DNA from: a virus
Direction: 5' to 3' (one strand)
Virus record (IMG/VR): IMGVR_UViG_3300043823_000671
Location: 28,737 to 92,736 of that record
DNA: 64,000 nucleotides
The notes beneath the pieces are model-generated. The model was not told where the DNA came from, did not search any database, and saw only the letters and a program-made list of their open reading frames with translations. The position numbers were made by a program, and so were the translations under genes. Below, piece by piece: positions 1-64,000 of this stretch (positions are counted from its first letter, which is position 1; the number at the start of each line of letters is the position of its first letter).

Positions 1-36
1 GCTGTGAAGGCAAAAAAGGACAAGGGTGCCAACTAA
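1..36 (+). CDS. 3' end of an upstream gene (partial)
   Basis: An open frame enters at base 1 and stops at TAA 34-36. Only eleven basic residues (AVKAKKDKGAN) are visible, so no function can be given. The next gene starts inside its last codons, which is the normal packing here. Confidence 0.5.
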   Translation, partial: AVKAKKDKGAN

Positions 37-169
37 GCAAAACAACCTATGGGCGGTAGAAACGCCTCAAGGACAGATGTTATTTCGCTTTGAAAAAAGC
101 GCACTAATCGCAGAGGAATGCGTAAAAGAAATGAAGGGAGAAACATGGCAATTGTCATTGGAGTCATAG
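26..169 (+). CDS. small hypothetical protein (47 aa)
   Basis: Not recognised. GTG start inside the end of the previous gene, preceded by AAGGACAAG as a plausible ribosome site. The product is charged and amphipathic (LFRFEKSALIAEECVKEMKG near the middle). It overlaps the membrane peptide that starts at 145. The coding call rests on packing and composition only. Confidence 0.45.
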   Translation: MPTKQNNLWAVETPQGQMLFRFEKSALIAEECVKEMKGETWQLSLES

Positions 170-222
170 TCGTTTTGGCTAGTGTGTATCTATTATCTGG
201 CGGAGAGGAAACAAATGCCTGA
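145..222 (+). CDS. tiny single-pass membrane peptide (25 aa)
   Basis: ATG preceded by AAGGGAG at good spacing. The product is almost entirely one hydrophobic helix (AIVIGVIVVLASVYLL) followed by a short polar tail. The stop overlaps the start of the next gene at 215. Similar tiny membrane peptides recur at 6634, 7264, 14637 and 16296. Confidence 0.5.
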   Translation: MAIVIGVIVVLASVYLLSGGEETNA

Positions 223-403
223 CAACAACGATTTCACGGAAATCGAAATAGAATTCTCTGAAGAAGAGGCAGAGGCTATTCGAAAAGCCTCATCCCTCAA
301 GGGCGTAACGTTCGAAAAGTACGTTGAAGATGCGCTCGCCTCTTTCATCACCAGATGGAAAGAGAATGCCAATGGACAACCAGACTCCGAGACCGAGGGA
401 TAA
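215..403 (+). CDS. small acidic protein, possible ribbon-helix-helix type
   Basis: The start at 215 has GGAGAGGAA upstream; an earlier in-frame start at 182 has no ribosome site. The 62-residue product has a strand-like N terminus (FTEIEIEFSEEEAEAIRKAS) and then two helices (KGVTFEKYVEDALASFITRW). This layout resembles ribbon-helix-helix DNA-binding proteins. That is inference; no invariant residue proves it. The 3' end overlaps the next gene. Confidence 0.6.
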   Translation: MPDNNDFTEIEIEFSEEEAEAIRKASSLKGVTFEKYVEDALASFITRWKENANGQPDSETEG

Positions 404-797
404 AAGCCCCTGGGCTACCTCTACTCCGGGGTTGTCGCCAGAAGAAGTAACGAAGAGGATTAATCAGAAAATGGTTGATTCGTTTGGGGACGACTACCCA
501 ACCATCTGGGCGGGAGCAGTGGCAATAGCCAGACCCAAAGGCGCTTCGATATTTGACTGGATAGAAAAGTTGGAATCAGCAAGGGCGTTGCCAACGTACC
601 TTGAGCGCAGAACCGCACTCTACGAACTTATAGTCGAGTACGCAGAAAAACTGGAAAATCAAGAAGCACGTGAAAACGTTGCTAAAAAATTGGAAAGAGT
701 CAATTTGAATCGTGAGATAAACGAGGATAAGTTTGACTACGAGTACAGAAGTACAAACGAAAAAAGGGAAGAGCAATACAAATGGTGGAACAACTAG
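366..797 (+). CDS. hypothetical helical protein
   Basis: About 143 residues, not recognised. GGAAAGAGA lies just upstream of ATG 366; a second ATG at 372 is possible. After a proline-rich basic N terminus the protein is mostly helical and charged, ending in KREEQYKWWNN. Its end overlaps the whiB-like gene at 782 by 16 bases, which suggests coupled translation. Confidence 0.7.
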   Translation: MPMDNQTPRPRDKSPWATSTPGLSPEEVTKRINQKMVDSFGDDYPTIWAGAVAIARPKGASIFDWIEKLESARALPTYLERRTALYELIVEYAEKLENQEARENVAKKLERVNLNREINEDKFDYEYRSTNEKREEQYKWWNN

Positions 798-1033
798 GTG
801 ACTACTGGTGGGAAAATGCCTCATGCAAGGGCATGGATACCGAAATCTTTTTCCCCGAACGAGGGCGCTCGCACTTGTCGGAGCGAGTCATCTTTGAGGT
901 GTGCGGTAACTGCCCCGTGCAGGAGAAGTGTCTTGAGTATGCAATTGAAAACGACTGCACCGTCGGATACTACGGTGGCGTCAGTGCTAGGAACCGTCGA
1001 GTTGCTCGTCAACGAAATGTTTGGGTCGCATAA
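782..1033 (+). CDS. WhiB-family [4Fe-4S] transcriptional regulator
   Basis: An 83-residue WhiB-like protein. It has the four cluster-binding cysteines in the family order: one near residue 15 (NASCKG), then CGNCPVQEKC (CxxC...C), with DTEIFFP after the first cysteine. The turn motif is GYYGG where most members have G(V/I)WGG. Phage WhiB proteins are known to bind the vegetative sigma factor and redirect or block host transcription. First of three WhiB-like genes in the window (others at 28550 and 33683). Confidence 0.92.
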   Translation: MVEQLGDYWWENASCKGMDTEIFFPERGRSHLSERVIFEVCGNCPVQEKCLEYAIENDCTVGYYGGVSARNRRVARQRNVWVA

Positions 1034-1200
1034 TGGCTAAGTGGCGCATTAGGCACGATGCGAGGATTGCACGGGCTTATGAATCGCACATTATTGAAGC
1101 CCACAACATCAACCACGCAGAATCACTAATGCGAGCGACGGAAGACCTCGACTGGGACAGCGGGCGCTTCGATTGGACTATTGAAATGGTGGCTGAGTGA
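1033..1200 (+). CDS. small hypothetical protein (55 aa)
   Basis: Starts at ATG in a TAATG overlap with the whiB-like stop and ends in a GTGA overlap with the next gene, so it is translationally coupled on both sides. The product is basic at the N terminus (MAKWRIRHDARIARAYESH) and acidic at the C terminus. No family recognised. Confidence 0.65.
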   Translation: MAKWRIRHDARIARAYESHIIEAHNINHAESLMRATEDLDWDSGRFDWTIEMVAE

Positions 1201-1586
1201 GCGAAACGGTTGGACGCTGGACCATAGACGCAAGCGGGAAACTCGTAGCGGTGCGGGGGGCAAGGAACAGCACCGGCTCTCCAGGCGAGCACGGCACTGC
1301 GAATATGTACTTCACCAAAAAGTGCAGATGTAAACCCTGTCGCAAGGCGGCAACTGAGTACAGCAAGATGGTTCGCTATCAGCGCTATGCGACACCATAC
1401 GAAAAAATCCCACACGGCACAAAAAACGGGTACTGCAACTACGGGTGTAGGTGCAAGCCATGCCTCAAAGCAGTGCAGGCGTACAAGAAAAAGTACACAC
1501 AATCACCAGAGTCAAAGAAGCGCCAGAACGAAAAGCGAAACGAGAGACGTCGCTTGCAACGGGAAGCGCTAAGGGGCGCCAACTAG
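1197..1586 (+). CDS. duplicated CRCKPC zinc-binding protein
   Basis: 129 residues, GTG start overlapping the previous stop. Two copies of one module are visible: HGT..MYFTKKCRCKPCRKA (about residues 31-55) and HGTKNGYCNYGCRCKPCLKA (about 72-92), each followed by a basic Tyr/Lys stretch. His and the CxCxxC cysteines suggest zinc binding. Similar HGT...CxCxxC modules are common in actinophage proteins of unknown role, and a related one ends the WhiB-like protein at 28550. Nucleic-acid binding is likely but inferred. Confidence 0.8.
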   Translation: MSETVGRWTIDASGKLVAVRGARNSTGSPGEHGTANMYFTKKCRCKPCRKAATEYSKMVRYQRYATPYEKIPHGTKNGYCNYGCRCKPCLKAVQAYKKKYTQSPESKKRQNEKRNERRRLQREALRGAN

Positions 1587-1596
1587 AACCCCGTTG

Positions 1597-1602
1597 TAGC
1601 AT
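1597..1602 (+). promoter_or_regulatory. -10 box of a leaderless start (TAGCAT)
   Basis: TGTAGCAT, an extended -10, followed by six bases and then ATG 1609. No Shine-Dalgarno sequence fits between them, so the transcript probably begins at the start codon. Confidence 0.6.
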
Positions 1603-1608
1603 TGATGC

Positions 1609-2820
1609 ATGGGAATCAACGTTTCAGCGGAAGTAATAGCAATTGACAGCATCAAGCCCCACCCGCTCAACCCACGGCTGGGCGACATTGTCGCTATTGC
1701 GGACTCGCTAAAAACCCACGGTCAGTACTCACCGGTCGTCATTTGGAATGACACCATCATCGCTGGAACGCACACCTGGAAAGCGGCAAAATCCCTTGGG
1801 TGGAAGGAAATAGCGGTAACACGCTACAAGGGCGATGAAGACAGCGCCATGAGGGTCCTGGTAGCCGATAACAGGACGAGTGACATAGCGGTCTACAACA
1901 ATGAAATACTTCTACAGTTGCTAAAAGCAGTCCCAGAATTGGATGGGACGGGCTGGGAAACAGCGGAGATAGAAGCGCTAAATATCTCTCACGAACTCGA
2001 TTCCGGCGGGGTGGCAGGTGCTGGCGGTGGCGGAGCGGGTAAAAAAGACGGCGCCGAAACAGTCAAAATACGTATCGGTGAGTTTCAGGGCGACCTCGAC
2101 CCAGAAATTTACGGCATTTGGATACAAAGCCTTATCGATGCGGTTGGCGAAAAAAAGGCGAAGATAAATAAAGAACTGAGGGACCGTCTAGATGTCCCCA
2201 AGGAACCGAGGGCGCCCAAAAAAGACACCAAAGAGCCTCCAAAGCCCCGTTTGAGCCAGCAAAATTTCAGCATGGGCGAGACGACCCTCGAACCCATATC
2301 GAGCCTAAAAAGGTATCCAGCGAACCCCAGAGAAGGCGATATAGGTGCAATCAGCGAGTCGCTCAGGACCCTGGGGCAATACCGACCCGTTGTCGTCAAC
2401 CGCTCCACGAGGGAAATCCTGAAAGGCAACCACACCGTAGCGGGCGCTTCGTCGCTTGGCTGGACGGAAATAGCGGTCGTCTGGGTCGACGTAGACACCG
2501 TCGAGGCTACCAAAATTGTTCTCGTAGACAACAAAACCTCAGACAAAGCGACCTACGACAAAGACCTGCTCACTGGAGTTTTGGAAGATATCAGCACCCT
2601 GGAAGGTACGGGCTTCGATGCCGACGACTTCCACCAAGAAATTCGTGGGAACGATACGACACCAAAGCAATCCAAAGTCAAGTTTAGGATTGGTGAGTAC
2701 GGATTTACAAGCACGCAAAACGTTTACGAAACGTGGCGGGAAGAAGTTGACCTACCAAACGATGCTCTACATCGACTGGGGTTGCCGTTGACCGCCCTTG
2801 TAAACAAGACCGAGGAATAA
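1609..2820 (+). CDS. tandem ParB N-terminal-domain protein
   Basis: 403 residues with two ParB/sulfiredoxin-fold domains. The first (about 5-120) has PHPLNPRLGD, IADSLKTHGQYSPVV and GTHTWKAAKSLGW. The second (about 218-345) has RYPANPREGD, ISESLRTLGQYRPVV and GNHTVAGASSLGW. The usual ParB GxHR motif is replaced by GTHTW and GNHTV. Each domain is followed by VLVADN(R/K)TSD and a similar C-terminal segment, so the whole unit was duplicated. There is no helix-turn-helix like that of partition ParB. Stand-alone phage domains of this fold can be nucleases or NTP-dependent switches. It lies upstream of the ABC/GNAT and methyltransferase genes. Confidence 0.85.
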   Translation: MGINVSAEVIAIDSIKPHPLNPRLGDIVAIADSLKTHGQYSPVVIWNDTIIAGTHTWKAAKSLGWKEIAVTRYKGDEDSAMRVLVADNRTSDIAVYNNEILLQLLKAVPELDGTGWETAEIEALNISHELDSGGVAGAGGGGAGKKDGAETVKIRIGEFQGDLDPEIYGIWIQSLIDAVGEKKAKINKELRDRLDVPKEPRAPKKDTKEPPKPRLSQQNFSMGETTLEPISSLKRYPANPREGDIGAISESLRTLGQYRPVVVNRSTREILKGNHTVAGASSLGWTEIAVVWVDVDTVEATKIVLVDNKTSDKATYDKDLLTGVLEDISTLEGTGFDADDFHQEIRGNDTTPKQSKVKFRIGEYGFTSTQNVYETWREEVDLPNDALHRLGLPLTALVNKTEE

Positions 2821-2822
2821 AC

Positions 2823-3215
2823 GTGGACGAACTAAACGAAATTGCGGACTGGTTGGACCAAGCAGATAACGAAAATGTTATTTCCAAGTCCGGCGAGACA
2901 TATGTTCCACCACAAGGAGTCCAAGACTCAGCAAAGCAAGCCCTCGAATGGATGGCTGATGGCAAGGCTGGAGTTGGGTTTACGTCCGTCGGGCGAAAGC
3001 GTGCAAGCGACCTAGCCAACGGTCACCACGTCTCAGAGAAAACGCTACGACGCATGAAGGCATACTTCGACCGTCACCAACCCGACAAAAAGTCTCCGCA
3101 CTGGGACGAGCCGAGCCCGGGGAAAGTTGCGTGGTACGCATGGGGCGGTGACCCTGGCTACTCATGGGCTAAAAAAATGGTCGACCAATTCAACCGAGCC
3201 GACGAGAAGAAGTAG
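2823..3215 (+). CDS. conserved phage head-associated domain protein
   Basis: 130 residues, GTG start two bases after the previous stop. The conserved core is GRKRASDLANG, TLRRMKAYFDRH and GKVAWYAWGGDPGYSWAKK. From memory this module occurs in phage proteins beside or fused to prohead proteases and portal-linked head proteins; its biochemical role is unknown. The N terminus (LNEIADWLDQADNENVISKSG) resembles the leader of the tagged head proteins described at 37596, 39207 and 47744. Confidence 0.75.
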   Translation: MDELNEIADWLDQADNENVISKSGETYVPPQGVQDSAKQALEWMADGKAGVGFTSVGRKRASDLANGHHVSEKTLRRMKAYFDRHQPDKKSPHWDEPSPGKVAWYAWGGDPGYSWAKKMVDQFNRADEKK

Positions 3216-3232
3216 TCAGAAAGTCTATTCAA

Positions 3233-4843
3233 ATGCCAGAGGAACTTACTCTCATTCAAAAACTCGCCATCATCATGAAGGGCGACGTTCCGGGTCATGA
3301 GTTTCATGGCAATCAATACACGGGTGGCGAAGGGGCAACGGGGGAAGGTCTACTAACCGGAGCACAAGTTAAGTCCGCAATTTTCTCCCCCAAAGGCATT
3401 GAAGCATTTAATCAAGTGATGATGAAACAGGGTTACCTCGCCTATCCAAATAACCACCCCATGTTTGGCGGTTGCGGAGTGGTCGCTAAAGCGTTGCTCA
3501 ACATTTACCCCAACGGGAAAATGGTTGCTATTGGCGACCGAATAACGCCAGAAGAAGGGCAAAACTACCCGCCTATTTTCGTTCAGCACTATGCAGTGCA
3601 AATTGGACCAGATAAGTTTGTTGATGCCGAAGGCGAAAGAAGTTTCGAACAAATAAAGAAAGACTCAGACCCATTTTCATTTACCTCTAGGTGGGAAGTT
3701 GAGCCCGCCACGCCAAGCCTTATATCAAGGTTCCAAAGCATCGCTACTTGCACCGACCAAGAAGCCAAAGACTACGCCAACGCATTACTGGAGGCGAGTG
3801 GCAGTGACCAAGTAGTCAAGGGCGACAAGCCCGGGCACGACTTCCACGGCAATCAGTATGAAGAAGTCGCAAGCGAAGGAACCCAAAAAGTAGACAACGT
3901 TTTTGGGTACAAATTGCCAACTGGGTGGAGTCGCCTCGTGGACCAAAATGGTAAAGACGTTGACCCGTCCGTCGTCACCCTCGTTTCCGACAAGGGGAAC
4001 AAAGCAATTTTCCCAGAGTACCCAGACGACAACCCGTCACGGATGTCTGACCCGTCAGCCAATTTCTGGCAACCGGCGCTACCCGAAGCAAAATCAGCAA
4101 TGGCGACAATCGACCAGTACGCATCCGGCGTCACTTTGAATTTCTTGAACCAAGCCGGTAAAAACGCAATGGGCGCATTTAACCCCAAGCACCCAGACAC
4201 CATCGAAATTGGCAATTACAGGAAATGGAATCCAGAAACACGCCTAAGCAACGGTAAGACCGCAGAAACCCCCCACAACAGCATCAATCCACCTTATGGC
4301 GAACTAGGTGGCTGGAGCGTAAGCAGTATGTTCAAGGGTGGTGACGGTATACGGGCAACCGTACTGCACGAATTGGGTCATTTGACTTTTTTTGGCACCG
4401 GACACGAAGTGAACAAAATCTACGACGTGCTGGAGCAGACCAAAAAAGATATCGGTGACACCGGGCGAGCGGTCAATTGGGAAAACGCACACGTTGCGTC
4501 AATCCGCAGGGCGCTCGTGGCATCATCAAAAAACTACTCGGGCATAATTCTTGAAGGCAAAGACTACAAGTTTTCATACGACGAGCGAGGTAAGCCAAAC
4601 GTCGACGAACTTACCCAACGAATTATTGATGATGGCGTGGATGCGACATTCCCCCTTACGGAAGCGCAAGCAAGCACCCTATCCAGGTATGGGACCACAA
4701 GATATGGTGCGACAAACTTGGGCGAAATGTTCGCAGAAACATACGCAATGTATAGAACACCTCAGTTTGAGATGACGCCACTAATGTCGAACATGGCAAA
4801 AGCATTCAACTGGGGCGAACGACCCAACCAAGGACAGCAATAA
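3233..4843 (+). CDS. tagged virion effector: papain-like domain plus zincin metalloprotease
   Basis: 536 residues. A short helical leader ends in tag 1, KGDVPGHEFHGNQY (residues 16-29). Domain 1 (about 50-190) has GGCGVVAKALL and, later, QHYAVQIG...FVDAEG. That Cys-His-Asp order fits papain-fold toxin/peptidase domains. Tag 2, KGDKPGHDFHGNQY, follows at about residue 196. Domain 2 (about 230-530) is a zinc metalloprotease with HELGH (two zinc ligands and the catalytic Glu) and a downstream GEMFAETYAMY that supplies the third ligand. Tag-domain-tag-domain order suggests proteolytic separation. It is far from the other tagged genes (37.6-50.9 kb) but follows a head-associated gene. Functions are inferred from motifs. 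Confidence 0.8.
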   Translation: MPEELTLIQKLAIIMKGDVPGHEFHGNQYTGGEGATGEGLLTGAQVKSAIFSPKGIEAFNQVMMKQGYLAYPNNHPMFGGCGVVAKALLNIYPNGKMVAIGDRITPEEGQNYPPIFVQHYAVQIGPDKFVDAEGERSFEQIKKDSDPFSFTSRWEVEPATPSLISRFQSIATCTDQEAKDYANALLEASGSDQVVKGDKPGHDFHGNQYEEVASEGTQKVDNVFGYKLPTGWSRLVDQNGKDVDPSVVTLVSDKGNKAIFPEYPDDNPSRMSDPSANFWQPALPEAKSAMATIDQYASGVTLNFLNQAGKNAMGAFNPKHPDTIEIGNYRKWNPETRLSNGKTAETPHNSINPPYGELGGWSVSSMFKGGDGIRATVLHELGHLTFFGTGHEVNKIYDVLEQTKKDIGDTGRAVNWENAHVASIRRALVASSKNYSGIILEGKDYKFSYDERGKPNVDELTQRIIDDGVDATFPLTEAQASTLSRYGTTRYGATNLGEMFAETYAMYRTPQFEMTPLMSNMAKAFNWGERPNQGQQ

Positions 4844-4992
4844 TGGAAAAGCCAAATCTCAAAAACGGGATGGCGGAAATTTCGTATGTCGAGACAGAGC
4901 GTGGCGGGTACACCGCCATCGGAAAATACTTTTTGTCTCGGGATGGTGAACTGAAGCCAGAGTCTGAGTACAGCGAAGAAAACGAGATGTAG
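4843..4992 (+). CDS. small acidic protein (49 aa)
   Basis: Starts in a TAATG overlap with the previous stop. The product (MEKPNLKNGMAEISYVETER...) is acidic at the C terminus. No family recognised. It probably shares the transcript of the effector gene before it. Confidence 0.6.
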   Translation: MEKPNLKNGMAEISYVETERGGYTAIGKYFLSRDGELKPESEYSEENEM

Positions 4993-4995
4993 GCA

Positions 4996-5012
4996 CCAGT
5001 TTCCAAAACTGG
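4996..5012 (+). terminator. hairpin after the 49-aa gene
   Basis: CCAGTTT-CCA-AAACTGG, a perfect 7-bp stem with a 3-base loop, four bases after the stop codon. There is no T run, so termination is uncertain. Confidence 0.4.
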
Positions 5013-5029
5013 CGCAACGAAAATCACCA

Positions 5030-5047
5030 TAAGTAAGTGATTACTTA
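5030..5047. promoter_or_regulatory. palindrome TAAGTAA-GTGA-TTACTTA
   Basis: A perfect inverted repeat about 28 bases before the -35 of the promoter at 5075. A shorter version, TAAGTA-GT-TACTTA, lies at 12174. It may be an operator. Confidence 0.4.
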
Positions 5048-5074
5048 ATCATTCAAATCTTTAGCCCGGGTTAC

Positions 5075-5103
5075 TTGACACCAGTACACCAGGTCACTAC
5101 AGT
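5075..5103 (+). promoter_or_regulatory. sigma-70-type promoter for the 65-aa membrane gene
   Basis: TTGACA, 17-base spacer, TACAGT. The gene at 5133 follows with a good AAAGGAG ribosome site. Confidence 0.6.
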
Positions 5104-5132
5104 GTGCTACACCTAGTTAAAGGAGTAGCCAC

Positions 5133-5330
5133 ATGGCATCAATCCTCATTTTGGCAGTAGTCGTGTTGTACTGGTTCTGCCTAATCGAAGCAATTCTCAT
5201 CCCGGGTCCGCAGTGGCTCCGGGCTGGAAAGAGCAAGGGCGCATGGGTCACGTTGCTCATTTTCTTCGGAATCTTTGCAGGAATCCCGTACCTAATCAGC
5301 ATTCGTAACGCCGTTAAGTCGGCTAAGTAG
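5133..5330 (+). CDS. two-pass small membrane protein
   Basis: 65 residues with two hydrophobic segments (about 3-22 and 38-57) separated by PGPQWLRAGKSKG, and a basic C-terminal tail. AAAGGAG lies 10 bases before ATG. It has its own promoter and a strong hairpin after it, so it is a single-gene unit. A holin or superinfection-exclusion role is possible but nothing in the sequence decides it. Confidence 0.75.
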   Translation: MASILILAVVVLYWFCLIEAILIPGPQWLRAGKSKGAWVTLLIFFGIFAGIPYLISIRNAVKSAK

Positions 5331-5391
5331 CAATTGGCGGTACGTCTAACTAAACGTTATTCGTACTTCTAATTGACAAAAGTTCGTTCGT

Positions 5392-5425
5392 CGGTACCCG
5401 GTTTTCCCTTACTTCCCGGGTACCG
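5392..5425. terminator. long GC-rich hairpin (CGGTACCCGG / CCGGGTACCG)
   Basis: A perfect 10-bp stem with a 14-base loop, between the membrane gene and the ABC/GNAT gene. It lacks a U tract, so it may be a terminator or a regulatory hairpin in the leader of the 5471 gene. Confidence 0.45.
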
Positions 5426-5470
5426 GCGGGCGTCCCAAGCCGAGCGTGCTAAAAGCCGATAGGACCGAAC

Positions 5471-6637
5471 GTGCCCGAAGAAGAGCAGTTATCGCTAACG
5501 CTAACCGAACAGCCGTCGCACGACGTATGGTTACCGCTCGAACGCTCAACGACGCCACTCGTCTCAGTACTTGAACTAGACGAAATAACGCAACAAGCAG
5601 TCGCTAAATTCGACTACTCATCAGTTTCCACCGAGTTCTACCCGTGGAAAATACCCGAAGACTTACCAGAAGAGTATGGGATTGGTCTAATCGTTGGCGG
5701 GTCGGGAACTGGTAAAACCGTACTGTTGGAAGAGTTTGGCACACCGTCATCACCGGCGTGGGACAACAACAAAACCATTGCGAGTCACTTCGACGACCAC
5801 GAGATGGCACTTCAGCGGTTCTACGCAGTCGGGTTGTCGTCAGTCCCGGCGTGGACAAAGCCGTACGGCGTACTTAGCAACGGCGAAAAATTTAGAGCGA
5901 ATTTGGCTCGACTTCTAACCAGCGACACCGTTATAGATGAGTTCACCTCAGTAGTTGACCGGACGGTCGCAAAAGCATCGTCAAAGACCATGCGAAAGTA
6001 CGTAGAAGAGTGCGGAATCCAGCACCTCGTTCTCGCATCGTGTCACCACGACATAATCCCATGGCTCGAACCTGACTGGATAATTGACACCGATTCAGGT
6101 ATGTACTGCATCAAGCCAAAGGAGTGTCTTCATCGGGAACCCATGGTGGCAGAAATATACGAAGTCAAAAGAGAAATGTGGGGAAATTTCATGGAACACC
6201 ACTACCTCACTAAAGATATTCACAGGTCAGCAACCTGTTTCCTAGCAGTTGTAGAAGGAAGACCAGCGGGCTTCGCCAGTTCGTTGTATTTCCCAAGTGG
6301 GTCAATACAAAACGCCTACCGGGAGCACCGGACCGTAGTCAAGCCAGACTTCCAGGGTCTCGGGCTGGGACCGAGGATGGCTGACTGGCTAGGCGAGTAC
6401 TACTTAAACCGTGGATTTAGGTTTTTTTCAAGGAGCAAGCACGGTCGGTTGGGCGAGTGGCGAGAAGCATCACCCCGATGGCGGGCTACGTCAACCAACA
6501 AAAAGGCACGACTCAGCAAAGACGCCAAACGAAATAATGATTTAGCGCACTGGGGTCACGCCAGGCAATGGGCGTATTCGCACGAGTATGTGGGCGACGT
6601 GGCAGAAGTTCTAGTCTCCGAAGGAGAAAAAATATGA
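5471..6637 (+). CDS. ABC-type ATPase fused to a GNAT acetyltransferase
   Basis: 388 residues, GTG start. The N-terminal half is an ABC ATPase: Walker A GGSGTGKT (about residue 78), signature LSNGEKFRANLARLL and Walker B TVIDEFTSVVD. It has no membrane segment, so it is not a transporter. The C-terminal half carries a GNAT acyl-CoA site, VVKPDFQGLGLGPRMADWLG, then a basic region with SPRWRATS. Phage GNAT proteins include Mom-type DNA-modifying enzymes. Two methyltransferase genes nearby support a DNA modification or anti-restriction role, but this is inference. Confidence 0.85.
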   Translation: MPEEEQLSLTLTEQPSHDVWLPLERSTTPLVSVLELDEITQQAVAKFDYSSVSTEFYPWKIPEDLPEEYGIGLIVGGSGTGKTVLLEEFGTPSSPAWDNNKTIASHFDDHEMALQRFYAVGLSSVPAWTKPYGVLSNGEKFRANLARLLTSDTVIDEFTSVVDRTVAKASSKTMRKYVEECGIQHLVLASCHHDIIPWLEPDWIIDTDSGMYCIKPKECLHREPMVAEIYEVKREMWGNFMEHHYLTKDIHRSATCFLAVVEGRPAGFASSLYFPSGSIQNAYREHRTVVKPDFQGLGLGPRMADWLGEYYLNRGFRFFSRSKHGRLGEWREASPRWRATSTNKKARLSKDAKRNNDLAHWGHARQWAYSHEYVGDVAEVLVSEGEKI

Positions 6638-6726
6638 AGAAATTAGGGTGGCTAACGTTGATAGGTATGGCGGTTGTGTTTATGCTGGCATACCTCGCTA
6701 TCGACACCATGGAGAACGCACCGTGA
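6634..6726 (+). CDS. tiny membrane peptide (30 aa)
   Basis: ATGA overlap with the previous stop and AAGGAG upstream. One hydrophobic helix (WLTLIGMAVVFMLAYLAI) and a short acidic tail. It ends in a GTGA overlap with the next gene. Confidence 0.55.
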   Translation: MKKLGWLTLIGMAVVFMLAYLAIDTMENAP

Positions 6727-6986
6727 AAACCAAACTGGGCTACGACTTTTACCTCCGTAGCGGGGCGATGGAGTTCAACCGGCACGCAAAGAAGAAAAAT
6801 GGCCGCTCAACCGAAGGATGGCTAGAGTTTTCATGGCGTCACGTCGGTCTGGGTATCAACGTACGGTTCTCACGTCATAACTTCACGCTCGACATCAACC
6901 TTCCATTCGTGCAGTTCTATGTCGATAGTTACAACTTCACCAAGTTAGTAGAGAAACCAGTCGATGCGTGGGGGGACAAATGGTAA
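6723..6986 (+). CDS. hypothetical protein (87 aa)
   Basis: GTG start overlapping the previous TGA. The product alternates strands (WLEFSWRHVGLGINVRFSRH, FTLDINLPFVQFYVD), suggesting a small beta-rich fold. No family recognised. It sits in a tight run between the ABC/GNAT gene and the methyltransferases. Confidence 0.65.
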   Translation: MKTKLGYDFYLRSGAMEFNRHAKKKNGRSTEGWLEFSWRHVGLGINVRFSRHNFTLDINLPFVQFYVDSYNFTKLVEKPVDAWGDKW

Positions 6987-7264
6987 AAGCCAAGACAAAG
7001 CGCAACACTAGACGGTTCCACGTAGCAAGCGCCACAGCCTTTCCAAATATCAGGGTGTGGTTCGCACGGTGTTCAGACTGTTCGACCGTACTGCGCTTCA
7101 CAGACAAACCACCGTTAGGGTACGCACGCAACACCTATTTAGCAAAATCCGAAGACATGGTCCGGATGCAACTAGACGAGATACTTAGGTGGCGAGTCCT
7201 CGGTAATGGCGACCAAGTCTGCCACGAGTGTTTCGTCAAGCACAACACCGGGGCGGGCGAATAG
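6980..7264 (+). CDS. zinc-ribbon-like small protein
   Basis: About 94 residues from ATG 6980, which has GGGGGG upstream. Two cysteine pairs (CSDC and CHEC) about 58 residues apart are spaced as in a zinc ribbon. A basic N terminus (KAKTKRNTRRFHV) suggests nucleic-acid contact. No precise family. Confidence 0.65.
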   Translation: MVKAKTKRNTRRFHVASATAFPNIRVWFARCSDCSTVLRFTDKPPLGYARNTYLAKSEDMVRMQLDEILRWRVLGNGDQVCHECFVKHNTGAGE

Positions 7265-7335
7265 TGGACACCGTGATAGTCATGGCGGTTGGGGTGGTCT
7301 TGTTACTGCTCCTGATGGGAGTGACTTCGTGGTAG
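7264..7335 (+). CDS. tiny membrane peptide (23 aa)
   Basis: GTG start in a TAGTG overlap. The product is nearly all one hydrophobic helix (VIVMAVGVVLLLLLMGV). GGGAG inside this frame serves the next gene. Confidence 0.45.
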   Translation: MDTVIVMAVGVVLLLLLMGVTSW

Positions 7336-8093
7336 GTGGAACAGTTGAGGTACAAAACAAAGACTGCCTCGACTTCCTGCGCTCCGTAGAAGACGCCAGC
7401 GTCTCTTTGGTTATTGCTGACCCTCCGTATTTCATAGGATACGACGGAGGCAAAGGCTGGGACTCGCAATGGGCGAGTGAAGCAGAGTATCTCGACTGGT
7501 GTAGGTCGTGGACAAGCGAGTGTGTCCGAGTCTTGCGCCCTGGTGGTGTTCTGGTTGTTTGGGGCACGCTAAAAACTGACACGTTCCTTCGCTACAAACT
7601 TGATGTGCTGAATACTTTCGACGAGTTGGTGGCGCAGAATGAAATTGTCTGGTCGTACAACTGGGGCGGTAGAACAAAAAAGAACTTCGCTAGGAAGCAC
7701 GAATATATGTGGTGCTACTCAAAGGGCACCGACTTTTTATTCAACGCTGATGACGTTCGGGTAGAGCGCAAAGTAAAGAAAAACATACGGACTGGTCTCC
7801 CGTATGAGCAAGGGACAATACCAACGTGCGTATGGCAGATAAATAACCACACAACGTCGCTAGACAATTGCTCATGGCACCCGACAACAAAGAATCTTGA
7901 CGTATTGGAGCGACTGGTACGTGCCTACTCAAATGCGGGCGACTTGGTAATCGACCCGTTCTCGGGCTCGGGGAGTACAGCAATTGCATCCCTCCGTAGC
8001 AACAGAAGTTTCAAAGGTTCCGAGTTAGACGAAGAATATTACGAACTTTCACTTGGCCGCATCCGGTCATGTGTGGAAAAGGCAACCCAATGA
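7329..8093 (+). CDS. site-specific DNA methyltransferase, N6-adenine or N4-cytosine type
   Basis: 254 residues. I chose GTG 7329 because GGGAG precedes it and the upstream extension is overlapped by other genes. The catalytic motif IV is ADPPYFIGYDGG near the N terminus. The AdoMet-binding motif I, DPFSGSGSTAIAS, is near the C terminus. That order is typical of the beta class. The middle (TKKNFARKHEYMWCYSKG, then HPTTKNLDVLERLV) is also family-like. It probably methylates phage DNA to block host restriction. Confidence 0.88.
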   Translation: MVGGTVEVQNKDCLDFLRSVEDASVSLVIADPPYFIGYDGGKGWDSQWASEAEYLDWCRSWTSECVRVLRPGGVLVVWGTLKTDTFLRYKLDVLNTFDELVAQNEIVWSYNWGGRTKKNFARKHEYMWCYSKGTDFLFNADDVRVERKVKKNIRTGLPYEQGTIPTCVWQINNHTTSLDNCSWHPTTKNLDVLERLVRAYSNAGDLVIDPFSGSGSTAIASLRSNRSFKGSELDEEYYELSLGRIRSCVEKATQ

Positions 8094-8653
8094 GCGAGAA
8101 GTACGACATTATCGTTGCGGACCCACCGTGGTCCTACTACGGACAGCAAGACAAGTGGGGTAGCGCACAAAAGTTCTACAACACCATGTCGCTAGACGAC
8201 ATTATCGAAACCGGCGGGCTACCAGACAACCTAAGCGACAATGGAATCTTGTTCTTATGGGCTACTTCACCACTGCTCGACGTAGCAATGGAAGCGATAC
8301 GCCGGTGGGGACTGCACTTCAGGGGCGTAGCCTTCGTATGGGTCAAGACTAAGAAAAACGAGCCGGAGACGCCAATAAAAGCACAGGGCGTACGACCGTC
8401 AATTGTCAAGCCAACCACCGAGTACGTGCTGGCGTGTTCACGGGTAGCCAAAGGCAGACCGCTACCACTCAATGACGAGTCAATTTGCCAAGTCATATTG
8501 GCACCAAAGCGTGAGCACAGTCGCAAGCCAGACGAACTTTTTACCAGAATCGAATCCATGTACCCGGATGCGACAAAACTGGAGATGTACGCACGCCAGT
8601 CACGACCGGGCTGGGACAACTGGGGCAACCAAACCGACCTATTCGACGAGTAG
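8090..8653 (+). CDS. MT-A70-family adenine methyltransferase
   Basis: 187 residues starting in an ATGA overlap with the previous gene. The catalytic DPPW motif (IIVADPPWSYYG) is near residue 12, followed by LWATSPLLDVAMEAIRRWGL and EHSRKPDELF, all typical of the MT-A70 family used by phages as orphan adenine methylases. It is translationally coupled to the first methyltransferase, so two different target sites may be modified. Confidence 0.9.
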   Translation: MSEKYDIIVADPPWSYYGQQDKWGSAQKFYNTMSLDDIIETGGLPDNLSDNGILFLWATSPLLDVAMEAIRRWGLHFRGVAFVWVKTKKNEPETPIKAQGVRPSIVKPTTEYVLACSRVAKGRPLPLNDESICQVILAPKREHSRKPDELFTRIESMYPDATKLEMYARQSRPGWDNWGNQTDLFDE

Positions 8654-8665
8654 CAGGAGCAAGCA

Positions 8666-9034
8666 ATGGACCGGGCGCAACGACAAAGCCTACGAGAAGC
8701 ACACAGACCCTTCTTCATGACCCTAGAAGACCAAGACCTAGAGGCAATAGTCTGCGAAGTATGCGAAACGCCCTATCCGTGCGACATGGTCCAATTGCTC
8801 AACGAAACAGAACCAACTTTGTGCCAACGTTGCGATAGGGAGATAACCAAAAACGGGGCGGGGTGGAAACACCTCATAGACGACGGGAAGTTATGTAGCG
8901 CACCATCCCCAGAGGGCGAAGAACCACTACTACCCACTATGCGACTCAACCCCAAGTACAAGTTCCCAGAACAGACCTTTGTACGATGCACCTATGGACC
9001 ACCACCGTGGGCAATGGAAACAAAGACCCAATGA
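8666..9034 (+). CDS. zinc-binding small protein of the PCD-x-I/V paralog family
   Basis: 122 residues, AGGAG upstream. The N terminus RAQRQSLREAH...VCEVCETPYPCDMVQLLNE has the pattern R..LR..H...CxxC...PCDxxxLL, shared with small proteins at 13598, 14249, 14926, 15114 and (degenerate) 15359. A second CQRC pair follows. Zinc binding is likely; function unknown. It is longer than the other members. Confidence 0.7.
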   Translation: MDRAQRQSLREAHRPFFMTLEDQDLEAIVCEVCETPYPCDMVQLLNETEPTLCQRCDREITKNGAGWKHLIDDGKLCSAPSPEGEEPLLPTMRLNPKYKFPEQTFVRCTYGPPPWAMETKTQ

Positions 9035-9048
9035 ATACTGAACTGGGG

Positions 9049-9054
9049 TAAAAT
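9049..9054 (+). promoter_or_regulatory. -10 box of a leaderless start (TAAAAT)
   Basis: TAAAAT followed by seven bases and ATG 9062, with no ribosome site. Confidence 0.5.
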
Positions 9055-9061
9055 AAACCCC

Positions 9062-9397
9062 ATGGATGAACGCACGTACACCCTTCAACTAACACTTGAA
9101 GACCTAGAGGAACTAGACAACCTAGCCCACCTACTAGGCGAGTCACGGGGCGGACACCACCTAACCGGAACGCTGAAAATGGTATGCGAGTTGTACCAGG
9201 AAGCAAGCGCAAAAAACCCGGGCGAAAACAAACCACGTAGCAAGCCAGACACACCCACCTACTGGGGAATGACACAAGAACCCATAAAGGGAGAGACACC
9301 CAAATGTCTCACAGGCAACCACTCATGGAACTACGTATCCCAAAACGCCTTCTCAATGGGTATATGGGAATGCACAGAGTGCGGAAGACAGGCATGA
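9062..9397 (+). CDS. hypothetical protein with C-terminal zinc-ribbon-like motif
   Basis: 111 residues, apparently leaderless. The helical N terminus (TLEDLEELDNLAHLLGES) is followed by a proline-rich linker and a C-terminal CLTGNHSWNYV...WECTECGRQA that may bind zinc. The end overlaps the terminase-like gene by ATGA. Confidence 0.65.
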   Translation: MDERTYTLQLTLEDLEELDNLAHLLGESRGGHHLTGTLKMVCELYQEASAKNPGENKPRSKPDTPTYWGMTQEPIKGETPKCLTGNHSWNYVSQNAFSMGIWECTECGRQA

Positions 9398-10203
9398 CCA
9401 ACAAAGAACCAGTAATCCCAGACCCAGATACACCACTGGCAGAGGTAACCCCTAAGCGTTACGTACCAGAGGTAAAAAAGGTACGACCACCAGTACAGAC
9501 TGGACGCAAGACCACCTTGACACCAGAGTTGGTGAAAGAGATAAGCGACACGTTACGCATATGTGCAACCATGGCAGATACTGCTAGTTACCTAGGAGTG
9601 CCATATGGAACCATGCAGTCATGGATACGTAAGGGCAATGAAGTAGCCCAAGAAGCAGAGGTATCTGGACGTGAACTGACAGATAACGAACACCTGTTCG
9701 TATCGTTATCGGTAGAAGTAGAAAAAGCAAGGGCAGAGGCACGGATTAGGGCAGTCGGTAAAATCAGAACAGCCATGGACGGCAACTGGCAAGCGGCAGC
9801 CTGGTACCTAGAAAGGTCCAAACCAGATGAATGGGCACGGGTATCGAGGACTGAATTGTCAGGTATCAATGGGGAATCCATAAAGGTTGACGTGGATGCG
9901 GTCAACCGGAAGTTAGAAGCACTGATACAGGCGAACATTATTGACGCTGAGGTTGTGGAGGGACCTGAGTTCGATATGGAGGCTGAACTGGTCTCGGATG
10001 CGGTTGAGGTTGTGGTGGAAGAAGTTCCAAAAGTGGCGAAAAAGACGCCCCGCTCTCACGAGCCCCGGAAAAAATCTCAGGACACAACCCCGCCAAAAAC
10101 CCAGGATGCAGAGCCCCCGGTCGATGGCACCGAGCCGGAGCAAGCAAGCACGCCCAGCGACGTTGACACAAGCACTGGGCAGACGCCCCACTCCGAGCAA
10201 TAA
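9394..10203 (+). CDS. terS: putative terminase small subunit
   Basis: 269 residues from ATG 9394 (ATGA overlap). The N-terminal part has a helix-turn-helix, ATMADTASYLGVPYGTMQSW, followed by a helical region (EKARAEARIRAVGKIRTAMD, WQAAAWYLERSKPDEWARVS) typical of small terminase DNA-recognition proteins. The C-terminal 90 residues are a disordered Pro/Thr/Glu tail. The large-subunit genes are 10 kb away at 20337 and 21278, which is unusual. It could also be another DNA-binding regulator of similar fold. Confidence 0.65.
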   Translation: MTNKEPVIPDPDTPLAEVTPKRYVPEVKKVRPPVQTGRKTTLTPELVKEISDTLRICATMADTASYLGVPYGTMQSWIRKGNEVAQEAEVSGRELTDNEHLFVSLSVEVEKARAEARIRAVGKIRTAMDGNWQAAAWYLERSKPDEWARVSRTELSGINGESIKVDVDAVNRKLEALIQANIIDAEVVEGPEFDMEAELVSDAVEVVVEEVPKVAKKTPRSHEPRKKSQDTTPPKTQDAEPPVDGTEPEQASTPSDVDTSTGQTPHSEQ

Positions 10204-10246
10204 ACCCACCCTGAAGTCGAGTACCCGTTCCACGGGCACGCCGAGA

Positions 10247-10262
10247 TATTGGCATTCCACTA
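10247..10262. repeat. degenerate copy of the TAGTGG/CCACTA palindrome
   Basis: TATTGGCATTCCACTA differs at two positions from the 16-base copy at 12089. Confidence 0.4.
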
Positions 10263-10372
10263 GGGCTATGGGCGCACGACCCACTTCTTCCAAAACCCAC
10301 GAACGCCGACGCCGGAGAACCACTACAGGTTGTGGTCGGTACCCGAATAAACAACACGGGCGTAGGAGTATC

Positions 10373-10387
10373 TAGTGGAATCCACTA
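10373..10387. repeat. palindrome TAGTGGAATCCACTA
   Basis: A 15-base inverted repeat (TAGTGG-AAT-CCACTA), identical to the copy at 12235. Candidate operator. Confidence 0.6.
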
Positions 10388-10679
10388 CCGGAAGCCGTAC
10401 GAGCCAGAAGCATTTAGGAACCAGAACCCGTACCAGCCAGAAGGAAGTCGCAGAACCGAAGCATCCGGGATTTTCCAAAACTCAGAAGCGGTAAGCCGCC
10501 GGGTTAACAACCCTCAGAAGACCAGGTCAAGCCCCGCTAAGCCAAACCCTTGCAAATAAAGGGCAGTGCTAAAAGCGAAAGCCCGCCGGTTAACAGGACC
10601 AGAATCACGGGCGTCCAAGAAGCCCGAGCCTTGTGACAAAACCCACAAGCAGTCGCTACCACATGACACTAAACCCGTG

Positions 10680-10685
10680 TACACT
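10680..10685 (+). promoter_or_regulatory. -10 box (TACACT)
   Basis: GTGTACACT ends five bases before ATG 10691. A second ATG at 10715 has a strong AAGGAG, so this promoter could serve either a leaderless start or a 25-base leader. Confidence 0.5.
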
Positions 10686-10714
10686 TATTTATGAAGGTAA
10701 GTAAGGAGATGGAA

Positions 10715-10900
10715 ATGGCAATATTGGACAGTGACCTAGAAGGCAAGGTTCGTTGCTACTGCGGAGCCAAGTACTGGGAGAACGGTATCTGCGTGGACTG
10801 CGGACTCGATATCTACAGCCTTGACGGGCAAGCCCTGTTGATGGACAACCACCAGTGGCAGTATCGTCTGCGGACGTTCGAGCAATCGGTGCGTGGATAG
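10715..10900 (+). CDS. small zinc-binding protein
   Basis: About 61 residues from ATG 10715, preceded by AAGGAG at six bases; ATG 10691 is an alternative. Four cysteines (CYCGAKYWENGICVDCGL) form a compact zinc knuckle. It begins a three-gene run ending at 11788 with no gaps. Confidence 0.7.
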   Translation: MAILDSDLEGKVRCYCGAKYWENGICVDCGLDIYSLDGQALLMDNHQWQYRLRTFEQSVRG

Positions 10901-11089
10901 ATGTTGAGCGACCAGTTCCTTATTGACGCCGAGCACGGTGCGGGAGACGGCAAGCGCTACCGGGCGACATACTCGGACGAAGTTGTCTTTTTTACGGCAC
11001 GCAACAAGCAAGAAGCAGTACGGATAGCCCGTGAGTGGGGATTCCGTTTCAAGAACGCCCAGCGGGTCTTGGCGTTAGAGGTTGCGTAA
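10901..11089 (+). CDS. hypothetical protein (62 aa)
   Basis: ATG directly abuts the previous stop. The pattern YRATYSDEVVFFTARNKQEAVRIAREWG is a strand-strand-helix layout common in small phage proteins. No function known. Confidence 0.65.
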   Translation: MLSDQFLIDAEHGAGDGKRYRATYSDEVVFFTARNKQEAVRIAREWGFRFKNAQRVLALEVA

Positions 11090-11788
11090 ATGGCGGAAGT
11101 AGAGCGCTACGAAGTCGAAGTTGACACCCAGATAGTTGACCTATATGCCGAACTCAGCGGGAAGGGCATAAACGTAGACCTCGCAGAGTCACGGGTACGC
11201 AGTATTGTCGCCCACGCCGAATACGGCGGTTGGGGGCAGTACGAATACATAATCCAACTGGACACCGGCGAGAGATACCCGTTCTCAATCCTCAAGACTG
11301 TTGAGTTGACCCTCGGGGGCGAAATAAAAAGCACCGAGAGGCTCATTGACGCAATCGCAGAATACGACGAAGCACTACGCCTATTCTTTGTTACCCAAGC
11401 AGAGTTACTTGAGTGGACGAGTCAGTACACCGGATGGAGTCGGTTCTATCTCGTCGCCGGGGGACACATACACAGTTCCATGGACTGTTCGTCATGCAAT
11501 AAAGGCAGAGACGCTACAAAGTTCATATGGCTACCCAATCTCAGCGGGCTAACCGAAGCGGAGGCGGTAGAAGACCAAGGAGCAATCCTGTGTACAGTTT
11601 GTTTCCCCAGCGCCCCAGTCGAGTACACCAACGCCCACGAACTGGCTAGGGAGCAAAGACAAGCCAACCGATGCCCAGGGTCAGGCAAGTACGTAAGCAA
11701 CGACACGTACCGTTGCCCCGAATGCAACGAGCCAATCTCGGTATCGTGGCAGACCGGAAAAATCCGGGCGCACAACAAGCCTAAATAG
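11090..11788 (+). CDS. conserved actinophage zinc-ribbon protein
   Basis: 232 residues, abutting the previous stop. The core GWSRFYLVAGGHIHSSMDC..C, FIWLPNLSG, GAILCTVCFPSAPVEYT is, from memory, widespread in actinophage proteins of unknown role. Two Cys pairs and the HIH motif suggest zinc binding. A second ribbon at the C terminus has CPGSGKYV...YRCPECNEPI. Probably nucleic-acid binding. Confidence 0.75.
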   Translation: MAEVERYEVEVDTQIVDLYAELSGKGINVDLAESRVRSIVAHAEYGGWGQYEYIIQLDTGERYPFSILKTVELTLGGEIKSTERLIDAIAEYDEALRLFFVTQAELLEWTSQYTGWSRFYLVAGGHIHSSMDCSSCNKGRDATKFIWLPNLSGLTEAEAVEDQGAILCTVCFPSAPVEYTNAHELAREQRQANRCPGSGKYVSNDTYRCPECNEPISVSWQTGKIRAHNKPK

Positions 11789-11798
11789 GCACCAGAAG

Positions 11799-11828
11799 CC
11801 CCTAGAAGCCGATTCTGAGCCCTAGGGG
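11799..11828 (+). terminator. hairpin CCCCTAG / CTAGGGG
   Basis: A 7-bp stem about ten bases after the stop at 11788, followed by TATTT. It plausibly ends the three-gene run. Confidence 0.5.
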
Positions 11829-12088
11829 TATTTCCACGCCCAGATGCACCACACCGGGCGGGAAAAGACAACCGGGCGCACAAGCACACACCTCGCACCA
11901 CATACCAGACGTCCCCACATACCCATAGACGTACGTAGTATTACAAATCTAAGTACGTAAGTAGTTCAAAACACGGCGGGCAGAACTAAAACCTATAGAC
12001 CAGCCACCCCCAGGTGCCACCGATAGCGCAAATCCACTAGGCACCGACCCCCTACCCCGGCACACATACCCCCCGTACCCGCCAGAAG

Positions 12089-12104
12089 TAGTGGGATTCC
12101 ACTA
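12089..12104. repeat. palindrome TAGTGGGATTCCACTA
   Basis: Same arms as the 10373 and 12235 copies (TAGTGG/CCACTA) with a four-base centre. A weaker relative ending AAATCCACTA lies at 12024-12039. Confidence 0.55.
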
Positions 12105-12173
12105 GAACGAAGCCCCGCCATCAGGTGCGATGCATACAGGAACCCTGAAGTATCCCCCGGGTACCCAGATATG

Positions 12174-12187
12174 TAAGTAGTTACTTA
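12174..12187. repeat. palindrome TAAGTA-GT-TACTTA
   Basis: Same arms as the palindrome at 5030 with a shorter centre. Confidence 0.4.
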
Positions 12188-12234
12188 ACATACCCACGCT
12201 TGTGAATCCAAACCCCAGTGTTTGCACGGAACCC

Positions 12235-12249
12235 TAGTGGAATCCACTA
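12235..12249. repeat. palindrome TAGTGGAATCCACTA
   Basis: Exact copy of the 15-base palindrome at 10373. Confidence 0.6.
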
Positions 12250-12598
12250 TGACTTCACAAGGGACGTCTCGCCCTCGGCGTTTCCCACGGGTTCGAGTCA
12301 CGTAGTCCGCCCATGTGGTGAGGCGCTGGGGACCCCCCCCGTCAATTATTTCAAGCGACTTTGGATTTTTCAGACAGCGGGAGTGCGCCCTTGCACCTCC
12401 CAGAATCACTTTTGGATACTAGAGCGTCCTCTAGCCCGGAAATGTCAGGAGAGAGGCATACACACGTTCGCTTGACCCGGGGGAAGTTTTGGAAAAGCCA
12501 GACCCTAGAAAAAACAAAGGCAAACGAGTTCGAAGGGCACCCTACTCTAGCAGGCTCCGGGGTTTTAGCACTGCATCGCTCCACTTAGAGCGGGGTTG

Positions 12599-12748
12599 CT
12601 AGTTGCTTGACGAGTTCGAGTCAGTTGCTTCGTTAGCACTCTCGCTAGTCGAGTGCGAGTGTGACTTAATCTCCTTGTAAGTGACGTAAGCAATGCCACT
12701 GAGGATGAATAGCCAAGCAGTACAGAAGATAAAGGCAACGAGAGTCAT
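12599..12748 (-). CDS. small membrane protein (49 aa), leaderless
   Basis: ATG 12748 is six bases after TACAAT on the minus strand. The product has one hydrophobic segment (LVAFIFCTAWLFILSGIAYV) and a polar Ser/Asn/Glu tail. It is the only minus-strand gene between 0 and 17 kb. A longer in-frame start at 12805 lacks any start signal. Confidence 0.6.
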   Translation of the reverse strand: MTLVAFIFCTAWLFILSGIAYVTYKEIKSHSHSTSESANEATDSNSSSN

Positions 12749-12754
12749 GAAACG

Positions 12755-12760
12755 ATTGTA
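12755..12760 (-). promoter_or_regulatory. -10 box of a leaderless start (TACAAT)
   Basis: Near-consensus TACAAT followed by CGTTTC and ATG 12748. A weak -35 (TTGCCT) is about 16 bases upstream. Confidence 0.6.
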
Positions 12761-12937
12761 ACCCACTTTGGAAAATAGGCAAGGTCGGTTTACCCACCCC
12801 CCCACTTAGTTCGGGGGTTCGTGAGGATGAATCAGAAGATGCCAAAAATACAAAAATTTTTTTAGGAGGCTAGATACAGATGAACATGAATCTCTATCCG
12901 AGGATATGAAAACTTAGAAGGGGCGCCCCGGCGATGC

Positions 12938-12967
12938 TTGACACCGCTCTAGTAATCGGTGTAGGGT
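12938..12967 (+). promoter_or_regulatory. promoter for the 13-15.6 kb small-gene operon
   Basis: TTGACA, 18-base spacer, TAGGGT. The first gene starts at 13003 and the genes after it overlap or nearly touch up to 15657, so this may drive the whole run. A GGGGCGCCCC palindrome lies just upstream at 12920. Confidence 0.6.
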
Positions 12968-13002
12968 TGTCTCAACGTATACGCAGAAGGTGAGGTAGGC
13001 GC

Positions 13003-13215
13003 ATGGGGTGTGTGCCCGGATGTGGAAGCAGTTGCCCTTGTGAGGAACCAATGGGCGTCGATGCGGACCGTGAACTGACCTGTGATGAGTGCGGTTTCGA
13101 AGGAATGTTCGAAGGCGTGGATACCCCTTGTGGCGGTGGCGAGACCCACTTTGGGGCTGACTGTCCTAAGTGTGGGAACTACATGGAGTTATGGGAGCAG
13201 AGCAATGACTGGTAA
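13003..13215 (+). CDS. cysteine-rich small zinc-binding protein
   Basis: 70 residues with many cysteines: a CVPGCGSSCPC cluster, CDECG, and a final ADCPKCGNYMELWE zinc-knuckle-like pair. Probably binds one or two zinc ions. First gene after the promoter at 12938; it overlaps the next gene. Confidence 0.65.
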   Translation: MGCVPGCGSSCPCEEPMGVDADRELTCDECGFEGMFEGVDTPCGGGETHFGADCPKCGNYMELWEQSNDW

Positions 13216-13357
13216 GGATTCTGCTACCGAGTATCGCCCTTCTAGCGTTACTGGTAGCGATGAAGCCCTTGAAGGGTTTCCCCCGGGGTCGGAATCTGAT
13301 GAGTCTGTTGTAAACGCACTTGATATATGGATGGAGTATTTGCATGGAACGAAGTAA
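13205..13357 (+). CDS. small acidic protein (50 aa)
   Basis: ATG 13205 overlaps the end of the previous gene, with GGGAG upstream. Composition is acidic and Ser-rich (GSDEALEGFPPGSESDESVV). No family recognised. Confidence 0.5.
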   Translation: MTGKDSATEYRPSSVTGSDEALEGFPPGSESDESVVNALDIWMEYLHGTK

Positions 13358-13601
13358 TGGGGTGCACCTAATCCACGTAGACGATATTGCCTTCTGGGTT
13401 GAGTCTGCGTATATGGGCGATGAGGGTCCCTGCCGGGTTTTGGTCAGCAATGTCCCCCGAGCGAAGCACAATCAGTTGCACGCCGTCGGTCATTTCGGCG
13501 GAAGGATTATTGACGGCGGGCGGTTTAGTACTTATGAGTCAATCGAGGCGTGGGCGCTTGTTCACTACCGAGAGGTTTTGTCTAGCCGGGAGTCGCAATG
13601 A
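13344..13601 (+). CDS. hypothetical protein (85 aa)
   Basis: ATG 13344 overlaps the previous gene, with TGGAG upstream. The product has a plausible small alpha/beta fold (VHLIHVDDIAFWVES, YESIEAWALVHYREVL). No function recognised. It ends in an ATGA overlap. Confidence 0.6.
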   Translation: MERSNGVHLIHVDDIAFWVESAYMGDEGPCRVLVSNVPRAKHNQLHAVGHFGGRIIDGGRFSTYESIEAWALVHYREVLSSRESQ

Positions 13602-13771
13602 AGAAAAAGCACCGTGATGAGATTAGGAAGGCGCATCGCAGGAATGGTCGATTCTGCAATGAGTGCATTGAGTTTTATCCGTGCGAGACGATTGAGTTGC
13701 TAGACGACTACGAGTGGTTGATTCAGTACGTAGAGATGAATGAAGGCGCTACGCCGGAAAGTGTGCAATAG
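13598..13771 (+). CDS. PCD/PCE-family small zinc-binding protein (57 aa)
   Basis: ATGA overlap with the previous gene. HRDEIRKAHRRNGRFCNECIEF, YPCETIELLDDYE matches the family pattern R..(L/I)R..H...CxxC..(Y/W)PC(D/E)xI.LLD. Compact paralog of the genes at 14249, 14926 and 15114. Confidence 0.65.
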   Translation: MKKKHRDEIRKAHRRNGRFCNECIEFYPCETIELLDDYEWLIQYVEMNEGATPESVQ

Positions 13772-13773
13772 AA

Positions 13774-13935
13774 ATGCCACGTGACACAGACGGAACTAAC
13801 TGGATGACGGTTAGATACACCATTGATGTAGATGTTATGGCGGAAGATGCGGATGACGCTTTGTTTCACGCCCAGTTTTTCTTGAAAGACGCAATAGAAG
13901 ACTGCAGGTACACCGAAGAAGTCATTTCGCAATGA
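13774..13935 (+). CDS. small acidic protein (53 aa)
   Basis: Starts two bases after the previous stop. WMTVRYTIDVDVMAEDADDA is strand-like and is followed by an acidic helix. It resembles the many small phage proteins of strand-helix type with no known function. Confidence 0.55.
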   Translation: MPRDTDGTNWMTVRYTIDVDVMAEDADDALFHAQFFLKDAIEDCRYTEEVISQ

Positions 13936-13980
13936 TGAGCCAAATCGGGAATAACTAATGAGCAAAATAGGGAATAACTA
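13935..13980 (+). repeat. 23-base tandem repeat, each unit a start-to-stop heptapeptide frame
   Basis: Two adjacent 23-base units differ at two positions. Each encodes MS(Q/K)IGNN and a stop, linked by TAATG overlaps to one another and to the next small frame. Probably a slipped duplication of a translation-coupling element rather than two real genes. Confidence 0.6.
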
Positions 13981-14040
13981 ATGCCACCTTTATATGTTTT
14001 AGTTTTTTTGTTCAAGTTGATTAGGCGGTTGTCGAGATGA
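13981..14040 (+). CDS. tiny hydrophobic/basic peptide (19 aa)
   Basis: TAATG-coupled to the tandem repeat and ATGA-coupled to the next gene. The sequence MPPLYVLVFLFKLIRRLSR is a single hydrophobic helix with a basic end. Whether it is functional is unclear. Confidence 0.35.
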   Translation: MPPLYVLVFLFKLIRRLSR

Positions 14041-14252
14041 CAAAAGAAACACGACCCGGTGGGGGCGAGGACGTAGTTTTGTCGAAGAGAGACAAACTCA
14101 GAATCCTGTTTTATTGCATTACCCCGGCGTGGGCACGACACACGAAGTGCACCAACAACGGGCTTACATATTTCTATTCAGAAAAAATAGTCAATGGTGA
14201 GTGGACTGCTATCGATACCACCCGTTGTCCTATGTGTGGAGAGAAACTATGA
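14037..14252 (+). CDS. hypothetical protein with C-terminal CxxC
   Basis: 71 residues, coupled by ATGA on both sides. It ends in TTRCPMCGEKL, and the same CP(K/M)CGEKL ending closes the next gene, so the two tails are related. A cysteine earlier (HTKCTNNG) may complete a zinc site. Confidence 0.6.
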   Translation: MTKETRPGGGEDVVLSKRDKLRILFYCITPAWARHTKCTNNGLTYFYSEKIVNGEWTAIDTTRCPMCGEKL

Positions 14253-14500
14253 ACCAGCAAGAACGAGACGAACTGCGAGCAAAGCACCACGTCGGAACGA
14301 ACGAAGCCGACGACCAATGCCAAGCCTGCTTCAGTATTGATGGCTACCCCTGCGATGTAATCCGGTTGCTGGATGAACTGGAAAACAAGACCGAGTGCGA
14401 CCACAAAGAAATCGATGGTAGTTACTACGGAACTTCTATCCCGGACAACGAGATGGATTACCAATACGGTTACTGCCCCAAGTGTGGAGAGAAACTATGA
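14249..14500 (+). CDS. PCD-family zinc-binding protein with CPKCGEKL tail
   Basis: 83 residues. MNQQERDELRAKHHVGTNEA is nearly identical to the start of the gene at 14926, followed by CQACFSIDGYPCDVIRLLDE. The extra C-terminal part ends in GYCPKCGEKL. It looks like a fusion of the PCD module to the tail seen in the previous gene. Confidence 0.7.
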   Translation: MNQQERDELRAKHHVGTNEADDQCQACFSIDGYPCDVIRLLDELENKTECDHKEIDGSYYGTSIPDNEMDYQYGYCPKCGEKL

Positions 14501-14640
14501 CCCTCTACGACTTCGACCAATACGTTGAGGACAACAACATCCAGCCCGACGAACTGGGTCAAGCCTTCGCCGCATGGATGCACCTCACGACTGGGTGGGA
14601 CGGAGAAGCAAATCGAGTGGAACGTGGAGAGAAATCATGA
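14497..14640 (+). CDS. small hypothetical protein (47 aa)
   Basis: ATGA-coupled on both sides. The helical sequence MTLYDFDQYVEDNNIQPDEL...FAAWMHLTTGWD has no recognised family. Confidence 0.55.
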   Translation: MTLYDFDQYVEDNNIQPDELGQAFAAWMHLTTGWDGEANRVERGEKS

Positions 14641-14732
14641 ACAGTCCATGGGAACTTTGTCTATTTTTGGTTCCAATCCCAGCGATTATGTTTTTCTTTG
14701 ATTGGCTTGACAACAGAGGGGACAAGCAGTGA
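14637..14732 (+). CDS. tiny membrane peptide (31 aa)
   Basis: ATGA-coupled to the previous gene and GTGA-coupled to the next. One hydrophobic segment (LCLFLVPIPAIMFFF) then DWLDNRGDKQ. Confidence 0.5.
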   Translation: MNSPWELCLFLVPIPAIMFFFDWLDNRGDKQ

Positions 14733-14929
14733 AACACTTACTTATATTCGCATTAGTGATAATCGGCATCGGCATCTACTCAAACTTCTTGTGGAAGTTT
14801 TTGCACAAGCACCCACCGTTCAGCGGCGACATGGACACAGCAGAGTACGTTGTGACGGTGTTTGTCGCAGTATGCGCTTCTGTGCTAGTTGGACTACTCA
14901 TCGGAGTTATTTGGACGGTGACGCCATGA
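14729..14929 (+). CDS. two-pass small membrane protein (66 aa)
   Basis: GTG start. Two hydrophobic segments (about 4-22 and 41-63) flank a short loop, HKHPPFSGDMDTAEY. It sits between two PCD-family genes. No function recognised. Confidence 0.6.
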   Translation: MKHLLIFALVIIGIGIYSNFLWKFLHKHPPFSGDMDTAEYVVTVFVAVCASVLVGLLIGVIWTVTP

Positions 14930-15117
14930 ACCAACAAGAACGAGACGAACTACGAGCCAAGCACCACGTCCAAGATGGTGACGACGGTTCTACATACTGC
15001 AAAGAAGATGACTCATTGTGGCCCTGCGACGTAATCCGAGTATTGGACGCTTGGGAGAATGAGCGGAACATGGTCGCACTAACTGATTTGATGAGAGAGC
15101 AGGGTTATCCCGAATGA
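14926..15117 (+). CDS. PCD-family small zinc-binding protein (63 aa)
   Basis: MNQQERDELRAKHHVQDGDD, then YCKEDDSLWPCDVIRVLDAW. The first 15 residues equal those of the 14249 gene, so the duplication is recent. The CxxC is reduced to a single Cys here. Coupled to the next paralog by ATGA. Confidence 0.65.
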   Translation: MNQQERDELRAKHHVQDGDDGSTYCKEDDSLWPCDVIRVLDAWENERNMVALTDLMREQGYPE

Positions 15118-15362
15118 ACCAGCAAGTGCGAGACGCAATCCGCTACAACCACAGACAAGCACCGAATGGAATTTGTATGGGCTGTAGCGTTGAAGAGTTG
15201 GATGACAACATGAACCCGACTGGTCGGAGAATCGGAGGGCGTCCAGGACCCTGCGACGTAATCCGAGTGCTGGATGCCTGGGAAGATAAATACCAAGCGA
15301 CCTACGAAGACGGATACGATGCCGGATACCAAGATGGGGTCAAGGAAGGATTGGAGTCATGA
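15114..15362 (+). CDS. PCD-family small zinc-binding protein (82 aa)
   Basis: MNQQVRDAIRYNHRQAPNGI, then CMGC and GPCDVIRVLDAWEDKYQ. An insertion (MNPTGRRIGGR) separates CxxC from PCD. It ends in a helical, Gly/Asp-rich YEDGYDAGYQDGVKEG repeat. Confidence 0.65.
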   Translation: MNQQVRDAIRYNHRQAPNGICMGCSVEELDDNMNPTGRRIGGRPGPCDVIRVLDAWEDKYQATYEDGYDAGYQDGVKEGLES

Positions 15363-15517
15363 ACATGACCCAGCAAGAACGAGATGTTCTGCGAAACCTA
15401 GCAAAAATTAATATCGACAACAAAACCCACTACGTCGGTTGCTGGCAGAGCCACGGCTGGTGCGCCGTGGAAAGGGTTCTCGATGCATACGAGTCCCTCG
15501 TGAAAGAATCTGGATGA
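15359..15517 (+). CDS. degenerate PCD-family protein (52 aa)
   Basis: MNMTQQERDVLRNLAKINID, then a single Cys and GWCAVERVLDAYESLVKE. The N- and C-terminal parts align with its neighbours, but PCD is replaced by WCA and CxxC is lost, so zinc binding may be gone. Confidence 0.55.
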   Translation: MNMTQQERDVLRNLAKINIDNKTHYVGCWQSHGWCAVERVLDAYESLVKESG

Positions 15518-15657
15518 GTTTTCCAAACCCCGGGGAAGATGCTTGCGTTTGCGGGCATAGGCGCTCTACCCACAAAGACTGGTGCACCGCAAAGTGCGGT
15601 TGTCGCTCGTTTCGCCCCGCCGTCGAATGGACCAGCATCTACAAAAAGGGTGCTTGA
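15514..15657 (+). CDS. small zinc-finger protein, CxCGH...CGCRSF type
   Basis: 47 residues, ATGA-coupled. CVCGHRRSTHKDWC...CGCRSFRPAVEW has the Cys/His pattern found in short zinc proteins of many actinophages. It ends the operon; the next promoter overlaps its 3' end. Confidence 0.65.
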   Translation: MSFPNPGEDACVCGHRRSTHKDWCTAKCGCRSFRPAVEWTSIYKKGA

Positions 15658-15683
15658 CATACCTAACTGTAGGGGCGTATAGT
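15654..15683 (+). promoter_or_regulatory. strong sigma-70-type promoter
   Basis: TTGACA, 18-base spacer, TATAGT, followed by a GGAGGG ribosome site and ATG 15719. One of the best consensus matches in the window. Confidence 0.7.
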
Positions 15684-15718
15684 GTATATATAAGTTTACA
15701 AACCTATTTGGAGGGAAT

Positions 15719-16285
15719 ATGTCAGAAGTAAACGAACAAAACCAACCGTGCATTTCATGCGAGACAATCATCAATGTCGATGAGGGCGATTACTGTACCT
15801 ACTTCACAAACGGGAAGGTCATCAACCTTTGCTATGGGTGTGACGAAGACCAGTTGAACAGCGCAAGCAACGTCTACTTGGTGGAGGACGGGGAAGTGAA
15901 GCACTTCTACGTCACCGACTACTTTTCGTGCGACGCACTCTACCGTGAGCAGGTCGAAGACTTGTTCGAGCGGTCGTGGGTAAGCAACTACGGTCGTGGG
16001 CACTACGACACAACGATTCAGGGTTTTCAAGAAATCAAAGACCTAACCGGGTGGACCACGGCATGGGTAGACGAAACGGTATCCCGGAAGACAACTTTCA
16101 ACGACTGGGCTGGGGAAGTTATTAGCGGGGACATTGTCCCGCCGGTTACCCTCGCCATTGTCCTCGACCCCACTAGCAATGTGTTCTCAACCGGTGTTAG
16201 CGTTTGGGTAAAGGACGGCGACATCGACGAATTTGCCAAGTGGATTTTGGCAGAGCGTGAAGAACTAGCAGAAGCGGTCCGGTAA
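15719..16285 (+). CDS. hypothetical protein with N-terminal Cys cluster (188 aa)
   Basis: GGAGGG lies upstream. The N terminus has CISCETI and CYGC, a possible zinc site, and then an acidic alpha/beta region of about 130 residues without a recognised family. Driven by the strong promoter at 15654, so probably made early and in quantity. Confidence 0.7.
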   Translation: MSEVNEQNQPCISCETIINVDEGDYCTYFTNGKVINLCYGCDEDQLNSASNVYLVEDGEVKHFYVTDYFSCDALYREQVEDLFERSWVSNYGRGHYDTTIQGFQEIKDLTGWTTAWVDETVSRKTTFNDWAGEVISGDIVPPVTLAIVLDPTSNVFSTGVSVWVKDGDIDEFAKWILAEREELAEAVR

Positions 16286-16295
16286 GGAGTATCGG

Positions 16296-16376
16296 GTGCA
16301 TTGGTTTTATTACTTGATTGGTTGGGCGACCGGTCTTTTGGGCGTCTATGGTCTTTACCGAATCGGTCGCCACTAG
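16296..16376 (+). CDS. tiny membrane peptide (26 aa)
   Basis: GTG start with AAGGAG upstream. The product MHWFYYLIGWATGLLGVYGL ends in a short basic YRIGRH. Confidence 0.5.
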   Translation: MHWFYYLIGWATGLLGVYGLYRIGRH

Positions 16377-16389
16377 GGGGTTGTCAACA

Positions 16390-16905
16390 ATGATGCTTAG
16401 CGAAAGCGTTTCCAAACTTCCACATGACGTTCAGCGTGCAATGACCGAAGGAATGCGACAGTTCATAAAGACCCGTGAAGGATTGTTCCCGGGAGAATCA
16501 TCGGATGAATCTTTGTACCACCTTGTCTACTCAATCTTGAGCGAACAACTTGAACCATTCCAGGGCGACAGCAATGACTTCGTTTCATTCTGTATTGGAA
16601 TAAATGAATCACGACGAATTTGGATTTCCCGCCCGATGAAATACTGTATTGACTTCCCGGAGATTGAGAACGAGAGTCTTCGTGAGAGCGTGGAGAAGGC
16701 GAAAGAAGAAGGAGCCGTCTATCTCGCTGGCGATAACTGGTCCCTTGGTATCGACTCCGAAATCGAAGGCAAGGAAATCCGCTCCGTTGTCTCCGACAAC
16801 TTGGTTTTTGAAATAGCAGTAATTGGATGCGCTGTATTGGCGCTTATGCAAAATAATCTCGACAACATTGAGCCAGTCGACTGGGATAAAGAAGTGTTTG
16901 AATGA
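16390..16905 (+). CDS. hypothetical protein (171 aa)
   Basis: ATG 16390 (or 16393) after AGGGGG. Mostly alpha-helical, with a central beta region (NDFVSFCIGINESRRIWISR). No family recognised. Coupled to the next gene by ATGA. Confidence 0.65.
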   Translation: MMLSESVSKLPHDVQRAMTEGMRQFIKTREGLFPGESSDESLYHLVYSILSEQLEPFQGDSNDFVSFCIGINESRRIWISRPMKYCIDFPEIENESLRESVEKAKEEGAVYLAGDNWSLGIDSEIEGKEIRSVVSDNLVFEIAVIGCAVLALMQNNLDNIEPVDWDKEVFE

Positions 16906-17297
16906 ACGGATATGTTTGGGTGGTCGACTACGTTGGCGACTTAGGTTTTGAGACTCTCGTTGTCAACGATTTCGAAGAGTTTTATATTTACGGCGACCCC
17001 AGGCAAGGGGTAACGGCTTGGTACAAAAACGAAGATGTCGAGACACGTCTGCCAAAGACATTTTTCATTATGGAAGATGCACAGCGATACGTCGAAGCAA
17101 TCGTTGATGTCATGTATGAAGAAAGATACGTTGAATCACGATTTGACGTACCAAAATCATTCTGCTTCCACTCAAGGAACAGCCTGGAATGCCACCGTGA
17201 GTACAACCACGAAGGACCGCACCATCATGAATTGGAAAGCGGTGTGCGTTTTTCTTGGTTAGGAAAAAAAGAAAGCACTTCTAAGGTTTCTAAATAA
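16902..17297 (+). CDS. hypothetical protein (131 aa)
   Basis: ATGA-coupled. Residues 1-80 form a strand-rich segment (GYVWVVDYVGDLGFETLVVN); the C-terminal part has CFHSRNSLECHREYNHEGPHHH, a Cys/His-rich stretch that could bind metal. Convergent with and overlapping the minus-strand gene that ends at 17290. Confidence 0.65.
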   Translation: MNGYVWVVDYVGDLGFETLVVNDFEEFYIYGDPRQGVTAWYKNEDVETRLPKTFFIMEDAQRYVEAIVDVMYEERYVESRFDVPKSFCFHSRNSLECHREYNHEGPHHHELESGVRFSWLGKKESTSKVSK

Positions 17298-17832
17298 ACC
17301 CAGCGTACGTCATTAGGCTGGAAAGACTTTTTAGGGAACCAGAGCGGAGAACCAGGCGCTCCCCGTATCCAAAGTCGTGCTTGTAGCAAGTCGACAAAAA
17401 CTCGTCCCTAGTAATCCATCCCCAAACAAGAAACTTTGGGTCATTTTCGGGGTTTTTCTTGTCGCTACCAACGTATTGGACAAGAACCGCAACGTCCGCA
17501 TCGAATGCACCGACGTTATTGAAGATAAGTTTGTCTAGTTCGCTCGTTTTTACCTGGATACGGACATACCCAAGTTGCAAATCGAGTCCACCATCGCCCT
17601 CTGTGCGTACATTGGTGTCGTATTCGATACCAAGAACACGGGCAACCGCTACTTCCCCCAGATGACCGACCTTGTTGATGCCCTCAGATGTGTTCTTGCG
17701 GTCAAAAGCCAAGTCACGAACTGACTTCTGGTCTTTGTCACGGCGCATCGTCTTCACGAACGCCATTGAGCGCTCGATGTCGAATGGTTTGATTAGTACT
17801 TTGATTGGTTGTCGTGTCAGATAGTCGCCCAT
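17290..17832 (-). CDS. PD-(D/E)XK nuclease-like protein
   Basis: 180 residues. VGHLGEVAVARVLGIEYD, GDGGLDLQLGYVRIQVKTSE and ADVAVLVQYVG match the layout of PD-(D/E)XK restriction-type nucleases: helix with Glu, then D...QVK in place of ExK. The Gln-for-Glu change occurs in some active members. Last gene of a minus-strand operon with a dNMP kinase, so host DNA breakdown or recombination is possible. Activity is inferred. Confidence 0.65.
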   Translation of the reverse strand: MGDYLTRQPIKVLIKPFDIERSMAFVKTMRRDKDQKSVRDLAFDRKNTSEGINKVGHLGEVAVARVLGIEYDTNVRTEGDGGLDLQLGYVRIQVKTSELDKLIFNNVGAFDADVAVLVQYVGSDKKNPENDPKFLVWGWITRDEFLSTCYKHDFGYGERLVLRSGSLKSLSSLMTYAGFI

Positions 17833-17837
17833 GAAAC

Positions 17838-18428
17838 CTACTTTGGAAGTAACTCAACAAACGGCGGGCGTAAACCGCCCCAAAATACGTGCAATGATTC
17901 TATGAATGAACGGAAAAGGTCTTCGGGACTTCCGTTGTTTTCAATAACAAAGTCTTGGTCGGAATACGCAGTCTCGGAGACGTGGGCGTTCACTGGGCTA
18001 TTGCCCGCACGAACAATGCGGACAACCACACCGCCACGTTCCTTGATGGCGAGAGCCTCATTTGGAAAACGAACATCCGGTATGACAAGCATCGATGAAT
18101 GTGGTTTCTCAAAAAGAGAGCGGACCCAAACGTCTTCTCCAATATGGCGCCGACCGCCCTCGGTCCCGAGGCGCTGGAGCAACTCCCTGACTTCGGGGTA
18201 GATTTTTTTAGCGTCTTCCCAGCCGATTAGGTCAACTATTTCTTGTATTCGACGTGAGCGGGAAAAGCCACCCCAGTCAACTACTGGGTTTATGTCGTAC
18301 AGCATCCCACGGAGCGCATCTCCAAATGCCCGAACCTCAAACCCAAGTCTGGTTCGCAACTGGGTTGCGAGGGTGTCTTTCCCAGACTGGGCGAATCCAC
18401 AAATGCCAACGTATGTTTTATTTTCCAT
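17838..18428 (-). CDS. deoxynucleoside monophosphate kinase
   Basis: 196 residues from ATG 18428, which overlaps the macro-domain stop (TAATG). Walker A is GICGFAQSGKDTLATQL near the N terminus. FGDALRGMLYDINP, RELLQRLGTEGGR and IPDVRFPNEA are typical of phage T4 gene 1-like dNMP kinases. These phosphorylate dNMPs, including modified ones, to dNDPs for phage DNA synthesis. Good match in motif order and length. Confidence 0.85.
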   Translation of the reverse strand: MENKTYVGICGFAQSGKDTLATQLRTRLGFEVRAFGDALRGMLYDINPVVDWGGFSRSRRIQEIVDLIGWEDAKKIYPEVRELLQRLGTEGGRRHIGEDVWVRSLFEKPHSSMLVIPDVRFPNEALAIKERGGVVVRIVRAGNSPVNAHVSETAYSDQDFVIENNGSPEDLFRSFIESLHVFWGGLRPPFVELLPK

Positions 18429-18877
18429 TAGCCACGTGGCGCAAGGTCGTAAATGTAAACCTGTGCTTCGCCAAGCGTCTCGTTGATGATTGACTCGACT
18501 TCTTCCCATGAGCCACCACCGATACCACAACCGATTCTCGGGGCGTGGAAAGTGAACTCTTCGGGGAGATTTGCGAGAGCACCAAGACAGGCACGCAGGG
18601 CATCGTAGTCAACTGCGACCGGCTTTTCAGCCCGGGGAAACCCGTCCTGTGCAATCATGTTCGCAACGTAAGTGTCTTCATCGACCTGAACAAGTTGTAC
18701 GTCCCCAAGCGGATACTCCGGCAAAGAGCGGTACATTGACTCAGGCTCATCCCACTTGTCGCTAAGTGCGATAACAAATCCCGCACCCCAGGCTCCAAGA
18801 TTGTTGCAGATGTGCATAATGACGCACTTGCCATCAACCTGTGGCTCGGTGGCGTCCCCAATCAAGTAGTTAATCAT
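18428..18877 (-). CDS. macro-domain protein (ADP-ribose binding/hydrolysis)
   Basis: 149 residues, a single macro domain. INYLIGDATEPQ at the start, IMHICNNLGAWGAGFVIALS (phosphate-loop Asn and Gly-rich segment) and PRIGCGIGGGSWEEVESII are the signature parts. Members hydrolyse ADP-ribose-1''-phosphate or remove ADP-ribose from proteins or nucleic acids. It may reverse host ADP-ribosylation defence or protect against the phage's own ADP-ribosyltransferase-like protein at 45313 (inference). Confidence 0.88.
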   Translation of the reverse strand: MINYLIGDATEPQVDGKCVIMHICNNLGAWGAGFVIALSDKWDEPESMYRSLPEYPLGDVQLVQVDEDTYVANMIAQDGFPRAEKPVAVDYDALRACLGALANLPEEFTFHAPRIGCGIGGGSWEEVESIINETLGEAQVYIYDLAPRG

Positions 18878-18896
18878 TATTACTTCCCTTCTTTTT

Positions 18897-18914
18897 TAGT
18901 AGTTATAACTACTA
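18897..18914. promoter_or_regulatory. 18-bp perfect palindrome TAGTAGTTATAACTACTA
   Basis: It lies in the short gap upstream of the macro-domain gene on the minus strand and touches the previous gene's stop codon. It is a candidate operator. There is no T run on the minus strand, so termination is unlikely. Confidence 0.5.
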
Positions 18915-19076
18915 TTCGTAACGGTTCCGAATAGAACTAATTATTCTCAAAGCCTCTGCATATCCGCTGGCAAAACCAGCGTCAAAAACATTGTCCGGGC
19001 GAGACTGAGAAAGACGCAAGTAGTGCTCAGCCTCCACTCGAATAAGGCTGTACGCTTCATTTAATTTTTTACCCAT
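18912..19076 (-). CDS. small helical protein (54 aa)
   Basis: ATG 19076, with CAGGAG overlapping the previous gene's end. MGKKLNEAYSLIRVEAEHYL... is amphipathic and continues as AGFASGYAEALRIISSIRNR. No family recognised. Its stop is part of the 18-bp palindrome. Confidence 0.6.
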   Translation of the reverse strand: MGKKLNEAYSLIRVEAEHYLRLSQSRPDNVFDAGFASGYAEALRIISSIRNRYE

Positions 19077-19077
19077 G

Positions 19078-19464
19078 TCACTCCTGACTAAGTATTTGGT
19101 CTAATGCATCATTGAGTTCGTTTTGCTGAGACTTGCCAGAGGTAACTCCATCCAAAACGATTTGGTTCAATCGTGAGATGTTTTTATCAAAAGCCATTTT
19201 GATGGAGTCGGTAAAACTGGCGGTCGCTTCAGCCAAGGTTGCCTGTAACTCCGATGCCTGCTCATCAGATAGTTCGCCATCAAGCCATTTGCGCTCGATA
19301 GCCATGCTCTCTAATGAGTGGGCGATAAGAGCCTGTCGACGCTCATACGTGACACGGCTACGAAACATCTCTTCGACACGAGCAACTAAATACCCCAACT
19401 TCTCCGCTTCATGTCGAATCGAGGCGACAAGGGAGGGGTCTGGCGACTCGTAGGGGATAGACAT
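19078..19464 (-). CDS. helical hypothetical protein (128 aa)
   Basis: Almost wholly alpha-helical and charged (ARVEEMFRSRVTYERRQALI, SDEQASELQATLAEATASF). Coiled-coil-like. In the minus-strand operon upstream of the macro-domain and kinase genes. No function recognised. Confidence 0.65.
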   Translation of the reverse strand: MSIPYESPDPSLVASIRHEAEKLGYLVARVEEMFRSRVTYERRQALIAHSLESMAIERKWLDGELSDEQASELQATLAEATASFTDSIKMAFDKNISRLNQIVLDGVTSGKSQQNELNDALDQILSQE

Positions 19465-19468
19465 TTGG

Positions 19469-19729
19469 CTAAAGGCTCAAACCGAGTTGCTTGTCGGCGT
19501 AGTCTTTGACAATCTGAACCGCAGTATTTTGTGCGGTGTCAAGAGAAGAGGCGACACGCTTTTCTCCAAAAGCCTCTGTTTCGCTACCAGCCTCAGCAGT
19601 CCAATCTGCGCCAGTGGGATAGGCGTAAAGGGTGCCCATCAAACGGATGCCAGAATCGTCGCTAACTTTGAAATCGGCTGTGACGCCCTGGGTGTATGTG
19701 ACCCACGGGTCTACTTCTAGGGTTGCCAT
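19469..19729 (-). CDS. hypothetical protein, first gene of the minus-strand operon (86 aa)
   Basis: ATG 19729 follows AGGAG; a longer frame to 19912 would run through the promoter and has no ribosome site. VTADFKVSDDSGIRLMGTLY is strand-rich and the C terminus is helical. No family recognised. Confidence 0.6.
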   Translation of the reverse strand: MATLEVDPWVTYTQGVTADFKVSDDSGIRLMGTLYAYPTGADWTAEAGSETEAFGEKRVASSLDTAQNTAVQIVKDYADKQLGLSL

Positions 19730-19801
19730 AATCGGGCTCCTGTCGCTCGTTAGTTTGGCGTCGGTCAAGACCCCTGACGGGGTCAAAAATGACGTTACAT
19801 A

Positions 19802-19830
19802 AGTGTAGTGGGGTTTAGGCGCAAAGTCAA
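19802..19830 (-). promoter_or_regulatory. minus-strand promoter with CTAAACCCC operator element
   Basis: TTGACT, 17-base spacer ending CTAAACCCCAC, TACACT. The same element sits at the same distance from TACACT at 25904 and 31864. It leads into the operon 19729-17290. A GACCCC/GGGGTC hairpin lies in the leader near 19770. Confidence 0.7.
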
Positions 19831-19871
19831 GCATGATGCCCCAAAAAGCGCCCCACGGAGCCGTATATCTG

Positions 19872-19900
19872 TTGATTGGATGATGGGCGGTAACTAAAAT
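19872..19900 (+). promoter_or_regulatory. plus-strand promoter before the terminase region
   Basis: TTGATT, 17-base spacer, TAAAAT, followed by AAAGGA and the TTG start at 19927. Divergent from the minus-strand promoter at 19802. Confidence 0.6.
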
Positions 19901-19926
19901 TTGAAAATCCAAATGAAAGGACGATT

Positions 19927-20196
19927 TTGCAGGTTTTTACGATTAGCGAGTTTGTAGCAGTAACGCCGTCGGGCGCCCGGGTGAGCCTGGGGGTCCGACA
20001 GGTCGAAGACGGCTGGATTGTTTTTAGCGGAGAGACTGCATTGATTAAGTGCTCCGACTCGGCGTCTGCCACTACGTACACCCAAAAGATTATTGATTGC
20101 TTCGAAGACGCCAGCCTCGCCACGGCGGGTGACACGTCAATCGTCGATGCGGAAATTGTTGAGCCCGACGAAATCATCCCCCCCGGGAAAAACTAA
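19927..20196 (+). CDS. hypothetical protein (89 aa), TTG start
   Basis: The TTG start is chosen because GAAAGGA is six bases upstream and the promoter at 19872 fits. Strand-rich N-terminal half (FTISEFVAVTPSGARVSLGV), acidic C terminus (DAEIVEPDEIIPPG). Unknown role; precedes the terminase genes. Confidence 0.6.
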   Translation: MQVFTISEFVAVTPSGARVSLGVRQVEDGWIVFSGETALIKCSDSASATTYTQKIIDCFEDASLATAGDTSIVDAEIVEPDEIIPPGKN

Positions 20197-20225
20197 ACCG
20201 CAACTAGGATTTTGGAGAGGTCTAT

Positions 20226-20333
20226 ATGTCAAGCAATGTCCACCACCTTATTTCCGAAGCAGAAATGATTGGAATCGGCGTCGTAATCGGATTCGTTTTA
20301 GCACTCGTAATTTCTTTTTTCCGCCAGCAGTAA
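20226..20333 (+). CDS. tiny membrane protein (35 aa)
   Basis: GGAGAGG upstream. One hydrophobic helix (IGIGVVIGFVLALVISFF) after a polar N terminus. Only three bases separate it from the terminase ATPase gene. Confidence 0.6.
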   Translation: MSSNVHHLISEAEMIGIGVVIGFVLALVISFFRQQ

Positions 20334-20336
20334 TAG

Positions 20337-21281
20337 ATGAACCCGCTCATCAGAAAACTTGCCTCGGCTTCGTCCGAGCAACGTAAAGCGATTCTTTCCA
20401 AACTTTCCCCGGAAGAACTGGCGCAAGTTCTCAAAGAACTGGAGACCATCGAGTCTTCCCCGATGAGGCGTTGGTATTGCACCCGGGAATATTGCGATGG
20501 AAACCCGCACGCTGGATATCACTGGTGCGAGCATCCAATCGATGGGAAGCACACTCCTTTCTGCAAGCACTCACGCACGCCACAAAGACCGCCTGAAAGC
20601 GACCCCGATAACCCCTGGTTGGTTTGGTTCTTCTCTGGTGGACGTGGAACGGGCAAGACACGGGCTGGTGCAGAGTGGGTACTAGACCTAGTTTGGAATC
20701 AGGGATACAAGCGAATCGCTTTGGTCGGTCGAACGCCAGCCGACGTTCGAGACGTAATGATTTACGGGGACTCGGGGATTATGTCCGTTTCGGACCCACA
20801 CCCACGACCAGTGCACGAGCCTACGAAGCGCCGACTCGTTTGGGAAAATGGCGCACAGGCTTTCACTTACTCAGCGGCGGCTCCGAGTCAGTTGCGTGGA
20901 CCGCAACATGACGCATCATGGTGCGACGAGTTAGCAGCATGGACAGATGCACCGAAGGGTGACTCCCTGGATACGAGTTGGAACAACCTAATGCTTGGGT
21001 TGCGTCTTGGAACTGACCCGAAGTGTCTTGTAACCACAACACCAAAACGTGTGAAGTTGGTACGCCAAATCATGGAGCGCAAAACGACGGTCATCACGAA
21101 CGGAACAACGTACGAAAACCTAGACAACCTTGCACCATCATTCAAAGAACAGGTCCTCACATCATATGAAGGGACACGAATCGGGCGCCAGGAACTTGAC
21201 GGCGTCGTTCTAACGGACGTAGAGGGCGCACTTTGGAGTCTGGAGATGATTGATTCTCTCCGTGGAGAGTTGGTCGAATGA
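20337..21281 (+). CDS. terL: terminase large subunit, ATPase part (split gene)
   Basis: 314 residues. Walker A is FSGGRGTGKTRAGAEWVL (about residue 100), the Walker B-like acidic pair is ASWCDELAAW, and the coupling motif is CLVTTTPKRVK, so the ATPase motor is complete. The frame ends before any nuclease domain. The N terminus has an unusual Cys/His cluster (CTREYCDG, HWCEHPIDGKH, FCKH) that may bind zinc. The next gene supplies the nuclease. Together they would translocate and cut DNA at the portal. Confidence 0.9.
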   Translation: MNPLIRKLASASSEQRKAILSKLSPEELAQVLKELETIESSPMRRWYCTREYCDGNPHAGYHWCEHPIDGKHTPFCKHSRTPQRPPESDPDNPWLVWFFSGGRGTGKTRAGAEWVLDLVWNQGYKRIALVGRTPADVRDVMIYGDSGIMSVSDPHPRPVHEPTKRRLVWENGAQAFTYSAAAPSQLRGPQHDASWCDELAAWTDAPKGDSLDTSWNNLMLGLRLGTDPKCLVTTTPKRVKLVRQIMERKTTVITNGTTYENLDNLAPSFKEQVLTSYEGTRIGRQELDGVVLTDVEGALWSLEMIDSLRGELVE

Positions 21282-21916
21282 TTACAGTTCGTGCCGAGGA
21301 TTTTCTTCGGGTTGTTGTTGGGGTTGACCCCGCCGTTACAGCAGGGGAAGACGCAGACGAAACGGGAATCGTTGTAGTCGCAAGCGGTCCGCATCAGCCA
21401 GACACCTGCGCCATTGAGCACTGCACAATGCACGCTTACGTTTTGGAAGACGCCACTTTGCCCCGTGGGACAAAAGCAAGCCCAGAGAAATGGGGAACAA
21501 GGGTCGTTGAGGCGTACGACGAATGGAATGCCGGAATCGTAGTTGTCGAAGGAAACCAGGGCAGGGAGTTGCTACGGAGCGTTCTGCATAACATCAGACC
21601 GACAATGCCGGTTGATATTCCAAATGCAAAATACAACAAGACAACTCGTGCAGAGCCAATCGTTTCACTTTATGAGCAAGGTCGAGTCCATCACCTTGGG
21701 GACCCCGCAAAGTTTGCGCTCTTGGAAGACCAAATGACAACATGGGTACCGACCGGGGTGCGAGGGCGTGGAGGCAAATCCCCTGACCGAATGGACGCAC
21801 TCGTTTGGGCTATAAGTGAACTCGATATCAATACCGGAGTGCGACGCCGTCGCTGGGAAGTAGAAGAAGGCATTACGCCAATCGGTTTCAGCCAGTCAAA
21901 TGGCTGGTCTTTCTAG
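21278..21916 (+). CDS. terminase large subunit, nuclease part (split gene)
   Basis: 212 residues starting in an ATGA overlap with the ATPase gene, with GGAGAG upstream. RNase H-like nuclease motifs: VVVGVDPAVTAGEDADETG (first Asp), GIVVVEGNQGRELL (Glu), and SPDRMDALVWAISEL (last Asp). Length and motif order match the C-terminal half of ordinary TerL proteins. The separate ribosome site argues for a true two-gene arrangement, although a frameshift in the sequence should be excluded. Confidence 0.88.
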   Translation: MITVRAEDFLRVVVGVDPAVTAGEDADETGIVVVASGPHQPDTCAIEHCTMHAYVLEDATLPRGTKASPEKWGTRVVEAYDEWNAGIVVVEGNQGRELLRSVLHNIRPTMPVDIPNAKYNKTTRAEPIVSLYEQGRVHHLGDPAKFALLEDQMTTWVPTGVRGRGGKSPDRMDALVWAISELDINTGVRRRRWEVEEGITPIGFSQSNGWSF

Positions 21917-22080
21917 AGACCGAACTCCGCAAGCCTAGATAAACGAAACTTTTCCAATTCAAGATTGAAAATCTCGACGCTCAACGCATTTGTCTGGTTT
22001 TTAGAAAAAGCAATCCTTGCTTCGCTCAAACGCTGGTTGACAGTCTCCAAAAACGCTTCGGCGTACGCCTGTACATCCAT
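21913..22080 (-). CDS. small helical protein (55 aa)
   Basis: Convergent with the terminase nuclease gene; the two stops share a CTAG. Starts in a TAATG overlap with the gene before it (22080). MDVQAYAEAFLETVNQRLSE is amphipathic and the rest is also helical. No family recognised. Confidence 0.6.
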   Translation of the reverse strand: MDVQAYAEAFLETVNQRLSEARIAFSKNQTNALSVEIFNLELEKFRLSRLAEFGL

Positions 22081-22478
22081 TATTTACCCTCGCTTCGAAT
22101 AGTTATCGCCCCAAGTTCTCCAACTGGGTCACCGAAGGCTACCCCCAATAACGGCTCATCAGTCCAGCCGTGAATAGCATCAAGTTCCTCGTCTGTAACA
22201 AAGGGGACCAAGTTTACGCAACCCTCTGAGTGAGCCCAGTCTTCAAACTTCCAATACTTCCGTTCGTCGTTGAAGAATTTGTATTCAGACTCATCGGCTA
22301 CAGCATCGCAACACTTCTCGAAAGAGTCAAGAACCGACGCACGCACGACGGTCCCGTCTTCTCCCGATAAAAGCCGATTGAAGTTCCAGCGACTCGCCGG
22401 GGAAACGGAACGACCCAAAGCGGTCTGTGAGTCGTCATATTCAATTTCTAGGACTACAACTTCTTTACGCATTGCCAT
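22080..22478 (-). CDS. hypothetical protein (132 aa)
   Basis: AAAGGAGAG upstream of ATG. Acidic, with a strand-rich start (KEVVVLEIEYDDSQTALGRS), then a region rich in aromatics (YKFFNDERKYWKFEDWAHSE). No family recognised. Last but one gene of the 23.5-21.9 kb minus-strand group. Confidence 0.6.
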   Translation of the reverse strand: MAMRKEVVVLEIEYDDSQTALGRSVSPASRWNFNRLLSGEDGTVVRASVLDSFEKCCDAVADESEYKFFNDERKYWKFEDWAHSEGCVNLVPFVTDEELDAIHGWTDEPLLGVAFGDPVGELGAITIRSEGK

Positions 22479-22512
22479 TTGGCTCTCCTTTGTATGTAAT
22501 CAAAAGTAACGC

Positions 22513-22554
22513 AAGGGTGTGACACGACGAAGGGAGGCATCGCATCACACCCTT
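22513..22554 (-). terminator. strong hairpin AAGGGTGTGA / TCACACCCTT
   Basis: A perfect 10-bp stem just after the stop of the 325-residue gene on the minus strand. The minus strand then has a T-rich TACTTTTG. Probably an intrinsic or partial terminator between the 22569 and 22478 genes. Confidence 0.6.
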
Positions 22555-22568
22555 ACGAGGGTGGGCAC

Positions 22569-23546
22569 TCAGGCGTCCTGTAACTGACGCTCGCTTGCCA
22601 TTGAGTCGTTCGACTCATCGATTGAAGTGAATATGAAGTTGTTTACGTCGACGCCCGACTCTTCGTTTACAGCAAGGGCGCAGTTGCTAATTGCGTTACC
22701 GATGTAGACCAAGAGTTGCTTGTAGAGAGCAAGAAGAAAGTTTTCGGCTTCGCTCTTAGCGTCTTCAAAGTTCAGGAACCAGCAGTTCTCGTTGTAGAGG
22801 CGAAGCAAAAAGTTCTCGTCACCAGCACCAGCAAGGTGGTTGATAAGTCGGTTCAAGCGGTTTGCGCTGTTGTTCGAAGAATCGCCAAAGTAGTTTCTGG
22901 TGGAGTGGCGAACCGTGTACCGGGTCTGCACCGAGTCGCCACCCATAACAAATTCCTGCCCCACGAAAGCGTAGGTATCGGATTCAGAGCCATTCTGGGG
23001 AACGTACTTGACGAACTTACCGGAGTTGGCAATGACGGGGACGAGGGCGCCACTAGCGACAATGTTGATGCGGTCAACCAGTTCATTCCAAAGTTCAATC
23101 AACGAATCAAGACCAAGACCGATAATCGATTCGTTGCTGTGGTCGAAAGATGTAAGACCATCATCACCAAAGAACGAGCGGATGGAGCGTGTCTGCTCTG
23201 CGACGGCATTCGAAAGCGAATTTTCTTCGCTCTCTTTCATCTGATTCAAGAACGTGCTAATCGAGCGACGGATTTTCGTGTTGTCGATTGACGAGCGGTA
23301 TGCGTTTGCACGCTGGCGGAAAGCGGATGGGTCCTGAACCCACATCCGAACCGTGGAGTCTCCTTCTCGCTGGCGAACGTCAATGTCGAAAATATCTCCG
23401 ACCAAGTATCCGACAGAGACGGTGGATGCTACGTTCACCGGAACCGTACCGCTCTCGGCAGAGGCGATTGCTCTCTCGGCATTCTGGTTTACAAGGTTGA
23501 AAAACCCGACCTTGTCAAACTGGATTCTCTTCACATTCTCTGGCAT
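22569..23546 (-). CDS. hypothetical protein of the amidoligase region (325 aa)
   Basis: Not recognised. AAGAAGGGGG upstream of ATG. Alternating helices and strands, with a Ser/Asn-rich middle (NYFGDSSNNSANRLNRLINH) and an acidic C terminus. It has its own operator-bearing promoter at 23576, in the same promoter family as the amidoligase genes, so it may be a partner or substrate of that system. Confidence 0.65.
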   Translation of the reverse strand: MPENVKRIQFDKVGFFNLVNQNAERAIASAESGTVPVNVASTVSVGYLVGDIFDIDVRQREGDSTVRMWVQDPSAFRQRANAYRSSIDNTKIRRSISTFLNQMKESEENSLSNAVAEQTRSIRSFFGDDGLTSFDHSNESIIGLGLDSLIELWNELVDRINIVASGALVPVIANSGKFVKYVPQNGSESDTYAFVGQEFVMGGDSVQTRYTVRHSTRNYFGDSSNNSANRLNRLINHLAGAGDENFLLRLYNENCWFLNFEDAKSEAENFLLALYKQLLVYIGNAISNCALAVNEESGVDVNNFIFTSIDESNDSMASERQLQDA

Positions 23547-23575
23547 ATGAGCCCCCTTCTTTTTCCTACATATCC

Positions 23576-23604
23576 ATTGTATCTAAACCATGGTTTAGTT
23601 GCAA
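23576..23604 (-). promoter_or_regulatory. minus-strand promoter with perfect 16-bp operator
   Basis: TTGCAA, 17-base spacer, TACAAT. The spacer holds CTAAACCATGGTTTAG (23583-23598), a perfect palindrome whose half-site CTAAACC recurs in the other minus-strand promoters. Confidence 0.72.
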
Positions 23605-23608
23605 GTAC

Positions 23609-23965
23609 CTACAGCCCTTTGTCTGCAAGGTATTTGTCGTCTCCGCCGTACCATGCTTTGGCAAAATCAACCGCTTCTTGAAAGGAGTCTGCTGGCGATG
23701 AACCGCTAACGGTCAACGTAATGACACCAAACTCGGCAAGACGGGCTAGGAAAAACTCATCCGGCAAGTTCTCGTCGATGACGATTCCATACTGGATGAA
23801 TAGCCTGTACGAGATACCTACCTTGGGATGCTTGTGGTCATCGGGTAGATACGAGCGCTCTCCGATGTTGTGGAGAATGTCGAAAGCGGATGGGGCAACG
23901 ATTGTCTCATCGCCCCAAACGACTGTCCACTTTGCGTTGCTTGGGTATGCATTATTAGTACTCAT
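23609..23965 (-). CDS. hypothetical protein (118 aa)
   Basis: Start at ATG 23965 after GAAGGGA; a slightly longer start at 23977 is less likely. ISYRLFIQYGIVIDENLPDE and FFLARLAEFGVITLTVSGSS give an alpha/beta pattern. No family recognised. It has its own promoter at 23990. Confidence 0.65.
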   Translation of the reverse strand: MSTNNAYPSNAKWTVVWGDETIVAPSAFDILHNIGERSYLPDDHKHPKVGISYRLFIQYGIVIDENLPDEFFLARLAEFGVITLTVSGSSPADSFQEAVDFAKAWYGGDDKYLADKGL

Positions 23966-23989
23966 GAGTCCCTTCAATCCTTTCCATCA

Positions 23990-24018
23990 AGTGTACATAA
24001 ACCGGTGTATAGTCGCAA
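23990..24018 (-). promoter_or_regulatory. minus-strand promoter, same family
   Basis: TTGCGA, 17-base spacer containing CTATACACCGGTTTATG, TACACT. The spacer is a weaker form of the CTAAACC..GGTTTAG operator. Confidence 0.6.
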
Positions 24019-24022
24019 ACGA

Positions 24023-24757
24023 CTAGGCGATATTTTTGACGCTGTCTTTGATAACCGATAGGTCGACAATCTCGCCGTTACGGATTCGCATATACGTGTA
24101 AGGCATAACTTCCTCCGACCAAGCCAACTCAACGCCAGCGCTCTTGCAGGCATTGAGCAACAACTGCTCGGTAGAAGCAAAGAACAACGACCCACGCTCG
24201 GTACGACCGATAGCGAGCGGAGACCCATCGAGTCGGGCAAGGTGCAAGTCACGCTTGTCACGTGCGTTGAACCAAGCGAGAGAAGCACGACCTTCGATAG
24301 AGCGCAAGACACGAATGGGCTCGTGCTTGGTCGCATCAAGAAGGGCGAAAGCGGATTCGCTGTCAACTTGGGCGATGCGACGGCTACCAATGTGCTTGAA
24401 GATTTTGTCATCATTGGTAATGACGCCATTGTGAACACCGACGATTCGACCCGAAACGATTGGGTGGTTATTCAGATTGTTTTCAGGCGAACCCTTTGTA
24501 GCCCAGCGTGTGTGCAAAATCGCACGCTTTGCGCTTGCTGGCATTTTTGTGATGTAGTGCTCGAACTGGTCTGCGGGGACCGGAGCCTTGCTCACCGCAA
24601 TTGTCGGGCGGTCGCCCGAGCCCTTCGACGGGACAACCCACGATGCGCCGGTTGCGTCTTCGCCACGAACGACAATCTGGTCAAGCAAGCACTTAGACAA
24701 CTTGCGTGCATTGAACTTCTCATTTGGACTTAGGCAGAATCCTGCGATACCACACAT
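24023..24757 (-). CDS. class II glutamine amidotransferase
   Basis: 244 residues. It begins MCGIAGF, so the catalytic nucleophile is Cys2 after Met removal. RGEDATGASW, HTRWATKGSPENNLNNHPI and GVHNGVITND are the hallmark motifs of Ntn-type glutamine amidotransferases, which release ammonia from glutamine. No synthetase or isomerase domain is attached. The adjacent amidoligase-like gene is the likely ammonia or glutamine acceptor partner. Confidence 0.9.
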   Translation of the reverse strand: MCGIAGFCLSPNEKFNARKLSKCLLDQIVVRGEDATGASWVVPSKGSGDRPTIAVSKAPVPADQFEHYITKMPASAKRAILHTRWATKGSPENNLNNHPIVSGRIVGVHNGVITNDDKIFKHIGSRRIAQVDSESAFALLDATKHEPIRVLRSIEGRASLAWFNARDKRDLHLARLDGSPLAIGRTERGSLFFASTEQLLLNACKSAGVELAWSEEVMPYTYMRIRNGEIVDLSVIKDSVKNIA

Positions 24758-24768
24758 ATTTTTACCTC

Positions 24769-25869
24769 CTATGAACGTGTGCTGGCAAGGTTGACAGCAC
24801 GGGTCTTGAGAAACTGACCAACATTGTTGGGAAGATTGATTTCATCAACCATCGCTTCGAGCGAACCGAAGTTCGTCTTTGCGTCTTCGATTGCTACCGC
24901 CTTCTCGATGAGGGCGAGCACAAACTGAATCCAGGAAGTCAACTTCTCGCCGTTGAGTGTTCCCTGGTGCTGGCGGAACTCGATTGTTCCGTACTTCGAG
25001 TAGGCGTGAGCGTTGATAGCACGGTAGCGGTTGATGTTGCGTAGCGCAATCCTTGAACTGTTGAGGTCCGCTTCCGACACCGCACCATTGAAGGCATTGG
25101 CGATTGCGTTGTACTCGGCAATGACGCCAGAACCGTAGCGACTGTTGATTCGGTCGTTGGGGTCGAACGATGGGCAGAAGCGGTTCTCGTGACGGCTATT
25201 CGCAAGAATCTGGTTGATGTTCTTCTGGTTAGCGATGTAGAGGTCGATGACCTTCATAATCTCAGCACCAACCAAGTTGTCCATGCCGACGTGCAAGTGG
25301 AGCCCGCACGTGCGGTCTACACGAGCACCAGCATTGAGCAGTGCGCCAACGGACTTGGAAGCCATTTCCAATCCTTCGATACCACGAAGAATCGGGGAGA
25401 CCAACTCAAGACCGTGACCGAGACCGGTGCCACGACTCGTAACCGAAGCGTCGGTAACAATCTTCCAGGAAGCGGTTACGTTGTGGTTGTAGCGCTCGTA
25501 GTTGACATCAATGCCAACAGCACGAAGGGCTTCGACGGCGACCTCGGGACGGATGTTGAAGAACTCCGCTTCGAAACCGAAAGTGCGATTCGAGGGAATC
25601 TGAATATCCGGCGAGTTCTGCTCGGACACGATTGCAACTGCACGCTCAGCGTTACGGGAAGCCTGGCGACGCTGAGCCGTACGGACCGCTTCGTAAGCGC
25701 TCTGGGCACGGGGCACTCCATTTGGCGTGAACCCTAGAGCCCGAGCGATGTCGATGTACGACTCGCCAGCCAGACGGAGGCGCAAAGCCTCGTCCTGCCG
25801 AGCGTGAGTAGCCTCACGGCTCCGGTTGATACTTGAGCGATTGTAACGCTCTGGTCGGTTTGCAGGCAC
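24769..25869 (-). CDS. amidoligase-family (COOH-NH2 ligase) enzyme
   Basis: 366 residues. After a basic N-terminal region with a possible helix-turn-helix (IDIARALGFTPNGV) comes the glutamine-synthetase-like core: FGFEAEF, GHGLELVSPILRGIEGLEMA, RTCGLHLHVGMDN and YGTIEFRQHQGTLNGEK. These Glu/His/Arg motifs match the putative amidoligase family (Amidoligase_2), which forms amide bonds between carboxylates and amines. It is followed directly by the glutamine amidotransferase gene. Substrate unknown. Confidence 0.85.
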   Translation of the reverse strand: MPANRPERYNRSSINRSREATHARQDEALRLRLAGESYIDIARALGFTPNGVPRAQSAYEAVRTAQRRQASRNAERAVAIVSEQNSPDIQIPSNRTFGFEAEFFNIRPEVAVEALRAVGIDVNYERYNHNVTASWKIVTDASVTSRGTGLGHGLELVSPILRGIEGLEMASKSVGALLNAGARVDRTCGLHLHVGMDNLVGAEIMKVIDLYIANQKNINQILANSRHENRFCPSFDPNDRINSRYGSGVIAEYNAIANAFNGAVSEADLNSSRIALRNINRYRAINAHAYSKYGTIEFRQHQGTLNGEKLTSWIQFVLALIEKAVAIEDAKTNFGSLEAMVDEINLPNNVGQFLKTRAVNLASTRS

Positions 25870-25903
25870 CTGAACTCCCTTCGTTGGTTTTTCCTACATA
25901 AAC

Positions 25904-25932
25904 AGTGTAGCGGGGTTTAGCGCCCGGCGCAA
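25904..25932 (-). promoter_or_regulatory. minus-strand promoter for the amidoligase operon
   Basis: TTGCGC, 17-base spacer ending CTAAACCCCGC, TACACT. Same operator spacing as at 19802 and 31864. Confidence 0.7.
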
Positions 25933-25973
25933 GTACTCTACAGCCCTTGGGAAATAAGGGGTTTCAGAAAACC

Positions 25974-26003
25974 TTGACACGACATCCAAAAAGGATGTAC
26001 TGT
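25974..26003 (+). promoter_or_regulatory. plus-strand promoter with spacer palindrome
   Basis: TTGACA, 18-base spacer, TACTGT. The inverted repeat ACATCC-AAAAA-GGATGT overlaps the spacer and -10, and GGTTTAG follows the -10. Divergent from the amidoligase promoter, so the pair may be co-regulated. Confidence 0.65.
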
Positions 26004-26029
26004 GGTTTAGTCAAAAAAAGGGAGTTCAA

Positions 26030-26299
26030 ATGACACAACTTAGATACAAGCCAAAGCGCCGTCGTTCGGTTCGCCGGGGAAGACCGGAAACGGAAGACAT
26101 TTACAGCATCGGATTCATCCTCGGGTTTGCGACATGGTTTTTTGCGCCGGTCTACTCGAAGGCTCTGGGCGATGCTCAGGCGAGCGGAAATGACCACACG
26201 AGGTTGCTCTCTCTGCTTTGGATTTTTGTGTTTGCTGGCGGGTGGTCAGTAATCGTTGCTATCGCCTACACGATAAGAGAGGGTCGCAGGGGTCGCTAA
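26030..26299 (+). CDS. two-pass membrane protein (89 aa)
   Basis: AAAGGGAG upstream of ATG. A very basic N terminus (RYKPKRRRSVRRGRPE) is followed by two hydrophobic segments (about 25-45 and 61-81) and a basic tail. Cytoplasmic ends are predicted by the charges. No family recognised. Confidence 0.7.
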   Translation: MTQLRYKPKRRRSVRRGRPETEDIYSIGFILGFATWFFAPVYSKALGDAQASGNDHTRLLSLLWIFVFAGGWSVIVAIAYTIREGRRGR

Positions 26300-26325
26300 A
26301 CACGGCATCAGCAATCCCAGTTTGG

Positions 26326-26331
26326 TAGTCT
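26326..26331 (+). promoter_or_regulatory. -10 box of a leaderless start (TAGTCT)
   Basis: TAGTCT, seven bases, ATG 26339. The box lies in a small hairpin, GGTAG-TCTCT-CTACC. Confidence 0.5.
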
Positions 26332-26338
26332 CTCTACC

Positions 26339-26779
26339 ATGACTCACATCGAAATCAAGAAGTCAACTGGCGCAATCAATGTGTGCAAGAGGAATGCCGT
26401 AAACGGCATCGTGACACGCTCTGTATGTATTGGATATGTCGAAACTTCAACCCCCGAAGACGAGATTCACGCTTCCGCAGAAGAAGTCGCAGGGGATTTT
26501 GGATGGGTTATTGACGACCAATATGGATGGTCAAAAAGCGAAGACTACGAGTGGGTTGACTGCTTCGCAAAGCCTGTATCTGTGTCTTTTGTTGGGAACT
26601 CCGTACCGGCGGACGCCGTATTTTTAGCACGTAGCGCCGGAGTCGAGACAGACGAAATCTTTTACGCCGACTCCTACGATGAGGAATCTGGGAAGACTCG
26701 GGTTTGGTTCTCTGTCGGGGAGCCGAAGGGGTGGGTCTGGGAAACCAATCTTCCTTGGGGAGACTGGTTTGACGAATGA
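26339..26779 (+). CDS. hypothetical acidic protein (146 aa)
   Basis: Apparently leaderless. Mostly beta strands, with paired aromatics (WVIDDQYGWSKSEDYEWVDC) and a C-terminal GWVWETNLPWGDWFDE. No family recognised. ATGA-coupled to the next gene. Confidence 0.65.
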   Translation: MTHIEIKKSTGAINVCKRNAVNGIVTRSVCIGYVETSTPEDEIHASAEEVAGDFGWVIDDQYGWSKSEDYEWVDCFAKPVSVSFVGNSVPADAVFLARSAGVETDEIFYADSYDEESGKTRVWFSVGEPKGWVWETNLPWGDWFDE

Positions 26780-27126
26780 GAAAACTACCTTTCCATAGGC
26801 GCATCGTCATAATGGCGACTGGCTACGTAGAGCCGAGAGATTTGGAAAACTACGGTCGTATTGAAGGTCATGCGTTTGAAGACGATGACCTAGTTAGGGT
26901 CGCAACGCAAGAGGCTCTAGGCGCTTCTTTAGAGATTATCGGTCTCCACGGCGCTATATGGGATGACCTTATTTCCCACCTATCTACGATGGGGCTCTTT
27001 GTTGAGGTCGAATTCGAAACCGCACGAAGAATGGAAGATGCAACAAAACGCCTAGAGGCATCACTTATTATTGCAAAGGACGCAATCAACCTAGAGGTCG
27101 ATTGGGAAAGCAACGAACATGAGTAA
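26776..27126 (+). CDS. hypothetical protein (116 aa)
   Basis: ATGA-coupled on the 5' side and overlapping the next gene by eight bases. Alpha/beta composition (LVRVATQEALGASLEIIGLH) with a helical C terminus. No family recognised. Confidence 0.65.
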   Translation: MRKLPFHRRIVIMATGYVEPRDLENYGRIEGHAFEDDDLVRVATQEALGASLEIIGLHGAIWDDLISHLSTMGLFVEVEFETARRMEDATKRLEASLIIAKDAINLEVDWESNEHE

Positions 27127-27370
27127 TGAAAAAGAAAAAGAAGAACTGTCTCTACAGGAGCAGTTTGACAGTCTTACAAAACTTAGCGAGATTGAGCGAC
27201 GTATGCTCAGCCGGGCTATTTATGTTCTTTGCGAGTTGACCGGTAAGCGTCCGCCGGAAGTTGTCCAACTTCTTTCACTCGACTTAGACGATGAGTATTC
27301 AAAGGCTGTAGACACGGCGACCGAAGATAAGAAGCCCAAACTCTACGTTCCGAGTAGAAAATTAATCTAA
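27119..27370 (+). CDS. hypothetical helical protein (83 aa)
   Basis: A charged N-terminal helix (NEKEKEELSLQEQFDSLTKL), then LSRAIYVLCELTGKRPPEVV. The second half resembles the 32546 product (LMLKEAVDWLCDLTDLPKFE), so the two may be distant relatives. Convergent with the minus gene at 27367. Confidence 0.65.
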   Translation: MSNEKEKEELSLQEQFDSLTKLSEIERRMLSRAIYVLCELTGKRPPEVVQLLSLDLDDEYSKAVDTATEDKKPKLYVPSRKLI

Positions 27371-27774
27371 CGAATTATTTGAAAATGATGGGTGACCTTT
27401 TTGGGGTCGACCAAACGCCTCTTTGATTTCTTCGCCATTGGTGACGGCTTGGAGTAGTGGGAGTTTTCAAACAATGAACTCTGCACCGGCTTTTTCTTTT
27501 TTGAACTGCCAATAGGGATTATGTCAGCAGGTTCCGAGTTACGTGCTCTCAACTTTGGCGATATGAAGATGTCATCGTCAGCGTACTCATCGAGAATCAA
27601 ATCGTCGCACTCTTCGAAAAAGTAAAAGGGAAGGTCTTCCCTTTGGCAACCAAGGAACGTCATCCACTCCTTGTCGTTCATTCCTAGTACAAAATTGCGT
27701 TCAAGACCCCAGCGCTTGCTCAAGTAATCTATGTCGTGCGAGTCAAGAAGACTAGAAAAAGTTCTCACCACCAC
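27367..27774 (-). CDS. hypothetical protein (about 135 aa)
   Basis: Start probably one of the GTG codons at 27774-27768, which follow AAAGGG and overlap the previous stop; ATG 27798 is possible. Acidic middle (FFEECDDLILDEYADDDIFI) and basic C terminus (SPMAKKSKRRLVDPKKVTHH). Coupled to the cyclotransferase-like gene. Function unknown. Confidence 0.6.
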   Translation of the reverse strand: MVVRTFSSLLDSHDIDYLSKRWGLERNFVLGMNDKEWMTFLGCQREDLPFYFFEECDDLILDEYADDDIFISPKLRARNSEPADIIPIGSSKKKKPVQSSLFENSHYSKPSPMAKKSKRRLVDPKKVTHHFQIIR

Positions 27775-28187
27775 ACCGCCCTTTCTGCGGAAAGCCAATC
27801 GTTATCGGGAACTGCCTGCCCGTGGGTTTTGTCCCAAGTGCAAATCAAAGCCATTTTCTGAGTCCCATCAGCCAAGGTCACCTCACCCTCGCTAAGACGG
27901 TAGCCAGCACTAACCTCCATAGAGAGCATTTGAGCCAAGTCGGAATTGACAACTACTTCAAAAACCTCACCGACCGCCTCATCGTCAAACTTCCCCGTCC
28001 ATACGCAGTATGGGTAGCGCTTGTGGTCGGTTGGGTAGAAAAGGCGGGCAAATCGCAAAGAAGCCTTCCCCAAGTCATCTACGACGAGGTCTTTGAGCCA
28101 ATGCTCGTAAAGAGCCCCATCTTTCCTCAGGGTCCCGTAAGCGAAAAACAAAAGGGTGTCGCTTGGTGCGGTAACGTCGTTATTCAT
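27765..28187 (-). CDS. gamma-glutamylcyclotransferase-like protein (AIG2/BtrG fold)
   Basis: 140 residues from ATG 28187, a leaderless start. LLFFAYGTLRKDGALYEHWL holds the YGTL substrate loop, VGEVFEVV the core strand, and LSMEVSAGYRLSEGEVTL the catalytic Glu in its usual context. Such enzymes cleave gamma-glutamyl amides to release 5-oxoproline. A link to the amidoligase and amidotransferase genes 2 kb away is inferred, as these three activities are known to be combined in predicted peptide-tagging pathways. Confidence 0.82.
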   Translation of the reverse strand: MNNDVTAPSDTLLFFAYGTLRKDGALYEHWLKDLVVDDLGKASLRFARLFYPTDHKRYPYCVWTGKFDDEAVGEVFEVVVNSDLAQMLSMEVSAGYRLSEGEVTLADGTQKMALICTWDKTHGQAVPDNDWLSAERAVWW

Positions 28188-28194
28188 ATAGTCC

Positions 28195-28223
28195 ACTATA
28201 GCGTTTTTAGCAACTGGATGCAA
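28195..28223 (-). promoter_or_regulatory. minus-strand leaderless promoter
   Basis: TTGCAT, 17-base spacer, TATAGT, then seven bases to ATG 28187. Confidence 0.65.
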
Positions 28224-28256
28224 GCACCCATAGAACAAAAGCATTGACAGATGAAG

Positions 28257-28262
28257 TATGGT
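28257..28262 (+). promoter_or_regulatory. -10 box of a leaderless start (TATGGT)
   Basis: TATGGT, seven bases, ATG 28270. Divergent from the promoter at 28195. Confidence 0.5.
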
Positions 28263-28269
28263 CTTTGCA

Positions 28270-28557
28270 ATGAGTGCCGAGCCCGCAAAGAAAACTTTCC
28301 AATTCTTTGTGTCTCAGGCTGAATCGGCTAAGCATCCTGGGAAAGTAAGCGTGGGGATGATTGAGCGACACGACGATTCCAATATTCTCGCAACAATGAT
28401 GCCGGTTGGTCTTTGCAAGAAAGAGCAAGCGGTTCAGCAGGCGGAGTTGTTTGCAATCAAGAACGGATTGCAGATTGTAAGTAAGTGGAGTACAAGCGGA
28501 AGCGGGCGCCACCTTACCGCTATCGCCCAAGAGCACCCGGGGTACAAGCATGAATAG
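28270..28557 (+). CDS. hypothetical protein (95 aa)
   Basis: Leaderless start at 28270. VSVGMIERHDDSNILATMMP and NGLQIVSKWSTSGSGRHLTA suggest a small alpha/beta fold. No family recognised. Its end overlaps the second WhiB-like gene by eight bases. Confidence 0.6.
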   Translation: MSAEPAKKTFQFFVSQAESAKHPGKVSVGMIERHDDSNILATMMPVGLCKKEQAVQQAELFAIKNGLQIVSKWSTSGSGRHLTAIAQEHPGYKHE

Positions 28558-28993
28558 TTATTGGCGTGATGAGGCTAACTGCAAGTCTCTCAACAAGGAT
28601 TTGTTTTTCCCGCAAAAGAAAATGCGTGTCACCAGCCAAGCGGTTGAGGCGTGCAAGGCTTGCCCAGTAGTCAAAGAATGCGCCGAGTGGTCAATAAAGC
28701 ACGAAATACATGGATACTGGGGTGGCATGACTGCCCACGAGCGTGCACAGATTAGGGCACGCAATAACATCTTCCCCGACATCCCCGAGTCACGCATTTT
28801 CGGCGCCGGACTAAAAGTGCGTCGTCAGCGTCGACCGCTCTGTGGCACCCCGGGTGGATACAAGAGCCATCGTCTTTATGGCGAGCCCATGTACACCATA
28901 GAAAATGGCGGATGCGGGTGCATCGAGGCACACTCAGAGCGAATGCGCCAGTACCAGAAGACCTACCAGGACCGCAGGGCGCAAAGCAAATAA
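28550..28993 (+). CDS. WhiB-family regulator with C-terminal zinc module
   Basis: 147 residues. WhiB part: ANCKSLNKDLFFP, CKACPVVKEC (CxxC...C) and HGYWGGMTAHER, so all four cluster cysteines and the turn are present. The C-terminal extension has CGTPGGYKSHRL and NGGCGCIEAHSERMRQYQKT, related to the modules of the 1197 gene. The WhiB-plus-zinc fusion may give added DNA or partner binding. Confidence 0.88.
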   Translation: MNSYWRDEANCKSLNKDLFFPQKKMRVTSQAVEACKACPVVKECAEWSIKHEIHGYWGGMTAHERAQIRARNNIFPDIPESRIFGAGLKVRRQRRPLCGTPGGYKSHRLYGEPMYTIENGGCGCIEAHSERMRQYQKTYQDRRAQSK

Positions 28994-29007
28994 TTGAAAA
29001 CGCAATG

Positions 29008-29013
29008 TACCCT
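29008..29013 (+). promoter_or_regulatory. -10 box of a leaderless start (TACCCT)
   Basis: TGTACCCT, then TGATGC and ATG 29020. The six bases between the box and ATG are identical to those at 1603. Confidence 0.5.
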
Positions 29014-29019
29014 TGATGC

Positions 29020-30087
29020 ATGGGTAAAACGAAAAAAGGCATCTATTCGTGCGCCCTTTTTTCGGTAATTGCTCTTGTCGCATTGCTTCTTTTTAGCGCA
29101 ACTCCGGCTCAGGCGGTCAGCCAGGGAGTCTGCTCGTCCTGGGTTCAGTTAATCGATATTTCTGACAACCAAGTCCACCCAATCAACTGGTCTGAACTGG
29201 CTAAATCCGGCACGGCGGGCGTTTACATCAAGAACTCCGAAGGCGCTTCGTACGTCAACGAGTATTGGAAAACCGACACGACGTATGCAACAAAATACGG
29301 ACTGCCATGGGGCGGTTACTACTTCGCCCAGCCACAACAACTCAATGCAGTGGCGTCTGCAAAATTTTTTGTCAAGTCGGGCGGAGCAAGCGGAATTCTC
29401 CCGCCCGCCCTTGACATCGAGGTTTCAAAATTATCAGGACCCGCAACAGCGCAGTGGGCATATGACTGGCTAAACGAAGTCCGTTATTTGACAAACCGTA
29501 CTCCGATTATTTACACGGGCTCGTACTATGGCTGGTCAGACGACAACCGGTTGGGTGGCTTCTCACTGTGGCTCGCCGCATACCCTTTGCAATACAAAAC
29601 CGTAACCAATCTTTGCAGGTTGCCACTTCCATATTTGGCAAACCCTTGGTCCAAAGAAGGTTGGTCGATTTGGCAATTTACTAGCGTTGCTTATGTATAC
29701 GGAATTCAGAATCATGTTGACAGGTCCGTCGCAGTGTCAAGTTGGTGGACTCAATACACTGGAGCGGGCGTACAGGCGCCTGTTCCCGGGACGTCAAAAT
29801 TGCCAAGCCCGATTTACACGACCAGTTCTCACGGACCGGCGGTTGTGGCAATACAAACACTTTTGATAGCGCACAAACTTTTACCTGCTGGGTCTGCGGA
29901 TGGAGTTTTCGGTCCGGCGACAAAAACTTCAGTCGAAAAGTGGCAAGTGATAATTGGGGTAACTCCAGATGGCGAATGGTCGGCATCAACGGCGCAGGCT
30001 TCAAGTTTTTACCTCAGCCATGGAATAAAAATGTCTGTTTATAACGCAATGCTCGTAGCGGGTTCTGCGATGAAAGGAAATAACTAA
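29020..30087 (+). CDS. secreted endolysin: GH25 muramidase plus peptidoglycan-binding domain
   Basis: 355 residues. The N terminus is a signal peptide (ALFSVIALVALLLFSATPAQA). The GH25 lysozyme domain (about 42-235) has DISDNQVHPINW, GVYIKNSEG and the catalytic ALDIEVS. The C-terminal domain (about 265-325) is a peptidoglycan-binding type 1 repeat (GPAVVAIQTLLIAHKLL, DGVFGPATKTSVEKWQ). It should cleave the glycan chain at lysis; the signal peptide implies Sec export, possibly without holin pores. Followed by a likely holin. Confidence 0.9.
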   Translation: MGKTKKGIYSCALFSVIALVALLLFSATPAQAVSQGVCSSWVQLIDISDNQVHPINWSELAKSGTAGVYIKNSEGASYVNEYWKTDTTYATKYGLPWGGYYFAQPQQLNAVASAKFFVKSGGASGILPPALDIEVSKLSGPATAQWAYDWLNEVRYLTNRTPIIYTGSYYGWSDDNRLGGFSLWLAAYPLQYKTVTNLCRLPLPYLANPWSKEGWSIWQFTSVAYVYGIQNHVDRSVAVSSWWTQYTGAGVQAPVPGTSKLPSPIYTTSSHGPAVVAIQTLLIAHKLLPAGSADGVFGPATKTSVEKWQVIIGVTPDGEWSASTAQASSFYLSHGIKMSVYNAMLVAGSAMKGNN

Positions 30088-30431
30088 TGCTTCTAGTTGC
30101 GGGGAACATAAACCTAAGTGTTTCGCAGAACACATATCTATTCATCAGTTTTATTTCAATGCTGTTGACGATGGTATCAACGTCAATACTCATTTACCGA
30201 AACGTAAAGAATGCAGACAAGAAGACGCTAAGCGACTTTGAGCGCAAGGCTCTTTCGGCAATCAGGGACCTAAAGAACGACGTTGCAGACGTAAAAAAAG
30301 ATGTTTGGGACACGACTGTACGACTGGAAAACCACATCGACAAAGCGGGGGGCGAAGAAGTGCCAGTAAAAACACTCGCAAAAAAGCCAGCAAAAAGAAT
30401 CGCAAAGAAAGTTGCTCCCAAGAATGACTGA
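30087..30431 (+). CDS. putative holin or lysis-associated membrane protein
   Basis: 114 residues in a TAATG overlap with the endolysin. One or two hydrophobic segments (about 15-38), then a coiled-coil-like charged stretch (FERKALSAIRDLKNDVADVK) and a basic Ala/Lys/Pro tail. Position and layout suit a holin. Not proven. Confidence 0.6.
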   Translation: MLLVAGNINLSVSQNTYLFISFISMLLTMVSTSILIYRNVKNADKKTLSDFERKALSAIRDLKNDVADVKKDVWDTTVRLENHIDKAGGEEVPVKTLAKKPAKRIAKKVAPKND

Positions 30432-30852
30432 AGAACACATACAAAAGATGACGCACTCATATGCGGTTAGATTCCCCGACCACACGCCACGGGAGCATGA
30501 CCCGCACTATGTCGACTTCGACCACATTCATCGTGCGTGGAAAAAAGACCCCGAAAAGTGGCAATGCCACATCGGGAAGCACCGCAACGATTTTTCAGAG
30601 TGTGATTTGAATAACCCGCTCGAACTACACCACGCCCATATTGAATTTGCGCTAATGAACGCAGTTGAACTCAAGTGGCTTGCGGTTGATTACCCCGGAG
30701 TCGATGACCCGGAAAAATTGGGCGCATGGGTGGAGAGCGCAGACAACCTGTGGGTTCTCTGCCGGTTCCATCACCGTGGTCATGGCGGGGCGCACGTCGC
30801 TTCGAGCAGTGACTTTGAAGGGCTCAAGTACGTAAGGGGATTGATTATCTAA
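30424..30852 (+). CDS. HNH-nuclease-like protein
   Basis: 142 residues from ATG 30424. CHIGKHRNDFSECDLNNPLE, LHHAHIEFA, NLWVLCRFHHRGHGGAHVAS has the paired Cys, HH and terminal H of HNH-type zinc-stabilised nucleases. It may nick DNA during packaging or replication, or be an inactive relative. Overlaps the previous gene by eight bases. Confidence 0.7.
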   Translation: MTEEHIQKMTHSYAVRFPDHTPREHDPHYVDFDHIHRAWKKDPEKWQCHIGKHRNDFSECDLNNPLELHHAHIEFALMNAVELKWLAVDYPGVDDPEKLGAWVESADNLWVLCRFHHRGHGGAHVASSSDFEGLKYVRGLII

Positions 30853-31250
30853 TGCTTTTTGTTTTTACCATCACGACGGTCTCGTTTGTAATTTCAAATA
30901 TCGCCAGCGTTTTTATGGTGCAGGCAGAAAACCGCTCTAAGCCAGTCCTTGCTGGCGTTTTTGAAGCGGTATATGCGTTGCTTTTTATCGTAGGCGCCAA
31001 GTACTCCGTCTCAATTGGCGGTGCCAATCACACCCGAACATTCGTATTGATTTGCGCCATCATTATTGGAAACTTTTTGGGCGCATTCATTGGGACCAAG
31101 TGGGGAGACCGCTTTATCGTTGACCATGATGAAATAAAAATGGACAACACGATTGCAGAGCACGAGGCTTCACTGGCTCTAGCCCATCAAGCGCTGGAAG
31201 AGTTGGTGCGTGAAGTAGAAATGCACCACGAACTAGACGGCGAAGACTAA
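30852..31250 (+). CDS. three-pass membrane protein
   Basis: 132 residues, TAATG overlap. Three hydrophobic segments (about 2-22, 32-52, 60-80) with GNFLGAFIGTKWGDRFIVDH, resembling DUF2179/DUF5698-type membrane proteins, and a helical acidic C terminus. In the lysis region it could be a second holin-like protein. Unproven. Confidence 0.65.
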   Translation: MLFVFTITTVSFVISNIASVFMVQAENRSKPVLAGVFEAVYALLFIVGAKYSVSIGGANHTRTFVLICAIIIGNFLGAFIGTKWGDRFIVDHDEIKMDNTIAEHEASLALAHQALEELVREVEMHHELDGED

Positions 31251-31801
31251 CGACGACGGAAAAGATGCTTGCGGTAGTAGCGAGCCTCTTCGATTGAGTA
31301 GTGGATGTCGTCAAGCGCACGGTGTGCCACCCCGCCGTTGTCCATCTTCTTCTTGCGACGAGACTGCGTCTTCTTGTTCCAGCGATTTGCCAGTTCCTTG
31401 ATGGTCGACACGTCAATTGTGCGATACGACAAAAGGCTTTCAAAATAAGGCATCTGCTTCTTGAGAAAAGCACGGTCAAAACCAACGGAAGAGCCTGCGA
31501 GTGGCGCACGCTTGAGCGCCTCGGCACCAAAGTGGTCGACAAGGAAGCCGGAGAGAATGTCCTGGACATCTTCCACGGTAAATTCTGCACCGTCTAGTTC
31601 ATTCAGCAATCCAGACTTGGCGTGCATCGTGGCGACATACGGGTCGAGTTCGTCGGGGTTGACAGGAGACTCTTGCTTCAGAACAGAGTTGAGGGAAAAA
31701 ACTTCGGTCAAGTTGTCATCAGTTATAACAACAGCAATCTCAAGCAACTTGTCGGTCTCGGGGTCAAGCCCGGTCGTCTCTGTGTCTACCCAAACAATCA
31801 T
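31247..31801 (-). CDS. orn: oligoribonuclease-like DEDDh 3'-5' exonuclease
   Basis: 184 residues. WVDTETTGLDPETDKLLEIA (Exo I, D and E), GSSVGFDRAFLKKQMP (Exo II, D) and AHRALDDIHYSIEEARYY (Exo III, H and D) give the full DEDDh set. YRTIDVSTIKEL is typical of oligoribonuclease. It degrades short RNA oligonucleotides to mononucleotides, supplying nucleotides or clearing primers. Minus strand, with its own promoter at 31864. Confidence 0.88.
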   Translation of the reverse strand: MIVWVDTETTGLDPETDKLLEIAVVITDDNLTEVFSLNSVLKQESPVNPDELDPYVATMHAKSGLLNELDGAEFTVEDVQDILSGFLVDHFGAEALKRAPLAGSSVGFDRAFLKKQMPYFESLLSYRTIDVSTIKELANRWNKKTQSRRKKKMDNGGVAHRALDDIHYSIEEARYYRKHLFRRR

Positions 31802-31863
31802 GATGCACCTTTCTTTATCACCAGATTACAAATCTGCTGTTACACCGTTATTGCGTTGGATAA

Positions 31864-31892
31864 AGTGTACAGGGGTTTAGCAATCAAGTCAA
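31864..31892 (-). promoter_or_regulatory. minus-strand promoter of the CTAAACCCC family
   Basis: TTGACT, 17-base spacer ending CTAAACCCCTG, TACACT. Drives the oligoribonuclease gene. Confidence 0.7.
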
Positions 31893-31956
31893 GCCTCCTT
31901 GCGCTTTGCGCCCAACGGGGCTAACCTTCACTCGGGTTAGGACTTGGAGGGAAGGC

Positions 31957-32307
31957 GTGCTTACGCCAGAAGAGATTCAAATAAAAATTGAGCAGTACCA
32001 AGAGCACATAGAAAATCTCGTGGATGAGATACGTGAGGCTGGAGTCAAATCTGCGATAGCAGAAACTGATTACGAGATTGCTTTCGCACAAGAACGACTA
32101 ACCGTTCGATACGAGGCGCAAACTCAAGGTGTGAAAACGACGGTAGATATTGTTGACGATAATGCGACCGTTCGAACAGCAGAGTTACGAAAAGAAGCGA
32201 TGCTCGCAAAGAACAATCTTTCAACACTGCGTGAAGCGCTAAGCGCAACAAGAACAAATTTGGAAAGTATGCGTACGCTCGCCGCATCAAATAGAGCGAT
32301 TGTCTAA
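31957..32307 (+). CDS. coiled-coil protein (116 aa)
   Basis: GTG 31957 has TTGGAGGGAA upstream. Nearly all helical: EEIQIKIEQYQEHIENLVDE, then KEAMLAKNNLSTLREALSAT. Before SSB in the map, so a replication accessory role is possible. Confidence 0.65.
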   Translation: MLTPEEIQIKIEQYQEHIENLVDEIREAGVKSAIAETDYEIAFAQERLTVRYEAQTQGVKTTVDIVDDNATVRTAELRKEAMLAKNNLSTLREALSATRTNLESMRTLAASNRAIV

Positions 32308-32493
32308 ATGGCATACACGATAGACACCAAGCAACAGGTAACAAGGGAAGTACTTGTATCCCTTGCACGGAAATGCCAACGCTGTTCAGTTGCTTACAAT
32401 GACCCGTATCTAATTGAAACTTGCATAGAAATAGGCGAGGAATGTTGGGAAGCCTGCCCTGCGTGCAACCCCAACAGATACCAACACCGCTAA
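32308..32493 (+). CDS. small zinc-binding protein (61 aa)
   Basis: Abuts the previous stop. Cysteines at CQRC, ETC and EACPAC can form one zinc site. VTREVLVSLARKCQRC is the helical lead-in. No family recognised. Confidence 0.6.
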   Translation: MAYTIDTKQQVTREVLVSLARKCQRCSVAYNDPYLIETCIEIGEECWEACPACNPNRYQHR

Positions 32494-32545
32494 ATAAACC
32501 ATTGGGTAGTTAGGGCTCCGTGTTAGCCTTTCAATAACAACACCA

Positions 32546-32812
32546 ATGTTGGATAGCGGTATGTCACCTGAACCAATTACACCTCAAGAGATGAAGGCGA
32601 TTGCGCTCGAAGAAGGTCTTCGGGCGTCCATCACTCTCGACAAACTGAGGATTCTGATGCTCAAAGAAGCAGTCGATTGGTTGTGTGACCTAACTGATTT
32701 ACCCAAATTCGAAGTCCGCCGACAAATTGCCAACAACAAAGGTGGACAAGTGATGCAGAACCTTGCTACTATCAACGCAGTTCGTGAACTCGTTAAAGAG
32801 CCGAACGCATAA
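32546..32812 (+). CDS. hypothetical helical protein (88 aa)
   Basis: Start ATG 32546 (32561 possible). Upstream GTGTTAGCCT could be a -10. ITLDKLRILMLKEAVDWLCD and KFEVRRQIANNKGGQVMQNL are helical and may form a small DNA-binding fold; it resembles the second half of the 27119 product. Confidence 0.6.
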   Translation: MLDSGMSPEPITPQEMKAIALEEGLRASITLDKLRILMLKEAVDWLCDLTDLPKFEVRRQIANNKGGQVMQNLATINAVRELVKEPNA

Positions 32813-32841
32813 AAAAATAATTAACAAATAGAAAGGACATC

Positions 32842-33312
32842 ATGTCCGATAACAACATCACCATCGTCGGGAACTTGACAAAGGACCCCGAACTTAAGTA
32901 CGGCGAAAATGGTACGGCTTACTTGCTGTACTCCATCGCTGTAAACCGAGGAAAGAAGAACGCTCAAGGCGAGTGGGAAAACGTTGCCCACTACTTTGAC
33001 TGCGTTTCCTACGGTGACTTGGCTGAGAACATTGCCAACACCTTTTCCAAGGGCAACCGCTTGATTGTCTCGGGCAACCTCCAGCAACGAAACTGGGAGA
33101 CGCCAGAGGGTCAGCGCCGTAGTAGCGTGCAAATCCTCGCAGACGAGGTGGGCGCCAGCGTTCGCTGGGCAACCGCTCTTGTAACCAAGACCGAGCGCCC
33201 CGACGCAGGGCAGTTCAACCGTCAGCAAGCACGCTCAAGCGCACCCCAGCGAGAGACTGTTCCGGCGACTTCTTCAAGCGAGCAGTACTCCTTCGAGGAA
33301 GAGCCCTTTTAG
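32842..33312 (+). CDS. ssb: single-stranded DNA-binding protein
   Basis: 156 residues with GAAAGGAC upstream. The OB fold is clear: ITIVGNLTKDPELKYGENG, LLYSIAVNRGKK, HYFDCVSYGDLAENIANTF and GNRLIVSGNLQQRNWE. After a Gln/Ser-rich linker the tail ends EEEPF, the acidic tip that recruits replication proteins. It coats single-stranded phage DNA. Confidence 0.94.
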   Translation: MSDNNITIVGNLTKDPELKYGENGTAYLLYSIAVNRGKKNAQGEWENVAHYFDCVSYGDLAENIANTFSKGNRLIVSGNLQQRNWETPEGQRRSSVQILADEVGASVRWATALVTKTERPDAGQFNRQQARSSAPQRETVPATSSSEQYSFEEEPF

Positions 33313-33340
33313 TCGGTAGCGGAATACCGCTTACCGGATA

Positions 33341-33436
33341 GATAAGACCACTTGGGTCTAGCAGGCGCCTACTCCCGTTTGCGAAAAGCGATTCAGTTCC
33401 CCTTCACTGAACGACCGACCCAAGTGGTGCTTATCA
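33341..33436 (+). ncRNA. candidate structured RNA (long-stem multi-hairpin element)
   Basis: GATAAG-ACCACTTGGGTC (33341-33358) pairs with GACCCAAGTGGT-C-CTTATC on the right side (33417-33436, one bulged base), an 18-bp helix closing a 58-base interior. The interior holds TTCAGT-TCCCCTTC-ACTGAA and shorter possible stems. No T run follows and no ORF crosses it. It lies between ssb and the promoter at 33472. It may be an ncRNA, a regulatory leader or a DNA structure such as an origin. Confidence 0.5.
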
Positions 33437-33471
33437 TTACTAAAGACTTACATTGATGTAACTTGTTGTTG

Positions 33472-33477
33472 TAGCAT
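33472..33477 (+). promoter_or_regulatory. -10 box of a leaderless start (TAGCAT)
   Basis: TGTAGCAT, eight bases, ATG 33486. Same extended -10 as at 1597. Confidence 0.5.
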
Positions 33478-33485
33478 CCATTTAC

Positions 33486-33683
33486 ATGGATTTGCCCGAA
33501 AACAACGACAGTGACTTTGACCGTGACATAACGGAAAACTTTGGCGAGCGGTTCGTCACACGGGAAATGATTTTCTCGGAAATGCGTGAATCCTTTTCGG
33601 CAATGATGAGTTCGGGTTTTACCGAAACCCAGGCTCTGAAGTTTCTTGCATTTTGTACAATTTATGACGGGGATTCTTTCTAG
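33486..33683 (+). CDS. small acidic protein (65 aa)
   Basis: Leaderless. Asp/Glu-rich start, then an amphipathic segment with REMIFSEMRESFSAMMSSGF. TAGTG overlap couples it to the third WhiB-like gene. No family recognised. Confidence 0.6.
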   Translation: MDLPENNDSDFDRDITENFGERFVTREMIFSEMRESFSAMMSSGFTETQALKFLAFCTIYDGDSF

Positions 33684-34078
33684 TGCCCTCTTTCGAAGAA
33701 GAGGCAGAAGCCTTTCTGGGCACGGAGCCGTTGACCTTCAAGTATGAGTTCATGGCGCTTGATGTCGTCTTGGCATCACGCCCACCGGCTTGGTTCGTTG
33801 ACGCAGTTTGCAGGTCTGTCCCCGACGCAAAGCACGTCGATGTTTTCTTCCCCGAAACCACTACGCACGGGGGGAATCACCTTATTCCTGCACGAAAAAT
33901 GTGCCTTGGTTGCCCCGTCAGGTATGAATGTTTGGAAGAGGGGCTAGAAGAGCCCTGGGGGGTCTGGGGAGGTCACTCACCGACCCAGCGGAAGCGCATA
34001 AGTTCCGCTGTAAAAAAGGGTAGTAGCCTTATTGATGCGAGCAAGGCAATAGACGCACGGAGTAGAGATGCCCGATAA
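33683..34078 (+). CDS. WhiB-family regulator (third copy)
   Basis: 131 residues, GTG start. First cysteine in DAVCRSVPDAKHVDVFFPE, then KMCLGCPVRYECLEEGLEEP and WGVWGGHSPTQRKR, a good WhiB match with the GVWGG turn. It precedes and overlaps the portal gene, so it may control late transcription. Confidence 0.88.
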   Translation: MPSFEEEAEAFLGTEPLTFKYEFMALDVVLASRPPAWFVDAVCRSVPDAKHVDVFFPETTTHGGNHLIPARKMCLGCPVRYECLEEGLEEPWGVWGGHSPTQRKRISSAVKKGSSLIDASKAIDARSRDAR

Positions 34079-35708
34079 GCCAAATCCCGCCTATCAGGTG
34101 GACAACTTCAGCGAACTGGGCGCCTCAGGTCTTTGGCGCACCGGTGGATTCGTCATTGACGACATACTCCCCCAACTTCGAGGGAAGCAAGCCCAAACAG
34201 CATACCGTGATATGTCGGAGAACGACCCCATTATTGGGGCTGTTCTTTTTGCGATTGAGCGGGTAATCCTCCAAGTCGACTGGCGCATCGACCCATATGA
34301 CGACACCACCGGCGCCACCCCGACCCCAGAAGACTCGGAAGCGGCTGAGTTTGTAACTCAGTGCATGAACGACATGAGCCACTCGTGGCACGAGTTGATG
34401 ATTGCCATTCTTTCGTTTTTACCATACGGCTGGTCGTTCTTTGAGATTGTTTACAAGCAACGCAAGGGACCTGACCAGAAAGACCCCGCAAAGCGAAGCA
34501 AGTACAGCGACAACAAGGTCGGATGGCGCAAGATTGTCATGCGCTCGCAAGACTCACTCTGGCAATGGCAGTTTGATGAAAGCGGTGGCATCAAGGCGAT
34601 GATTCAGCGTGACCCAACGACGGGTCGCCTGAACGTAATCCCAATCGAAAAGGGTCTTCTTTTCCGCACAACTTCAGCACGTGGCAACCCCGAAGGTCGC
34701 TCGGTTCTCCGCAACGCCTTCAAGTCGTGGTACTACAAGCGCCGTATTGAAGAATTCGAAGCGGTTGGCGTCGAGCGTGACCTTGCTGGTCTTCCAGTCG
34801 GTTATGTCCCACCAGAGTGGATGAGCGCAAACGCAACTCCAGCGGAAAGAGCCGCTTTGAACGCAATGGAGCGCATTGTCCGTGGCGTGAAGCGTAACGA
34901 GACCGAAGGCGTCATCCTCCCCTCCATCTACGACGAGTCGGGCAAGCCCCTTGTTGACTTCAAACTCCTGAACTCGGGTGGAACTCGCCAGTTCAACACC
35001 GACAAGATTATTGAGCGGTACAACCAGCACATTGCGATGACGGTTCTTGCAGACTTCATCATGCTCGGTCACGAATCCGTCGGCTCCTTTGCCCTCGGAA
35101 CGTCAAAAGTAGACCTTTTTGTTGCCGCAGTTGAGTCGTGGATTCGATTGATTGCAGAAATCTTCAACACGCACGCAATCCCACGCCTCATGTCGATGAA
35201 CGGATACGACTCCGCTCGCCTTCCAAAACTGACTTATGGACAGGTTTCAGCAATCGACTTGCAGGAACTCGGGGCATTCTTGCTCAACCTCTCACAGAGC
35301 CAACTCATTACCCCAGACAACAACCTCGAAGAGTACTTGCGAGAACTGGCTGGTTTGCCAAGTTTCCGCCCGGAGCCAGACGGTGTTGCCGACAACCAGC
35401 GCTATGGCGACGGGATGATGACAGCGGACGAGACCGCTCAAATGGAAGCGGGACAGGGCTCCACCGAGGCATCGCCCCAAGACAACACAGAATCAGAAGA
35501 AGTACAAAACCCGCAGGGCGGGCTTAGCGACCTTTCCGGTGGCTCAGGGCTACAAGCGGATATCACCTCTTCCGGGTACACGGGAGAGGCACCTCCGACA
35601 TCGCAGATGAGTGGGGCGAAGGGCGGAGTCCGTACCGGCGGGCAAATCAAGCGACCCCCAAGCGGTATGAGCGGTCCGCTAACCAATAACCAGCGCTCGA
35701 CATCATGA
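34068..35708 (+). CDS. portal protein
   Basis: 546 residues. The layout matches DUF935/Mu gp29-type portals: NDPIIGAVLFAIERVILQVD, then WHELMIAILSFLPYGWSFFE, WYYKRRIEEFEAVGVERDLAG, and FNTDKIIERYNQHIAMTVLA. The C-terminal 100 residues are Gly/Ser-rich and low complexity. It forms the dodecameric DNA gate of the capsid, which the terminase docks on. Overlaps the WhiB-like gene before it. Confidence 0.88.
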   Translation: MPDKPNPAYQVDNFSELGASGLWRTGGFVIDDILPQLRGKQAQTAYRDMSENDPIIGAVLFAIERVILQVDWRIDPYDDTTGATPTPEDSEAAEFVTQCMNDMSHSWHELMIAILSFLPYGWSFFEIVYKQRKGPDQKDPAKRSKYSDNKVGWRKIVMRSQDSLWQWQFDESGGIKAMIQRDPTTGRLNVIPIEKGLLFRTTSARGNPEGRSVLRNAFKSWYYKRRIEEFEAVGVERDLAGLPVGYVPPEWMSANATPAERAALNAMERIVRGVKRNETEGVILPSIYDESGKPLVDFKLLNSGGTRQFNTDKIIERYNQHIAMTVLADFIMLGHESVGSFALGTSKVDLFVAAVESWIRLIAEIFNTHAIPRLMSMNGYDSARLPKLTYGQVSAIDLQELGAFLLNLSQSQLITPDNNLEEYLRELAGLPSFRPEPDGVADNQRYGDGMMTADETAQMEAGQGSTEASPQDNTESEEVQNPQGGLSDLSGGSGLQADITSSGYTGEAPPTSQMSGAKGGVRTGGQIKRPPSGMSGPLTNNQRSTS

Positions 35709-35803
35709 CGCTAAGAATTCGCAAAGTAAAATCTTCGGCACCCAAGAAGAACGTAACGAAAATGCGTAGGGTTGCGCCTAAGGCAGTACAGCGAGCACGG
35801 TAA
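35705..35803 (+). CDS. small very basic peptide (32 aa)
   Basis: ATGA-coupled to the portal. The product is Lys/Arg-rich (RIRKVKSSAPKKNVTKMRRV). It may bind nucleic acid or a capsid interior surface. No family. Confidence 0.55.
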   Translation: MTLRIRKVKSSAPKKNVTKMRRVAPKAVQRAR

Positions 35804-35809
35804 ATAAAC

Positions 35810-35825
35810 GGGTTTTCCGAAACCC
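35810..35825 (+). terminator. hairpin GGGTTT-TCCG-AAACCC
   Basis: A 6-bp perfect stem after the 32-aa gene and just before the promoter at 35831. No U tract. Confidence 0.4.
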
Positions 35826-35830
35826 TGCGG

Positions 35831-35836
35831 TAGCAT
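35831..35836 (+). promoter_or_regulatory. late-type -10 box (TAGCAT followed by ATTT)
   Basis: GCGGTAGCATATTTC ends about 30 bases before ATG 35866, and AAGGAG lies between. Related to TAAGATTTCT at 39103 and 63495 and TACGATTT at 41470 and 54026. Confidence 0.5.
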
Positions 35837-35865
35837 ATTTCAAAGCGCCCAAGGAGAATTCCTTA

Positions 35866-37587
35866 ATGGAAAAAATGAACGTTATCGATGTTGTGGCAGG
35901 CGTTTCCCTTATTGGGATTGCCACCAACACCACATTGCCAGAAGACGTTCGTAAGAGCGCCGAAGAAATGGTTGCAGATGGTCACACGTCGGCAGACCTC
36001 TTGGCGCTTGCTGGCTCCGACAGCGAAGTATCTCTTATTTTGGTCCCCGCCACCAGCCAAAATGACTCCCCCGACTGGGAGCGTTATTTGGAAAAGGCTG
36101 TTGGTTTTCCGTTCACCATGGCACCTTCCCCCGTTCCTGAGCAAGAGGACACAACGGGACCTGGCGCCGTGCAAGTAAAACTCGACCCCAATACAGTCGC
36201 ATCAATTCTCAATGCTGTACAGGGAGATGATTCATCAGACTCTTCTGATTCTTCAAGTTCGGAAGAAGGGGAATCATCCTCAAGCAGTTCATCCTCCAGC
36301 GATTCCTCTTCTTCCAGCAGTTCTTCTTCCAGCAGTTCTTCTTCCAGCAGTTCTTCGTCAAGCAGTTCATCTTCAAGTAGTTCGTCGTCCAGCAGTTCGT
36401 CCAGCAGTTCGTCAAGCAGTTCGTCAAGCAGTTCAGACGACTCTGGTGTATTCATGATTTCCGATGACAGCAGTTCATCTTCAAGCAGTTCTTCGTCCAG
36501 CAGTTCTTCGTCCAGCAGTTCAGACGACTCTGGCGTATTCATGATTTCCGATGACAGCAGTTCATCTTCAAGCAGTTCGTCTAGTTCAGACGAATCAATT
36601 CTTGGAGAGAATTGGAAAGATGGTCTCGACCCATGGCAAGTAGAAATTGCCGAAGCGTTAGACGACATGGTCGATGAACTGGGTCGCATCCCTTCTGGAG
36701 ATGTCGACTATGTAGACATCTCGCCAAAGTTATCAATGGGCATGACTTGCTCTAACTGCATCGCCCAAGGCGACTCGGGCTGTGACTGGGTTGCGGTTTC
36801 CTGCGCCCCTACAGGTTGGTGCAAGTTGAATCTTGTGCCCGTCCTTATTCGCTCATCAAGCGAAGCAAATTCTTTTTACCAAAAGTCTGCAGGCGAGGAA
36901 AACTCAGAAGATACTTCCGCTGAGGATGACTCTTCGATGGTCCCGACCGAGGGCGACTTCGGTGTAATGATGCCAAAGGACATTGCGAAGGACGGTGATG
37001 CGGGCGCACCCGCCCCGGCACCCGCTGGCTCTAACGCCGGGCTTGCTTTTGATAACGGTCCGACGACTGAGGGCGTTCACCTCGACACCCCGGTTTGGGA
37101 TGACGGGAAAAAGAAGCGCAAGAAGCGAGTAGCCAAGTCTGAGGAAATCCCCGGTACCATCCGCAAGGACGCAGAACAGCGTTACACCCTCGGTCCCTGG
37201 TACGTTCCAAACCGGAGCGACGCACACGGCGAGTGGACTGACCCGCAGGAACTACAGCAGGCTTTGTGGGGATACGTCCGCAATGGCGACCGTGACATCC
37301 GACTCCAGCACAATGTTGACATTGTTGCGGGCGAGTGGCTTGAGGCTTTGACGATGCCTTATGAAGTTGAATTCCCAATGTTGCAAGCGGACAGCGGGCG
37401 AGTGAACAATGTTAAGTTCCCTCCCGGAACCGTTTTCTTGGGAGTCCAGTGGAAGCCGTGGGCTTGGGAACTCGTCAAGGCTGGAGAAATCCGTGGTTTC
37501 TCAATCGGAGGAACTGGGGCGGGTATTGAGGTTGACCTCCCGACTGCGGACGAACAACCAGCAACGTTCCCAACTGTTCAGCAGTAA
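35866..37587 (+). CDS. XkdF-like prohead protease with serine-rich insertion
   Basis: 573 residues. The C-terminal part (about 425-560) matches phage XkdF-type serine proteases: GPWYVPNRSDAHGEWTDPQE, IRLQHNVD (His), GTVFLGVQWKPWAWELVKAG and EIRGFSIGG (Ser). Before it lies a Cys cluster (CSNC...C...C...WCKL) usual in XkdF proteins. Residues about 122-244 are almost pure serine with acidic residues, encoded by a degenerate AGCAGTTCT-type repeat. The protease would mature the prohead; the tract may be scaffold or linker. It is the likely processor of the GHxFHGNQ tags. Confidence 0.85.
   Translation: MEKMNVIDVVAGVSLIGIATNTTLPEDVRKSAEEMVADGHTSADLLALAGSDSEVSLILVPATSQNDSPDWERYLEKAVGFPFTMAPSPVPEQEDTTGPGAVQVKLDPNTVASILNAVQGDDSSDSSDSSSSEEGESSSSSSSSSDSSSSSSSSSSSSSSSSSSSSSSSSSSSSSSSSSSSSSSSSSSSSDDSGVFMISDDSSSSSSSSSSSSSSSSSSDDSGVFMISDDSSSSSSSSSSSDESILGENWKDGLDPWQVEIAEALDDMVDELGRIPSGDVDYVDISPKLSMGMTCSNCIAQGDSGCDWVAVSCAPTGWCKLNLVPVLIRSSSEANSFYQKSAGEENSEDTSAEDDSSMVPTEGDFGVMMPKDIAKDGDAGAPAPAPAGSNAGLAFDNGPTTEGVHLDTPVWDDGKKKRKKRVAKSEEIPGTIRKDAEQRYTLGPWYVPNRSDAHGEWTDPQELQQALWGYVRNGDRDIRLQHNVDIVAGEWLEALTMPYEVEFPMLQADSGRVNNVKFPPGTVFLGVQWKPWAWELVKAGEIRGFSIGGTGAGIEVDLPTADEQPATFPTVQQ
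36226..36597 (+). repeat. serine microsatellite inside the protease gene
   Basis: A run of about 370 bases of (AGCAGTTC)-like units giving poly-Ser. It includes two copies of a DDSGVFMISDDSSSS segment about 90 bases apart (near 36439 and 36529), evidence of slippage or duplication. Confidence 0.85.
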
Positions 37588-37595
37588 GGAATGCC

Positions 37596-39074
37596 GTGGC
37601 GCTAACCAATGAAGAACAACTTGAAATAGCGCAGTGGATTGAGGTCGCCAAGGGCGACAAGGCTGGACACCGTTTTCACGGCAACCAGTGGGAAAAGGTC
37701 GGCGCTGATGGCGGTACGGCAGGGACCGCCAGCCACAATGTGAAAACCCCGCACGGGCAGAGCGATGGCGACATCAAGGCGTGGGCTAAGAAAATAGCAA
37801 TTTCCCTAAATGAAGGGAAGCACCCGAATATCAACGGCTCCGACTTGCCGAAGTTGTTTACCGCATTCAAAGAATTGGACAGCGGTAACCCGGATATTTC
37901 AAAGTTACGTATAAATGGAACCGAACTGATGGGCGGACAGGGGAAGGGGCTGTTGCGGTCCCAAATGCCACAAATTCCGCCTTCCGAGCGAGAGGCGTTT
38001 CTCGACTGGGCTAGGGAAGAACACGGCGTCATTATTGAGCGTAAGGATATGGACCCGACGCTACTCAAGCCAATCCAAAGCGAGATTTCAGGGACACGCT
38101 CCGGGTGGCTTTTTACCAAATATGAAAACGGCGGAATCCCGAGAGAGCAAAGAATCCTCGTTTCCAAAGACAACTACATTATCGATGGTCACCACACCTG
38201 GGGCGCTTCAGTGGGTCTGAAGTTCTTGAACAACGACTACAACATCCACGTTTATCAAATGGACCTGAACTGGCGGGACGCCCTAAATATTACGCATGAA
38301 TATGCGGCGAAAATGGGCTACGAAGCCCAGACGCTTGAGGGCAAGAAGGTTGATGGCACAACCAGCAACCTATCCAAAGAGGCTGAGGGGCACGCCTTCC
38401 ACGGCAACCAGCACACGGGCGGGCTCGGGGGCGCCGGTAAGACGGAAACGCCACGTCAGATTGACCCAAACCGCTACGAAGTACCGGAAGACCGCAATGA
38501 ATCGCCAAAGATGGATTTAGGCGGAATTTTTGACTCGGTCAAGGCGGAAGGGGGAGTCACCGCCAGCACGATTGGCGAAGGAATCCCAACTTCTGGGTAT
38601 TTCTGTGCAATGGGCAATCCCCATGCAGACCAAGCCCCGATTTCCATTATGGAGAACGAAGACGACTTTACAAAGTTCACCTCTGACTTCTTACAAAAAA
38701 ACGCAGAACTTTTGGCAGAAAAAGGCAATTTCCTTGGAATTTTCAAAGATGAAGAAACTGGGACTGTTGACTTTGACGTGTCTCAGCACTTCTCAGATTT
38801 GGAAGAAGCCAAGCAAGCGGGCGCTTCAAGGGACCAGAAGTCAATTTGGGATATCGGTAATTCCGACATAATCGACACCGGCGGTTCTGGTAAGATTGAT
38901 AAATCAATTCGTAGGAGTGCATTCATGGCTAAGGCAAAGCAAGAACTGACGTTCGTTCAGACACCTAAGAACCTAAAAGAAATGTCTCGTGCCGAGATTG
39001 AAGATTTTGCCCGCAACCTTTTCAAACAACTTACGAATTCTTCGGACGAAGAGAAGCCGACTCAAGCGGAGTAG
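37596..39074 (+). CDS. tagged head protein: ParB-like domain plus conserved C-terminal domain
   Basis: 492 residues, GTG start. Leader MALTNEEQLEIAQWIEVA runs into tag KGDKAGHRFHGNQW (37650-37691). The first domain has a ParB/sulfiredoxin core with SKDNYIIDGHHTWGASVGLK. A second tag, EGHAFHGNQH (about 38383-38414), precedes a domain with GYFCAMGNPHADQ, FLGIFKDEETGTVDFDVSQH and DQKSIWDI...DTGG. I think that last part occurs in other phage head-linked proteins but cannot name it. Tag-domain-tag-domain as at 3233. Confidence 0.75.
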   Translation: MALTNEEQLEIAQWIEVAKGDKAGHRFHGNQWEKVGADGGTAGTASHNVKTPHGQSDGDIKAWAKKIAISLNEGKHPNINGSDLPKLFTAFKELDSGNPDISKLRINGTELMGGQGKGLLRSQMPQIPPSEREAFLDWAREEHGVIIERKDMDPTLLKPIQSEISGTRSGWLFTKYENGGIPREQRILVSKDNYIIDGHHTWGASVGLKFLNNDYNIHVYQMDLNWRDALNITHEYAAKMGYEAQTLEGKKVDGTTSNLSKEAEGHAFHGNQHTGGLGGAGKTETPRQIDPNRYEVPEDRNESPKMDLGGIFDSVKAEGGVTASTIGEGIPTSGYFCAMGNPHADQAPISIMENEDDFTKFTSDFLQKNAELLAEKGNFLGIFKDEETGTVDFDVSQHFSDLEEAKQAGASRDQKSIWDIGNSDIIDTGGSGKIDKSIRRSAFMAKAKQELTFVQTPKNLKEMSRAEIEDFARNLFKQLTNSSDEEKPTQAE

Positions 39075-39102
39075 AGAAACCGGCATTTTGCAAATCTGAG
39101 GG

Positions 39103-39108
39103 TAAGAT
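39103..39108 (+). promoter_or_regulatory. late-type -10 box (TAAGAT in GGTAAGATTTCT)
   Basis: In the 132-base gap before ATG 39207. The same TAAGATTTCT occurs at 63495. Confidence 0.5.
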
Positions 39109-39206
39109 TTCTGCGGAAGTCGCCCACCCGGAGATTGCAAATGCAAAATTTCAATACCTACGCATTCTCTGGCACTCACTCGTGCACCCACGGGGGTTTT
39201 TAGCAA

Positions 39207-39839
39207 ATGGCTGTAAAAACCTTTGAGCAAATCTACGGCTGGCTAGAACTCGCAAAGGGTGGAGCGGGCTCCGGTCCCCCGGTGGGTCACACTTTTCGGG
39301 GCAATCGCTACACCAGCGGTGTGGGGGCTGGGCGCACACACGATATCCGACCTGGCACCGAAAATTTCCGTTATTCGCAGAACCTAGACTCCGCAAAGGC
39401 GCACGTAATTTCTGCCCAAACAGCAGTAAGGAATGCGGACTTTGGCGAAGCATACCGCCAGTTGAACGAGGGCGCCTACCACTCATCGCAGGCGGCAATG
39501 AAACTACAAGAGCCGGGTGGTTACACGAACAGAAGCCTTGGTAATGAGGCAAAGGGAAACTACGTCCTGTTTCACCACACCGCCAACTTGTGCGAAATCG
39601 CAAACAAGGCAATCCACGATTATGCAAGCGCCTTGAAGGGCGCACAGTCCCAAGAGGAAATCGAATCTGCCCGCTCGGTGGCGGAAAATTCCCGCCTCGT
39701 CGCAGAAGAGAGCATGAAGTCGTGTATGCAACATCTGGTTACGGTTGACCGAATCAGAATCGCCACCAAAGACCCGGCTTTTAGCACGACGACGTTTACG
39801 GCGCCGTCAACGATTCAAGGAGCACCAGTCGTAGCATGA
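39207..39839 (+). CDS. tagged helical head protein (210 aa)
   Basis: Leader AVKTFEQIYGWLELA then a longer tag with GGAGSGPPVGHTFRGNRY (39254-39311), which combines a GxGSG element with the FxGN core. The remainder is a helical bundle (HVISAQTAVRNADFGEAYRQ, SARSVAENSRLVAEESMKSC). No catalytic motif is evident. Overlaps the Dps-like gene. Confidence 0.7.
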   Translation: MAVKTFEQIYGWLELAKGGAGSGPPVGHTFRGNRYTSGVGAGRTHDIRPGTENFRYSQNLDSAKAHVISAQTAVRNADFGEAYRQLNEGAYHSSQAAMKLQEPGGYTNRSLGNEAKGNYVLFHHTANLCEIANKAIHDYASALKGAQSQEEIESARSVAENSRLVAEESMKSCMQHLVTVDRIRIATKDPAFSTTTFTAPSTIQGAPVVA

Positions 39840-40282
39840 CACAACCAACTACCCTCCCAATGGCTCTTGGAAATGCCCTTGCTGACGCAACGGTCATGTA
39901 CCACCGGACACACGGTTTCCACTGGAACGTCACCGGGAAAGACTTTCCCCAGTGGCACGCCAAGTTTGAGGAAATCTACGAGGACGTCCTCGACAGCCTG
40001 GACCCAATGGCTGAGTGCATCCGCAAGTGCAACGGGTATGCGCCGTTTCGCCTGGGCGACCTTTCCGCACGAACAAGCGTGAGCGATAGCCAGCCATCTG
40101 ACTATTCACCCGAAACGCTTGTCCCAGACCTGCTCGCAACAAACGACGCAGTTCTAGTAAGTCTGAACATCGCTTTCCAAATGGCAAGCGCACAGAATCA
40201 GCAAGGGGTTGCCAACTTCCTTGCCGACCGCATCGACCAACACAATAAGTGGCAGTGGCAACTCTCTGCCTCACTGTCATAG
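39836..40282 (+). CDS. Dps/ferritin-like protein
   Basis: 148 residues. YHRTHGFHWNVTGKDFPQWH and FEEIYEDVLDSLDPMAECIR match the Dps signature with the ferroxidase-centre His and acidic residues, and ADRIDQHNKWQWQLSASL matches the C-terminal helix. Dps forms 12-mers that bind iron and shield DNA from oxidative damage. It has no tag. Its place inside the head-gene run suggests virion or packaging use (inference). Confidence 0.85.
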   Translation: MTQPTTLPMALGNALADATVMYHRTHGFHWNVTGKDFPQWHAKFEEIYEDVLDSLDPMAECIRKCNGYAPFRLGDLSARTSVSDSQPSDYSPETLVPDLLATNDAVLVSLNIAFQMASAQNQQGVANFLADRIDQHNKWQWQLSASLS

Positions 40283-40289
40283 GAGAAAC

Positions 40290-41441
40290 ATGAACAACCC
40301 TTTTCTTATCAACAAGAACCACGGCGGTTCGACTGCAAATGAAATCATCGCAATCGCAGACAAGAACGTCGCTATCGCAGATTCACTCTGCGAACAGGCA
40401 AAGCAGTCTGCGACTAATGGCGACTTCAAGACCGCTGGCGACTTCTGCCTAACTGCGGCGGACCGCTACTTTGCCTCGTTCCACTTGTACGAGCAGGCAT
40501 CACGCACGGCGCACATGGACCGTCAACAGTACATCGACTTGTCAAAGGGCGCATTCGACGCTTCCGTCGGAGCCACCGAGCAAGCAAAGGCTTACTACGA
40601 CGCCATCGCTTCAGCAAAGAACCCGACTGTTGCAACAATCCCAGACCGCTATGACTCGACTTTCAAGAAGTCATCTGGCTTTGGCGCAGGCGACCTTTTG
40701 TTCCCGATTCTGGGTGGCGAAGACGTTGTTGCAAAGGCGACAAGCGAGGCTCAGGGCGACGCCTTTGCCGACAACAAAGACTTCGAGAGTGCAATCAATG
40801 CGTATCTAGCCCAGGCGGTAAAGCACGACCAGGCTATCCCCGGCGCAAAGGCTAAGGGGGACACCGACGCTGTTGCTCACCACGTCAACGAGGCACAACG
40901 CCTGCGTTCGAAGGTCAAGGACCTCAAGAGCAAAAAGTTGGCAGAAGGCGACATCGCAAACGAAATCAACAAGTCGGTGACTAGCGGATTCAGTAGCGAC
41001 GCACTTCTCTACCCGTTGACCAAGGAAACCCCGGTCGGTCACGCCTTCCGTGGCAACCAGTACTCAAAGGTCGACTCGGACAACGCACGCCAAATTTCTG
41101 AGCGAGCCTCGGACGCATGGTCAAAAATTGGTACGAGTTCACCCCTGGAGATGGCACGGCAACACGTTAGTTTGGCGAATATGCACAACGCCGAAGCAGA
41201 GCGACTTCGTGCTGAAGGTGGCAAGCAGGACCTAATTGACGCTCACGTAAAAGCGATGAAGGCACACGTAAGCGCCTACAAAAAGTGGGATGCGGTCGCA
41301 AAGCAACCTGCAAACTCGGGCGAATCCAACGACGCAACCAGTAGTGCCTGGAACGCAAGCCAAAAGGCTTCGACCTTGAGCGGTAGCGCATTGTCCGTTA
41401 TCCCAGAAATCAATGGAGCCGGTTCGGGCACAATCGAATAG
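40290..41441 (+). CDS. tagged helical head protein with LLYP motifs
   Basis: 383 residues, AGGAG upstream of ATG 40290. Long helices (ANEIIAIADKNVAIADSLCE). It holds two copies of a (S)GFxxxxLL(Y/F)P motif, GFGAGDLLFPIL and GFSSDALLYPLT, each near a domain boundary, then the tag ETPVGHAFRGNQY (to 41063). No catalytic domain recognised. Confidence 0.7.
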   Translation: MNNPFLINKNHGGSTANEIIAIADKNVAIADSLCEQAKQSATNGDFKTAGDFCLTAADRYFASFHLYEQASRTAHMDRQQYIDLSKGAFDASVGATEQAKAYYDAIASAKNPTVATIPDRYDSTFKKSSGFGAGDLLFPILGGEDVVAKATSEAQGDAFADNKDFESAINAYLAQAVKHDQAIPGAKAKGDTDAVAHHVNEAQRLRSKVKDLKSKKLAEGDIANEINKSVTSGFSSDALLYPLTKETPVGHAFRGNQYSKVDSDNARQISERASDAWSKIGTSSPLEMARQHVSLANMHNAEAERLRAEGGKQDLIDAHVKAMKAHVSAYKKWDAVAKQPANSGESNDATSSAWNASQKASTLSGSALSVIPEINGAGSGTIE

Positions 41442-41469
41442 GCGAACTCCGTTTTACCAAATCCCGGTG

Positions 41470-41475
41470 TACGAT
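41470..41475 (+). promoter_or_regulatory. late-type -10 box (TACGAT in GTGTACGATTTTT)
   Basis: About 29 bases before ATG 41504, with AAAGAAAGGAC as ribosome site. Confidence 0.5.
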
Positions 41476-41503
41476 TTTTCAGGAAAGAAAGGACATTTCC
41501 ATC

Positions 41504-42700
41504 ATGATTCGTGTAGCAAACACAACCCCAGGCATCGTCTCGTTTGAGCAGACGGTTGCAAAGGGCTCAACCGCCCAAATCGCTTCAGCGCAGATTGCCA
41601 AGGCGAGTGCAGAACTGGGTTCCGCCCGTGTCGAAATGGACAATGCCACCTTCCGTCTCCAAAAGGCAGAAGAGTCGATGAAGGCAACCAAGATTGCCTA
41701 CTTTGAGGCAGTCGAAAAGTCCGCCTGGAACAAGGACGAACTGCGTAAGTCGTATAACAACGCCCTCGCCGGTTACCGTGAAGCAGATGCTCGTTTCGCC
41801 AAGGCAAGCGAAGTTTTTACCACCGCCGAATCCGTGTTCAACTCGCTAAACGACTTGGCTAAGGGGAAGACCCCCAAGGCTCTCCGCTCGGAGGCTGATG
41901 CCCACGACAAGAAGACCGAAGAAGCAAAGGCTTCTGGAGACTTTGACGCCGTTCAGCAACACGCCCAAGCAAGCGCTAAGTTGCGTGCTGAGGCGAAGGA
42001 AATGGAAGACGACTCAAACGAAGAGAAGCGTGGTCAAGAAGTTTCAGATGTCGCCAAGCGGGAGTTCTCGGACGCCAAGCGCCAGTCCCTCGCCCAAGAG
42101 GGCAAGGCAATGCCTGACGGCTCCTACCCAATCGAAACCAAGGGAGACCTTGCGAACGCCGTCCAGTCCTTCGGGCGTGCCAAGTCACCCGCTCAAGTAA
42201 AGAGTCACATCATCCGCCAGGCTCAGGCGCTCAACGCCGTAGACCTCTTGCCGGAAGAGTGGATGAAGCCCGCTGTACAAAAGGCTGAAAAGGGCGAATG
42301 GAAAAAGCCGTGGCTAGACGACTCATCGGACGAATCATCGGACGACTCATCGGATGACACTGGCGACGACTCATCCAAGGAAGCACCGGCAAAGACCGTC
42401 GGCAAGGCTCAGGCTTGGCTCGTTATTTGCCCCACCTGTGGCGGAGAAGACGACACCTGCCCGACTTGCGACGGAACCGGTTCTGTCCCCGAAGACCAGT
42501 CAGACGAAACATCTGACACATCAGATGAGATGACTAAGGCAAAGAAGAAGCCAGCAGTCGCTGAGTCCCCCGAGGACGACTCCACGGACGACTCCGAAAT
42601 GGATGACTCGGGTATGGAAGATAGCGATTCTGACGAGGGTTACGTTGCTAAGTCTGCTTTCAGCACAGAGTCTTTGCTCTACCCACACATCTCGAAGTAA
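41504..42700 (+). CDS. scaffold-like acidic head protein with zinc finger and LLYP tail
   Basis: 398 residues. A helical N-terminal region is followed by KREFSDAKRQSLAQEGKAMP and FGRAKSPAQVKSHIIRQAQA, a conserved phage domain (DUF6582-like, from memory), then Asp/Ser-rich tracts and CPTCGGEDDTCPTCDGTG, a DnaJ-like zinc motif. It ends SAFSTESLLYPHISK, the third LLYP motif. Possibly scaffolding or an internal head protein. Confidence 0.7.
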   Translation: MIRVANTTPGIVSFEQTVAKGSTAQIASAQIAKASAELGSARVEMDNATFRLQKAEESMKATKIAYFEAVEKSAWNKDELRKSYNNALAGYREADARFAKASEVFTTAESVFNSLNDLAKGKTPKALRSEADAHDKKTEEAKASGDFDAVQQHAQASAKLRAEAKEMEDDSNEEKRGQEVSDVAKREFSDAKRQSLAQEGKAMPDGSYPIETKGDLANAVQSFGRAKSPAQVKSHIIRQAQALNAVDLLPEEWMKPAVQKAEKGEWKKPWLDDSSDESSDDSSDDTGDDSSKEAPAKTVGKAQAWLVICPTCGGEDDTCPTCDGTGSVPEDQSDETSDTSDEMTKAKKKPAVAESPEDDSTDDSEMDDSGMEDSDSDEGYVAKSAFSTESLLYPHISK

Positions 42701-42718
42701 CAGGGGGCACGTAAGACC

Positions 42719-45313
42719 GTGTCTACCAATGAATCTTCGTTGAGTTCAATTGCCGGATGGGTAACATCATTTTTTAGCAACCGTTCAGAAACGGTCGCTA
42801 AGGGCGACGTGCCGGGGCACGAGTTCCACGGCAATCAATGGAGCAAGGAAGCAGTTGCCCAACTTCGTGAGCGCTCACTCATGCACGCCGATAAGACACG
42901 TCAGGTCAACGCCCCGTATACAGACCCCATGCGAATCACGTGGGACTCGGGCAAGGATGCCCACCAAGTCAACAGTGAAAAGTTAGCGGATATCGCAAAC
43001 AAGATTGAGAACGACCCGTCGAAAACGCTCAACGAGCACCTGGCGGACCTCAAGCAAGAGCACGATGGGCTCAAGCAACAACAGGCTAAAGATTTATTGT
43101 CGAACTACTTCAATCGAAAAAGCCACTTCACCACTGACGCCATTGAGCAGGCTATGGAAGTTATCAAGCCGATTGCCGATAAAGAAAACCTGTCGGTAGA
43201 AAAACAGATTATTCAAAAGGGCGACGTGCCGGGTCACCCCTTCCACGGCAACCAATATCAGACAGTCGAAGCGATGGCTAGTGATATAAAAGCCAAGTAC
43301 CCAAGAATGTCTTCGGTCAGCCGGGGCAAAGACAGGTTGGCTGAGTCCGTCAAAAGGGGAGGGGATAGGTCCATCTTTAACGTTGGCGAAAGTGCTCACC
43401 TCGCCATGGACGCAAATGAATTATCGAAGCAATTCAATAGTCTAAGAAGCAACCACCCGGGCGCAGATAACCCCGACACCGTTTTAGCGTCAAGCCCGTC
43501 CTCAAGTGTAACCATGAATACGATGGATACACTTTTTCGAAGTAGTGAAGCACCAGACTCTCTGATTCAAAATGCTTTAGAAAAATCTTTCAAAGAGTAC
43601 AACGGTAATACCAAATCACTTTTTGACTCGTCAGGGAAAATCCGCCCTGGGCGTATGGATGAAATTAATAAACAATACGCAGACTCGGTAACAGACCTAA
43701 CCCAAAAGTTGACATTGGCTGATTCAGCAAAAACAAAACTTCTATCTGACCCGACAGTCGAAAACGCCACAAGTTTTATTAACGCCGTAAATGATGCGAC
43801 AACTCAAATGTCGGATATGCGTCGTCTTGGGCTTTTCTCTAGCGCCGTAGACCGTTTCGCCGGAGATAAAACGGTTGCGGAAACCAACTACCAGCAAACG
43901 CTATCCCTAGCAAAACAAACATACGGCTTGACTGACGCAAAATCCTTGCTCCCGGCAATTACGGGACTTCAAAAAAATGTAACAGACGCCTACTCTCAAA
44001 TTAATAAAGTGCTAGAGAAAACCGGATTTGACAACCTAACCCCAGAAGTGGTCAAGGGGCTCGACGGGAAATACGCACAAGTGGCTGAGGGGAGTTCGGC
44101 AATCAGTGTGTTGGCTAAATTGCCCAATTTCGATAGAACGACAAGTTACTTTGACTCGACACCAAAATTTGGGTCATCAGGAAAAACCAGCGAAGAAAAT
44201 CAGAAAATTCTCACAGATGTCGTGGATGCAAGTCATAAACTCGCCAATGAAACTGAATCAGGGAAAAACATTGTTAGTGCGTATGCGACACTCAATGATT
44301 TAACGAATGAACTCTCGGCAATAAAAAGCGCCAGTGACCTGGCTCCGACTTTGGGGAAGTGGGCGGGCGAAATCGACAATGCTTACAGAAAAGCACAAAC
44401 GGCTTACAACTCTTCTAATTATGGAACACCAGAAGAAGCGTTGGCTCAAAGTACCATGCGCTTGCTTAGCGACAACAAAGATTCTTTACAGGAACTTGAA
44501 AATAAAATCAACTACGCCAATTCTTATGAAGAGGCAAACAATCTGATGAGCGGAAGCGACTCCCGCCCTTTAGAAGAACGCCTGGCAGACGCAGAGGGTC
44601 TACTTAGTACGATGTCGCCTGCCGCTAGGGGGCACGGTTTCGACGGTAACACATTGAGTTTTGAAAATACTTTCAAGAAAGCGGACGGTACCGAACAGGC
44701 GATACTTCCGAGCGATGCTCAACCATCTAGAATTACCCGTCAAGATTTTACAAACACTTACGACAATCTCCGTAACACGGTGACCGGTTTGAAAGCGGAG
44801 GTTGCATCAAACCGTGCAAGCCAACTCATGGGCGACATACAAAAAATAGACACTGCAAACCCGACGGATGAAGACTTTGCAAAAATCGAAGAAGTGAAAA
44901 ATCTTTTGTCGGAGTCAATAAATTCTTATGGCGACGGATACGATTTGACAAATTCCGCGGACGCAACAAGGTTGCAAGGCGAACTTCCAAAACTGCTGGC
45001 GAGCCACGCCAATTTAGACCTAGTAAAGAACATTGAAGCCAAGGCTTCCGGACCTTATTATTACTCCAAGTTGATGTCAATTGTCAACGGCGGAGGAAAC
45101 AACACCACTTACAAGCCAAGTACTTTGGCAAAAAAAGCGGTTGATGGCTACGACCGCTTGAGAAGTGAACTATTGCCAACCGGTCAAGACGAATCGTCAT
45201 TGAGCAGTAGCGACAAGGCGCTTTACGATTTTTACACCTCCCAGATAAATAGCGTCAATTCGATGGCTGACAAAATTGAACTCGCAAATCAACTCCAAAG
45301 GCACAACCTCTAA
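42719..45313 (+). CDS. large tagged helical head protein (864 aa)
   Basis: GTG start. Leader LSSIAGWVTSFFSNRSETVA, tag 1 KGDVPGHEFHGNQW (42800-42841), tag 2 KGDVPGHPFHGNQY (43217-43258) and a degenerate GHGFDGNT at about 44633. The long remainder is helical and polar (LTKLTLADSAK-type repeats). No catalytic motif seen. DNA from about 43300 to 45200 looks richer in A+T than its neighbours. Likely a structural or injected protein. Confidence 0.65.
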   Translation: MSTNESSLSSIAGWVTSFFSNRSETVAKGDVPGHEFHGNQWSKEAVAQLRERSLMHADKTRQVNAPYTDPMRITWDSGKDAHQVNSEKLADIANKIENDPSKTLNEHLADLKQEHDGLKQQQAKDLLSNYFNRKSHFTTDAIEQAMEVIKPIADKENLSVEKQIIQKGDVPGHPFHGNQYQTVEAMASDIKAKYPRMSSVSRGKDRLAESVKRGGDRSIFNVGESAHLAMDANELSKQFNSLRSNHPGADNPDTVLASSPSSSVTMNTMDTLFRSSEAPDSLIQNALEKSFKEYNGNTKSLFDSSGKIRPGRMDEINKQYADSVTDLTQKLTLADSAKTKLLSDPTVENATSFINAVNDATTQMSDMRRLGLFSSAVDRFAGDKTVAETNYQQTLSLAKQTYGLTDAKSLLPAITGLQKNVTDAYSQINKVLEKTGFDNLTPEVVKGLDGKYAQVAEGSSAISVLAKLPNFDRTTSYFDSTPKFGSSGKTSEENQKILTDVVDASHKLANETESGKNIVSAYATLNDLTNELSAIKSASDLAPTLGKWAGEIDNAYRKAQTAYNSSNYGTPEEALAQSTMRLLSDNKDSLQELENKINYANSYEEANNLMSGSDSRPLEERLADAEGLLSTMSPAARGHGFDGNTLSFENTFKKADGTEQAILPSDAQPSRITRQDFTNTYDNLRNTVTGLKAEVASNRASQLMGDIQKIDTANPTDEDFAKIEEVKNLLSESINSYGDGYDLTNSADATRLQGELPKLLASHANLDLVKNIEAKASGPYYYSKLMSIVNGGGNNTTYKPSTLAKKAVDGYDRLRSELLPTGQDESSLSSSDKALYDFYTSQINSVNSMADKIELANQLQRHNL

Positions 45314-47139
45314 TGTCTAACGTACCCCAATCGCTTATTCGCCTTCTTGAAATCACCAAAGGCGGGAAGGGCTCGGGACGCAAGCCCGGTCACAACTTTG
45401 GTGGTAACCAGTACGTAAAGTACGATGAAAACGGCAACCCCATAGCCACTGACCGGTCACCAAAAAAAACTCCAAGTGTCGATTCACCAACCCAGGAAGA
45501 GCCCAAGCCATTAGTCGAGCCAAAAATCCAAAGGGCTATCGACGCATCTACCGCAATTGCATCAATGATTCACATTCCTGAGGCTCGGAGGGACACATAC
45601 ATCAAAAACCTAACGACGATTCTTACTGACAAAGAAAGTTATGAACTGAATTATTCCCGTCAGAAAGATGTACAAACTGCCGACACTACCAATGGCGCAA
45701 TCCTCGGGATGCTCGGATACACAGCAAAACCAAAAGTTGTTTCGACTGATGAATTCAATAAGATTGACTCAACCTGCTATTACTCGGGTCTTAATTCTGG
45801 AAGCAAGTCTGTGCCAATCCCCGGCAAGATGTCAAACCTCTTGTACGGCGAGACTCCACGGTATGGCGGTCCAATGTTTGGTGCGGCGTTCTACACATCA
45901 GAAAAAGTCGACACTCCAATGTCGTACGCAACGAATCAAGGAAACGAACAAGCCATATTTAGATTTAAGTGGGCTGACCCTTCAAACGTTTACAACGAAA
46001 ATACAGGAACCCTTACAAGCACCACTGCCTTCACTGACGTCGTATTGCCGTCTTCGAACAAAACCATTTGGGACGCTAACGGTCTGACCGATATTATGAA
46101 GGAGAACGGTTACAGCGATAGGGAAATTAGCCAGATATCCATAGCATTTTCGGACTCTTCAATGGCAAAGAGCATCACGCCAGCCCTCGCTGGCTATGAC
46201 GGATATTACGCAGGAAGACAGAACTACATGATGGGCTTGAACCGTGGTGCGATGATATTCCCAGATACGTTCATCCGTGTCCAGGCGAGCGACAACGCAA
46301 CCGTTAGAAACGCCATCAGCAATTATGACTTGGGTAGCGCACGGGGGCTGACGGAAGAGACCGTCCCGCAGGACAAGGTGCTGACCACGAGCAAATCTTA
46401 CGAGCCAAGTGAGGTTTTGGAAAAAGGCGATGTAGTAGGTCACGTTTTTCACGGCAACCAATGGCAAAACGGTTTCGGCGGGGGCTCTAGTAAAAGCGCA
46501 ATTTTCCGCTATTCACGAGTTGTTGCCCACCAAATGTATGTTCGTGCCACAACGAATGAGCCCGACATCACCGCACACTTGTTCAAGGTTGCAAACTCGA
46601 CAGGTGGTACGCCCGTCAAGCCGGAGTTCAGAATCAAGGCAGAGGCTTCTCTATCTCGCAAGATTCGTAGCGACGCACAGGATTTGATGGGCGTTCCCGG
46701 AGAAACACCACGAAGCGCTATTGAGAAAGCGGGCGCCGATATCGGAGACAGCCTGCGCTACACAATTTCTTATCCCGACGCCAAGTTTGGTGCTGGCGTG
46801 TCGGAGACCCTCAAGCAAATGCAAGATACTTTTGGGTACGTCCCTCTGAAAATCAAAAATTATTTCAATGACGACCCCGGGAACTCATATCGTGGAATCA
46901 ACTGCGTTTTCAAAGACCCAAAAACAAGCCAGTTGTTCGAGTTGCAGTTCCACACACCTTCGTCTAGCGCAATGGTTGAAGAGGTCCACGGTTTATACGA
47001 AAAGTACCGTGTGTTAGACAAGTCTTCGGACGAGTACGAGGCTGGTCAGCAACAAATGCGCTCGCTATGGGGCACGGTTCCAATCCCACCTGGCGCAGAA
47101 GGCATCGGCGCCCATTCGGTCAAGAAGCAACTTGACTAG
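45313..47139 (+). CDS. tagged effector: ADP-ribosyltransferase-like plus RelA/SpoT-like domains
   Basis: 608 residues. Leader VPQSLIRLLEIT, tag 1 with GGKGSGRKPGHNFGGNQY (45358-45414). Domain 1 has CYYSGLNSGSKSVPIPG, YGGPMFGAAFYTSEKVDTPM and EQAIFRFKWAD, an arrangement like ADP-ribosyltransferase folds (tentative). Tag 2 KGDVVGHVFHGNQW (46423-46464). Domain 2 resembles the RelA/SpoT-like toxin domain: SLSRKIRSDAQDLMG, DSLRYTISYPD, NSYRGINCVF, FELQFHTPSS and EEVHGLYEKYR. Such domains make alarmones or modify host nucleotides. Roles inferred. Confidence 0.78.
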   Translation: MSNVPQSLIRLLEITKGGKGSGRKPGHNFGGNQYVKYDENGNPIATDRSPKKTPSVDSPTQEEPKPLVEPKIQRAIDASTAIASMIHIPEARRDTYIKNLTTILTDKESYELNYSRQKDVQTADTTNGAILGMLGYTAKPKVVSTDEFNKIDSTCYYSGLNSGSKSVPIPGKMSNLLYGETPRYGGPMFGAAFYTSEKVDTPMSYATNQGNEQAIFRFKWADPSNVYNENTGTLTSTTAFTDVVLPSSNKTIWDANGLTDIMKENGYSDREISQISIAFSDSSMAKSITPALAGYDGYYAGRQNYMMGLNRGAMIFPDTFIRVQASDNATVRNAISNYDLGSARGLTEETVPQDKVLTTSKSYEPSEVLEKGDVVGHVFHGNQWQNGFGGGSSKSAIFRYSRVVAHQMYVRATTNEPDITAHLFKVANSTGGTPVKPEFRIKAEASLSRKIRSDAQDLMGVPGETPRSAIEKAGADIGDSLRYTISYPDAKFGAGVSETLKQMQDTFGYVPLKIKNYFNDDPGNSYRGINCVFKDPKTSQLFELQFHTPSSSAMVEEVHGLYEKYRVLDKSSDEYEAGQQQMRSLWGTVPIPPGAEGIGAHSVKKQLD

Positions 47140-47160
47140 AGTACGGTACGGTGCTATCAT
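47132..47160 (+). promoter_or_regulatory. promoter overlapping the end of the effector gene
   Basis: TTGACT, 17-base spacer, TATCAT, then AGGAAAG and ATG 47188. Confidence 0.6.
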
Positions 47161-47187
47161 GTATGTCTTGGTTAGGAAAGTTGCATC

Positions 47188-47466
47188 ATGAGCACGGATA
47201 GTGTCTTTTTCTACAGCATTGCACAACCAGACGCAGGAGTAATCGGAAGTGCGACTCTTGAAGATGGGAAGTTCGGCGCCGAAACGGGTGTAGCAAGTCT
47301 TATGATTGAAAGCGTACGCAAGCGTTTTTATTTAGAAGATGGCGACAGCACGGCTATTACTGACCAAAAGGTTTTTGACACCCTCAGTGATAACTGGGTT
47401 AGCGGTGTTTTTTTCACGCTTCCCAAAGAGTTCACCGGGGCTCAGATAAAGGAATACGTGGGATGA
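47188..47466 (+). CDS. hypothetical protein (92 aa)
   Basis: AGGAAAG upstream. Residues FFYSIAQPDAGVIGSATLED and FGAETGVASLMIESVRKRFY give strands then helix. No family recognised. ATGA-coupled to the next gene, in the head module. Confidence 0.65.
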   Translation: MSTDSVFFYSIAQPDAGVIGSATLEDGKFGAETGVASLMIESVRKRFYLEDGDSTAITDQKVFDTLSDNWVSGVFFTLPKEFTGAQIKEYVG

Positions 47467-47678
47467 GCGACGCAAAAGATTATTACTATTATCAACTGAC
47501 TTCTTTGACGACCGGGGAGCCGTCGCTGTACTACCGCCTGGCTACCAACTTCACCAACCCAGAGGTTTGGAGCGGTGTGGCAAAAAGTTGGGTCCCAAGC
47601 GAATCTTTGATGGACAAGTTGATGAGTGGGGACCCGGCGGTCGACGAACTCGATTCTGACCCCACCAAGAACCTCTAA
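47463..47678 (+). CDS. hypothetical protein (71 aa)
   Basis: ATGA-coupled. KDYYYYQLTSLTTGEPSLYY is Tyr-rich and strand-like, with an acidic tail. Precedes the MuF-like gene. Confidence 0.6.
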   Translation: MSDAKDYYYYQLTSLTTGEPSLYYRLATNFTNPEVWSGVAKSWVPSESLMDKLMSGDPAVDELDSDPTKNL

Positions 47679-47743
47679 GTTTCTCGGTTTCTGTATTGTT
47701 GGGATAAAGTATGGGGTAGTCACGCCCCGATTTAAAGGTCCCT

Positions 47744-49186
47744 ATGAGCGATACATTCACGGAAATCAGCACGTGGCTAACTGACGCTCGTAATATCCAG
47801 GTGCACAAGGCTGGTAACGCAAGTGCGCTTATTGACTGGTACAACGCCGGGGCGGATGGTCAAATCAACTGGGGCTCGGAAGGCGACTTTGACGCCTGCG
47901 TATCAATTGCCTCAAAGTACATGGATGACGACCAGGCAAAAGGCTTCTGCCAAAATCGCCACATCGATGCGACCGGGGAGCCAGCAGGCAAGGCTCCGGG
48001 CGAGGTAAAAAAGGGCAAGATTCTCAACAGCGTCATTGCCGGTGTAGTCGCCTCACATAACCTAAATATGAGTTCAGCAATGGTTGGCGGTATTGCGGGA
48101 ATAGCGACAGCAATCGCCCTTGCAAGCAAGAGTCTCAATGGCTCAGTCAACCCAACAACCGTCCAAAGTGCCGTGCAGAATGCGGTGGGCGCTTCGGTAA
48201 CAATCGACTCAAGTTCCCTGGCAGATGCCCTGTACAACTTGTATAGCGACGCTGGAAACGCCGGAATATCCGTCGGGGCGAGCCAAACAGGTTTCACCAA
48301 CGTAGATGGAGCCAAGGCTCTGAATAGCCTTATGCAGAATAGAGCCGATATCCTCAAGGGGCTCGACAAAACGACACTCTCCCTAATCTCAGACTCGATA
48401 AGCCAAGGGCTAATCAACGGTCAGGATTTGGGTGATATTGGAACGCAGATTAATGCCCTGGTCAACAACCCGACAAGGCTCGACATGATTCTCCTTACCG
48501 AGACAAGCCGTGCTTACAATGCGGGTCTTATCGGCGCATACCAGCAGGCTGGCATTCAGCAGTTCAACTGGATTTGCACCGAAAGCGCTTGTCAGCCCTG
48601 CGAAGAAATGCAGGGCGTCCACGATATTGACGAACAGGAGCCACCGCTCCACCCAAACTGTCAATGCGAAATCTCGCCGGTAATGGCTGAGGATTTGACT
48701 AAAGATGCGCTGGGGTCATTTACGCCCAAGGCTTCAATCTCCGCCCAAAGCGCCCTGGAGTCAGCGACAAAGGGGTACCAACTCCGGAACTTAGGCAAGT
48801 GGGAATCTGCAACAATCGCCCATCAGTTCGCCGCTAAAAAGTACCGTGAGGCGTCTGCCCACGAGCGTTCAGCACACGCACCGAACAGCCAAGATAACGC
48901 CCGAATTCTGGACGAAAAGGCTGGCGAGCAGGACCAACTAGCGAATATGTCACAACTCATGTCGGTAGCCCCAACGCACTCACCGGCTGAAGTATCTAAG
49001 TACGAAAATCCAAAGTCGAAGCCCGGGTCACAAGACTGGGGATATCTCGACCCGGCAGAAAATGTTCTACTGCCGGACACCGTCGCCTCGTTTGAAACGG
49101 AAGATGAGTCAAGCAGTTCCGAGGGGAACATAAAGCCAATCAGCGTTGCCTACATCCAAGGGCAACAAGACGCCACAAAGAAGTGA
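47744..49186 (+). CDS. MuF-like head morphogenesis protein
   Basis: 480 residues, AAAGGT upstream. The N terminus (TFTEISTWLTDARNIQVHKAG) resembles the tag-protein leader though the tag itself is absent. TETSRAYNAGLIGAYQQAGI, QFNWICTESACQPCEEMQGV and PPLHPNCQCEISPV are the classic MuF/SPP1 gp7 C-terminal motif. Minor head proteins of this family are present in few copies at the portal and often carry toxin domains. The C-terminal 170 residues are helical and disordered. Confidence 0.85.
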   Translation: MSDTFTEISTWLTDARNIQVHKAGNASALIDWYNAGADGQINWGSEGDFDACVSIASKYMDDDQAKGFCQNRHIDATGEPAGKAPGEVKKGKILNSVIAGVVASHNLNMSSAMVGGIAGIATAIALASKSLNGSVNPTTVQSAVQNAVGASVTIDSSSLADALYNLYSDAGNAGISVGASQTGFTNVDGAKALNSLMQNRADILKGLDKTTLSLISDSISQGLINGQDLGDIGTQINALVNNPTRLDMILLTETSRAYNAGLIGAYQQAGIQQFNWICTESACQPCEEMQGVHDIDEQEPPLHPNCQCEISPVMAEDLTKDALGSFTPKASISAQSALESATKGYQLRNLGKWESATIAHQFAAKKYREASAHERSAHAPNSQDNARILDEKAGEQDQLANMSQLMSVAPTHSPAEVSKYENPKSKPGSQDWGYLDPAENVLLPDTVASFETEDESSSSEGNIKPISVAYIQGQQDATKK

Positions 49187-50901
49187 GCCTAGAAATGGGC
49201 GATATTGAAAAGGGCATTTTCCAGCCCAACTTCTACACGTTCACCAATACAGACATAGTTCGCCGGGAGCCACTGGGCGGGGATTACAAGGGAAACCAAA
49301 ATGCCGGTTTTACCTACGTCCAATTCAAAGACGGCTCACGGGGTATAGAAAAGCAAATGAAAGACTGGTACGGGAATAAAACCGGTCGCCTTTACAAAGC
49401 CGAGGTTCTTGCGACGCAAGAATACTTAGCATCACGTGTCGGTGAGGTAATGAATGCCCCGATTCGGGATTGCCTTTTTACCTCAGATGACGCCAAGACA
49501 ATCATCATGCCTTACGTTTTGGGCAAGTCGGGGGAGGAACTTGGCGGGGAGGGTGTCCCGGAAAACGAGCAAGGCGTAGCCCTGAATCTCTTCGATTACT
49601 TGACAGCCAACTCCGACCGTAGACCCAAGAATCTCTTGTTCACCGATGACAATCGAATCGTCGGAATCGACCACGCTCTTTGTAACTTCAGACCCCGTAC
49701 GCCAAGTCCAGAACTTGTTTCGCAACTTTGGAATTTTGGGGTAAACGCCGAGAGCCTCAATATTTTGAAGCCAAAGTTGGAGAACCTCGTCACCATTTTT
49801 GGGACGTTGGGGATGCTGGATAAGTTCCAAAACATGATTGGCAACTTAGACCTTCTTATAAAAGACCTAGAAGAAATCGCCCAGTATGCGACAATCACCA
49901 AGAACGATGACTTCGAATCCCGCCTGGGGCGATGCTACGAATTGGCTGGTTCCTATGCGCCAACGCAACCTGGCTCAACACTTATCCACGGGAGCATCCA
50001 GGGGTTTGGATATCCACGGATTGGTCACGCCTGGGTTCAGTTGAAAGACGGCTCTGTATGGGAGCCGACCACGGACACGGTCTACCCCGAAAAAACCTTT
50101 CGCTCTTATTTCAATGCGGAAATAACCAAGGCTTATGACCCGGCATCAGTGGCTAAAGGGGACGTAGCCGGACACGAATTCCATGGGAACCAGTACACCG
50201 GCGGGTTTGTGGCGCTCACATCAACGACGATTGATAAAAAACTGGGGAATAAGGAAATCCTGGGCGGGATACAAAACACAGGTTTTACCAAAGTCAGACT
50301 TTCCGATGGCTCAATCGGCATTATCAAGCATGGGATGAAGGAAGAAGAAGCAAACCGTGAAGTGCTTTCAGCGGATATCGCCCGTGCGATTGATGCGCCA
50401 ATCAGGGATGCTGTAATCGTAAAGCAAAGTCCCACGACGAATCGATGCGACGTGTTGCACCCTTTTGTTGCGGGAGAAACGCTGGCTCAAACATTTGGGA
50501 GCGAAGATATCGGCGCCGAAGAAACGCTGGGCTTAGTAAAAAATGAACTTGGTCCACAGGCGCTCAAGGATTTGCAGGGCATAGATTTTGCGGACTCCGT
50601 AATGGGTAACTCTGATGTCCACCTTGGCAACATCATGCAGTATGAAGAGAACGGCGTTACCCGGTTGGTTGGGATTGACCATGGACTATCAATCATGTAC
50701 CCCGAGTCGCCGGAAGAACTTGTTTCAAAAGCAGAAGCGCTCGGCATTGACAGCAAAACTATCAACGAGTACAACACCCACATGGAAGATGTGAAGAAGA
50801 CGACGAACGTAATACCCGCCCTTCGTGATGACTTCTCTTACGTCATGGAAAATTGGTCACAGTTTTATGACCTATGGAAGCGCAAAAACGCTCAAAAATA
50901 A
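49183..50901 (+). CDS. tagged effector: two PI3/4-kinase-like domains with a papain-like domain between
   Basis: 572 residues, GTG start overlapping the MuF-like stop. Kinase-like domain 1 (about 40-215): LATQEYLASRVGEVMNAPIR, NLFDYLTANSDRRPKNLLF (D..N) and RIVGIDHALC. A papain-like part follows: GRCYELAGSY, then RIGHAWVQLKDGSVWEP. Tag KGDVAGHEFHGNQY (50155-50196). Kinase-like domain 2 (about 345-560): LSADIARAIDAPIRDAVIV, DSVMGNSDVHLGNIMQ and RLVGIDHGL. The two kinase parts are duplicates with PI3/4K/HipA-like catalytic D..N and IDH motifs. Function in the host unknown. Confidence 0.75.
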   Translation: MSLEMGDIEKGIFQPNFYTFTNTDIVRREPLGGDYKGNQNAGFTYVQFKDGSRGIEKQMKDWYGNKTGRLYKAEVLATQEYLASRVGEVMNAPIRDCLFTSDDAKTIIMPYVLGKSGEELGGEGVPENEQGVALNLFDYLTANSDRRPKNLLFTDDNRIVGIDHALCNFRPRTPSPELVSQLWNFGVNAESLNILKPKLENLVTIFGTLGMLDKFQNMIGNLDLLIKDLEEIAQYATITKNDDFESRLGRCYELAGSYAPTQPGSTLIHGSIQGFGYPRIGHAWVQLKDGSVWEPTTDTVYPEKTFRSYFNAEITKAYDPASVAKGDVAGHEFHGNQYTGGFVALTSTTIDKKLGNKEILGGIQNTGFTKVRLSDGSIGIIKHGMKEEEANREVLSADIARAIDAPIRDAVIVKQSPTTNRCDVLHPFVAGETLAQTFGSEDIGAEETLGLVKNELGPQALKDLQGIDFADSVMGNSDVHLGNIMQYEENGVTRLVGIDHGLSIMYPESPEELVSKAEALGIDSKTINEYNTHMEDVKKTTNVIPALRDDFSYVMENWSQFYDLWKRKNAQK

Positions 50902-50905
50902 ATAA

Positions 50906-50924
50906 AACGTTTTTACTAAACGTT
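50906..50924 (+). terminator. hairpin AACGTTT-TTACT-AAACGTT
   Basis: A perfect 7-bp stem just after the effector stop. It likely ends the head-effector transcript. Confidence 0.5.
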
Positions 50925-50964
50925 GAAATACCAGCGTTTTGCCCACTACACGGCATTAGGGTGC

Positions 50965-50993
50965 TTGACCCCGAACGCACGTTCGGGTAAACT
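50965..50993 (+). promoter_or_regulatory. promoter with spacer operator CCCGAACG-CA-CGTTCGGG
   Basis: TTGACC, 17-base spacer, TAAACT. The spacer holds an 8-bp inverted repeat (50970-50987). A third operator inside a promoter spacer, unlike the CTAAACC type. Confidence 0.65.
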
Positions 50994-51000
50994 CGGTAAA

Positions 51001-51016
51001 GCCCCCTAAGGGGGGC
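51001..51016 (+). other. GC hairpin GCCCCC-TAAG-GGGGGC in the leader
   Basis: A 6-bp stem between the promoter and the leader peptide start. Part of the possible attenuator described at 51036. Confidence 0.45.
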
Positions 51017-51035
51017 GCTACCCAAGGAGGCGTCT

Positions 51036-51110
51036 GTGACGAACAGCACCAACGTAAGTAGCCAAGCAGTGTTGCTTGGTTTTTGTCCCTCTGGCATTGG
51101 AGCCCGTTGA
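51036..51110 (+). CDS. leader peptide before the lytic gene (24 aa)
   Basis: GTG preceded by CCAAGGAGG. The frame MTNSTNVSSQAVLLGFCPSGIG covers the terminator hairpin at 51062 and stops nine bases before the start of the next gene. Ribosome movement could decide whether the terminator forms, so it looks like an attenuation leader. Unproven. Confidence 0.45.
   Translation: MTNSTNVSSQAVLLGFCPSGIGAR
51062..51084 (+). terminator. intrinsic terminator CCAAGCA-GTGT-TGCTTGG-TTTTT
   Basis: A 7-bp perfect stem, 4-base loop and five T, the cleanest intrinsic terminator in the window. It sits inside the leader frame and before the lytic gene, not after a gene. Confidence 0.65.
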
Positions 51111-51118
51111 GGGGTCCG

Positions 51119-51691
51119 GTGCGAGGGATTGTGTTAGCCCTCGCTACTTCAGTAGGAATCTTGCACCCGCATATTCCGGCTTCTAGCACCGCCGTATCCC
51201 CGCACGTCCAAACTGCTAACCCGACCACAACCACTTCGGTCATGGTCGATAAGCCCCACGACGTGAGCGTAAGGCTCTCGCTTGAGACCCCCGTGAGCGT
51301 CAGCCCAACCCTGACCCCATTTGTGCAACAGACGGGTCAGAGGTTTGGAAAGGGAGCCCAAATTTCAGCACCTCGCCAAGCGATGGACGTAACGGCTGGC
51401 TCCCCGATGTCGCTTCTCCCCCCGGCAAGCCGAGCGGGGTTTACGTGCATTATGTGGATTGAGAGTCGGTCTACCCCGACAGACCTCCACCCGACTGACT
51501 TGAATACGAGTTCGTATGCAGGTGGCATCTTCCAGTTCTTGCCGTGGATTTGGCAGTATGCGGCTGGTCAACTTGGTATATCGGCTACCTACGCAAACGA
51601 AGCGACCATCTCCGAGCAGTTTCAGGTTGCCGGGTGGTATTACACACGCAATGGTGGTTTCTCGCCGGAGTGGACTGGCGACAACTGCTAG
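51119..51691 (+). CDS. secreted lysozyme-fold transglycosylase-like protein
   Basis: 190 residues; GTG 51119 has GAGGGG upstream. Signal-peptide-like N terminus (GIVLALATSVGILH), a Thr/Pro-rich linker, then a C-terminal lysozyme-like domain: FTCIMWIESRSTPTDLH (catalytic Glu), SYAGGIFQFLPWIWQYAAGQ and QFQVAGWYYTRNGG. It resembles Rpf/transglycosylase domains that cut the glycan chain. May assist lysis or DNA entry. Confidence 0.75.
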   Translation: MRGIVLALATSVGILHPHIPASSTAVSPHVQTANPTTTTSVMVDKPHDVSVRLSLETPVSVSPTLTPFVQQTGQRFGKGAQISAPRQAMDVTAGSPMSLLPPASRAGFTCIMWIESRSTPTDLHPTDLNTSSYAGGIFQFLPWIWQYAAGQLGISATYANEATISEQFQVAGWYYTRNGGFSPEWTGDNC

Positions 51692-51706
51692 TTGCTTTTT
51701 AGCAAC
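51691..51706 (+). terminator. hairpin GTTGCT-TTTT-AGCAAC
   Basis: A 6-bp stem immediately at the stop of the transglycosylase-like gene. Confidence 0.45.
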
Positions 51707-51714
51707 AGGTTTGG

Positions 51715-51720
51715 TACGTT
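51715..51720 (+). promoter_or_regulatory. -10 box of a leaderless start (TACGTT)
   Basis: TACGTT, GGCTCC, ATG 51727. Confidence 0.5.
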
Positions 51721-51726
51721 GGCTCC

Positions 51727-51942
51727 ATGAACCTTACATTTGATGAATGGCTAGAGCACGGGCTGAGCAACGGATATTGCACTGAGCAATTTTGCGACAC
51801 TCATGACGGAATACCCGTAACAGAATCCGAAGACCGGTTATTCGAAGAAGGCTATGACCCTTGCATCCATTTGGTGAGGTTGGGCAACCCTGGAATCTGG
51901 AAAGAAAACGCCGACAACTACGGCACGGAATACGATGGGTAA
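51727..51942 (+). CDS. hypothetical small protein (71 aa)
   Basis: Leaderless. LTFDEWLEHGLSNGYCTEQF begins a form seen in small actinophage proteins (FDEWLEYGIxxGWCxxxxCxTH, from memory). The pattern C..FCDTH..., DPCIHLVRL suggests metal binding. Function unknown. Confidence 0.65.
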   Translation: MNLTFDEWLEHGLSNGYCTEQFCDTHDGIPVTESEDRLFEEGYDPCIHLVRLGNPGIWKENADNYGTEYDG

Positions 51943-52102
51943 GAACTGCAACCACAATTGGGTTATGAACTACGTTTCACCAAAGGTATTCGCCCGTTGC
52001 ATCAACTGCTCGGACCGCTTCCCCCTGGATGAGTCTGTAACTGGCACGCCATACAGAGGACCGGTCCCGGCGAAGTTCAAGAACGCCGAGGGGAATTCTT
52101 GA
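51935..52102 (+). CDS. small zinc-binding protein (55 aa)
   Basis: Overlaps the previous gene by eight bases. CNHNWVMNYVSPKVFARCIN, CSD suggests a His/Cys zinc site. It resembles the C-terminal tail of the 9062 product (CLTGNHSWNYVSQ). No function known. Confidence 0.55.
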   Translation: MGKNCNHNWVMNYVSPKVFARCINCSDRFPLDESVTGTPYRGPVPAKFKNAEGNS

Positions 52103-52121
52103 TTCACTGACTAAACGGTGC

Positions 52122-52127
52122 TACACT
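52122..52127 (+). promoter_or_regulatory. -10 box (TACACT) before the LexA-like gene
   Basis: GGTGCTACACTTTT, then GAAGGAAG and ATG 52152. Confidence 0.5.
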
Positions 52128-52151
52128 TTTCCGAATCAGCCGAAGGAAGAA

Positions 52152-52538
52152 ATGACACGGAGTAACTACGTAACTCGCTCTGGCGATGACATTGTCAGGT
52201 ACATATCAAGGTACTGGAGCGAGTTGAATTGCTCCCCCACAATCAGGGATATTTGCAGGGCGTTCGACATCGCCAGCACTTCTACGGCGCTGTCAATTAT
52301 CAGAAACCTTGAGGCTCACGGAAAGATTGTCCGGGACCCTTACCGGCGCTCGATTCAAGTGGTCCAGGGCAAAACCCAGGGGGTCTGTCAGCACGATTGG
52401 AGGGTAAAAAACCCGAGTGCAAGTGACGGTATCTTTATTGTCCAGTGCCTGCACTGCGACAGGGTTACCGAGGTCGAATCTTCACCTCAAAGCGAAAAAC
52501 CAGAGACTTGGTTGAGATTTATGGGTGAAGTGCGGTAA
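52152..52538 (+). CDS. LexA-type winged-helix DNA-binding protein
   Basis: 128 residues. The N-terminal part, DIVRYISRYWSELNCSPTIR, AFDIASTSTALSIIRNLEAHG and KIVRDPYRRSIQV, matches the LexA DNA-binding domain. There is no protease half; instead a zinc-ribbon-like CQHDW...CLHCDRVTEV follows. It is a candidate repressor for one of the operators in the window. Confidence 0.78.
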   Translation: MTRSNYVTRSGDDIVRYISRYWSELNCSPTIRDICRAFDIASTSTALSIIRNLEAHGKIVRDPYRRSIQVVQGKTQGVCQHDWRVKNPSASDGIFIVQCLHCDRVTEVESSPQSEKPETWLRFMGEVR

Positions 52539-52592
52539 AGTGACAAGGGTATGGTAGTATCTGTGGAAACCCTGTTCACAAGGAGCACCCCC

Positions 52593-52880
52593 ATGTCACT
52601 AAGTGTCCAAGAACTTTCAGACAAGGTATGGCAATCAGTAACCCAGGATGCGTACAGCGCATCCGACATTGGACGGCTTATTTCAATCGCTCTTTCTTTA
52701 GAGGAAGAGCGCAATTCGCTTTTGATTGAGAACGACCAACTCAAAGTCCACAACAAGTATCTGACCGATGCCGTAGAGTCGGCTGGGAAAAAGATTCAGC
52801 AACTTGAGCAGTTTGAGCAAACGTCACACCTTGTCCAGTACGCTGAAGAAAACGTATCTGGCAACTCATCGGAGAACTAA
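52593..52880 (+). CDS. coiled-coil small protein (95 aa)
   Basis: Start at ATG 52593 with AAGGAG seven bases upstream (an earlier frame start at 52551 is less likely). Helical: DKVWQSVTQDAYSASDIGRL, LEEERNSLLIENDQLKVHNK. No family recognised. Confidence 0.65.
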   Translation: MSLSVQELSDKVWQSVTQDAYSASDIGRLISIALSLEEERNSLLIENDQLKVHNKYLTDAVESAGKKIQQLEQFEQTSHLVQYAEENVSGNSSEN

Positions 52881-53140
52881 TGGCAAAACTCGACTGGCGC
52901 AACGAAGATTTCAATCAATTCACGGTCGACGCCACGCCGTACCGCTACACCATCTGGGAAAACCCGCATGGTCCGTCGGAGTTGCGTATTATTCGCCGTG
53001 AAAATTTGGGCGGAATAATTACCCCAATGTATGACTTCTCCATTTTCACCTCGGACGTAAAGTCCGCAAAGAAGTTGGCAAAGAAGATTAATAAAGAGTT
53101 CCAAAAGCAGGCGGAATTCAATCCGCCTGCGACCCTTTAG
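52880..53140 (+). CDS. hypothetical protein (86 aa)
   Basis: TAATG overlap. TPYRYTIWENPHGPSELRII strands are followed by a basic helix (KSAKKLAKKINKEFQKQAEF). A 9-bp inverted repeat GCAGGCGGA/TCCGCCTGC near its end may be a terminator. Confidence 0.65.
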   Translation: MAKLDWRNEDFNQFTVDATPYRYTIWENPHGPSELRIIRRENLGGIITPMYDFSIFTSDVKSAKKLAKKINKEFQKQAEFNPPATL

Positions 53141-53167
53141 TTCCACCACTTTGTCACACCACCGTGT

Positions 53168-53173
53168 TATGGT
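53168..53173 (+). promoter_or_regulatory. -10 box of a leaderless start (TATGGT)
   Basis: GTTATGGT, GGTTAG, ATG 53180. The box lies in a CCACC/GGTGG hairpin. Confidence 0.5.
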
Positions 53174-53179
53174 GGTTAG

Positions 53180-53995
53180 ATGAACTCAACCCCGGTAAAC
53201 ATAGGCATCAAGCCAACAGGCATTTCTCCTAGTCGTGTCAACCAAATAGAAACCTGCCCCAAGCAGTACCAATATGTTTCTATTGAGAAGTTGCACGAGA
53301 GCAAGAAGATGGCTACTTACCGTGGGACTTTCTTCCATGAAGTAATGGAGAAGGCGTTCCTCCGCACGATGGACGACCCAACTCAGCGTTCCCCGGAACT
53401 TGCTTTAGAGATTATGCGTGAGATTGTCCCCGTATCTTTGAGCGAAGAAATCGCCCAAGAGATGGGTCTCGATGGTCGTGGGGTCCAGGAGTTTTTAGCA
53501 GACGTATCGAAGTACATCCGCAATTATTTTTTGATGGAAGACCCCATGTCCATTGTCTCCGAGGGCATCGAAGTCAGGTATGACCTTGATATGGGCGGAT
53601 TTGGATTGAGGGGAATTCTTGACCGCCTCGACCGTGACCCTGACGGCTCGCTTGTTATTGCGGACTACAAGACGGGGAAGGTGCCGTCGGGTCGGTACAA
53701 AGATTCAGCACTCTTGCCTGCAAAAATCTACGCCTATTTATGCCAGGAAGTCCTTGGAGAGCGCCCCAAAACGATACGTCTTTACTACGTCCAGTTTGGG
53801 AAAACCATTGAGATTCGGGTGACCGATGATGATGTCGCATACGCCGAACAGCGTGTCCGACAGGCGTGGGCAAAGATTGAAGGATGGTGGGCTGACCAGT
53901 ATTTCCCAGCCACACCAAACAATCTTTGCAACGGGTGGTGCTCGTTCAAAAACATTTGCCCGGCGTGGAACCGGGAAGAAGACTTTCCATTCTGA
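53180..53995 (+). CDS. Cas4/RecB-like PD-(D/E)XK nuclease with Fe-S cluster cysteines
   Basis: 271 residues. ETCPKQYQYV, YRGTFFHEVMEKAF, GILDRLDRDPDGSLVIADYK (D...DxK) and the C-terminal NLCNGWCSFKNICPAWN supply the nuclease motifs and four cysteines that can bind a [4Fe-4S] cluster, as in Cas4 and AddB/RecB C-terminal nucleases. Likely an exonuclease for recombination, replication or host DNA breakdown. Leaderless start. Confidence 0.88.
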   Translation: MNSTPVNIGIKPTGISPSRVNQIETCPKQYQYVSIEKLHESKKMATYRGTFFHEVMEKAFLRTMDDPTQRSPELALEIMREIVPVSLSEEIAQEMGLDGRGVQEFLADVSKYIRNYFLMEDPMSIVSEGIEVRYDLDMGGFGLRGILDRLDRDPDGSLVIADYKTGKVPSGRYKDSALLPAKIYAYLCQEVLGERPKTIRLYYVQFGKTIEIRVTDDDVAYAEQRVRQAWAKIEGWWADQYFPATPNNLCNGWCSFKNICPAWNREEDFPF

Positions 53996-54025
53996 TTCAA
54001 CACTTGCTTTTTTGAAAAAGCACTC

Positions 54026-54031
54026 TACGAT
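54026..54031 (+). promoter_or_regulatory. late-type -10 box (TACGAT followed by TTG)
   Basis: CTCTACGATTTGT, about 60 bases before GTG 54090; a TTGCTT is 16 bases upstream. A TCTGTCA/TGACAGA hairpin lies between. It would drive the capsid genes. Confidence 0.5.
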
Positions 54032-54089
54032 TTGTTCTGTCAAGTCTGTTCGGGTTTTCACCTGACAGAATAAGTCGCAAGGAGATTGC

Positions 54090-54833
54090 GTGGCACGAAA
54101 GTTAGTGCGACTCAACATCAAGGAGACCAGTGGCGTAGACCGCCCTGCACACCTTCACGATGGATGGGTAGTTATGAAGTCTGCCTCCGCCTCCGATGTA
54201 ACTGCCGTACTTGACGCAATCCGCCCTGACCAAACTGGTGAGGGCGACCCCTCTGAGGCACCCGTCTCAGAGGTTTCCAAGACGGAAGGAATTTCCATGC
54301 CTGACACGGCTCTCGACGCAACTGAAGTTGTCGTCATCCCAGAGACCGCTACCGAGGACGAGATTTTGAAGGCTATGCCCGCTGTTGTCAAGAAGATGCT
54401 TGACGAGAGCAAGGCTACGGCTGAATCGGCTCTTCGTAAGGCGCAGGCTTCAGAGCAAGCCCTCATTGCCGAGCGTAACGCTCGTGCAGATGAGGCTTCA
54501 GTTCTGAAGGCTTCGCAGTGGTCGCACTTGAACATTGACCCGACCATCGTTGGTCCTAGCCTTCGTCAACTTTCCGAAGTTGACAACGCTTTGGCTACCG
54601 AGGTCGTAAAGGCTTTGGACTCGGCTAACGCCCAACTTGAGGCAAACACCGTGTTCACTGAAATCGGTACGGACGCCACGGTTTCCGCTGACGACGCTTT
54701 CTCCAAGATGGAATCGCTTGCCAAGGCTTCTGTAGCCAACGGCACGTCGCCCTCTTTTGAGTCGGCTCTGATGTCGGTCGCTCAGTCGAACCCGGACCTC
54801 TACACCGCTTACCTTAGCGAGAAGGCTCGATAA
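54090..54833 (+). CDS. capsid scaffold-like protein
   Basis: 247 residues, GTG start with AAGGAG. The N terminus LNIKETSGVDRPAHLHDGWV, VMKSA resembles a capsid-linked phage leader (EVSxVDxPA type). The rest is helical and Ala/Glu-rich (ESKATAESALRKAQASEQAL, AERNARADEA), as expected for scaffolding. Directly upstream of decoration and major capsid genes. Confidence 0.7.
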   Translation: MARKLVRLNIKETSGVDRPAHLHDGWVVMKSASASDVTAVLDAIRPDQTGEGDPSEAPVSEVSKTEGISMPDTALDATEVVVIPETATEDEILKAMPAVVKKMLDESKATAESALRKAQASEQALIAERNARADEASVLKASQWSHLNIDPTIVGPSLRQLSEVDNALATEVVKALDSANAQLEANTVFTEIGTDATVSADDAFSKMESLAKASVANGTSPSFESALMSVAQSNPDLYTAYLSEKAR

Positions 54834-54835
54834 CC

Positions 54836-55312
54836 ATGGCTTTTGAACAGAATCCATACGCAATTAAGGTGACGATGGTTGCCGACGCTTCTGCGGCGTC
54901 CGGTACCAGCACGTCGGTTGCCCTCCAGACCCAGTACACCTTCGTGAAGATTGCTTCGGCAAGCATCACGGGTGCCAACGAGTCCGGCTCGGTTGCTACT
55001 GCAGTCACCGCCATCACTGACCGTCCTTTGGGCATCCTTCAGAACCAGCCCAAGGCTTGGTTCAACGCCTCAAGCGCCCTCGAAGGCGTTTCGGAGGCTG
55101 AAGTCACCGTTTCTGGTGTGACGAAGGTTGTCGCTGGCGGAACCATTTCGGTTGGTTCGGTTATTGGTACGAGCGCAACTGGCACCGCCGTTGCGATTGT
55201 CCCCGGCACTGCTACCACTCAATACATCCTCGGGACCGCTTTGACTGCGGGCGTCGCTGGTGACATCATCACCATTGCCGTCGCTTGTCACAACAGCGCC
55301 CGTGCGGCGTAA
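54836..55312 (+). CDS. capsid decoration-like protein
   Basis: 158 residues. Small residues, strand-rich, with ITDRPLGILQNQPKAWFNAS and GGTISVGSVIGTSATGTAVA, the pattern of DUF2190-type head decoration proteins. Lies between scaffold-like and major capsid genes. Confidence 0.75.
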   Translation: MAFEQNPYAIKVTMVADASAASGTSTSVALQTQYTFVKIASASITGANESGSVATAVTAITDRPLGILQNQPKAWFNASSALEGVSEAEVTVSGVTKVVAGGTISVGSVIGTSATGTAVAIVPGTATTQYILGTALTAGVAGDIITIAVACHNSARAA

Positions 55313-55335
55313 GGCATAGAAAGGAATAACCAAAA

Positions 55336-56331
55336 ATGCCACAGCCCAACGTTAACAACGTTCACATCGATGCAATCTTGACCAACATCTCGGTTGCCTA
55401 CATCCAGAACACCAACAACTTCATTGCTGACAAGGTGTTCCCCGTTATCCCGGTTGACAAGAAGTCCAACCTGTACTTCAAGTACACGAAGGACGACTGG
55501 TTCCGTGACGAGGCTCAGCGCCGTGCCGATGGCACCGCTTCTGCTGGTTCCGGCTACGGTCTGTCGACTGACAACTACCAAGCGGACGTCTTCGCCTTCC
55601 ACAAGGACATTGGCGACCAGACCCGTGCCAACAGCGACAACCCGCTGAACCCCGACATGGAAGCGACTCAGTTCGTTACCCAGCGTCTTCTGCTTCGTCG
55701 TGAAGTCCAGTGGGCGACTGACTACTTCCAGTCAGGCGTTTGGAACAACAACGTCACCGGTTCGACCTCGTACTCGGCTGGTAGCACCACCTACAAGTGG
55801 AGCGACTACGTTGAGTCGACTACGTACAACTCGAACCCCATCACGGACGTAGAGTTGGCTAAGGCGACCGTTCTTCAGACCACTGGTTACGAGCCGAACA
55901 CGCTCGTTCTCGGCTACGCCGTATTCCAGACGTTGAAGAACCACCCGCTCTTGGTGGACCGCTACAAGTACACCCAAGCCGGTGCCATTGTCACCGAGGA
56001 CCTCTTGGCTCAACTCTTCGGCGTTGACCGTGTTCTCGTTGCCAAGGCTGTTGTCAACAGCGGTAAGGAAGGCTCGAACTCGCAGTCTTACAACTTCACC
56101 GTTGGCAACAACGCCCTGCTTTGCTACACCGCTCCGAACCCGGGTCTCATGACTCCTTCGGCTGGTTACACCTTCATGTGGACCGGCGTTTCGGGTGGTT
56201 TGGGCACGACCGTCGGCGTTTCTCGCTTCCGCATGGAAGAGTTGAAGGCTGACCGTGTTGAGGGCGAAGTCGCCTTCGACAACAAGGTCGTTGCCGCTGA
56301 CCTCGGCTACTTCTGGTCGAGCATCATCTAA
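55336..56331 (+). CDS. major capsid protein
   Basis: 331 residues, GAAAGGAAT upstream. Position after scaffold and decoration genes, GC-rich codon use and motifs such as FIADKVFPVIPVDKKSNLYF, DVFAFHKDIGDQTRANSDNP and GYEPNTLVLGYAVFQTLKNH are typical of HK97-fold capsid proteins. No leader peptide delta domain is evident. Confidence 0.88.
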   Translation: MPQPNVNNVHIDAILTNISVAYIQNTNNFIADKVFPVIPVDKKSNLYFKYTKDDWFRDEAQRRADGTASAGSGYGLSTDNYQADVFAFHKDIGDQTRANSDNPLNPDMEATQFVTQRLLLRREVQWATDYFQSGVWNNNVTGSTSYSAGSTTYKWSDYVESTTYNSNPITDVELAKATVLQTTGYEPNTLVLGYAVFQTLKNHPLLVDRYKYTQAGAIVTEDLLAQLFGVDRVLVAKAVVNSGKEGSNSQSYNFTVGNNALLCYTAPNPGLMTPSAGYTFMWTGVSGGLGTTVGVSRFRMEELKADRVEGEVAFDNKVVAADLGYFWSSII

Positions 56332-56333
56332 TC

Positions 56334-56633
56334 ATGGCTACCTCGCCCCGTCGTCAATACATAGTTGTAGAACCTTTCGAAACAAAGGGACCCAGCGCAT
56401 CATTGACGGCGGGGCAGGTAGTACCTGACATCTTCCAAGATGACTTCCTCCTTATCATGGAGACTCTTGGAAAAATCAAGGTAGTAGAAACGCCTACGCC
56501 TGCACCTGCTACAAAAACTGAGTCGGCACCTGTAAAGGATGCGACAGAAACCGCTCCAGCAGAGAGCGCACCAGCAGTCGCTGAAACAGCACCTGCCAAG
56601 CCCGCTCGTGGCGCCAAAAACGCCAAGAATTAG
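56334..56633 (+). CDS. hypothetical structural protein with Ala/Pro-rich tail
   Basis: 99 residues. A folded N terminus (RQYIVVEPFETKGPSASLTA, GQVVPDIFQDDFLLIMETLG) followed by a low-complexity Ala/Pro/Thr/Lys tail. Two bases after the capsid gene. It may be a head-tail connector or a minor decoration protein. Confidence 0.65.
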   Translation: MATSPRRQYIVVEPFETKGPSASLTAGQVVPDIFQDDFLLIMETLGKIKVVETPTPAPATKTESAPVKDATETAPAESAPAVAETAPAKPARGAKNAKN

Positions 56634-56659
56634 TTCTTGCGTAGCCCCACATACAGGGG

Positions 56660-56665
56660 TATTCT
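56660..56665 (+). promoter_or_regulatory. -10 box of a leaderless start (TATTCT)
   Basis: GGGTATTCT, TTCTTC, ATG 56672. Confidence 0.55.
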
Positions 56666-56671
56666 TTCTTC

Positions 56672-56923
56672 ATGTCACTTAAAGATGCTCAAAAGCGTTT
56701 GAGCAAGGACGTGAATTGTCGGGCATTCATTGTCTATCAATCTCTCAACGAAGAGGACCAGGCTGTTTTTGATTCCTTCATCGAAGAAGGTCTCCCGCCG
56801 GGAACTATTTGTCGCATCCTTGTTGCAGACGGTCACTCTATCGGAGACAAGACCATCCGTTATCACCTCATGGGTTCTTGCGCTTGTCCTCCATCAACAA
56901 AGCATCGTGGGGTTATGAAATGA
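56672..56923 (+). CDS. small DNA-binding-like protein (83 aa)
   Basis: Leaderless. GLPPGTICRILVADGHSIGD, KTIRYHLMG resembles a helix-turn-helix. It begins MSLKDAQKRLSK, close to the MSLKDAERSLPK of the next gene. ATGA-coupled to the metallophosphoesterase. Confidence 0.65.
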   Translation: MSLKDAQKRLSKDVNCRAFIVYQSLNEEDQAVFDSFIEEGLPPGTICRILVADGHSIGDKTIRYHLMGSCACPPSTKHRGVMK

Positions 56924-58170
56924 GCCTGAAAGACGCAGAGCGCTCGTTGCCGAAGCGCTTTTTACCAAAGGTCCCAAAGGGTTTCGAGCCCGAAATCCGC
57001 TGGGATGGCAACAAGGGCAGTGGCTTCATTGATAGCCAAATCAAACTGACGCCAGAAGACGCAACCGACCCCGCTATCTGGTCGGAGATTATTGCTGACT
57101 GGGGACTTTCACCAGATGCCGTCGAAATCGTTGATGGCTCAGTGCACATTCGTGCATGGGACACGAATGCGGGCGAGGGTGAGGTAAAGAGGCTCAAGTA
57201 TTACCGTGCCCAGATTAGGCGCCGTACAGAGCCAGATAACGTCGAGAGCGTCAACGTAGAGAAGTTGATTGACTCTGTTATGAAGCGCAAGTCGCTTGGG
57301 CGACTAAAAAAGCATGAAACTGGCAACCGTGCTTTCGTTGCACTTTTTTCTGACTGGCAACTAGGCAAGTCAGAAGGGGGCGGTGTCGAGGCGACTATTG
57401 AGCGAATCCAATTGGCTCAAGATATCGCTATCGAGCGAATCCGTGAACTAATCGCTGTCGGCAGGGCTCCGAGTTACGTTTATATCTGCGGAATGGGCGA
57501 TTTAGTAGAAAATTGCTCGGGACACTATGCGATGCAGGCATTTACAGTCCAACTCACACGCCGTGAGCAGAAAGACTTAGCGATTGTTCTTATTGACCGG
57601 TTTGTCGAGTTGGTTGTGGACAACTTTCCTGAATTGCAGGTTGTTTTGCTCGCTGTCCCGGGAAACCATGGGGAAAATAGAAACGCATCTGGGAAAAGTT
57701 TTACCGATTGGCTAGATAACGACGATTTGGACGTTTTTAGCACGACGTATCGAATGTACTTGAAGAACCAAAAGCGATACAAGAATGTATCAATGCCACA
57801 GTTTGATGGGTTCATACAAGAAGATTTGACTATAACCGCCGAAATAGCGGGCGTCCCTTGCACGCTGGCGCATGGTCACCAGTTTGGCAAGAACTCGTCT
57901 GGTGGGGTAGGAAAGATTGAGAACTGGTTGAAGGGTCAGGCTCTTGGGCGGACCCCCGCCTCACAGTGCGCCATCATGTTCTCCGGTCACTATCACCACT
58001 ATCTTGCCTCTGAAGCAACGGGGCGCCAGATTTTCCAATGCCCGGCGATGGATGGAGGCTCAAAATGGTTTACCTCCCAAACCGGTGCAAACTCCCCGGC
58101 AGGTATGCTGACGCTCGGCGTTGGTCTTGATTACGGCGCCCGTGGCTGGGGAGACCTACAAATCATATGA
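56920..58170 (+). CDS. calcineurin-like metallophosphoesterase
   Basis: 416 residues from ATG 56920. Metal-binding motifs in order: FSDWQLGKSE (D.Q, replacing D.H), CGMGDLVEN (GD), VPGNHGENR (GNH), LAHGHQFGK (H) and FSGHYHHYLA (GHxH). The N-terminal 130 residues are separate and of unknown fold. Related phage enzymes act on nucleic acids or nucleotides. Coupled to the previous small protein. Confidence 0.85.
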   Translation: MSLKDAERSLPKRFLPKVPKGFEPEIRWDGNKGSGFIDSQIKLTPEDATDPAIWSEIIADWGLSPDAVEIVDGSVHIRAWDTNAGEGEVKRLKYYRAQIRRRTEPDNVESVNVEKLIDSVMKRKSLGRLKKHETGNRAFVALFSDWQLGKSEGGGVEATIERIQLAQDIAIERIRELIAVGRAPSYVYICGMGDLVENCSGHYAMQAFTVQLTRREQKDLAIVLIDRFVELVVDNFPELQVVLLAVPGNHGENRNASGKSFTDWLDNDDLDVFSTTYRMYLKNQKRYKNVSMPQFDGFIQEDLTITAEIAGVPCTLAHGHQFGKNSSGGVGKIENWLKGQALGRTPASQCAIMFSGHYHHYLASEATGRQIFQCPAMDGGSKWFTSQTGANSPAGMLTLGVGLDYGARGWGDLQII

Positions 58171-58490
58171 TTTATTACTTATCAGGCGCTTTCGATGGCG
58201 ACGTAGCCACCCACGAAGATGCACAAAAGCGCTTGAACTGGAAAGAAATCGATGTGGTTTCGGGCTTACTTTTGGAAAGTTCACCACAGCAGGCGCTGAG
58301 CAAATTATTTACCTGTGACGGCGTCATTGTATTCCCCGGCTGGGCAAAGTCGGAAAAAGTTCGTGGAGAAGTCTTTTTAGCGCTAACACTTGGTATGCCT
58401 ATTTATGCGTACCACCAGCACCGCCCTGAACTTCTTGAAGAACTAAAGGGATTGCATATTGTCACCCGTGCAGAAATGATGGCGCAATAA
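58167..58490 (+). CDS. DUF4406-type nucleoside-deoxyribosyltransferase-like protein
   Basis: 107 residues, ATGA-coupled. IYYLSGAFDGDVATHEDAQK, TCDGVIVFPGWAKSEKVRGE and LALTLGMPIYAYHQH match the small phage family related to nucleoside 2-deoxyribosyltransferases. Possible nucleotide salvage or sensing; activity unproven. Confidence 0.8.
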   Translation: MIYYLSGAFDGDVATHEDAQKRLNWKEIDVVSGLLLESSPQQALSKLFTCDGVIVFPGWAKSEKVRGEVFLALTLGMPIYAYHQHRPELLEELKGLHIVTRAEMMAQ

Positions 58491-58978
58491 TGGCAAGCGG
58501 TAGCGAGATTTGGAATGACGGGACCGATGGGGTCTGGGGAAACTCCCCATGGGAACTCCTTCCTGGCGTTAGAACTGGTGCAGAACTAAGCCTCGGTGAG
58601 CGCTCGGCGGACTGGGTTCGCAACAAGATGGGTTCTTGGGGTTTTGTTTTCTCTTTTACGGTTGCGATGATAATTTGGGCGTTCACTAACTCCTATGCCC
58701 TAGGCGAGTGGTTTCACCACAAGGCGTTCGACCCCTATCCCTACATTTTGTTGAACCTCTTGCTTTCGACGCTTGCCGGTCTGCAAGGCGCAATCCTGCT
58801 TATTGCCGCAAAGCGAGCGGATGCCATTTCAGCAGAGCAAGCCCTTTCCCACCTGACTATTTCCAAATCAAGCGGGGAAATAATCCGGGAAATCAAAGAG
58901 GAAGTTAGAACAATCCGCAATATGTCTCATGAGTTACACCAACTCCTGATTATTGAGAGGAATGAGCATGGTGATTAG
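58490..58978 (+). CDS. DUF1003-family membrane protein
   Basis: 162 residues. LGERSADWVRNKMGSWGFVF, two membrane helices (about 55-74 and 87-108) and FDPYPYILLNLLLSTLAGLQ match DUF1003. The C-terminal segment is a helical tail (GEIIREIKEEVRTIRNMSHE). Function unknown. Confidence 0.8.
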   Translation: MASGSEIWNDGTDGVWGNSPWELLPGVRTGAELSLGERSADWVRNKMGSWGFVFSFTVAMIIWAFTNSYALGEWFHHKAFDPYPYILLNLLLSTLAGLQGAILLIAAKRADAISAEQALSHLTISKSSGEIIREIKEEVRTIRNMSHELHQLLIIERNEHGD

Positions 58979-59126
58979 GGATATTGATGTCCTTACTAGG
59001 GCGAAAACAGAAAAGCCTTATTTTGCCTTTCTTTGGCAACTCCAAAAAGAATGGGAAAACTTTTGCGCCAAGTATGAAAGTGACTACCCGGCTGAAGATT
59101 GCTACGACCCCCGAAACTCTCGTTAG
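58968..59126 (+). CDS. small hypothetical protein (52 aa)
   Basis: ATG 58968 (or 58962) overlaps the previous gene. MVIRDIDVLTRAKTEKPYFA is followed by WQLQKEWENFCAKYESDYPA. No family recognised. Confidence 0.55.
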   Translation: MVIRDIDVLTRAKTEKPYFAFLWQLQKEWENFCAKYESDYPAEDCYDPRNSR

Positions 59127-59162
59127 CGTGGCAAAATAGATTGGTAACAATCGGAGATACCC

Positions 59163-59825
59163 ATGGCGCAGACATTCACCAACGCATTTTTGACAAAAGT
59201 TTTCAACCAATTGTCGATTGGTGGCACCCCCACTTCTAGTACGACGACATATTACGTCGGTCTTTTTACCGGTACCTCTGCAACCGATACCCCTGGCGCA
59301 ACTGCAACGCTCGCATCTATTTCCGAAGTTTCTGGCTCGGGATACCAAAGACAGCAAGTTACATTTGCGACCCCAAGTGCGACCAATGCGTACGACTCAA
59401 ATTCCCCAACGCTTGTTACTTCCCTGAGTGCCACCGCATCAAGTGGAAGCACAACCGTGGCACTGCAATCTGTGTCGGGTCTTGCAGTCGGTATGTTGAT
59501 AATCGTTGGAAGTGAACCAGTAAATACCATTGTCGATATCGCTGGCAACAACGTTACGCTTTCGTCTGCACTGTTTAACAATCAGCAGTCCGGCGCCTCT
59601 GTAGAGGCGGGCGCTCCGGTGCCTGGCGTCCAATCAGTGGGCTCTCCCGTTACCTTTTCCGCAACCGGCTCATGGTCGTATGCGGGTGGTTACTTTGTAA
59701 CTGATGCCCCTAGCGGTACGTCTGGAATGATTTACTATTTCAGCAACTTTTCCGAGGCGACACTACCCTCATTGCAAAACACAGACACGCTCCAAGTTTC
59801 ACCAACCTGGATTCTCAGCAATTAG
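59163..59825 (+). CDS. tail or fibre-like structural protein
   Basis: 220 residues, GGAG upstream. Ser/Thr/Gly-rich and strand-rich (TTTYYVGLFTGTSATDTPGA, SATASSGSTTVALQSVSG), like phage head-fibre or tail proteins. It precedes the sugar-modifying genes. Confidence 0.65.
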   Translation: MAQTFTNAFLTKVFNQLSIGGTPTSSTTTYYVGLFTGTSATDTPGATATLASISEVSGSGYQRQQVTFATPSATNAYDSNSPTLVTSLSATASSGSTTVALQSVSGLAVGMLIIVGSEPVNTIVDIAGNNVTLSSALFNNQQSGASVEAGAPVPGVQSVGSPVTFSATGSWSYAGGYFVTDAPSGTSGMIYYFSNFSEATLPSLQNTDTLQVSPTWILSN

Positions 59826-59828
59826 ACC

Positions 59829-61565
59829 ATGTACGTTTTGGGCATAAACCCCGGCGAGCATGAAGGCTCTGCGTGTGTAGTAAAAAACGGTGAAATTATT
59901 TCGTTTGCCGAAACGGACCGCATTTCACGTGAGCGCTTTGGGACGATAGTTTCGTACGATATCCATCCGGATGAAAATCAATACAGGGTTGTCCCAACGC
60001 ACCTTGCGGTCGGTAACGCTCTCCGGCAGGCGGGATTGACACTCGATGATATAGACGCAATTGCAATCGGCTGGTCCATAGTGCAACTTGGCTGGACGTC
60101 AACGCACCTTGGTTCCCCAAAGAGGCTTCACTACGGGATGACAGTACATTTAGACGATGAGCGTTTTGACCAGAGTTTGTATTGCGAAGCGCTTTTCCCT
60201 ACTTCGCTTTTCCCAAGAAAAAAAATGCCACCAGTCCACTTTGTGCCCCATCACCTAAGCCACGCCTCAAGCGGTTTCTTCATTAGTGGTTATGAAGAAT
60301 CTGCAATTCTCGTCGCAGATGGCTGGGGGGAAAGTGAAGCGACTTCCTTGTTTTGGGGTAGCGGTAGAGAAATAAACTTAATACGAAGTTTCAAGCACTC
60401 ATTGGGTCATTTGTACAATCGTGCCGCTAGTGAAAGTGGATTTGACGCCCAAAGCCCGGGCAAACTTATGGGTCTTGCCCCATACGGTCAGGTTTACGAG
60501 GTGCAGAAATTTTACGGACTTACTGATTCTGGATACGAATTTTATCTTCCGCCCAATTGGACAAACGAAGACCTTTTCTATAACTGGAAAAAACCCAACG
60601 TCTTCTCCGTACCTATCAAGTACCCGCTGACAGCAGAAGAAAAAACACTGCTAACACTGGGCTTCTCCGATTTCGCCGCAACGGTTCAGCACCACTTTGA
60701 GAAGATAATGCTCCATCTCGTTGGAGTTTTAAAAGAAGAGACCGGGATAGACAATTTGGTTATTGCCGGTGGGTGTGGACAGAACTGTACTTTCAATGGT
60801 CTTGTCGCCTCGGCAGGCAAAGAAGTTTTCGTGCCACCCGTTCCCCATGACACCGGAGTGTCGCTGGGTTCGGCTCTTTACGTCGAGCGCTTGACCCACG
60901 CACGAAACAATGAGGCGCTTCAGCACGCCTATTACGGATATAAGCCATCTAGGGAAGAAATTAAGTACGCAGTAAAGCGCTCCGGATTGAATTTCAGAAA
61001 ACTCAATGAAAGCGAACTGCTGGAGGAAACAGTTCAGCACTTGATGCATGGGCGAATTGTGGGTTGGTACCAGGGGCGGGCGGAGATTGGTGCACGTGCC
61101 CTAGGCGCCAGAAGCCTCTTGATGGACCCACGCAAAAAAGAGAATTGGAAACGCCTAAATGAAGTAAAGGGTAGGGAAGCATGGCGCCCCCTCGCCCCCA
61201 GCATCTTGAAGGAGCGAGCCGGTGAGTTTTTTGATATTACGGAATCGCACTTGGCAAAATTCATGGTTGGCGCATTCAAAGTAAAAAAAGAAATGCGGGA
61301 TGAGGTCCCAGCAATTGTGCACGTTGACGGTTCCGCCAGACCTCAGTTCGTTGAATACACAACGAATCCTAGGTACTACAAATTGATAGAAGAATTTGCG
61401 TTGAAAACAGGCACCCCGATGTTGGTGAATACATCTTTCAACCTTTCTGGCGAGCCAATCGTGCACTTGCCCGAAGATGCAATTAGGTCATTTATGAAAA
61501 GCGAAATAGATGTTCTTGTTTTGGGCGATTACATTATTTCCAAGGCGGAGAAGCCAGGTGCGTAA
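59829..61565 (+). CDS. carbamoyltransferase (NodU/CmcH/TobZ family)
   Basis: 578 residues. LGINPGEHEGSACVVKNGEI, PHHLSHASSGFF (metal HxxxH), VADGWGESEATSLF and the C-terminal GWYQGRAEIGARALGARSLL and EAWRPLAPSIL are the family motifs. Such enzymes carbamoylate sugar or other hydroxyls from carbamoyl phosphate and ATP. Next to glycosyltransferases, so a carbamoylated glycan on a virion protein or host surface is likely (inference). Confidence 0.92.
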   Translation: MYVLGINPGEHEGSACVVKNGEIISFAETDRISRERFGTIVSYDIHPDENQYRVVPTHLAVGNALRQAGLTLDDIDAIAIGWSIVQLGWTSTHLGSPKRLHYGMTVHLDDERFDQSLYCEALFPTSLFPRKKMPPVHFVPHHLSHASSGFFISGYEESAILVADGWGESEATSLFWGSGREINLIRSFKHSLGHLYNRAASESGFDAQSPGKLMGLAPYGQVYEVQKFYGLTDSGYEFYLPPNWTNEDLFYNWKKPNVFSVPIKYPLTAEEKTLLTLGFSDFAATVQHHFEKIMLHLVGVLKEETGIDNLVIAGGCGQNCTFNGLVASAGKEVFVPPVPHDTGVSLGSALYVERLTHARNNEALQHAYYGYKPSREEIKYAVKRSGLNFRKLNESELLEETVQHLMHGRIVGWYQGRAEIGARALGARSLLMDPRKKENWKRLNEVKGREAWRPLAPSILKERAGEFFDITESHLAKFMVGAFKVKKEMRDEVPAIVHVDGSARPQFVEYTTNPRYYKLIEEFALKTGTPMLVNTSFNLSGEPIVHLPEDAIRSFMKSEIDVLVLGDYIISKAEKPGA

Positions 61566-62220
61566 AGGCGAGAAAGTGGCTATTGGTTGGATTACCAGTG
61601 GCTCAATCTACAATGATTTTGCTATAAGCATTATCGAGATACTTCACCACCGGTCCGACATAATTATGCAAACGCCCCTATCGTCAAAGGGCTCTTATAT
61701 TTCAATGAATAGACATCATTTGGTCGAACAGTTTCTGGGGACCGATTGCGACTGGCTTTTGATGCTAGACACAGACGTGATTATCACCACAACGGATTTT
61801 GACGTCCTTATAGAAGGCGCCGACGATGAGACGACCCCGATTCTTTCCGGAAAATACTTTTTTTATTTCCCGGAAGAAGCGGTGAAGTACAAAGTCGGAG
61901 CAATGACGCCGGAGGGGTGGCTTGAGTCTTACCCTGAAAACTCTATTGTCAGGGGTCTTTCTAGCGTTGGCTGTGGCTATGTACTGATACACCGAAAAGT
62001 ATTTGAAAAAATACGTGACGATAACCCGGGCATGATTTCCCCTTGGTTTTGGAATGGGCTTGATGCAAAATCTGGCGTGGAGTTGAGCGAGGACAACAAT
62101 TTTTTCAACCAAGCGACAAAATCGGGGTTTCCGATAGCACTTCACACGGGGGCGTCTTCAAGGCACCTCGGCAAAATAGCCGTCACGGAAGACTTGTTTT
62201 TGAATCAGCACAACCAGTAG
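61558..62220 (+). CDS. glycosyltransferase (GT-A fold)
   Basis: 220 residues; GTG 61558 with CGGAG upstream overlaps the previous stop. EILHHRSDIIMQTPLSSKGS, WLLMLDTDVIITTTDFD (DxD metal site), ILSGKYFFYF and VGCGYVLIHRKVFEKI indicate a GT-A sugar transferase. The substrate is unknown. Confidence 0.8.
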   Translation: MRKGEKVAIGWITSGSIYNDFAISIIEILHHRSDIIMQTPLSSKGSYISMNRHHLVEQFLGTDCDWLLMLDTDVIITTTDFDVLIEGADDETTPILSGKYFFYFPEEAVKYKVGAMTPEGWLESYPENSIVRGLSSVGCGYVLIHRKVFEKIRDDNPGMISPWFWNGLDAKSGVELSEDNNFFNQATKSGFPIALHTGASSRHLGKIAVTEDLFLNQHNQ

Positions 62221-62229
62221 TCTTGGGAA

Positions 62230-63480
62230 ATGATTTCAGTTTTTACTCCTAGCCACAATACGCAATGGCTTAGCGAATGCTACAAAAGCCTCGCCTCACA
62301 AACCCACACAGACTGGGAGTGGATTGTTCTCCTAAACGGTGGCGTTGGCGAGGAAGACGTTGAGTGGTACGATAAGTCGGACAGCAGGGTTCGGGTTTTT
62401 TTCAGTGACACTGAGCCTGTAATTGGGGCGCTAAAGAATGAAGCAGTCTCTCTTTGTGAGGGCGACATTCTTTTAGAATTTGACCATGACGACATTCTCA
62501 TGCCAACTGCTTTAGAAGAAGTTCAGTCAGCATTTGACTCTGACCCCGAAATAGGGTTCGTGTATTCCGACTTCGCAGAAATTGACGAGCAAGGTAACCC
62601 AAGTAAGCGTGAGTTCAATACCGCCTATGGCTGGACTTATCACGATGACGAAAACGGCTATCACGTGTGCGAGGGGAAGTCGCCTCACCCGCACCACGTT
62701 GCATATATTTGGTATGCGCCGAATCACCTCCGTGCCTTTCGTGCTTCTGCGTATGACGAAATTGGCGGGTACAACAAAACCCTAAGAATCTGCGATGACG
62801 CAGACTTGATGGTTCGGTTTTACAAGAAAACCAAGTTCTATCACATCCAAAAAAACCTATATTTACAAAGACTCCATGGACAGCAAAGCCAGGCACAACA
62901 AGAATTGAACGATGAAATTCAACGCCTGACGGTATCTATTTACGATAAAAACATCATGGACATGATGGTCAAGTGGTCCAATGACAATGGGTTTTTAGCA
63001 CTTGACCTTGGCGGTGCCCACAACCCAGCGAAAGGGTTTAAAACAGTCGACCTTCATGAGCCCGCTGACATCGTTGGTGACATCTTCAACGTTTTGGGCG
63101 ACATGGAAGACGACTCTGTCGGGGTTATCCGTGCGTGTGATTTCCTTGAGCATATCCCGGACAAGATTCGCTTATGGAACGAGATGTACAGGGTTCTAGC
63201 ACCTGGCGGGATGATTCTTAGCCTTACTCCAAGCACCGACGGGCGTGGCGCTTTTCAAGACCCGACCCACTGCGCTTTTTACAATGAAAATTCTTTCTGG
63301 TATTGGATTGACGAAAACTACAGAAAGTATGTCCCGGAAATCAAGACCGACTTCCAGAAGAGCCGTTTCATGACTTTCTTCCCGTCACCTTGGCACGAGG
63401 AAAACCAAATACCGTATGTCTGTGCAAACCTTATTGCCATCAAAAATGGCGAAAGGTACGGCGGTCTGCTAGGCATTTAG
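62230..63480 (+). CDS. GT2 glycosyltransferase fused to a SAM methyltransferase
   Basis: 416 residues. The N-terminal half is a GT2 enzyme: ISVFTPSHNTQWLSECYKSL, DILLEFDHDDILMPTALEEV (DxD) and VYSDFAEIDEQGN. The C-terminal half is a methyltransferase-like domain: FLALDLGGAHNPAKGFKTVD, ACDFLEHIPDKIRLWNEMYR and VLAPGGMILSLTPS. It could add and methylate one sugar. Third gene of a sugar-modification run. Confidence 0.85.
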   Translation: MISVFTPSHNTQWLSECYKSLASQTHTDWEWIVLLNGGVGEEDVEWYDKSDSRVRVFFSDTEPVIGALKNEAVSLCEGDILLEFDHDDILMPTALEEVQSAFDSDPEIGFVYSDFAEIDEQGNPSKREFNTAYGWTYHDDENGYHVCEGKSPHPHHVAYIWYAPNHLRAFRASAYDEIGGYNKTLRICDDADLMVRFYKKTKFYHIQKNLYLQRLHGQQSQAQQELNDEIQRLTVSIYDKNIMDMMVKWSNDNGFLALDLGGAHNPAKGFKTVDLHEPADIVGDIFNVLGDMEDDSVGVIRACDFLEHIPDKIRLWNEMYRVLAPGGMILSLTPSTDGRGAFQDPTHCAFYNENSFWYWIDENYRKYVPEIKTDFQKSRFMTFFPSPWHEENQIPYVCANLIAIKNGERYGGLLGI

Positions 63481-63494
63481 CAAAAATGCTGGTG

Positions 63495-63500
63495 TAAGAT
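63495..63500 (+). promoter_or_regulatory. late-type -10 box (TAAGAT in GTGTAAGATTTCT)
   Basis: In the 71-base gap before GTG 63552. Matches the TAAGATTTCT at 39103 exactly. Confidence 0.55.
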
Positions 63501-63551
63501 TTCTTCATACTGGGGAGCCCTAGCCCACCCACCCCGGTCACAGGTGAAGTC

Positions 63552-64000
63552 GTGTCCAGAACCCCATTTTCGCAGAATTCATATGTAGGCGGTGCGAAGT
63601 TCGCCGGTCTCTACTCTGCGATTAACCAATCAGCGACATCGATTCAGGTTGCAATCGTTAGTGTTGATTCAAGTGGTAATGTCACGCTTGTCAGCGGTCA
63701 AACCCTTTCTAGTTCTGGCTGGTCTGGCTTAGGCGTCGGTGGAGGATTTTTCCTTGACATCGGCTTAGGCGGGTCAAACGAAGAAAAGGTCTACGTTCCT
63801 GCCGGGACGTACACCTTTACTTCTTCTGTAGTCACTTTTTCCAATATTCAGCGTGGTGCGGACAACACAATCGCATCAGCACATGGTGCTGGCGAGCCAG
63901 TAGTACCCGTTGTAACAGCAACAGATTTGGAAGAGGCAAACCAAGCCGCATCTCAAACAATTGGACAAATCCAGTCTTCGGGTGACCTGCTCATCGGAAG
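63552..64000 (+). CDS. structural protein, 5' part (partial)
   Basis: GTG start with AGGTGA upstream; the frame is open to the window end (149 codons). The Gly/Ser/Thr-rich, strand-rich sequence (VSVDSSGNVTLVSGQTLSSS, GVGGGFFLDIGLGGSNEEKV) suggests a tail, fibre or baseplate protein. It may be the acceptor of the neighbouring sugar-modifying enzymes. Confidence 0.65.
   Translation, partial: MSRTPFSQNSYVGGAKFAGLYSAINQSATSIQVAIVSVDSSGNVTLVSGQTLSSSGWSGLGVGGGFFLDIGLGGSNEEKVYVPAGTYTFTSSVVTFSNIQRGADNTIASAHGAGEPVVPVVTATDLEEANQAASQTIGQIQSSGDLLIG

Follow-up and report, generated by a model that had tools for sequence, protein, structure and literature searches.

A predicted phage amidoligase cassette with a reduced gene set and a candidate dedicated partner gene

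Cassettes built around an amidoligase have been described in phages since 2009, and the literature found repeats a cell-wall role for them without experiment. The 'peptidoglycan modification module' of the PaP3/LUZ24/phiEco32 type is traced to Iyer et al. 2009 and Hardies et al. 2013 (via PMC5498523 and PMC11945000). In 2017 the PaP3-type gene set was called a peptidoglycan modification cassette and hypothesised to prevent superinfection, in a passage citing Iyer and Hardies (PMC5498523), and the cell-wall reading is repeated in passages of later papers (PMC11945000, PMC10580990). The original prediction for the locus described here had correctly drawn a link to the amidoligase, glutamine amidotransferase (GATase) and AIG2-like systems of Iyer and colleagues, and the passages in these three papers had already made this link for phages. 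In cluster AL Arthrobacter phages an AIG2-like protein and an amidoligase are described side by side, together with a third gene that is named a GTPase domain protein in the relevant part of the text (PMC5513430), whereas by record and search this third gene is a GATase. In the literature searched we found neither a biochemical test nor a demonstrated activity of such a cassette from any phage.

The DNA analysed here, referred to as the window, is a stretch of 64,000 nucleotides taken from a 92.7-kb IMG/VR virus record, of which it covers bases 28737-92736. A megablast search of the window against phage isolates gave no match. The host is probably actinobacterial, because two WhiB-like regulators are present and the terminase relatives are mostly Microbacterium, Arthrobacter and Gordonia phages. 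For co-occurrence, 38 records were fetched by terminase alone and searched as whole records, which avoids selecting on the amidoligase. The wider survey comprised 107 amidoligase loci, including Bacteroidales prophage-like and marine loci. The large terminase of the window is itself split into an ATPase ORF (20337-21281(+)) and a nuclease-like ORF (21278-21916(+)); in five relatives (L095, L101, L104, L107, L109) the two halves are 0.2 to >1 kb apart, which suggests that the gap is an insertion hot spot, e.g. for an intron or homing gene. A NodU/CmcH-like carbamoyltransferase (59829-61565(+)) and a family 2 glycosyltransferase (62230-63480(+)), encoded close to where the virion genes end, perhaps decorate the particle or a surface sugar.

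Three predicted enzymes make up the core of the cassette. The gene at 24769-25869(-) encodes a protein of 366 aa matching Amidoligase_2 (PF12224; Pfam E=4e-37, 128.8 bits against a curated cut-off of 22), a predicted glutamine-synthetase-like carboxylate-amine ligase with its catalytic residues at about 94-320. In an alignment of 20 homologues E100, E102, E155, H191, H193, E297 and R299 are invariant, and the ligase-site motifs GxExE, ExVSP, HxH and ExRxHxG are kept. By sequence no solved relative of the amidoligase was found, the only alignment being to the helix-turn-helix of LexA (E=0.67).

The second gene, at 24023-24757(-), is co-directional with the amidoligase gene and separated from it by 11 nt. 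Its product of 244 aa is a predicted stand-alone class II (Ntn) glutamine amidotransferase with Cys2 as nucleophile (Pfam GATase_6, E=1e-15, 58.3 bits against a curated cut-off of 27). The MCGI start, which places the cysteine directly after the methionine, is kept together with HTRxAT, NxHP (N96, H98), HNG and D132, and the best solved relative is GlmS, the glucosamine-6-phosphate synthase.

The third enzyme is a predicted GGACT/AIG2-like gamma-glutamyl(amine) cyclotransferase at 27765-28187(-). The open reading frame as such extends over 27765-28244(-) and matches GGACT/AIG2 (PF06094) with E=7e-10 and 39.9 bits against a cut-off of 22.8 in Pfam; the start is better placed at 28187 because homologues begin there. 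The YGTL motif at 36-39 and the conserved acid E110 (numbering of the 159-aa ORF) are kept. PHROGs assignments agree with Pfam for all three genes. The family calls of the original prediction, as well as the start at 28187, are thereby upheld, and the catalytic residues, the loss of which would have spoken against it, are kept in the alignments of all three enzymes. No membrane segment or signal was found in the cassette enzymes, and the step they carry out would therefore be cytoplasmic.

The original prediction had placed the three genes in one pathway, and in related phages they do occur together. An amidoligase is present in 14 of the 38 records picked by terminase. A GATase was found in 14/14 of these and a cyclotransferase in 11/14, against 0/24 for either gene among the amidoligase-free terminase relatives; Fisher values on these counts overstate the significance because these phages share kinship. 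The three amidoligase-bearing relatives in which no cyclotransferase was found are represented by contigs 8.7, 13.3 and 46.7 kb long. The survey of homologue neighbourhoods shows the pair to be adjacent more widely, with a GATase following the amidoligase in 70 of the 107 loci, usually with a gap of <100 nt. This is also the usual arrangement in the Bacteroidales (including prophage-like) and marine loci; in many of these loci carrying the pair, a cyclotransferase was not found. Amidoligase and GATase distances are correlated (Mantel r=0.88, 0/2000 permutations), as would be expected for long co-inheritance of the two sequences. All three families are furthermore found together in independent lineages, namely Arthrobacter phages, Pseudomonas PaP3 and a Microthrixaceae contig. 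The order in the Arthrobacter phages and in the Microthrixaceae contig is cyclotransferase, amidoligase, GATase. In the latter (L170:591-5716) a second ligase-like gene lies between cyclotransferase and amidoligase and an ATP-grasp-like gene follows the GATase, and this cassette appears to form an actinobacterial link with the PaP3 type.

The amidoligase and GATase genes are preceded by a predicted promoter, TTGCGC-N17-TACACT (25904-25932(-)), whose spacer holds a CTAAACC element. The claim that the two genes share a promoter therefore stands as far as the sequence goes, and this promoter may be regulated. The 92.7-kb record contains 6 copies of the pattern CTAAAC-N4..7-TACA(A/C)T where 0.03 would be expected; five of them lie in the window at 10669(+), 19818(-), 25920(-), 31880(-) and 52111(+), the copy at 25920(-) being that of the amidoligase, and the sixth lies 2.8 kb upstream of the window. 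These sites make up a genome-wide class of predicted promoters with a TACACT -10 box, and the CTAAACC in their spacers is likely an operator or activator site. One related locus (L108) has an element similar to that of the amidoligase promoter. No such promoter was found ahead of the cyclotransferase gene, which is therefore probably not co-regulated in this way.

Promoters of the same type had also been claimed for two further genes, at 23609 and 22569. Both have predicted promoters, TTGCGA-N17-TACACT (23990-24018(-)) and TTGCAA-N17-TACAAT (23576-23604(-)), respectively, and at sequence level these (TTGC-N19-TACA(A/C)T) are related to, and diverged from, the amidoligase promoter, in support of the claimed common promoter type. 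The spacer of the 22569 promoter contains a perfect palindrome, CTAAACCATGGTTTAG, which is possibly an operator; a palindrome search allowing 3 mismatches gave a result overall no better than chance.

The gene at 23609-23977(-) encodes a small protein of 122 aa, the start of which is perhaps at 23962. Homologues with 53-67% identity lie directly beside the amidoligase/GATase pair in 19 of 19 viral loci, one of them on a contig that begins inside the GATase gene, whereas a set of 50,697 phage records contains none. An AlphaFold2 model (pLDDT 85) had no match in the PDB. This conservation strongly supports 23609 as a dedicated partner of the amidoligase and GATase, and makes it the best candidate partner. 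The gene at 22569-23546(-) encodes 325 aa and is a putative optional, fast-evolving partner. A homologous gene of about 300 aa follows the 23609 homologue in about half of the loci, among them L108, L115, L002, L003, L005 and L141. Its model (pLDDT 74, from 7 sequences) had no match among the PDB and viral models, and profile comparison showed no kinship of 22569 or 23609 with PaP3 orf47, orf49 or orf50. Of the suggestion that both proteins are partners of the enzymes, the part on 23609 is thus strongly supported by its neighbourhood and that on 22569 in part. Downstream of the 23609 homologue, the operon of six relatives (L002, L003, L004, L005, L006, L010) includes a further small gene, which was not seen in the window; its product begins with an 'LLSEAI...' segment and resembles a helix-turn-helix towards the C-terminus.

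For the function of these genes we put forward a reduced phage amidoligase cassette, a reading to which we give about an even chance of being correct. The GATase, using Cys2, would hydrolyse glutamine and pass the ammonia to the neighbouring amidoligase, which would activate a carboxylate with ATP and thereby amidate a peptide-like substrate. The cyclotransferase would take off gamma-glutamyl groups as 5-oxoproline, either trimming the product or reversing the modification. In this scheme the 23609 protein would be a dedicated partner, serving as an adaptor, a regulator or a substrate, and the 22569 protein would be an optional one. The analysis establishes the families, the active-site residues, the operon, and the co-occurrence and co-divergence of the genes; we infer the reactions, their order and a pathway common to the enzymes, with the chemistry taken from the respective families. 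The most likely targets are cell-wall peptides in the first place, for superinfection or lysis control, followed by a host or phage protein; against a cell-wall target stands that nothing in the analysis specifically indicates the cell wall. What counts against one pathway is that the cyclotransferase gene lies at a distance and lacks the promoter of the other two enzymes, and that in many Bacteroidales and marine loci bearing the pair no cyclotransferase was found.

A supply of ammonia by the GATase cannot be universal, since Firmicutes phages have an amidoligase and a cyclotransferase without a GATase. The same phages favour a different reading, gamma-glutamyl conjugation in place of amidation, in which the amidoligase would couple glutamate, or some other amino acid, to an amine carried by a peptide, a metabolite or a protein. 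The GATase would then be an amidase acting on the conjugate or a supplier of glutamate, and the cyclotransferase would remove the tag. The cyclotransferase family does act on gamma-glutamyl amines, and the scheme resembles the protecting-group logic of BtrJ/BtrG in butirosin biosynthesis. However, the GATase is the tighter partner in the lineage of the window and in Bacteroidales, where the cyclotransferase gene either lies far off or was not found, and we consider conjugation rather unlikely.

The position of the cyclotransferase gene, 2-10 kb from the amidoligase/GATase pair, also fits an enzyme that acts independently, in the turnover of glutathione or gamma-glutamyl amino acids, and would leave a system of amidoligase, GATase and 23609 only. 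The gene has a separate location, lacks the shared promoter and forms a unit of its own with a gene without assigned function at 27367-27798(-), which overlaps its end. A homologue of the latter follows the cyclotransferase in L002, L003, L108 and L131, with the overlap present in the window and in L108. Such independence is nevertheless unlikely in view of the co-occurrence with the amidoligase (11/14 against 0/24), and in Arthrobacter and Geobacillus phages the cyclotransferase gene directly adjoins that of the amidoligase.

The two remaining alternatives start from the amidoligase itself, whose N-terminal approximately 90 residues are an additional domain. In all of the seven homologues tried, including those of Arthrobacter phages, this stretch gave sub-threshold matches to helix-turn-helix families, and residues 20-55 or so likely form a helix-turn-helix. 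Taken together, the amidoligase/GATase pair, 23609 and this likely DNA-binding domain of the ligase could point to protein- or DNA-associated amidation or tagging, with 23609 (or 22569) as substrate or specificity factor, and not to a cell-wall modifier, a reading that we find quite doubtful. Improbable is a modification tied to DNA, in which the helix-turn-helix, as seen in those seven homologues, would bring the amidoligase to DNA for amidating or conjugating a modified base or a DNA-binding protein, e.g. the host polymerase: the genome does have ParB-like, DNA methylase and SNF2 genes, but the N-terminus is missing from Firmicutes and many marine homologues in the alignment, and DNA hypermodification is rated low because its partner enzymes (hydroxymethylase, TET/JBP and 7-deazaguanine genes) were lacking in a Pfam search of 39 proteins from a record that may be incomplete.

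Returning to the reduced cassette, the comparison with described systems is closest for the PaP3/LUZ24/phiEco32 type, which, like the window, has an Amidoligase_2 gene beside a class II GATase, while its genome also encodes a GGCT/AIG2 cyclotransferase. The second COOH-NH2 ligase (PF14395) of the PaP3 type had no match in the record of the window or in eight relatives, and no relative of the ATP-grasp enzymes (PaP3 orf43 and the L170 enzyme) was found in the record. For lack of these the cassette is not of the full PaP3 type and would work like it in part; in addition, the version in the window has the likely helix-turn-helix at the N-terminus of the amidoligase and the genes 23609 and 22569. 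The Arthrobacter phages of cluster AL (Laroye, Salgado, Edmundo) and Ottawa/Kharcho share with the window the order of the three genes and the N-terminal extension of the amidoligase, whereas their sequences are 32-41% identical, the three genes are contiguous and there is no 23609 homologue. OM43 phages and, as cited there, mycobacteriophage Marvin (PMC10580990) likewise combine the amidoligase and GATase families; the part of that account describing them names these two families only, with no mention of a cyclotransferase or of 23609. Firmicutes phages (Bacillus 055SW001, Geobacillus GR1 and prophages of C. clostridioforme) resemble the window in having amidoligase and cyclotransferase (PMC11318856), but two records searched contain no GATase. 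The lineage of the window has one of the smallest sets found, consisting of a single ligase, a single GATase, a single cyclotransferase and a dedicated partner, which makes it easier to test what these genes amidate and for what reason they are retained by phages. The kind of phage cassette of which this set is a variant is known but uncharacterised, and what is new here is the dedicated third gene, 23609, together with the reduced gene set.

Follow-up and report, generated by a model that had tools for sequence, protein, structure and literature searches.

Several lineages of environmental phages place the same short peptide, usually behind a tiny N-terminal helix, in front of or between many unrelated effector domains that are encoded among their head genes. 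The peptide looks like a shared label for loading proteins into the virus particle and perhaps for cutting them apart. We analysed a window of 64,000 nt, i.e. positions 28,737 to 92,736 of the 92,736-bp record IMGVR_UViG_3300043823_000671, in which eleven copies of [VIL]xKGDxxGHxFHGNQ[YW] lie in seven genes. The recurrence of the peptide described in the original prediction was therefore confirmed.

The ORFs are named here by their start positions, and all features are on the + strand. The tags lie at 3278-3319 and 3818-3859 (ORF 3233), 37650-37691 and 38373-38414 (ORF 37596), 39270-39311 (ORF 39207, a GNR variant), 41022-41063 (in an ORF that most likely starts at 40290), 42800-42841 and 43217-43258 (ORF 42719), 45373-45414 and 46423-46464 (ORF 45313), and 50155-50196 (ORF 49183). 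A looser pattern also hit two off-motif places, at 33563 and 44630. The strict pattern GH-x-F-x-G-N-Q has 10 matches in the window, compared with a mean of 0.00 in 100 dinucleotide-preserving shuffles. The whole record has 13 matches, all on the + strand, and none in a reversed-pattern control, so that chance is excluded.

Most of the tagged genes lie in a head gene block. The block includes the untagged portal protein (34068..35708; Portal_Mu, 3.9e-35; phrog_113, 7.4e-89) and the prohead protease (35866..37587), which has an S78_2/XkdF-like domain at residues 433-554 (PF14550, 4.5e-10) and a long Ser-rich insert. ORF 37596 (37596..39074) encodes the leader ALTNEEQLEIAQWIEVA, a tag, a phrog_2859-type domain (2.5e-38), the second tag and an unknown domain. 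ORF 39207 (39207..39839) combines a leader, a GGAGSG-type tag and, by sequence reading, a helical domain, and is followed by an untagged Dps/ferritin-like protein (39836..40282; PF00210, 1.4e-16). ORF 40290 (40290..41441) has an internal leader, GFSSDALLYPLTK, and a tag. ORF 41504 (41504..42700) is untagged and, by sequence reading, contains a "MPDGSYPI" domain and ends in the leader-like peptide AFSTESLLYPHISK, showing that leader and tag are separable. ORF 42719 (42719..45313) encodes a two-tag protein of 864 aa, with a degenerate GHGFDGN at 44630.

ORF 45313 (45313..47139) encodes a leader helix, a tag, a folded domain at about residues 70-350, a second tag, and a domain similar to small alarmone synthetases at about residues 393-605. 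The untagged MuF minor head protein (47744..49186; PF04233, 5.1e-09) has an N-terminal domain of ~85 aa (phrog_6439) that is shared with tagged proteins elsewhere. In ORF 49183 (49183..50901) a HipA/PI3-PI4-kinase-like domain, the tag and a second kinase-like domain follow one another. A scaffold-like protein (54090..54833) belongs to phrog_13547 (3.6e-44), a family of unknown function, and is 29% identical to gp27 of Arthrobacter phage Kovu, which is encoded upstream of the Kovu major capsid protein (MCP); its role is inferred from position. The MCP of the window (55336..56331; phrog_1005, 2.4e-97) closes the block. Far upstream of the block, ORF 3233 (3233..4843) encodes a leader, a tag, a domain of ~150 aa, a second tag and a zincin-like domain with HELGH.

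Three details of the original prediction had to be corrected. Leader and tag are separable, as noted for ORF 41504. The (I)xxW(L/I/V) leader is only one of several leader types, and in the window it precedes tags of ORFs 37596, 39207 and 42719 only. In addition, the proposed list of attached domains is only partly supported. The RelA/SpoT-like assignment is strong: an alignment profile matched the solved small alarmone synthetase 8vx3 with an E value of 2.8e-28, and the fold comparison gave a Z score of 21.2 (rmsd 3.3, 199 aligned residues); catalytic residues were not checked. The kinase-like assignment is good (PF00454, 3.4e-09), while the zincin assignment is weak (Z 8.0). No named ParB hit supports "ParB-like" for ORF 37596, which matches phrog_2859 (unknown function) and F116-type proteins at 28% (F116 gp59). 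F116 gp59 itself had no Pfam hit, so it is not called polyvalent here, and some records name its relatives "structural protein" or "PLxRFG domain-containing". The ADP-ribosyltransferase-like domain in ORF 45313 and the papain-like domain in ORF 3233 had no significant Pfam hit, and the fold lists were filled by the other domain of each protein, leaving both assignments undecided. ADP-ribosyltransferase domains do occur in tagged ORFs of other records.

A search for the motif in other phage head modules had been proposed beforehand as a check. A scan of IMG/VR returned at least 118 stretches, with up to seven tags in one ORF, whereas a broader pattern matched one GTDB contig. In six records with both portal and MCP genes, 78 of 95 tags lie between the two. 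These are six of the eight records that have both genes, the record analysed here included; two (G001 and G026) were left out, and some of the six are close relatives. The other 17 tags lie outside the interval, many of them in a second cluster tens of kb away, and in the tag-bearing record G016 the tagged ORF lies, by sequence reading only, among glycosyltransferase-like genes. For profile searches we used 26 contigs of at least 34 kb out of about 92 distinct contigs. The S78_2 protease was found in all 11 records with a strong portal hit (again partly close relatives) and in 16 of the 26 contigs overall, 13 of them over the cut-off. Ten had none, but the tally is confounded because contigs may be fragments, and prohead proteases are common in tailed phages, so that the co-occurrence is weak evidence.

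In other lineages the tag sits on head proteins themselves. It is present on a portal protein (aa 522 of 642) in record G020, on Mu_F proteins in G020 and G012, and on a protein with a weak Mu_F match in G002; these records have no hit to the MCP family of the window. In G012 the order is leader, tag, ADP-ribosyltransferase (1.2e-13) and Mu_F (3e-14), and in G002 it is GNAT, tag, topoisomerase IB (6e-26) and Acb1 anti-CBASS (1.9e-38). Three of the domains attached to tags in the window have homologues in minor capsid or structural proteins of named phages. Two of these homologues are C-terminal parts of minor capsid proteins, i.e. of a Mu_F protein of phage IPP46 (RelA/SpoT-like domain) and of a Phage_min_cap2 protein of pMLP1 (kinase-like domain of ORF 49183).

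It had been stated in advance that the proposal would fail if the motif turned out to be part of one globular fold. The anatomy instead supports a mobile linker module: the same modules occur in different positions and with different partners (ORFs duplicated between contigs were excluded). With tags masked, BLAST matches between tagged ORFs start near tags in 40% (null 16%) and end near tags in 40% (null 17%); matches with more than 90% identity or shorter than 60 aa were dropped, and the pairs are not independent. AlphaFold models of ORFs 45313 and 3233 place the tags at pLDDT <50 (residues 1-39 and 191-215 in ORF 3233) and show a leader helix at residues 4-15 in ORF 45313, but none in ORF 3233. 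Both models rest on alignments of 11 sequences, and low pLDDT at tags may partly reflect poor data. Tag codon sharing within a genome is close to the codon-usage expectation in eight records, below it in six and 0.03 above it in two, so the peptide is what is conserved (the broader pattern used here counts 12 window tags instead of 11).

Leaders are mostly N-terminal, while tags recur internally. Leader patterns, written after the data had been viewed, hit 93 of 140 N-terminal tags, but only 26 of 154 internal ones. For the 140 N-terminal tags, the GH lies 10-35 aa from the chosen start in 121 cases, less than 10 aa in 14, and more than 35 aa in five, and several leader types recur.

The interpretation in the original prediction, a capsid-targeting or prohead-protease processing signal that loads injected effectors, is partly supported, and the single signal is better split in two. 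The explanation that we favor, with moderate confidence, is a modular cargo-labelling system for the phage head, in which genes between the prohead protease and the MCP encode exchangeable effectors. In this view, a short N-terminal helix (e.g. GFTTNELLYPLTK, NPFSTDALLKSLSNYPV, LDSEIIxWVxxA or DFRSILxIL) would dock the protein to the scaffold, protease or inner shell of the prohead, as the capsid-targeting sequence of T4 does. The tag, [VIL]xKGDxxGHxFHGNQ[YW]TxGxGG, an unstructured linker repeated at domain junctions, would be recognized by a head component, most simply the prohead protease that would cut the polyprotein into single-domain effectors, or would serve as a docking peptide for each domain. 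The products (alarmone-synthetase-like, ADP-ribosyltransferase, kinase-like, metallopeptidase-like, topoisomerase and anti-CBASS domains) would be ejected with the DNA to act early in infection. These three steps are inferences, whereas the analyses directly show the tag, its head-block context, its low-confidence linker position in two models, its peptide-level conservation, module shuffling at tags and its spread to several head-gene lineages; location in virions, ejection and cleavage were not shown, and no virion proteomics was available for any GH-tagged phage. Evidence against a strict reading as the processing site of the protease at 35866 comes from Arthrobacter phage Kovu, which shares this protease domain (67% identity), the MCP (51%) and the portal (51%), but showed no tag in the 32 kb examined, so that the machinery does not require it. 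A search of 30 Kovu proteins for a different shared motif yielded only a ParB-like pair (gp1 and gp5) and chance-level short matches.

Alternatively, the tag might only dock, binding a portal, scaffold or capsid interior protein with one copy per domain for avidity, so that effectors would be packaged as whole multi-domain proteins without proteolysis. The long conserved core (positions −7 to +9, about 17 residues, which is long for a protease site), the tags on a portal and on MuF proteins, and the similar protease domain of Kovu, which works in a phage with no tag in the 32 kb examined, are compatible with this view. Up to seven copies in one ORF and mostly N-terminal leaders, however, fit one targeting signal plus several processing sites better, and we regard docking alone as possible, but rather unlikely. 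A host-side function after injection, for example as a localization or host-protease cleavage motif, would suit domains that are predicted to act in the host cell. It appears unlikely, because the tag also sits on a portal and on MuF proteins and clusters with head genes, and because the single GTDB match gives no sign of a host-encoded counterpart.

Least likely is a recombination-prone linker that lets domains be swapped and has no role in packaging. The enrichment of homology breaks at tags and the exchange of modules would fit, but the codon results leave little DNA-level homology to recombine at, disfavoring a DNA recombination site, and yet the peptide is strongly conserved. Of 257 unique tags (duplicated ORFs excluded), at positions where the search pattern allowed alternatives, 256 have H, 256 have F and 253 have Q, and K, G and D at −5 to −3 are present in 219, 240 and 213, respectively; the loci had been retrieved with a KGD..GH.FHGNQ pattern, which biases these values.

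Searches for named phages with the GH tag gave nothing reliable: tblastn with a 39-aa leader-tag query and megablast with 17.9 kb found none, and a composite 46-aa query gave one match at E 5 that we do not trust. A direct scan with ORF 45313 gave no confirmed relatives, although relatives were present in loci already collected. A query for GSGNFGHAGRPG hit mainly through its other half, so that no distribution was derived and it remains a resemblance. An alignment of two window ORFs was not used. The open-access literature searched, which excluded subscription papers, contained no description of the tag peptide, of GVKGMKWG or of DUF7211.

Among known systems, the capsid-targeting sequence of T4 internal proteins and Alt, and the N-terminal propeptides of phiKZ/SPN3US ejection proteins, share with the system described here a short N-terminal peptide on otherwise different proteins, a prohead protease encoded in the phage (here beside the cargo genes) and cargo to be ejected (PMC5694885). 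The T4 sequence is an N-terminal propeptide of 10-20 residues, whereas here a tag also recurs inside polypeptides between domains and is separable from the leader; packaging, and cleavage at a defined site, have not been shown here. MuF polymorphic toxins include RelA-like and ADP-ribosyltransferase effectors, and loading into the head has been proposed (PMC5576092). They carry the effectors on the MuF domain, while the tagged ORFs of the window gave no PF04233 hit and carry leader and tag instead; G012 and G020 have both. Polyvalent proteins of phages and conjugative elements also unite disparate enzymatic domains in one polypeptide, are encoded near virion genes and are predicted to be injected (PMC5512222). 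G002 fulfills the domain criterion with GNAT, topoisomerase IB and Acb1, and G020 has an ART-PolyVal domain, with ParB_N and M91 matches below the cut-off. In the window, there is one identified domain per ORF plus unknown ones, and injection is inferred from head-gene context only. We found no mention of a shared short junction motif in that paper, and the word "linker" does not occur in its main text.

Which proteins a phage carries in its head, and how, is known for only a few models. A sequence label that predicts head cargo would let cargo be listed from genomes alone, turn many unknown ORFs into candidate early effectors, counter-defence proteins among them, and give a testable packaging signal in culturable phages that carry the analogous KGMKWG tag. 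It would also explain how effector domains are exchanged without breaking delivery. A more far-reaching and quite tentative reading is that tailed phages share a peptide address code for virion cargo. Several sequence-unrelated tags (GHxFHGNQ, KGMKWG, and perhaps GGxGSGRYPxGSG and SSGNYGHAGVPG, which occur together in the tag-bearing record G015, two of them behind near-identical leaders) would do the same job. A leader would bring any domain to the prohead and the tag would be cut or held there, so that effector polyproteins, counter-defence domains such as Acb1 included, could be rearranged and delivered on infection.

The analogous KGMKWG tag (Pfam PF23847, DUF7211) is unrelated in sequence. 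It occurs in 245 named phage records, including Arthrobacter, Gordonia, Streptomyces and Lactococcus phages, and lies near terminase and portal in the three records inspected, e.g. ReqiPepy6 and Gordon. It likewise combines a short N-terminal leader ([LI]xH[YHF]G[VI]) with a Gly/aromatic tag, several genes per genome and varied downstream sequences. The tag is usually N-terminal and mostly single (211 of 229 ORFs, duplicates between contigs excluded), but sometimes there are two per protein. ReqiPepy6 has eight copies, and a two-tag protein of Lactococcus phage 1706 is annotated as structural. The 25-position KGMKWG profile had no hit in the window ORFs scanned, and 0 of 26 GH-tag records exceeded the cut-off in a separate search. 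One separate, untagged protein of G015 does reach it (30.2 bits, cut-off 27).

Eleven copies of the tag lie in seven ORFs of the window, at the coordinates given in the original prediction, so that the observation made there is confirmed. The strict pattern GH-x-F-x-G-N-Q occurs 10 times in the window, always on the + strand, whereas 100 dinucleotide-preserving shuffles gave no match. The 92,736-bp virus record from which the window is taken contains 13 such sites, all on one strand, and none for the reversed pattern. To characterize the tag and to carry out the pattern search in other phages that had been proposed along with the prediction, we collected at least 118 viral-contig stretches, which together with the window yielded 425 tags, or 327 after removal of duplicated ORFs; the reversed-motif control gave 0. 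The logo, built from 257 unique tags, is [VIL]-x-K-G-D-x-x-G-H-x-F-[HR]-G-N-Q-[YW]-T-x-G-x-G-G. The regular expression fixed G0, G5 and N6 and allowed alternatives at H, F and Q, where 256, 256 and 253 of the 257 tags, respectively, kept the main residue; because the loci had been retrieved with a stricter pattern, conservation is overstated to an unknown degree. The ORFs carry 1 to 7 tags, i.e. 157, 44, 13, 4, 4 and 1 ORFs have 1, 2, 3, 4, 5 and 7 tags, respectively. In one stretch, L093, two ORFs each carry two tags only 22 residues apart, one pair with a leader-like ALTEILKGD between them. A variant replaces KGD by K-G-G-x-G-S-G, for example KGGPGSGAQAGHPFEGNQ.

There is little sign of host genes. 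Only one stretch in GTDB contigs, a 4-kb contig binned as an Acidobacteriia MAG, matched a pattern slightly broader than the one used for viruses. The tags are associated with head genes. In the window, the genes from the portal gene at 34068 through the ORF at 49183 are on one strand, with gaps of −4 to 277 bases. In six records that have both a portal and an MCP gene, i.e. the window's own record and five others, some of which are close relatives of each other, 78 of 95 tags lie between these two genes, and the first tag downstream of the protease domain is 0.5-1.9 kb past the mapped start or end of that domain. The other 17 tags include second clusters tens of kb away. The S78_2 protease domain was found in all 11 records with a strong portal hit, and in 16 of 26 long contigs overall, 13 of them over the cut-off. 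The protease of the window (35866-37587) carries a very long Ser/Asp-rich tract, and its S78_2 domain is hit by PHROGs labelled “RNA ligase” and “DNA methyltransferase”; these labels do not describe this domain and may come from another part of those proteins. A Dps/ferritin-like gene (39836-40282) sits inside the tagged effector operon without leader or tag and may be separate cargo or a DNA-protection protein. A Nol-like carbamoyltransferase gene (59829-61565) lies downstream of the head block.

Thirteen of the 26 long records have the MCP family of the window; of the remaining ones, parts or all of six (G020, G012, G002, G015, G016 and G014) were examined. In G020, the portal carries a tag at residue 522 of 642, a Mu_F protein with an intein-like region (below cut-off) carries three, and a four-tag protein has an ART-PolyVal domain (3.6e-18) plus ParB_N and M91 matches below cut-off. 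In the stretch L129 (1437-5198, − strand), a tagged Mu_F protein ends in an intein-splicing/HINT-like region (6.2e-6, below the curated cut-off), a possible second processing route. In G012, a protein with the tag at residue 23 continues with an ADP-ribosyltransferase domain (residues 39-111, 1.2e-13) and Mu_F (307-411, 3e-14), and is encoded next to a protease-like ORF. In G002, a 1508-aa head-region protein (stretch L131, 10024-14547) has GNAT (220-321), the tag at 365, topoisomerase IB (444-638, 6e-26), the anti-CBASS domain Acb1 (736-881, 1.9e-38) and a weak Mu_F match, and is thus a candidate virion-delivered counter-defence protein. In G015, tags follow leaders such as MINKIIDKLELAKG, near-identical leaders occur with GGEGSGRYPAGSG instead, and the record also encodes proteins with KGMRWG (DUF7211, 30.2 bits; a further profile scan scored it below the cut-off) and SSGNYGHAGVPG. 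In the stretch L137 (1096-1578 and 3777-4247), leaders near-identical to those of GH-tagged proteins are followed by GGEGSGRYPAGSGKNP-type sequence instead of the GH tag, as if the tags were interchangeable. In G016, the one tagged ORF lies among genes that appear glycosyltransferase-like from reading the sequence, away from the head block. G014 has two tagged ORFs.

Membership of the motif in one globular fold, rather than in a mobile module, had been named beforehand as an outcome that would speak against the prediction, and we analyzed the sequences that follow the tags. Post-tag modules have a median length of 174.5 aa (5-95%: 74-457). The 357 modules of at least 60 aa fall by single linkage into 140 families, 98 of them singletons, and 20 of the 42 families with two or more members occur after tags in both single-tag and multi-tag ORFs. 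With tags masked, 364 BLAST matches had more than 60 aa free upstream in both partners, and 40% of these start within 30 aa of a tag in the query (null 16%). The ends behave alike, with 40% against 17% of 399 matches, although the pairs are not independent. Of 795 matches, 742 cross no tag. For example, the alarmone-synthetase-like domain of the window follows tags in the loci L071, L097, L146, L073, L075 and L080, and the ~85-aa N-terminal domain of the window's MuF protein precedes tags in L040, L146, L073, L071, L090, L005 and L059. To discriminate between conservation of peptide and of DNA, the chance that two tags share a codon at six conserved residues was calculated for eight records. 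The values are 0.42-0.53, against 0.47-0.59 expected from codon usage in the same ORFs; they are below expectation in six records and 0.03 above it in the window record and in the record G007. The copies are thus not recent DNA duplicates.

AlphaFold models based on 11-sequence alignments are of moderate quality (mean pLDDT 70.7 and 69.2). In the model of ORF 45313, the leader is a helix (residues 4-15), both tags fall in stretches with pLDDT below 50 (15-41 and 354-395), and two domains fold between and after them. In the model of ORF 3233, both tags also fall in low-confidence stretches (1-39 and 191-215), but no leader helix was predicted. The last domain of ORF 45313 is small-alarmone-synthetase-like (8vx3: Z 21.2, E 2.8e-28); it also matches the C-terminal parts of long effector-family models, far below their cut-offs. 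The second domain of ORF 3233 gives only Z 8.0 to zincins. We also searched for relatives of the domains in other phages and elements. The RelA/SpoT-like domain matches, from just after the tag, the C-terminal part of the Mu_F protein of Streptococcus phage IPP46 (31%, E 4e-19). The first kinase-like domain matches that of a Micromonospora pMLP1 minor capsid protein (PF06152 plus PI3_PI4_kinase). The phrog_2859 domain matches F116 gp59 (2130 aa, 28%), which has no Pfam hit.

To compare leaders and tags, leader-type regular expressions were applied; written after the leaders had been inspected, they hit 93 of 140 N-terminal tags and 26 of 154 internal ones. In addition, ORF 41504 has a leader-like peptide at its C-terminus and no tag, and a few proteins of ~180-240 aa have a leader at the N-terminus and a tag at the C-terminus. 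We therefore propose that two signals exist, i.e. that the leader targets, whereas the tag is processed or docked. The interpretation of the original prediction, a capsid-targeting or prohead-protease processing signal that loads injected effectors, is thus partly supported: the tag, its head-gene context, its modular neighborhood and its peptide-level conservation come from the sequence analysis, whereas targeting, docking and processing are inferred, and none of the data show virion location, ejection or cleavage. Against a simple processing site of this protease, phage Kovu has a portal with 51%, a protease domain with 67% (gp20, annotated “RNA ligase”), an MCP with 51% and a scaffold-like protein with 29% identity to those of the window, and yet the 32 kb of it that were read contain no tag, and no short motif is shared by several of the 30 proteins compared. 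Four other portal relatives that were read in part (L120-L123) also lack the tag. The tag system is therefore an accessory and not part of core assembly, and a protease-site reading needs extra specificity. In our view, a head-cargo label of the CTS kind, with an added, internally repeated tag, is the best reading and somewhat more likely than not, whereas cleavage at the tag as such is somewhat less likely than not.

An analogue was found in named phages. A KGMKWG query of INPHARED yielded 245 records and 935 places, including duplicated RefSeq records and, with E values of up to 10, potentially some chance matches. ReqiPepy6 has eight copies, seven of them between terminase and portal, and Gordon has five, four of them there. 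Lactococcus phage 1706 gp07, encoded next to the terminase and annotated “structural protein”, has two; structural proteins of 1706 have reportedly been identified by mass spectrometry. ReqiPepy6 gp019 matches phrog_35934, “virion structural protein”. Pfam names the motif DUF7211, a name that no paper in the literature searched uses. Among 229 ORFs, the first KGMKWG tag lies a median of 17 aa from the first start codon. A domain of ~65-85 aa precedes the KGMKWG tag in three ORFs, and the same domain lies upstream of a GH tag in four ORFs and downstream in two. A “MPDGSYPI...” domain of ~65 aa (window 41504-42700 and the loci L005, L049, L239, L219 and L231) recurs in ORFs with the GH tag, the KGMKWG tag or no tag.
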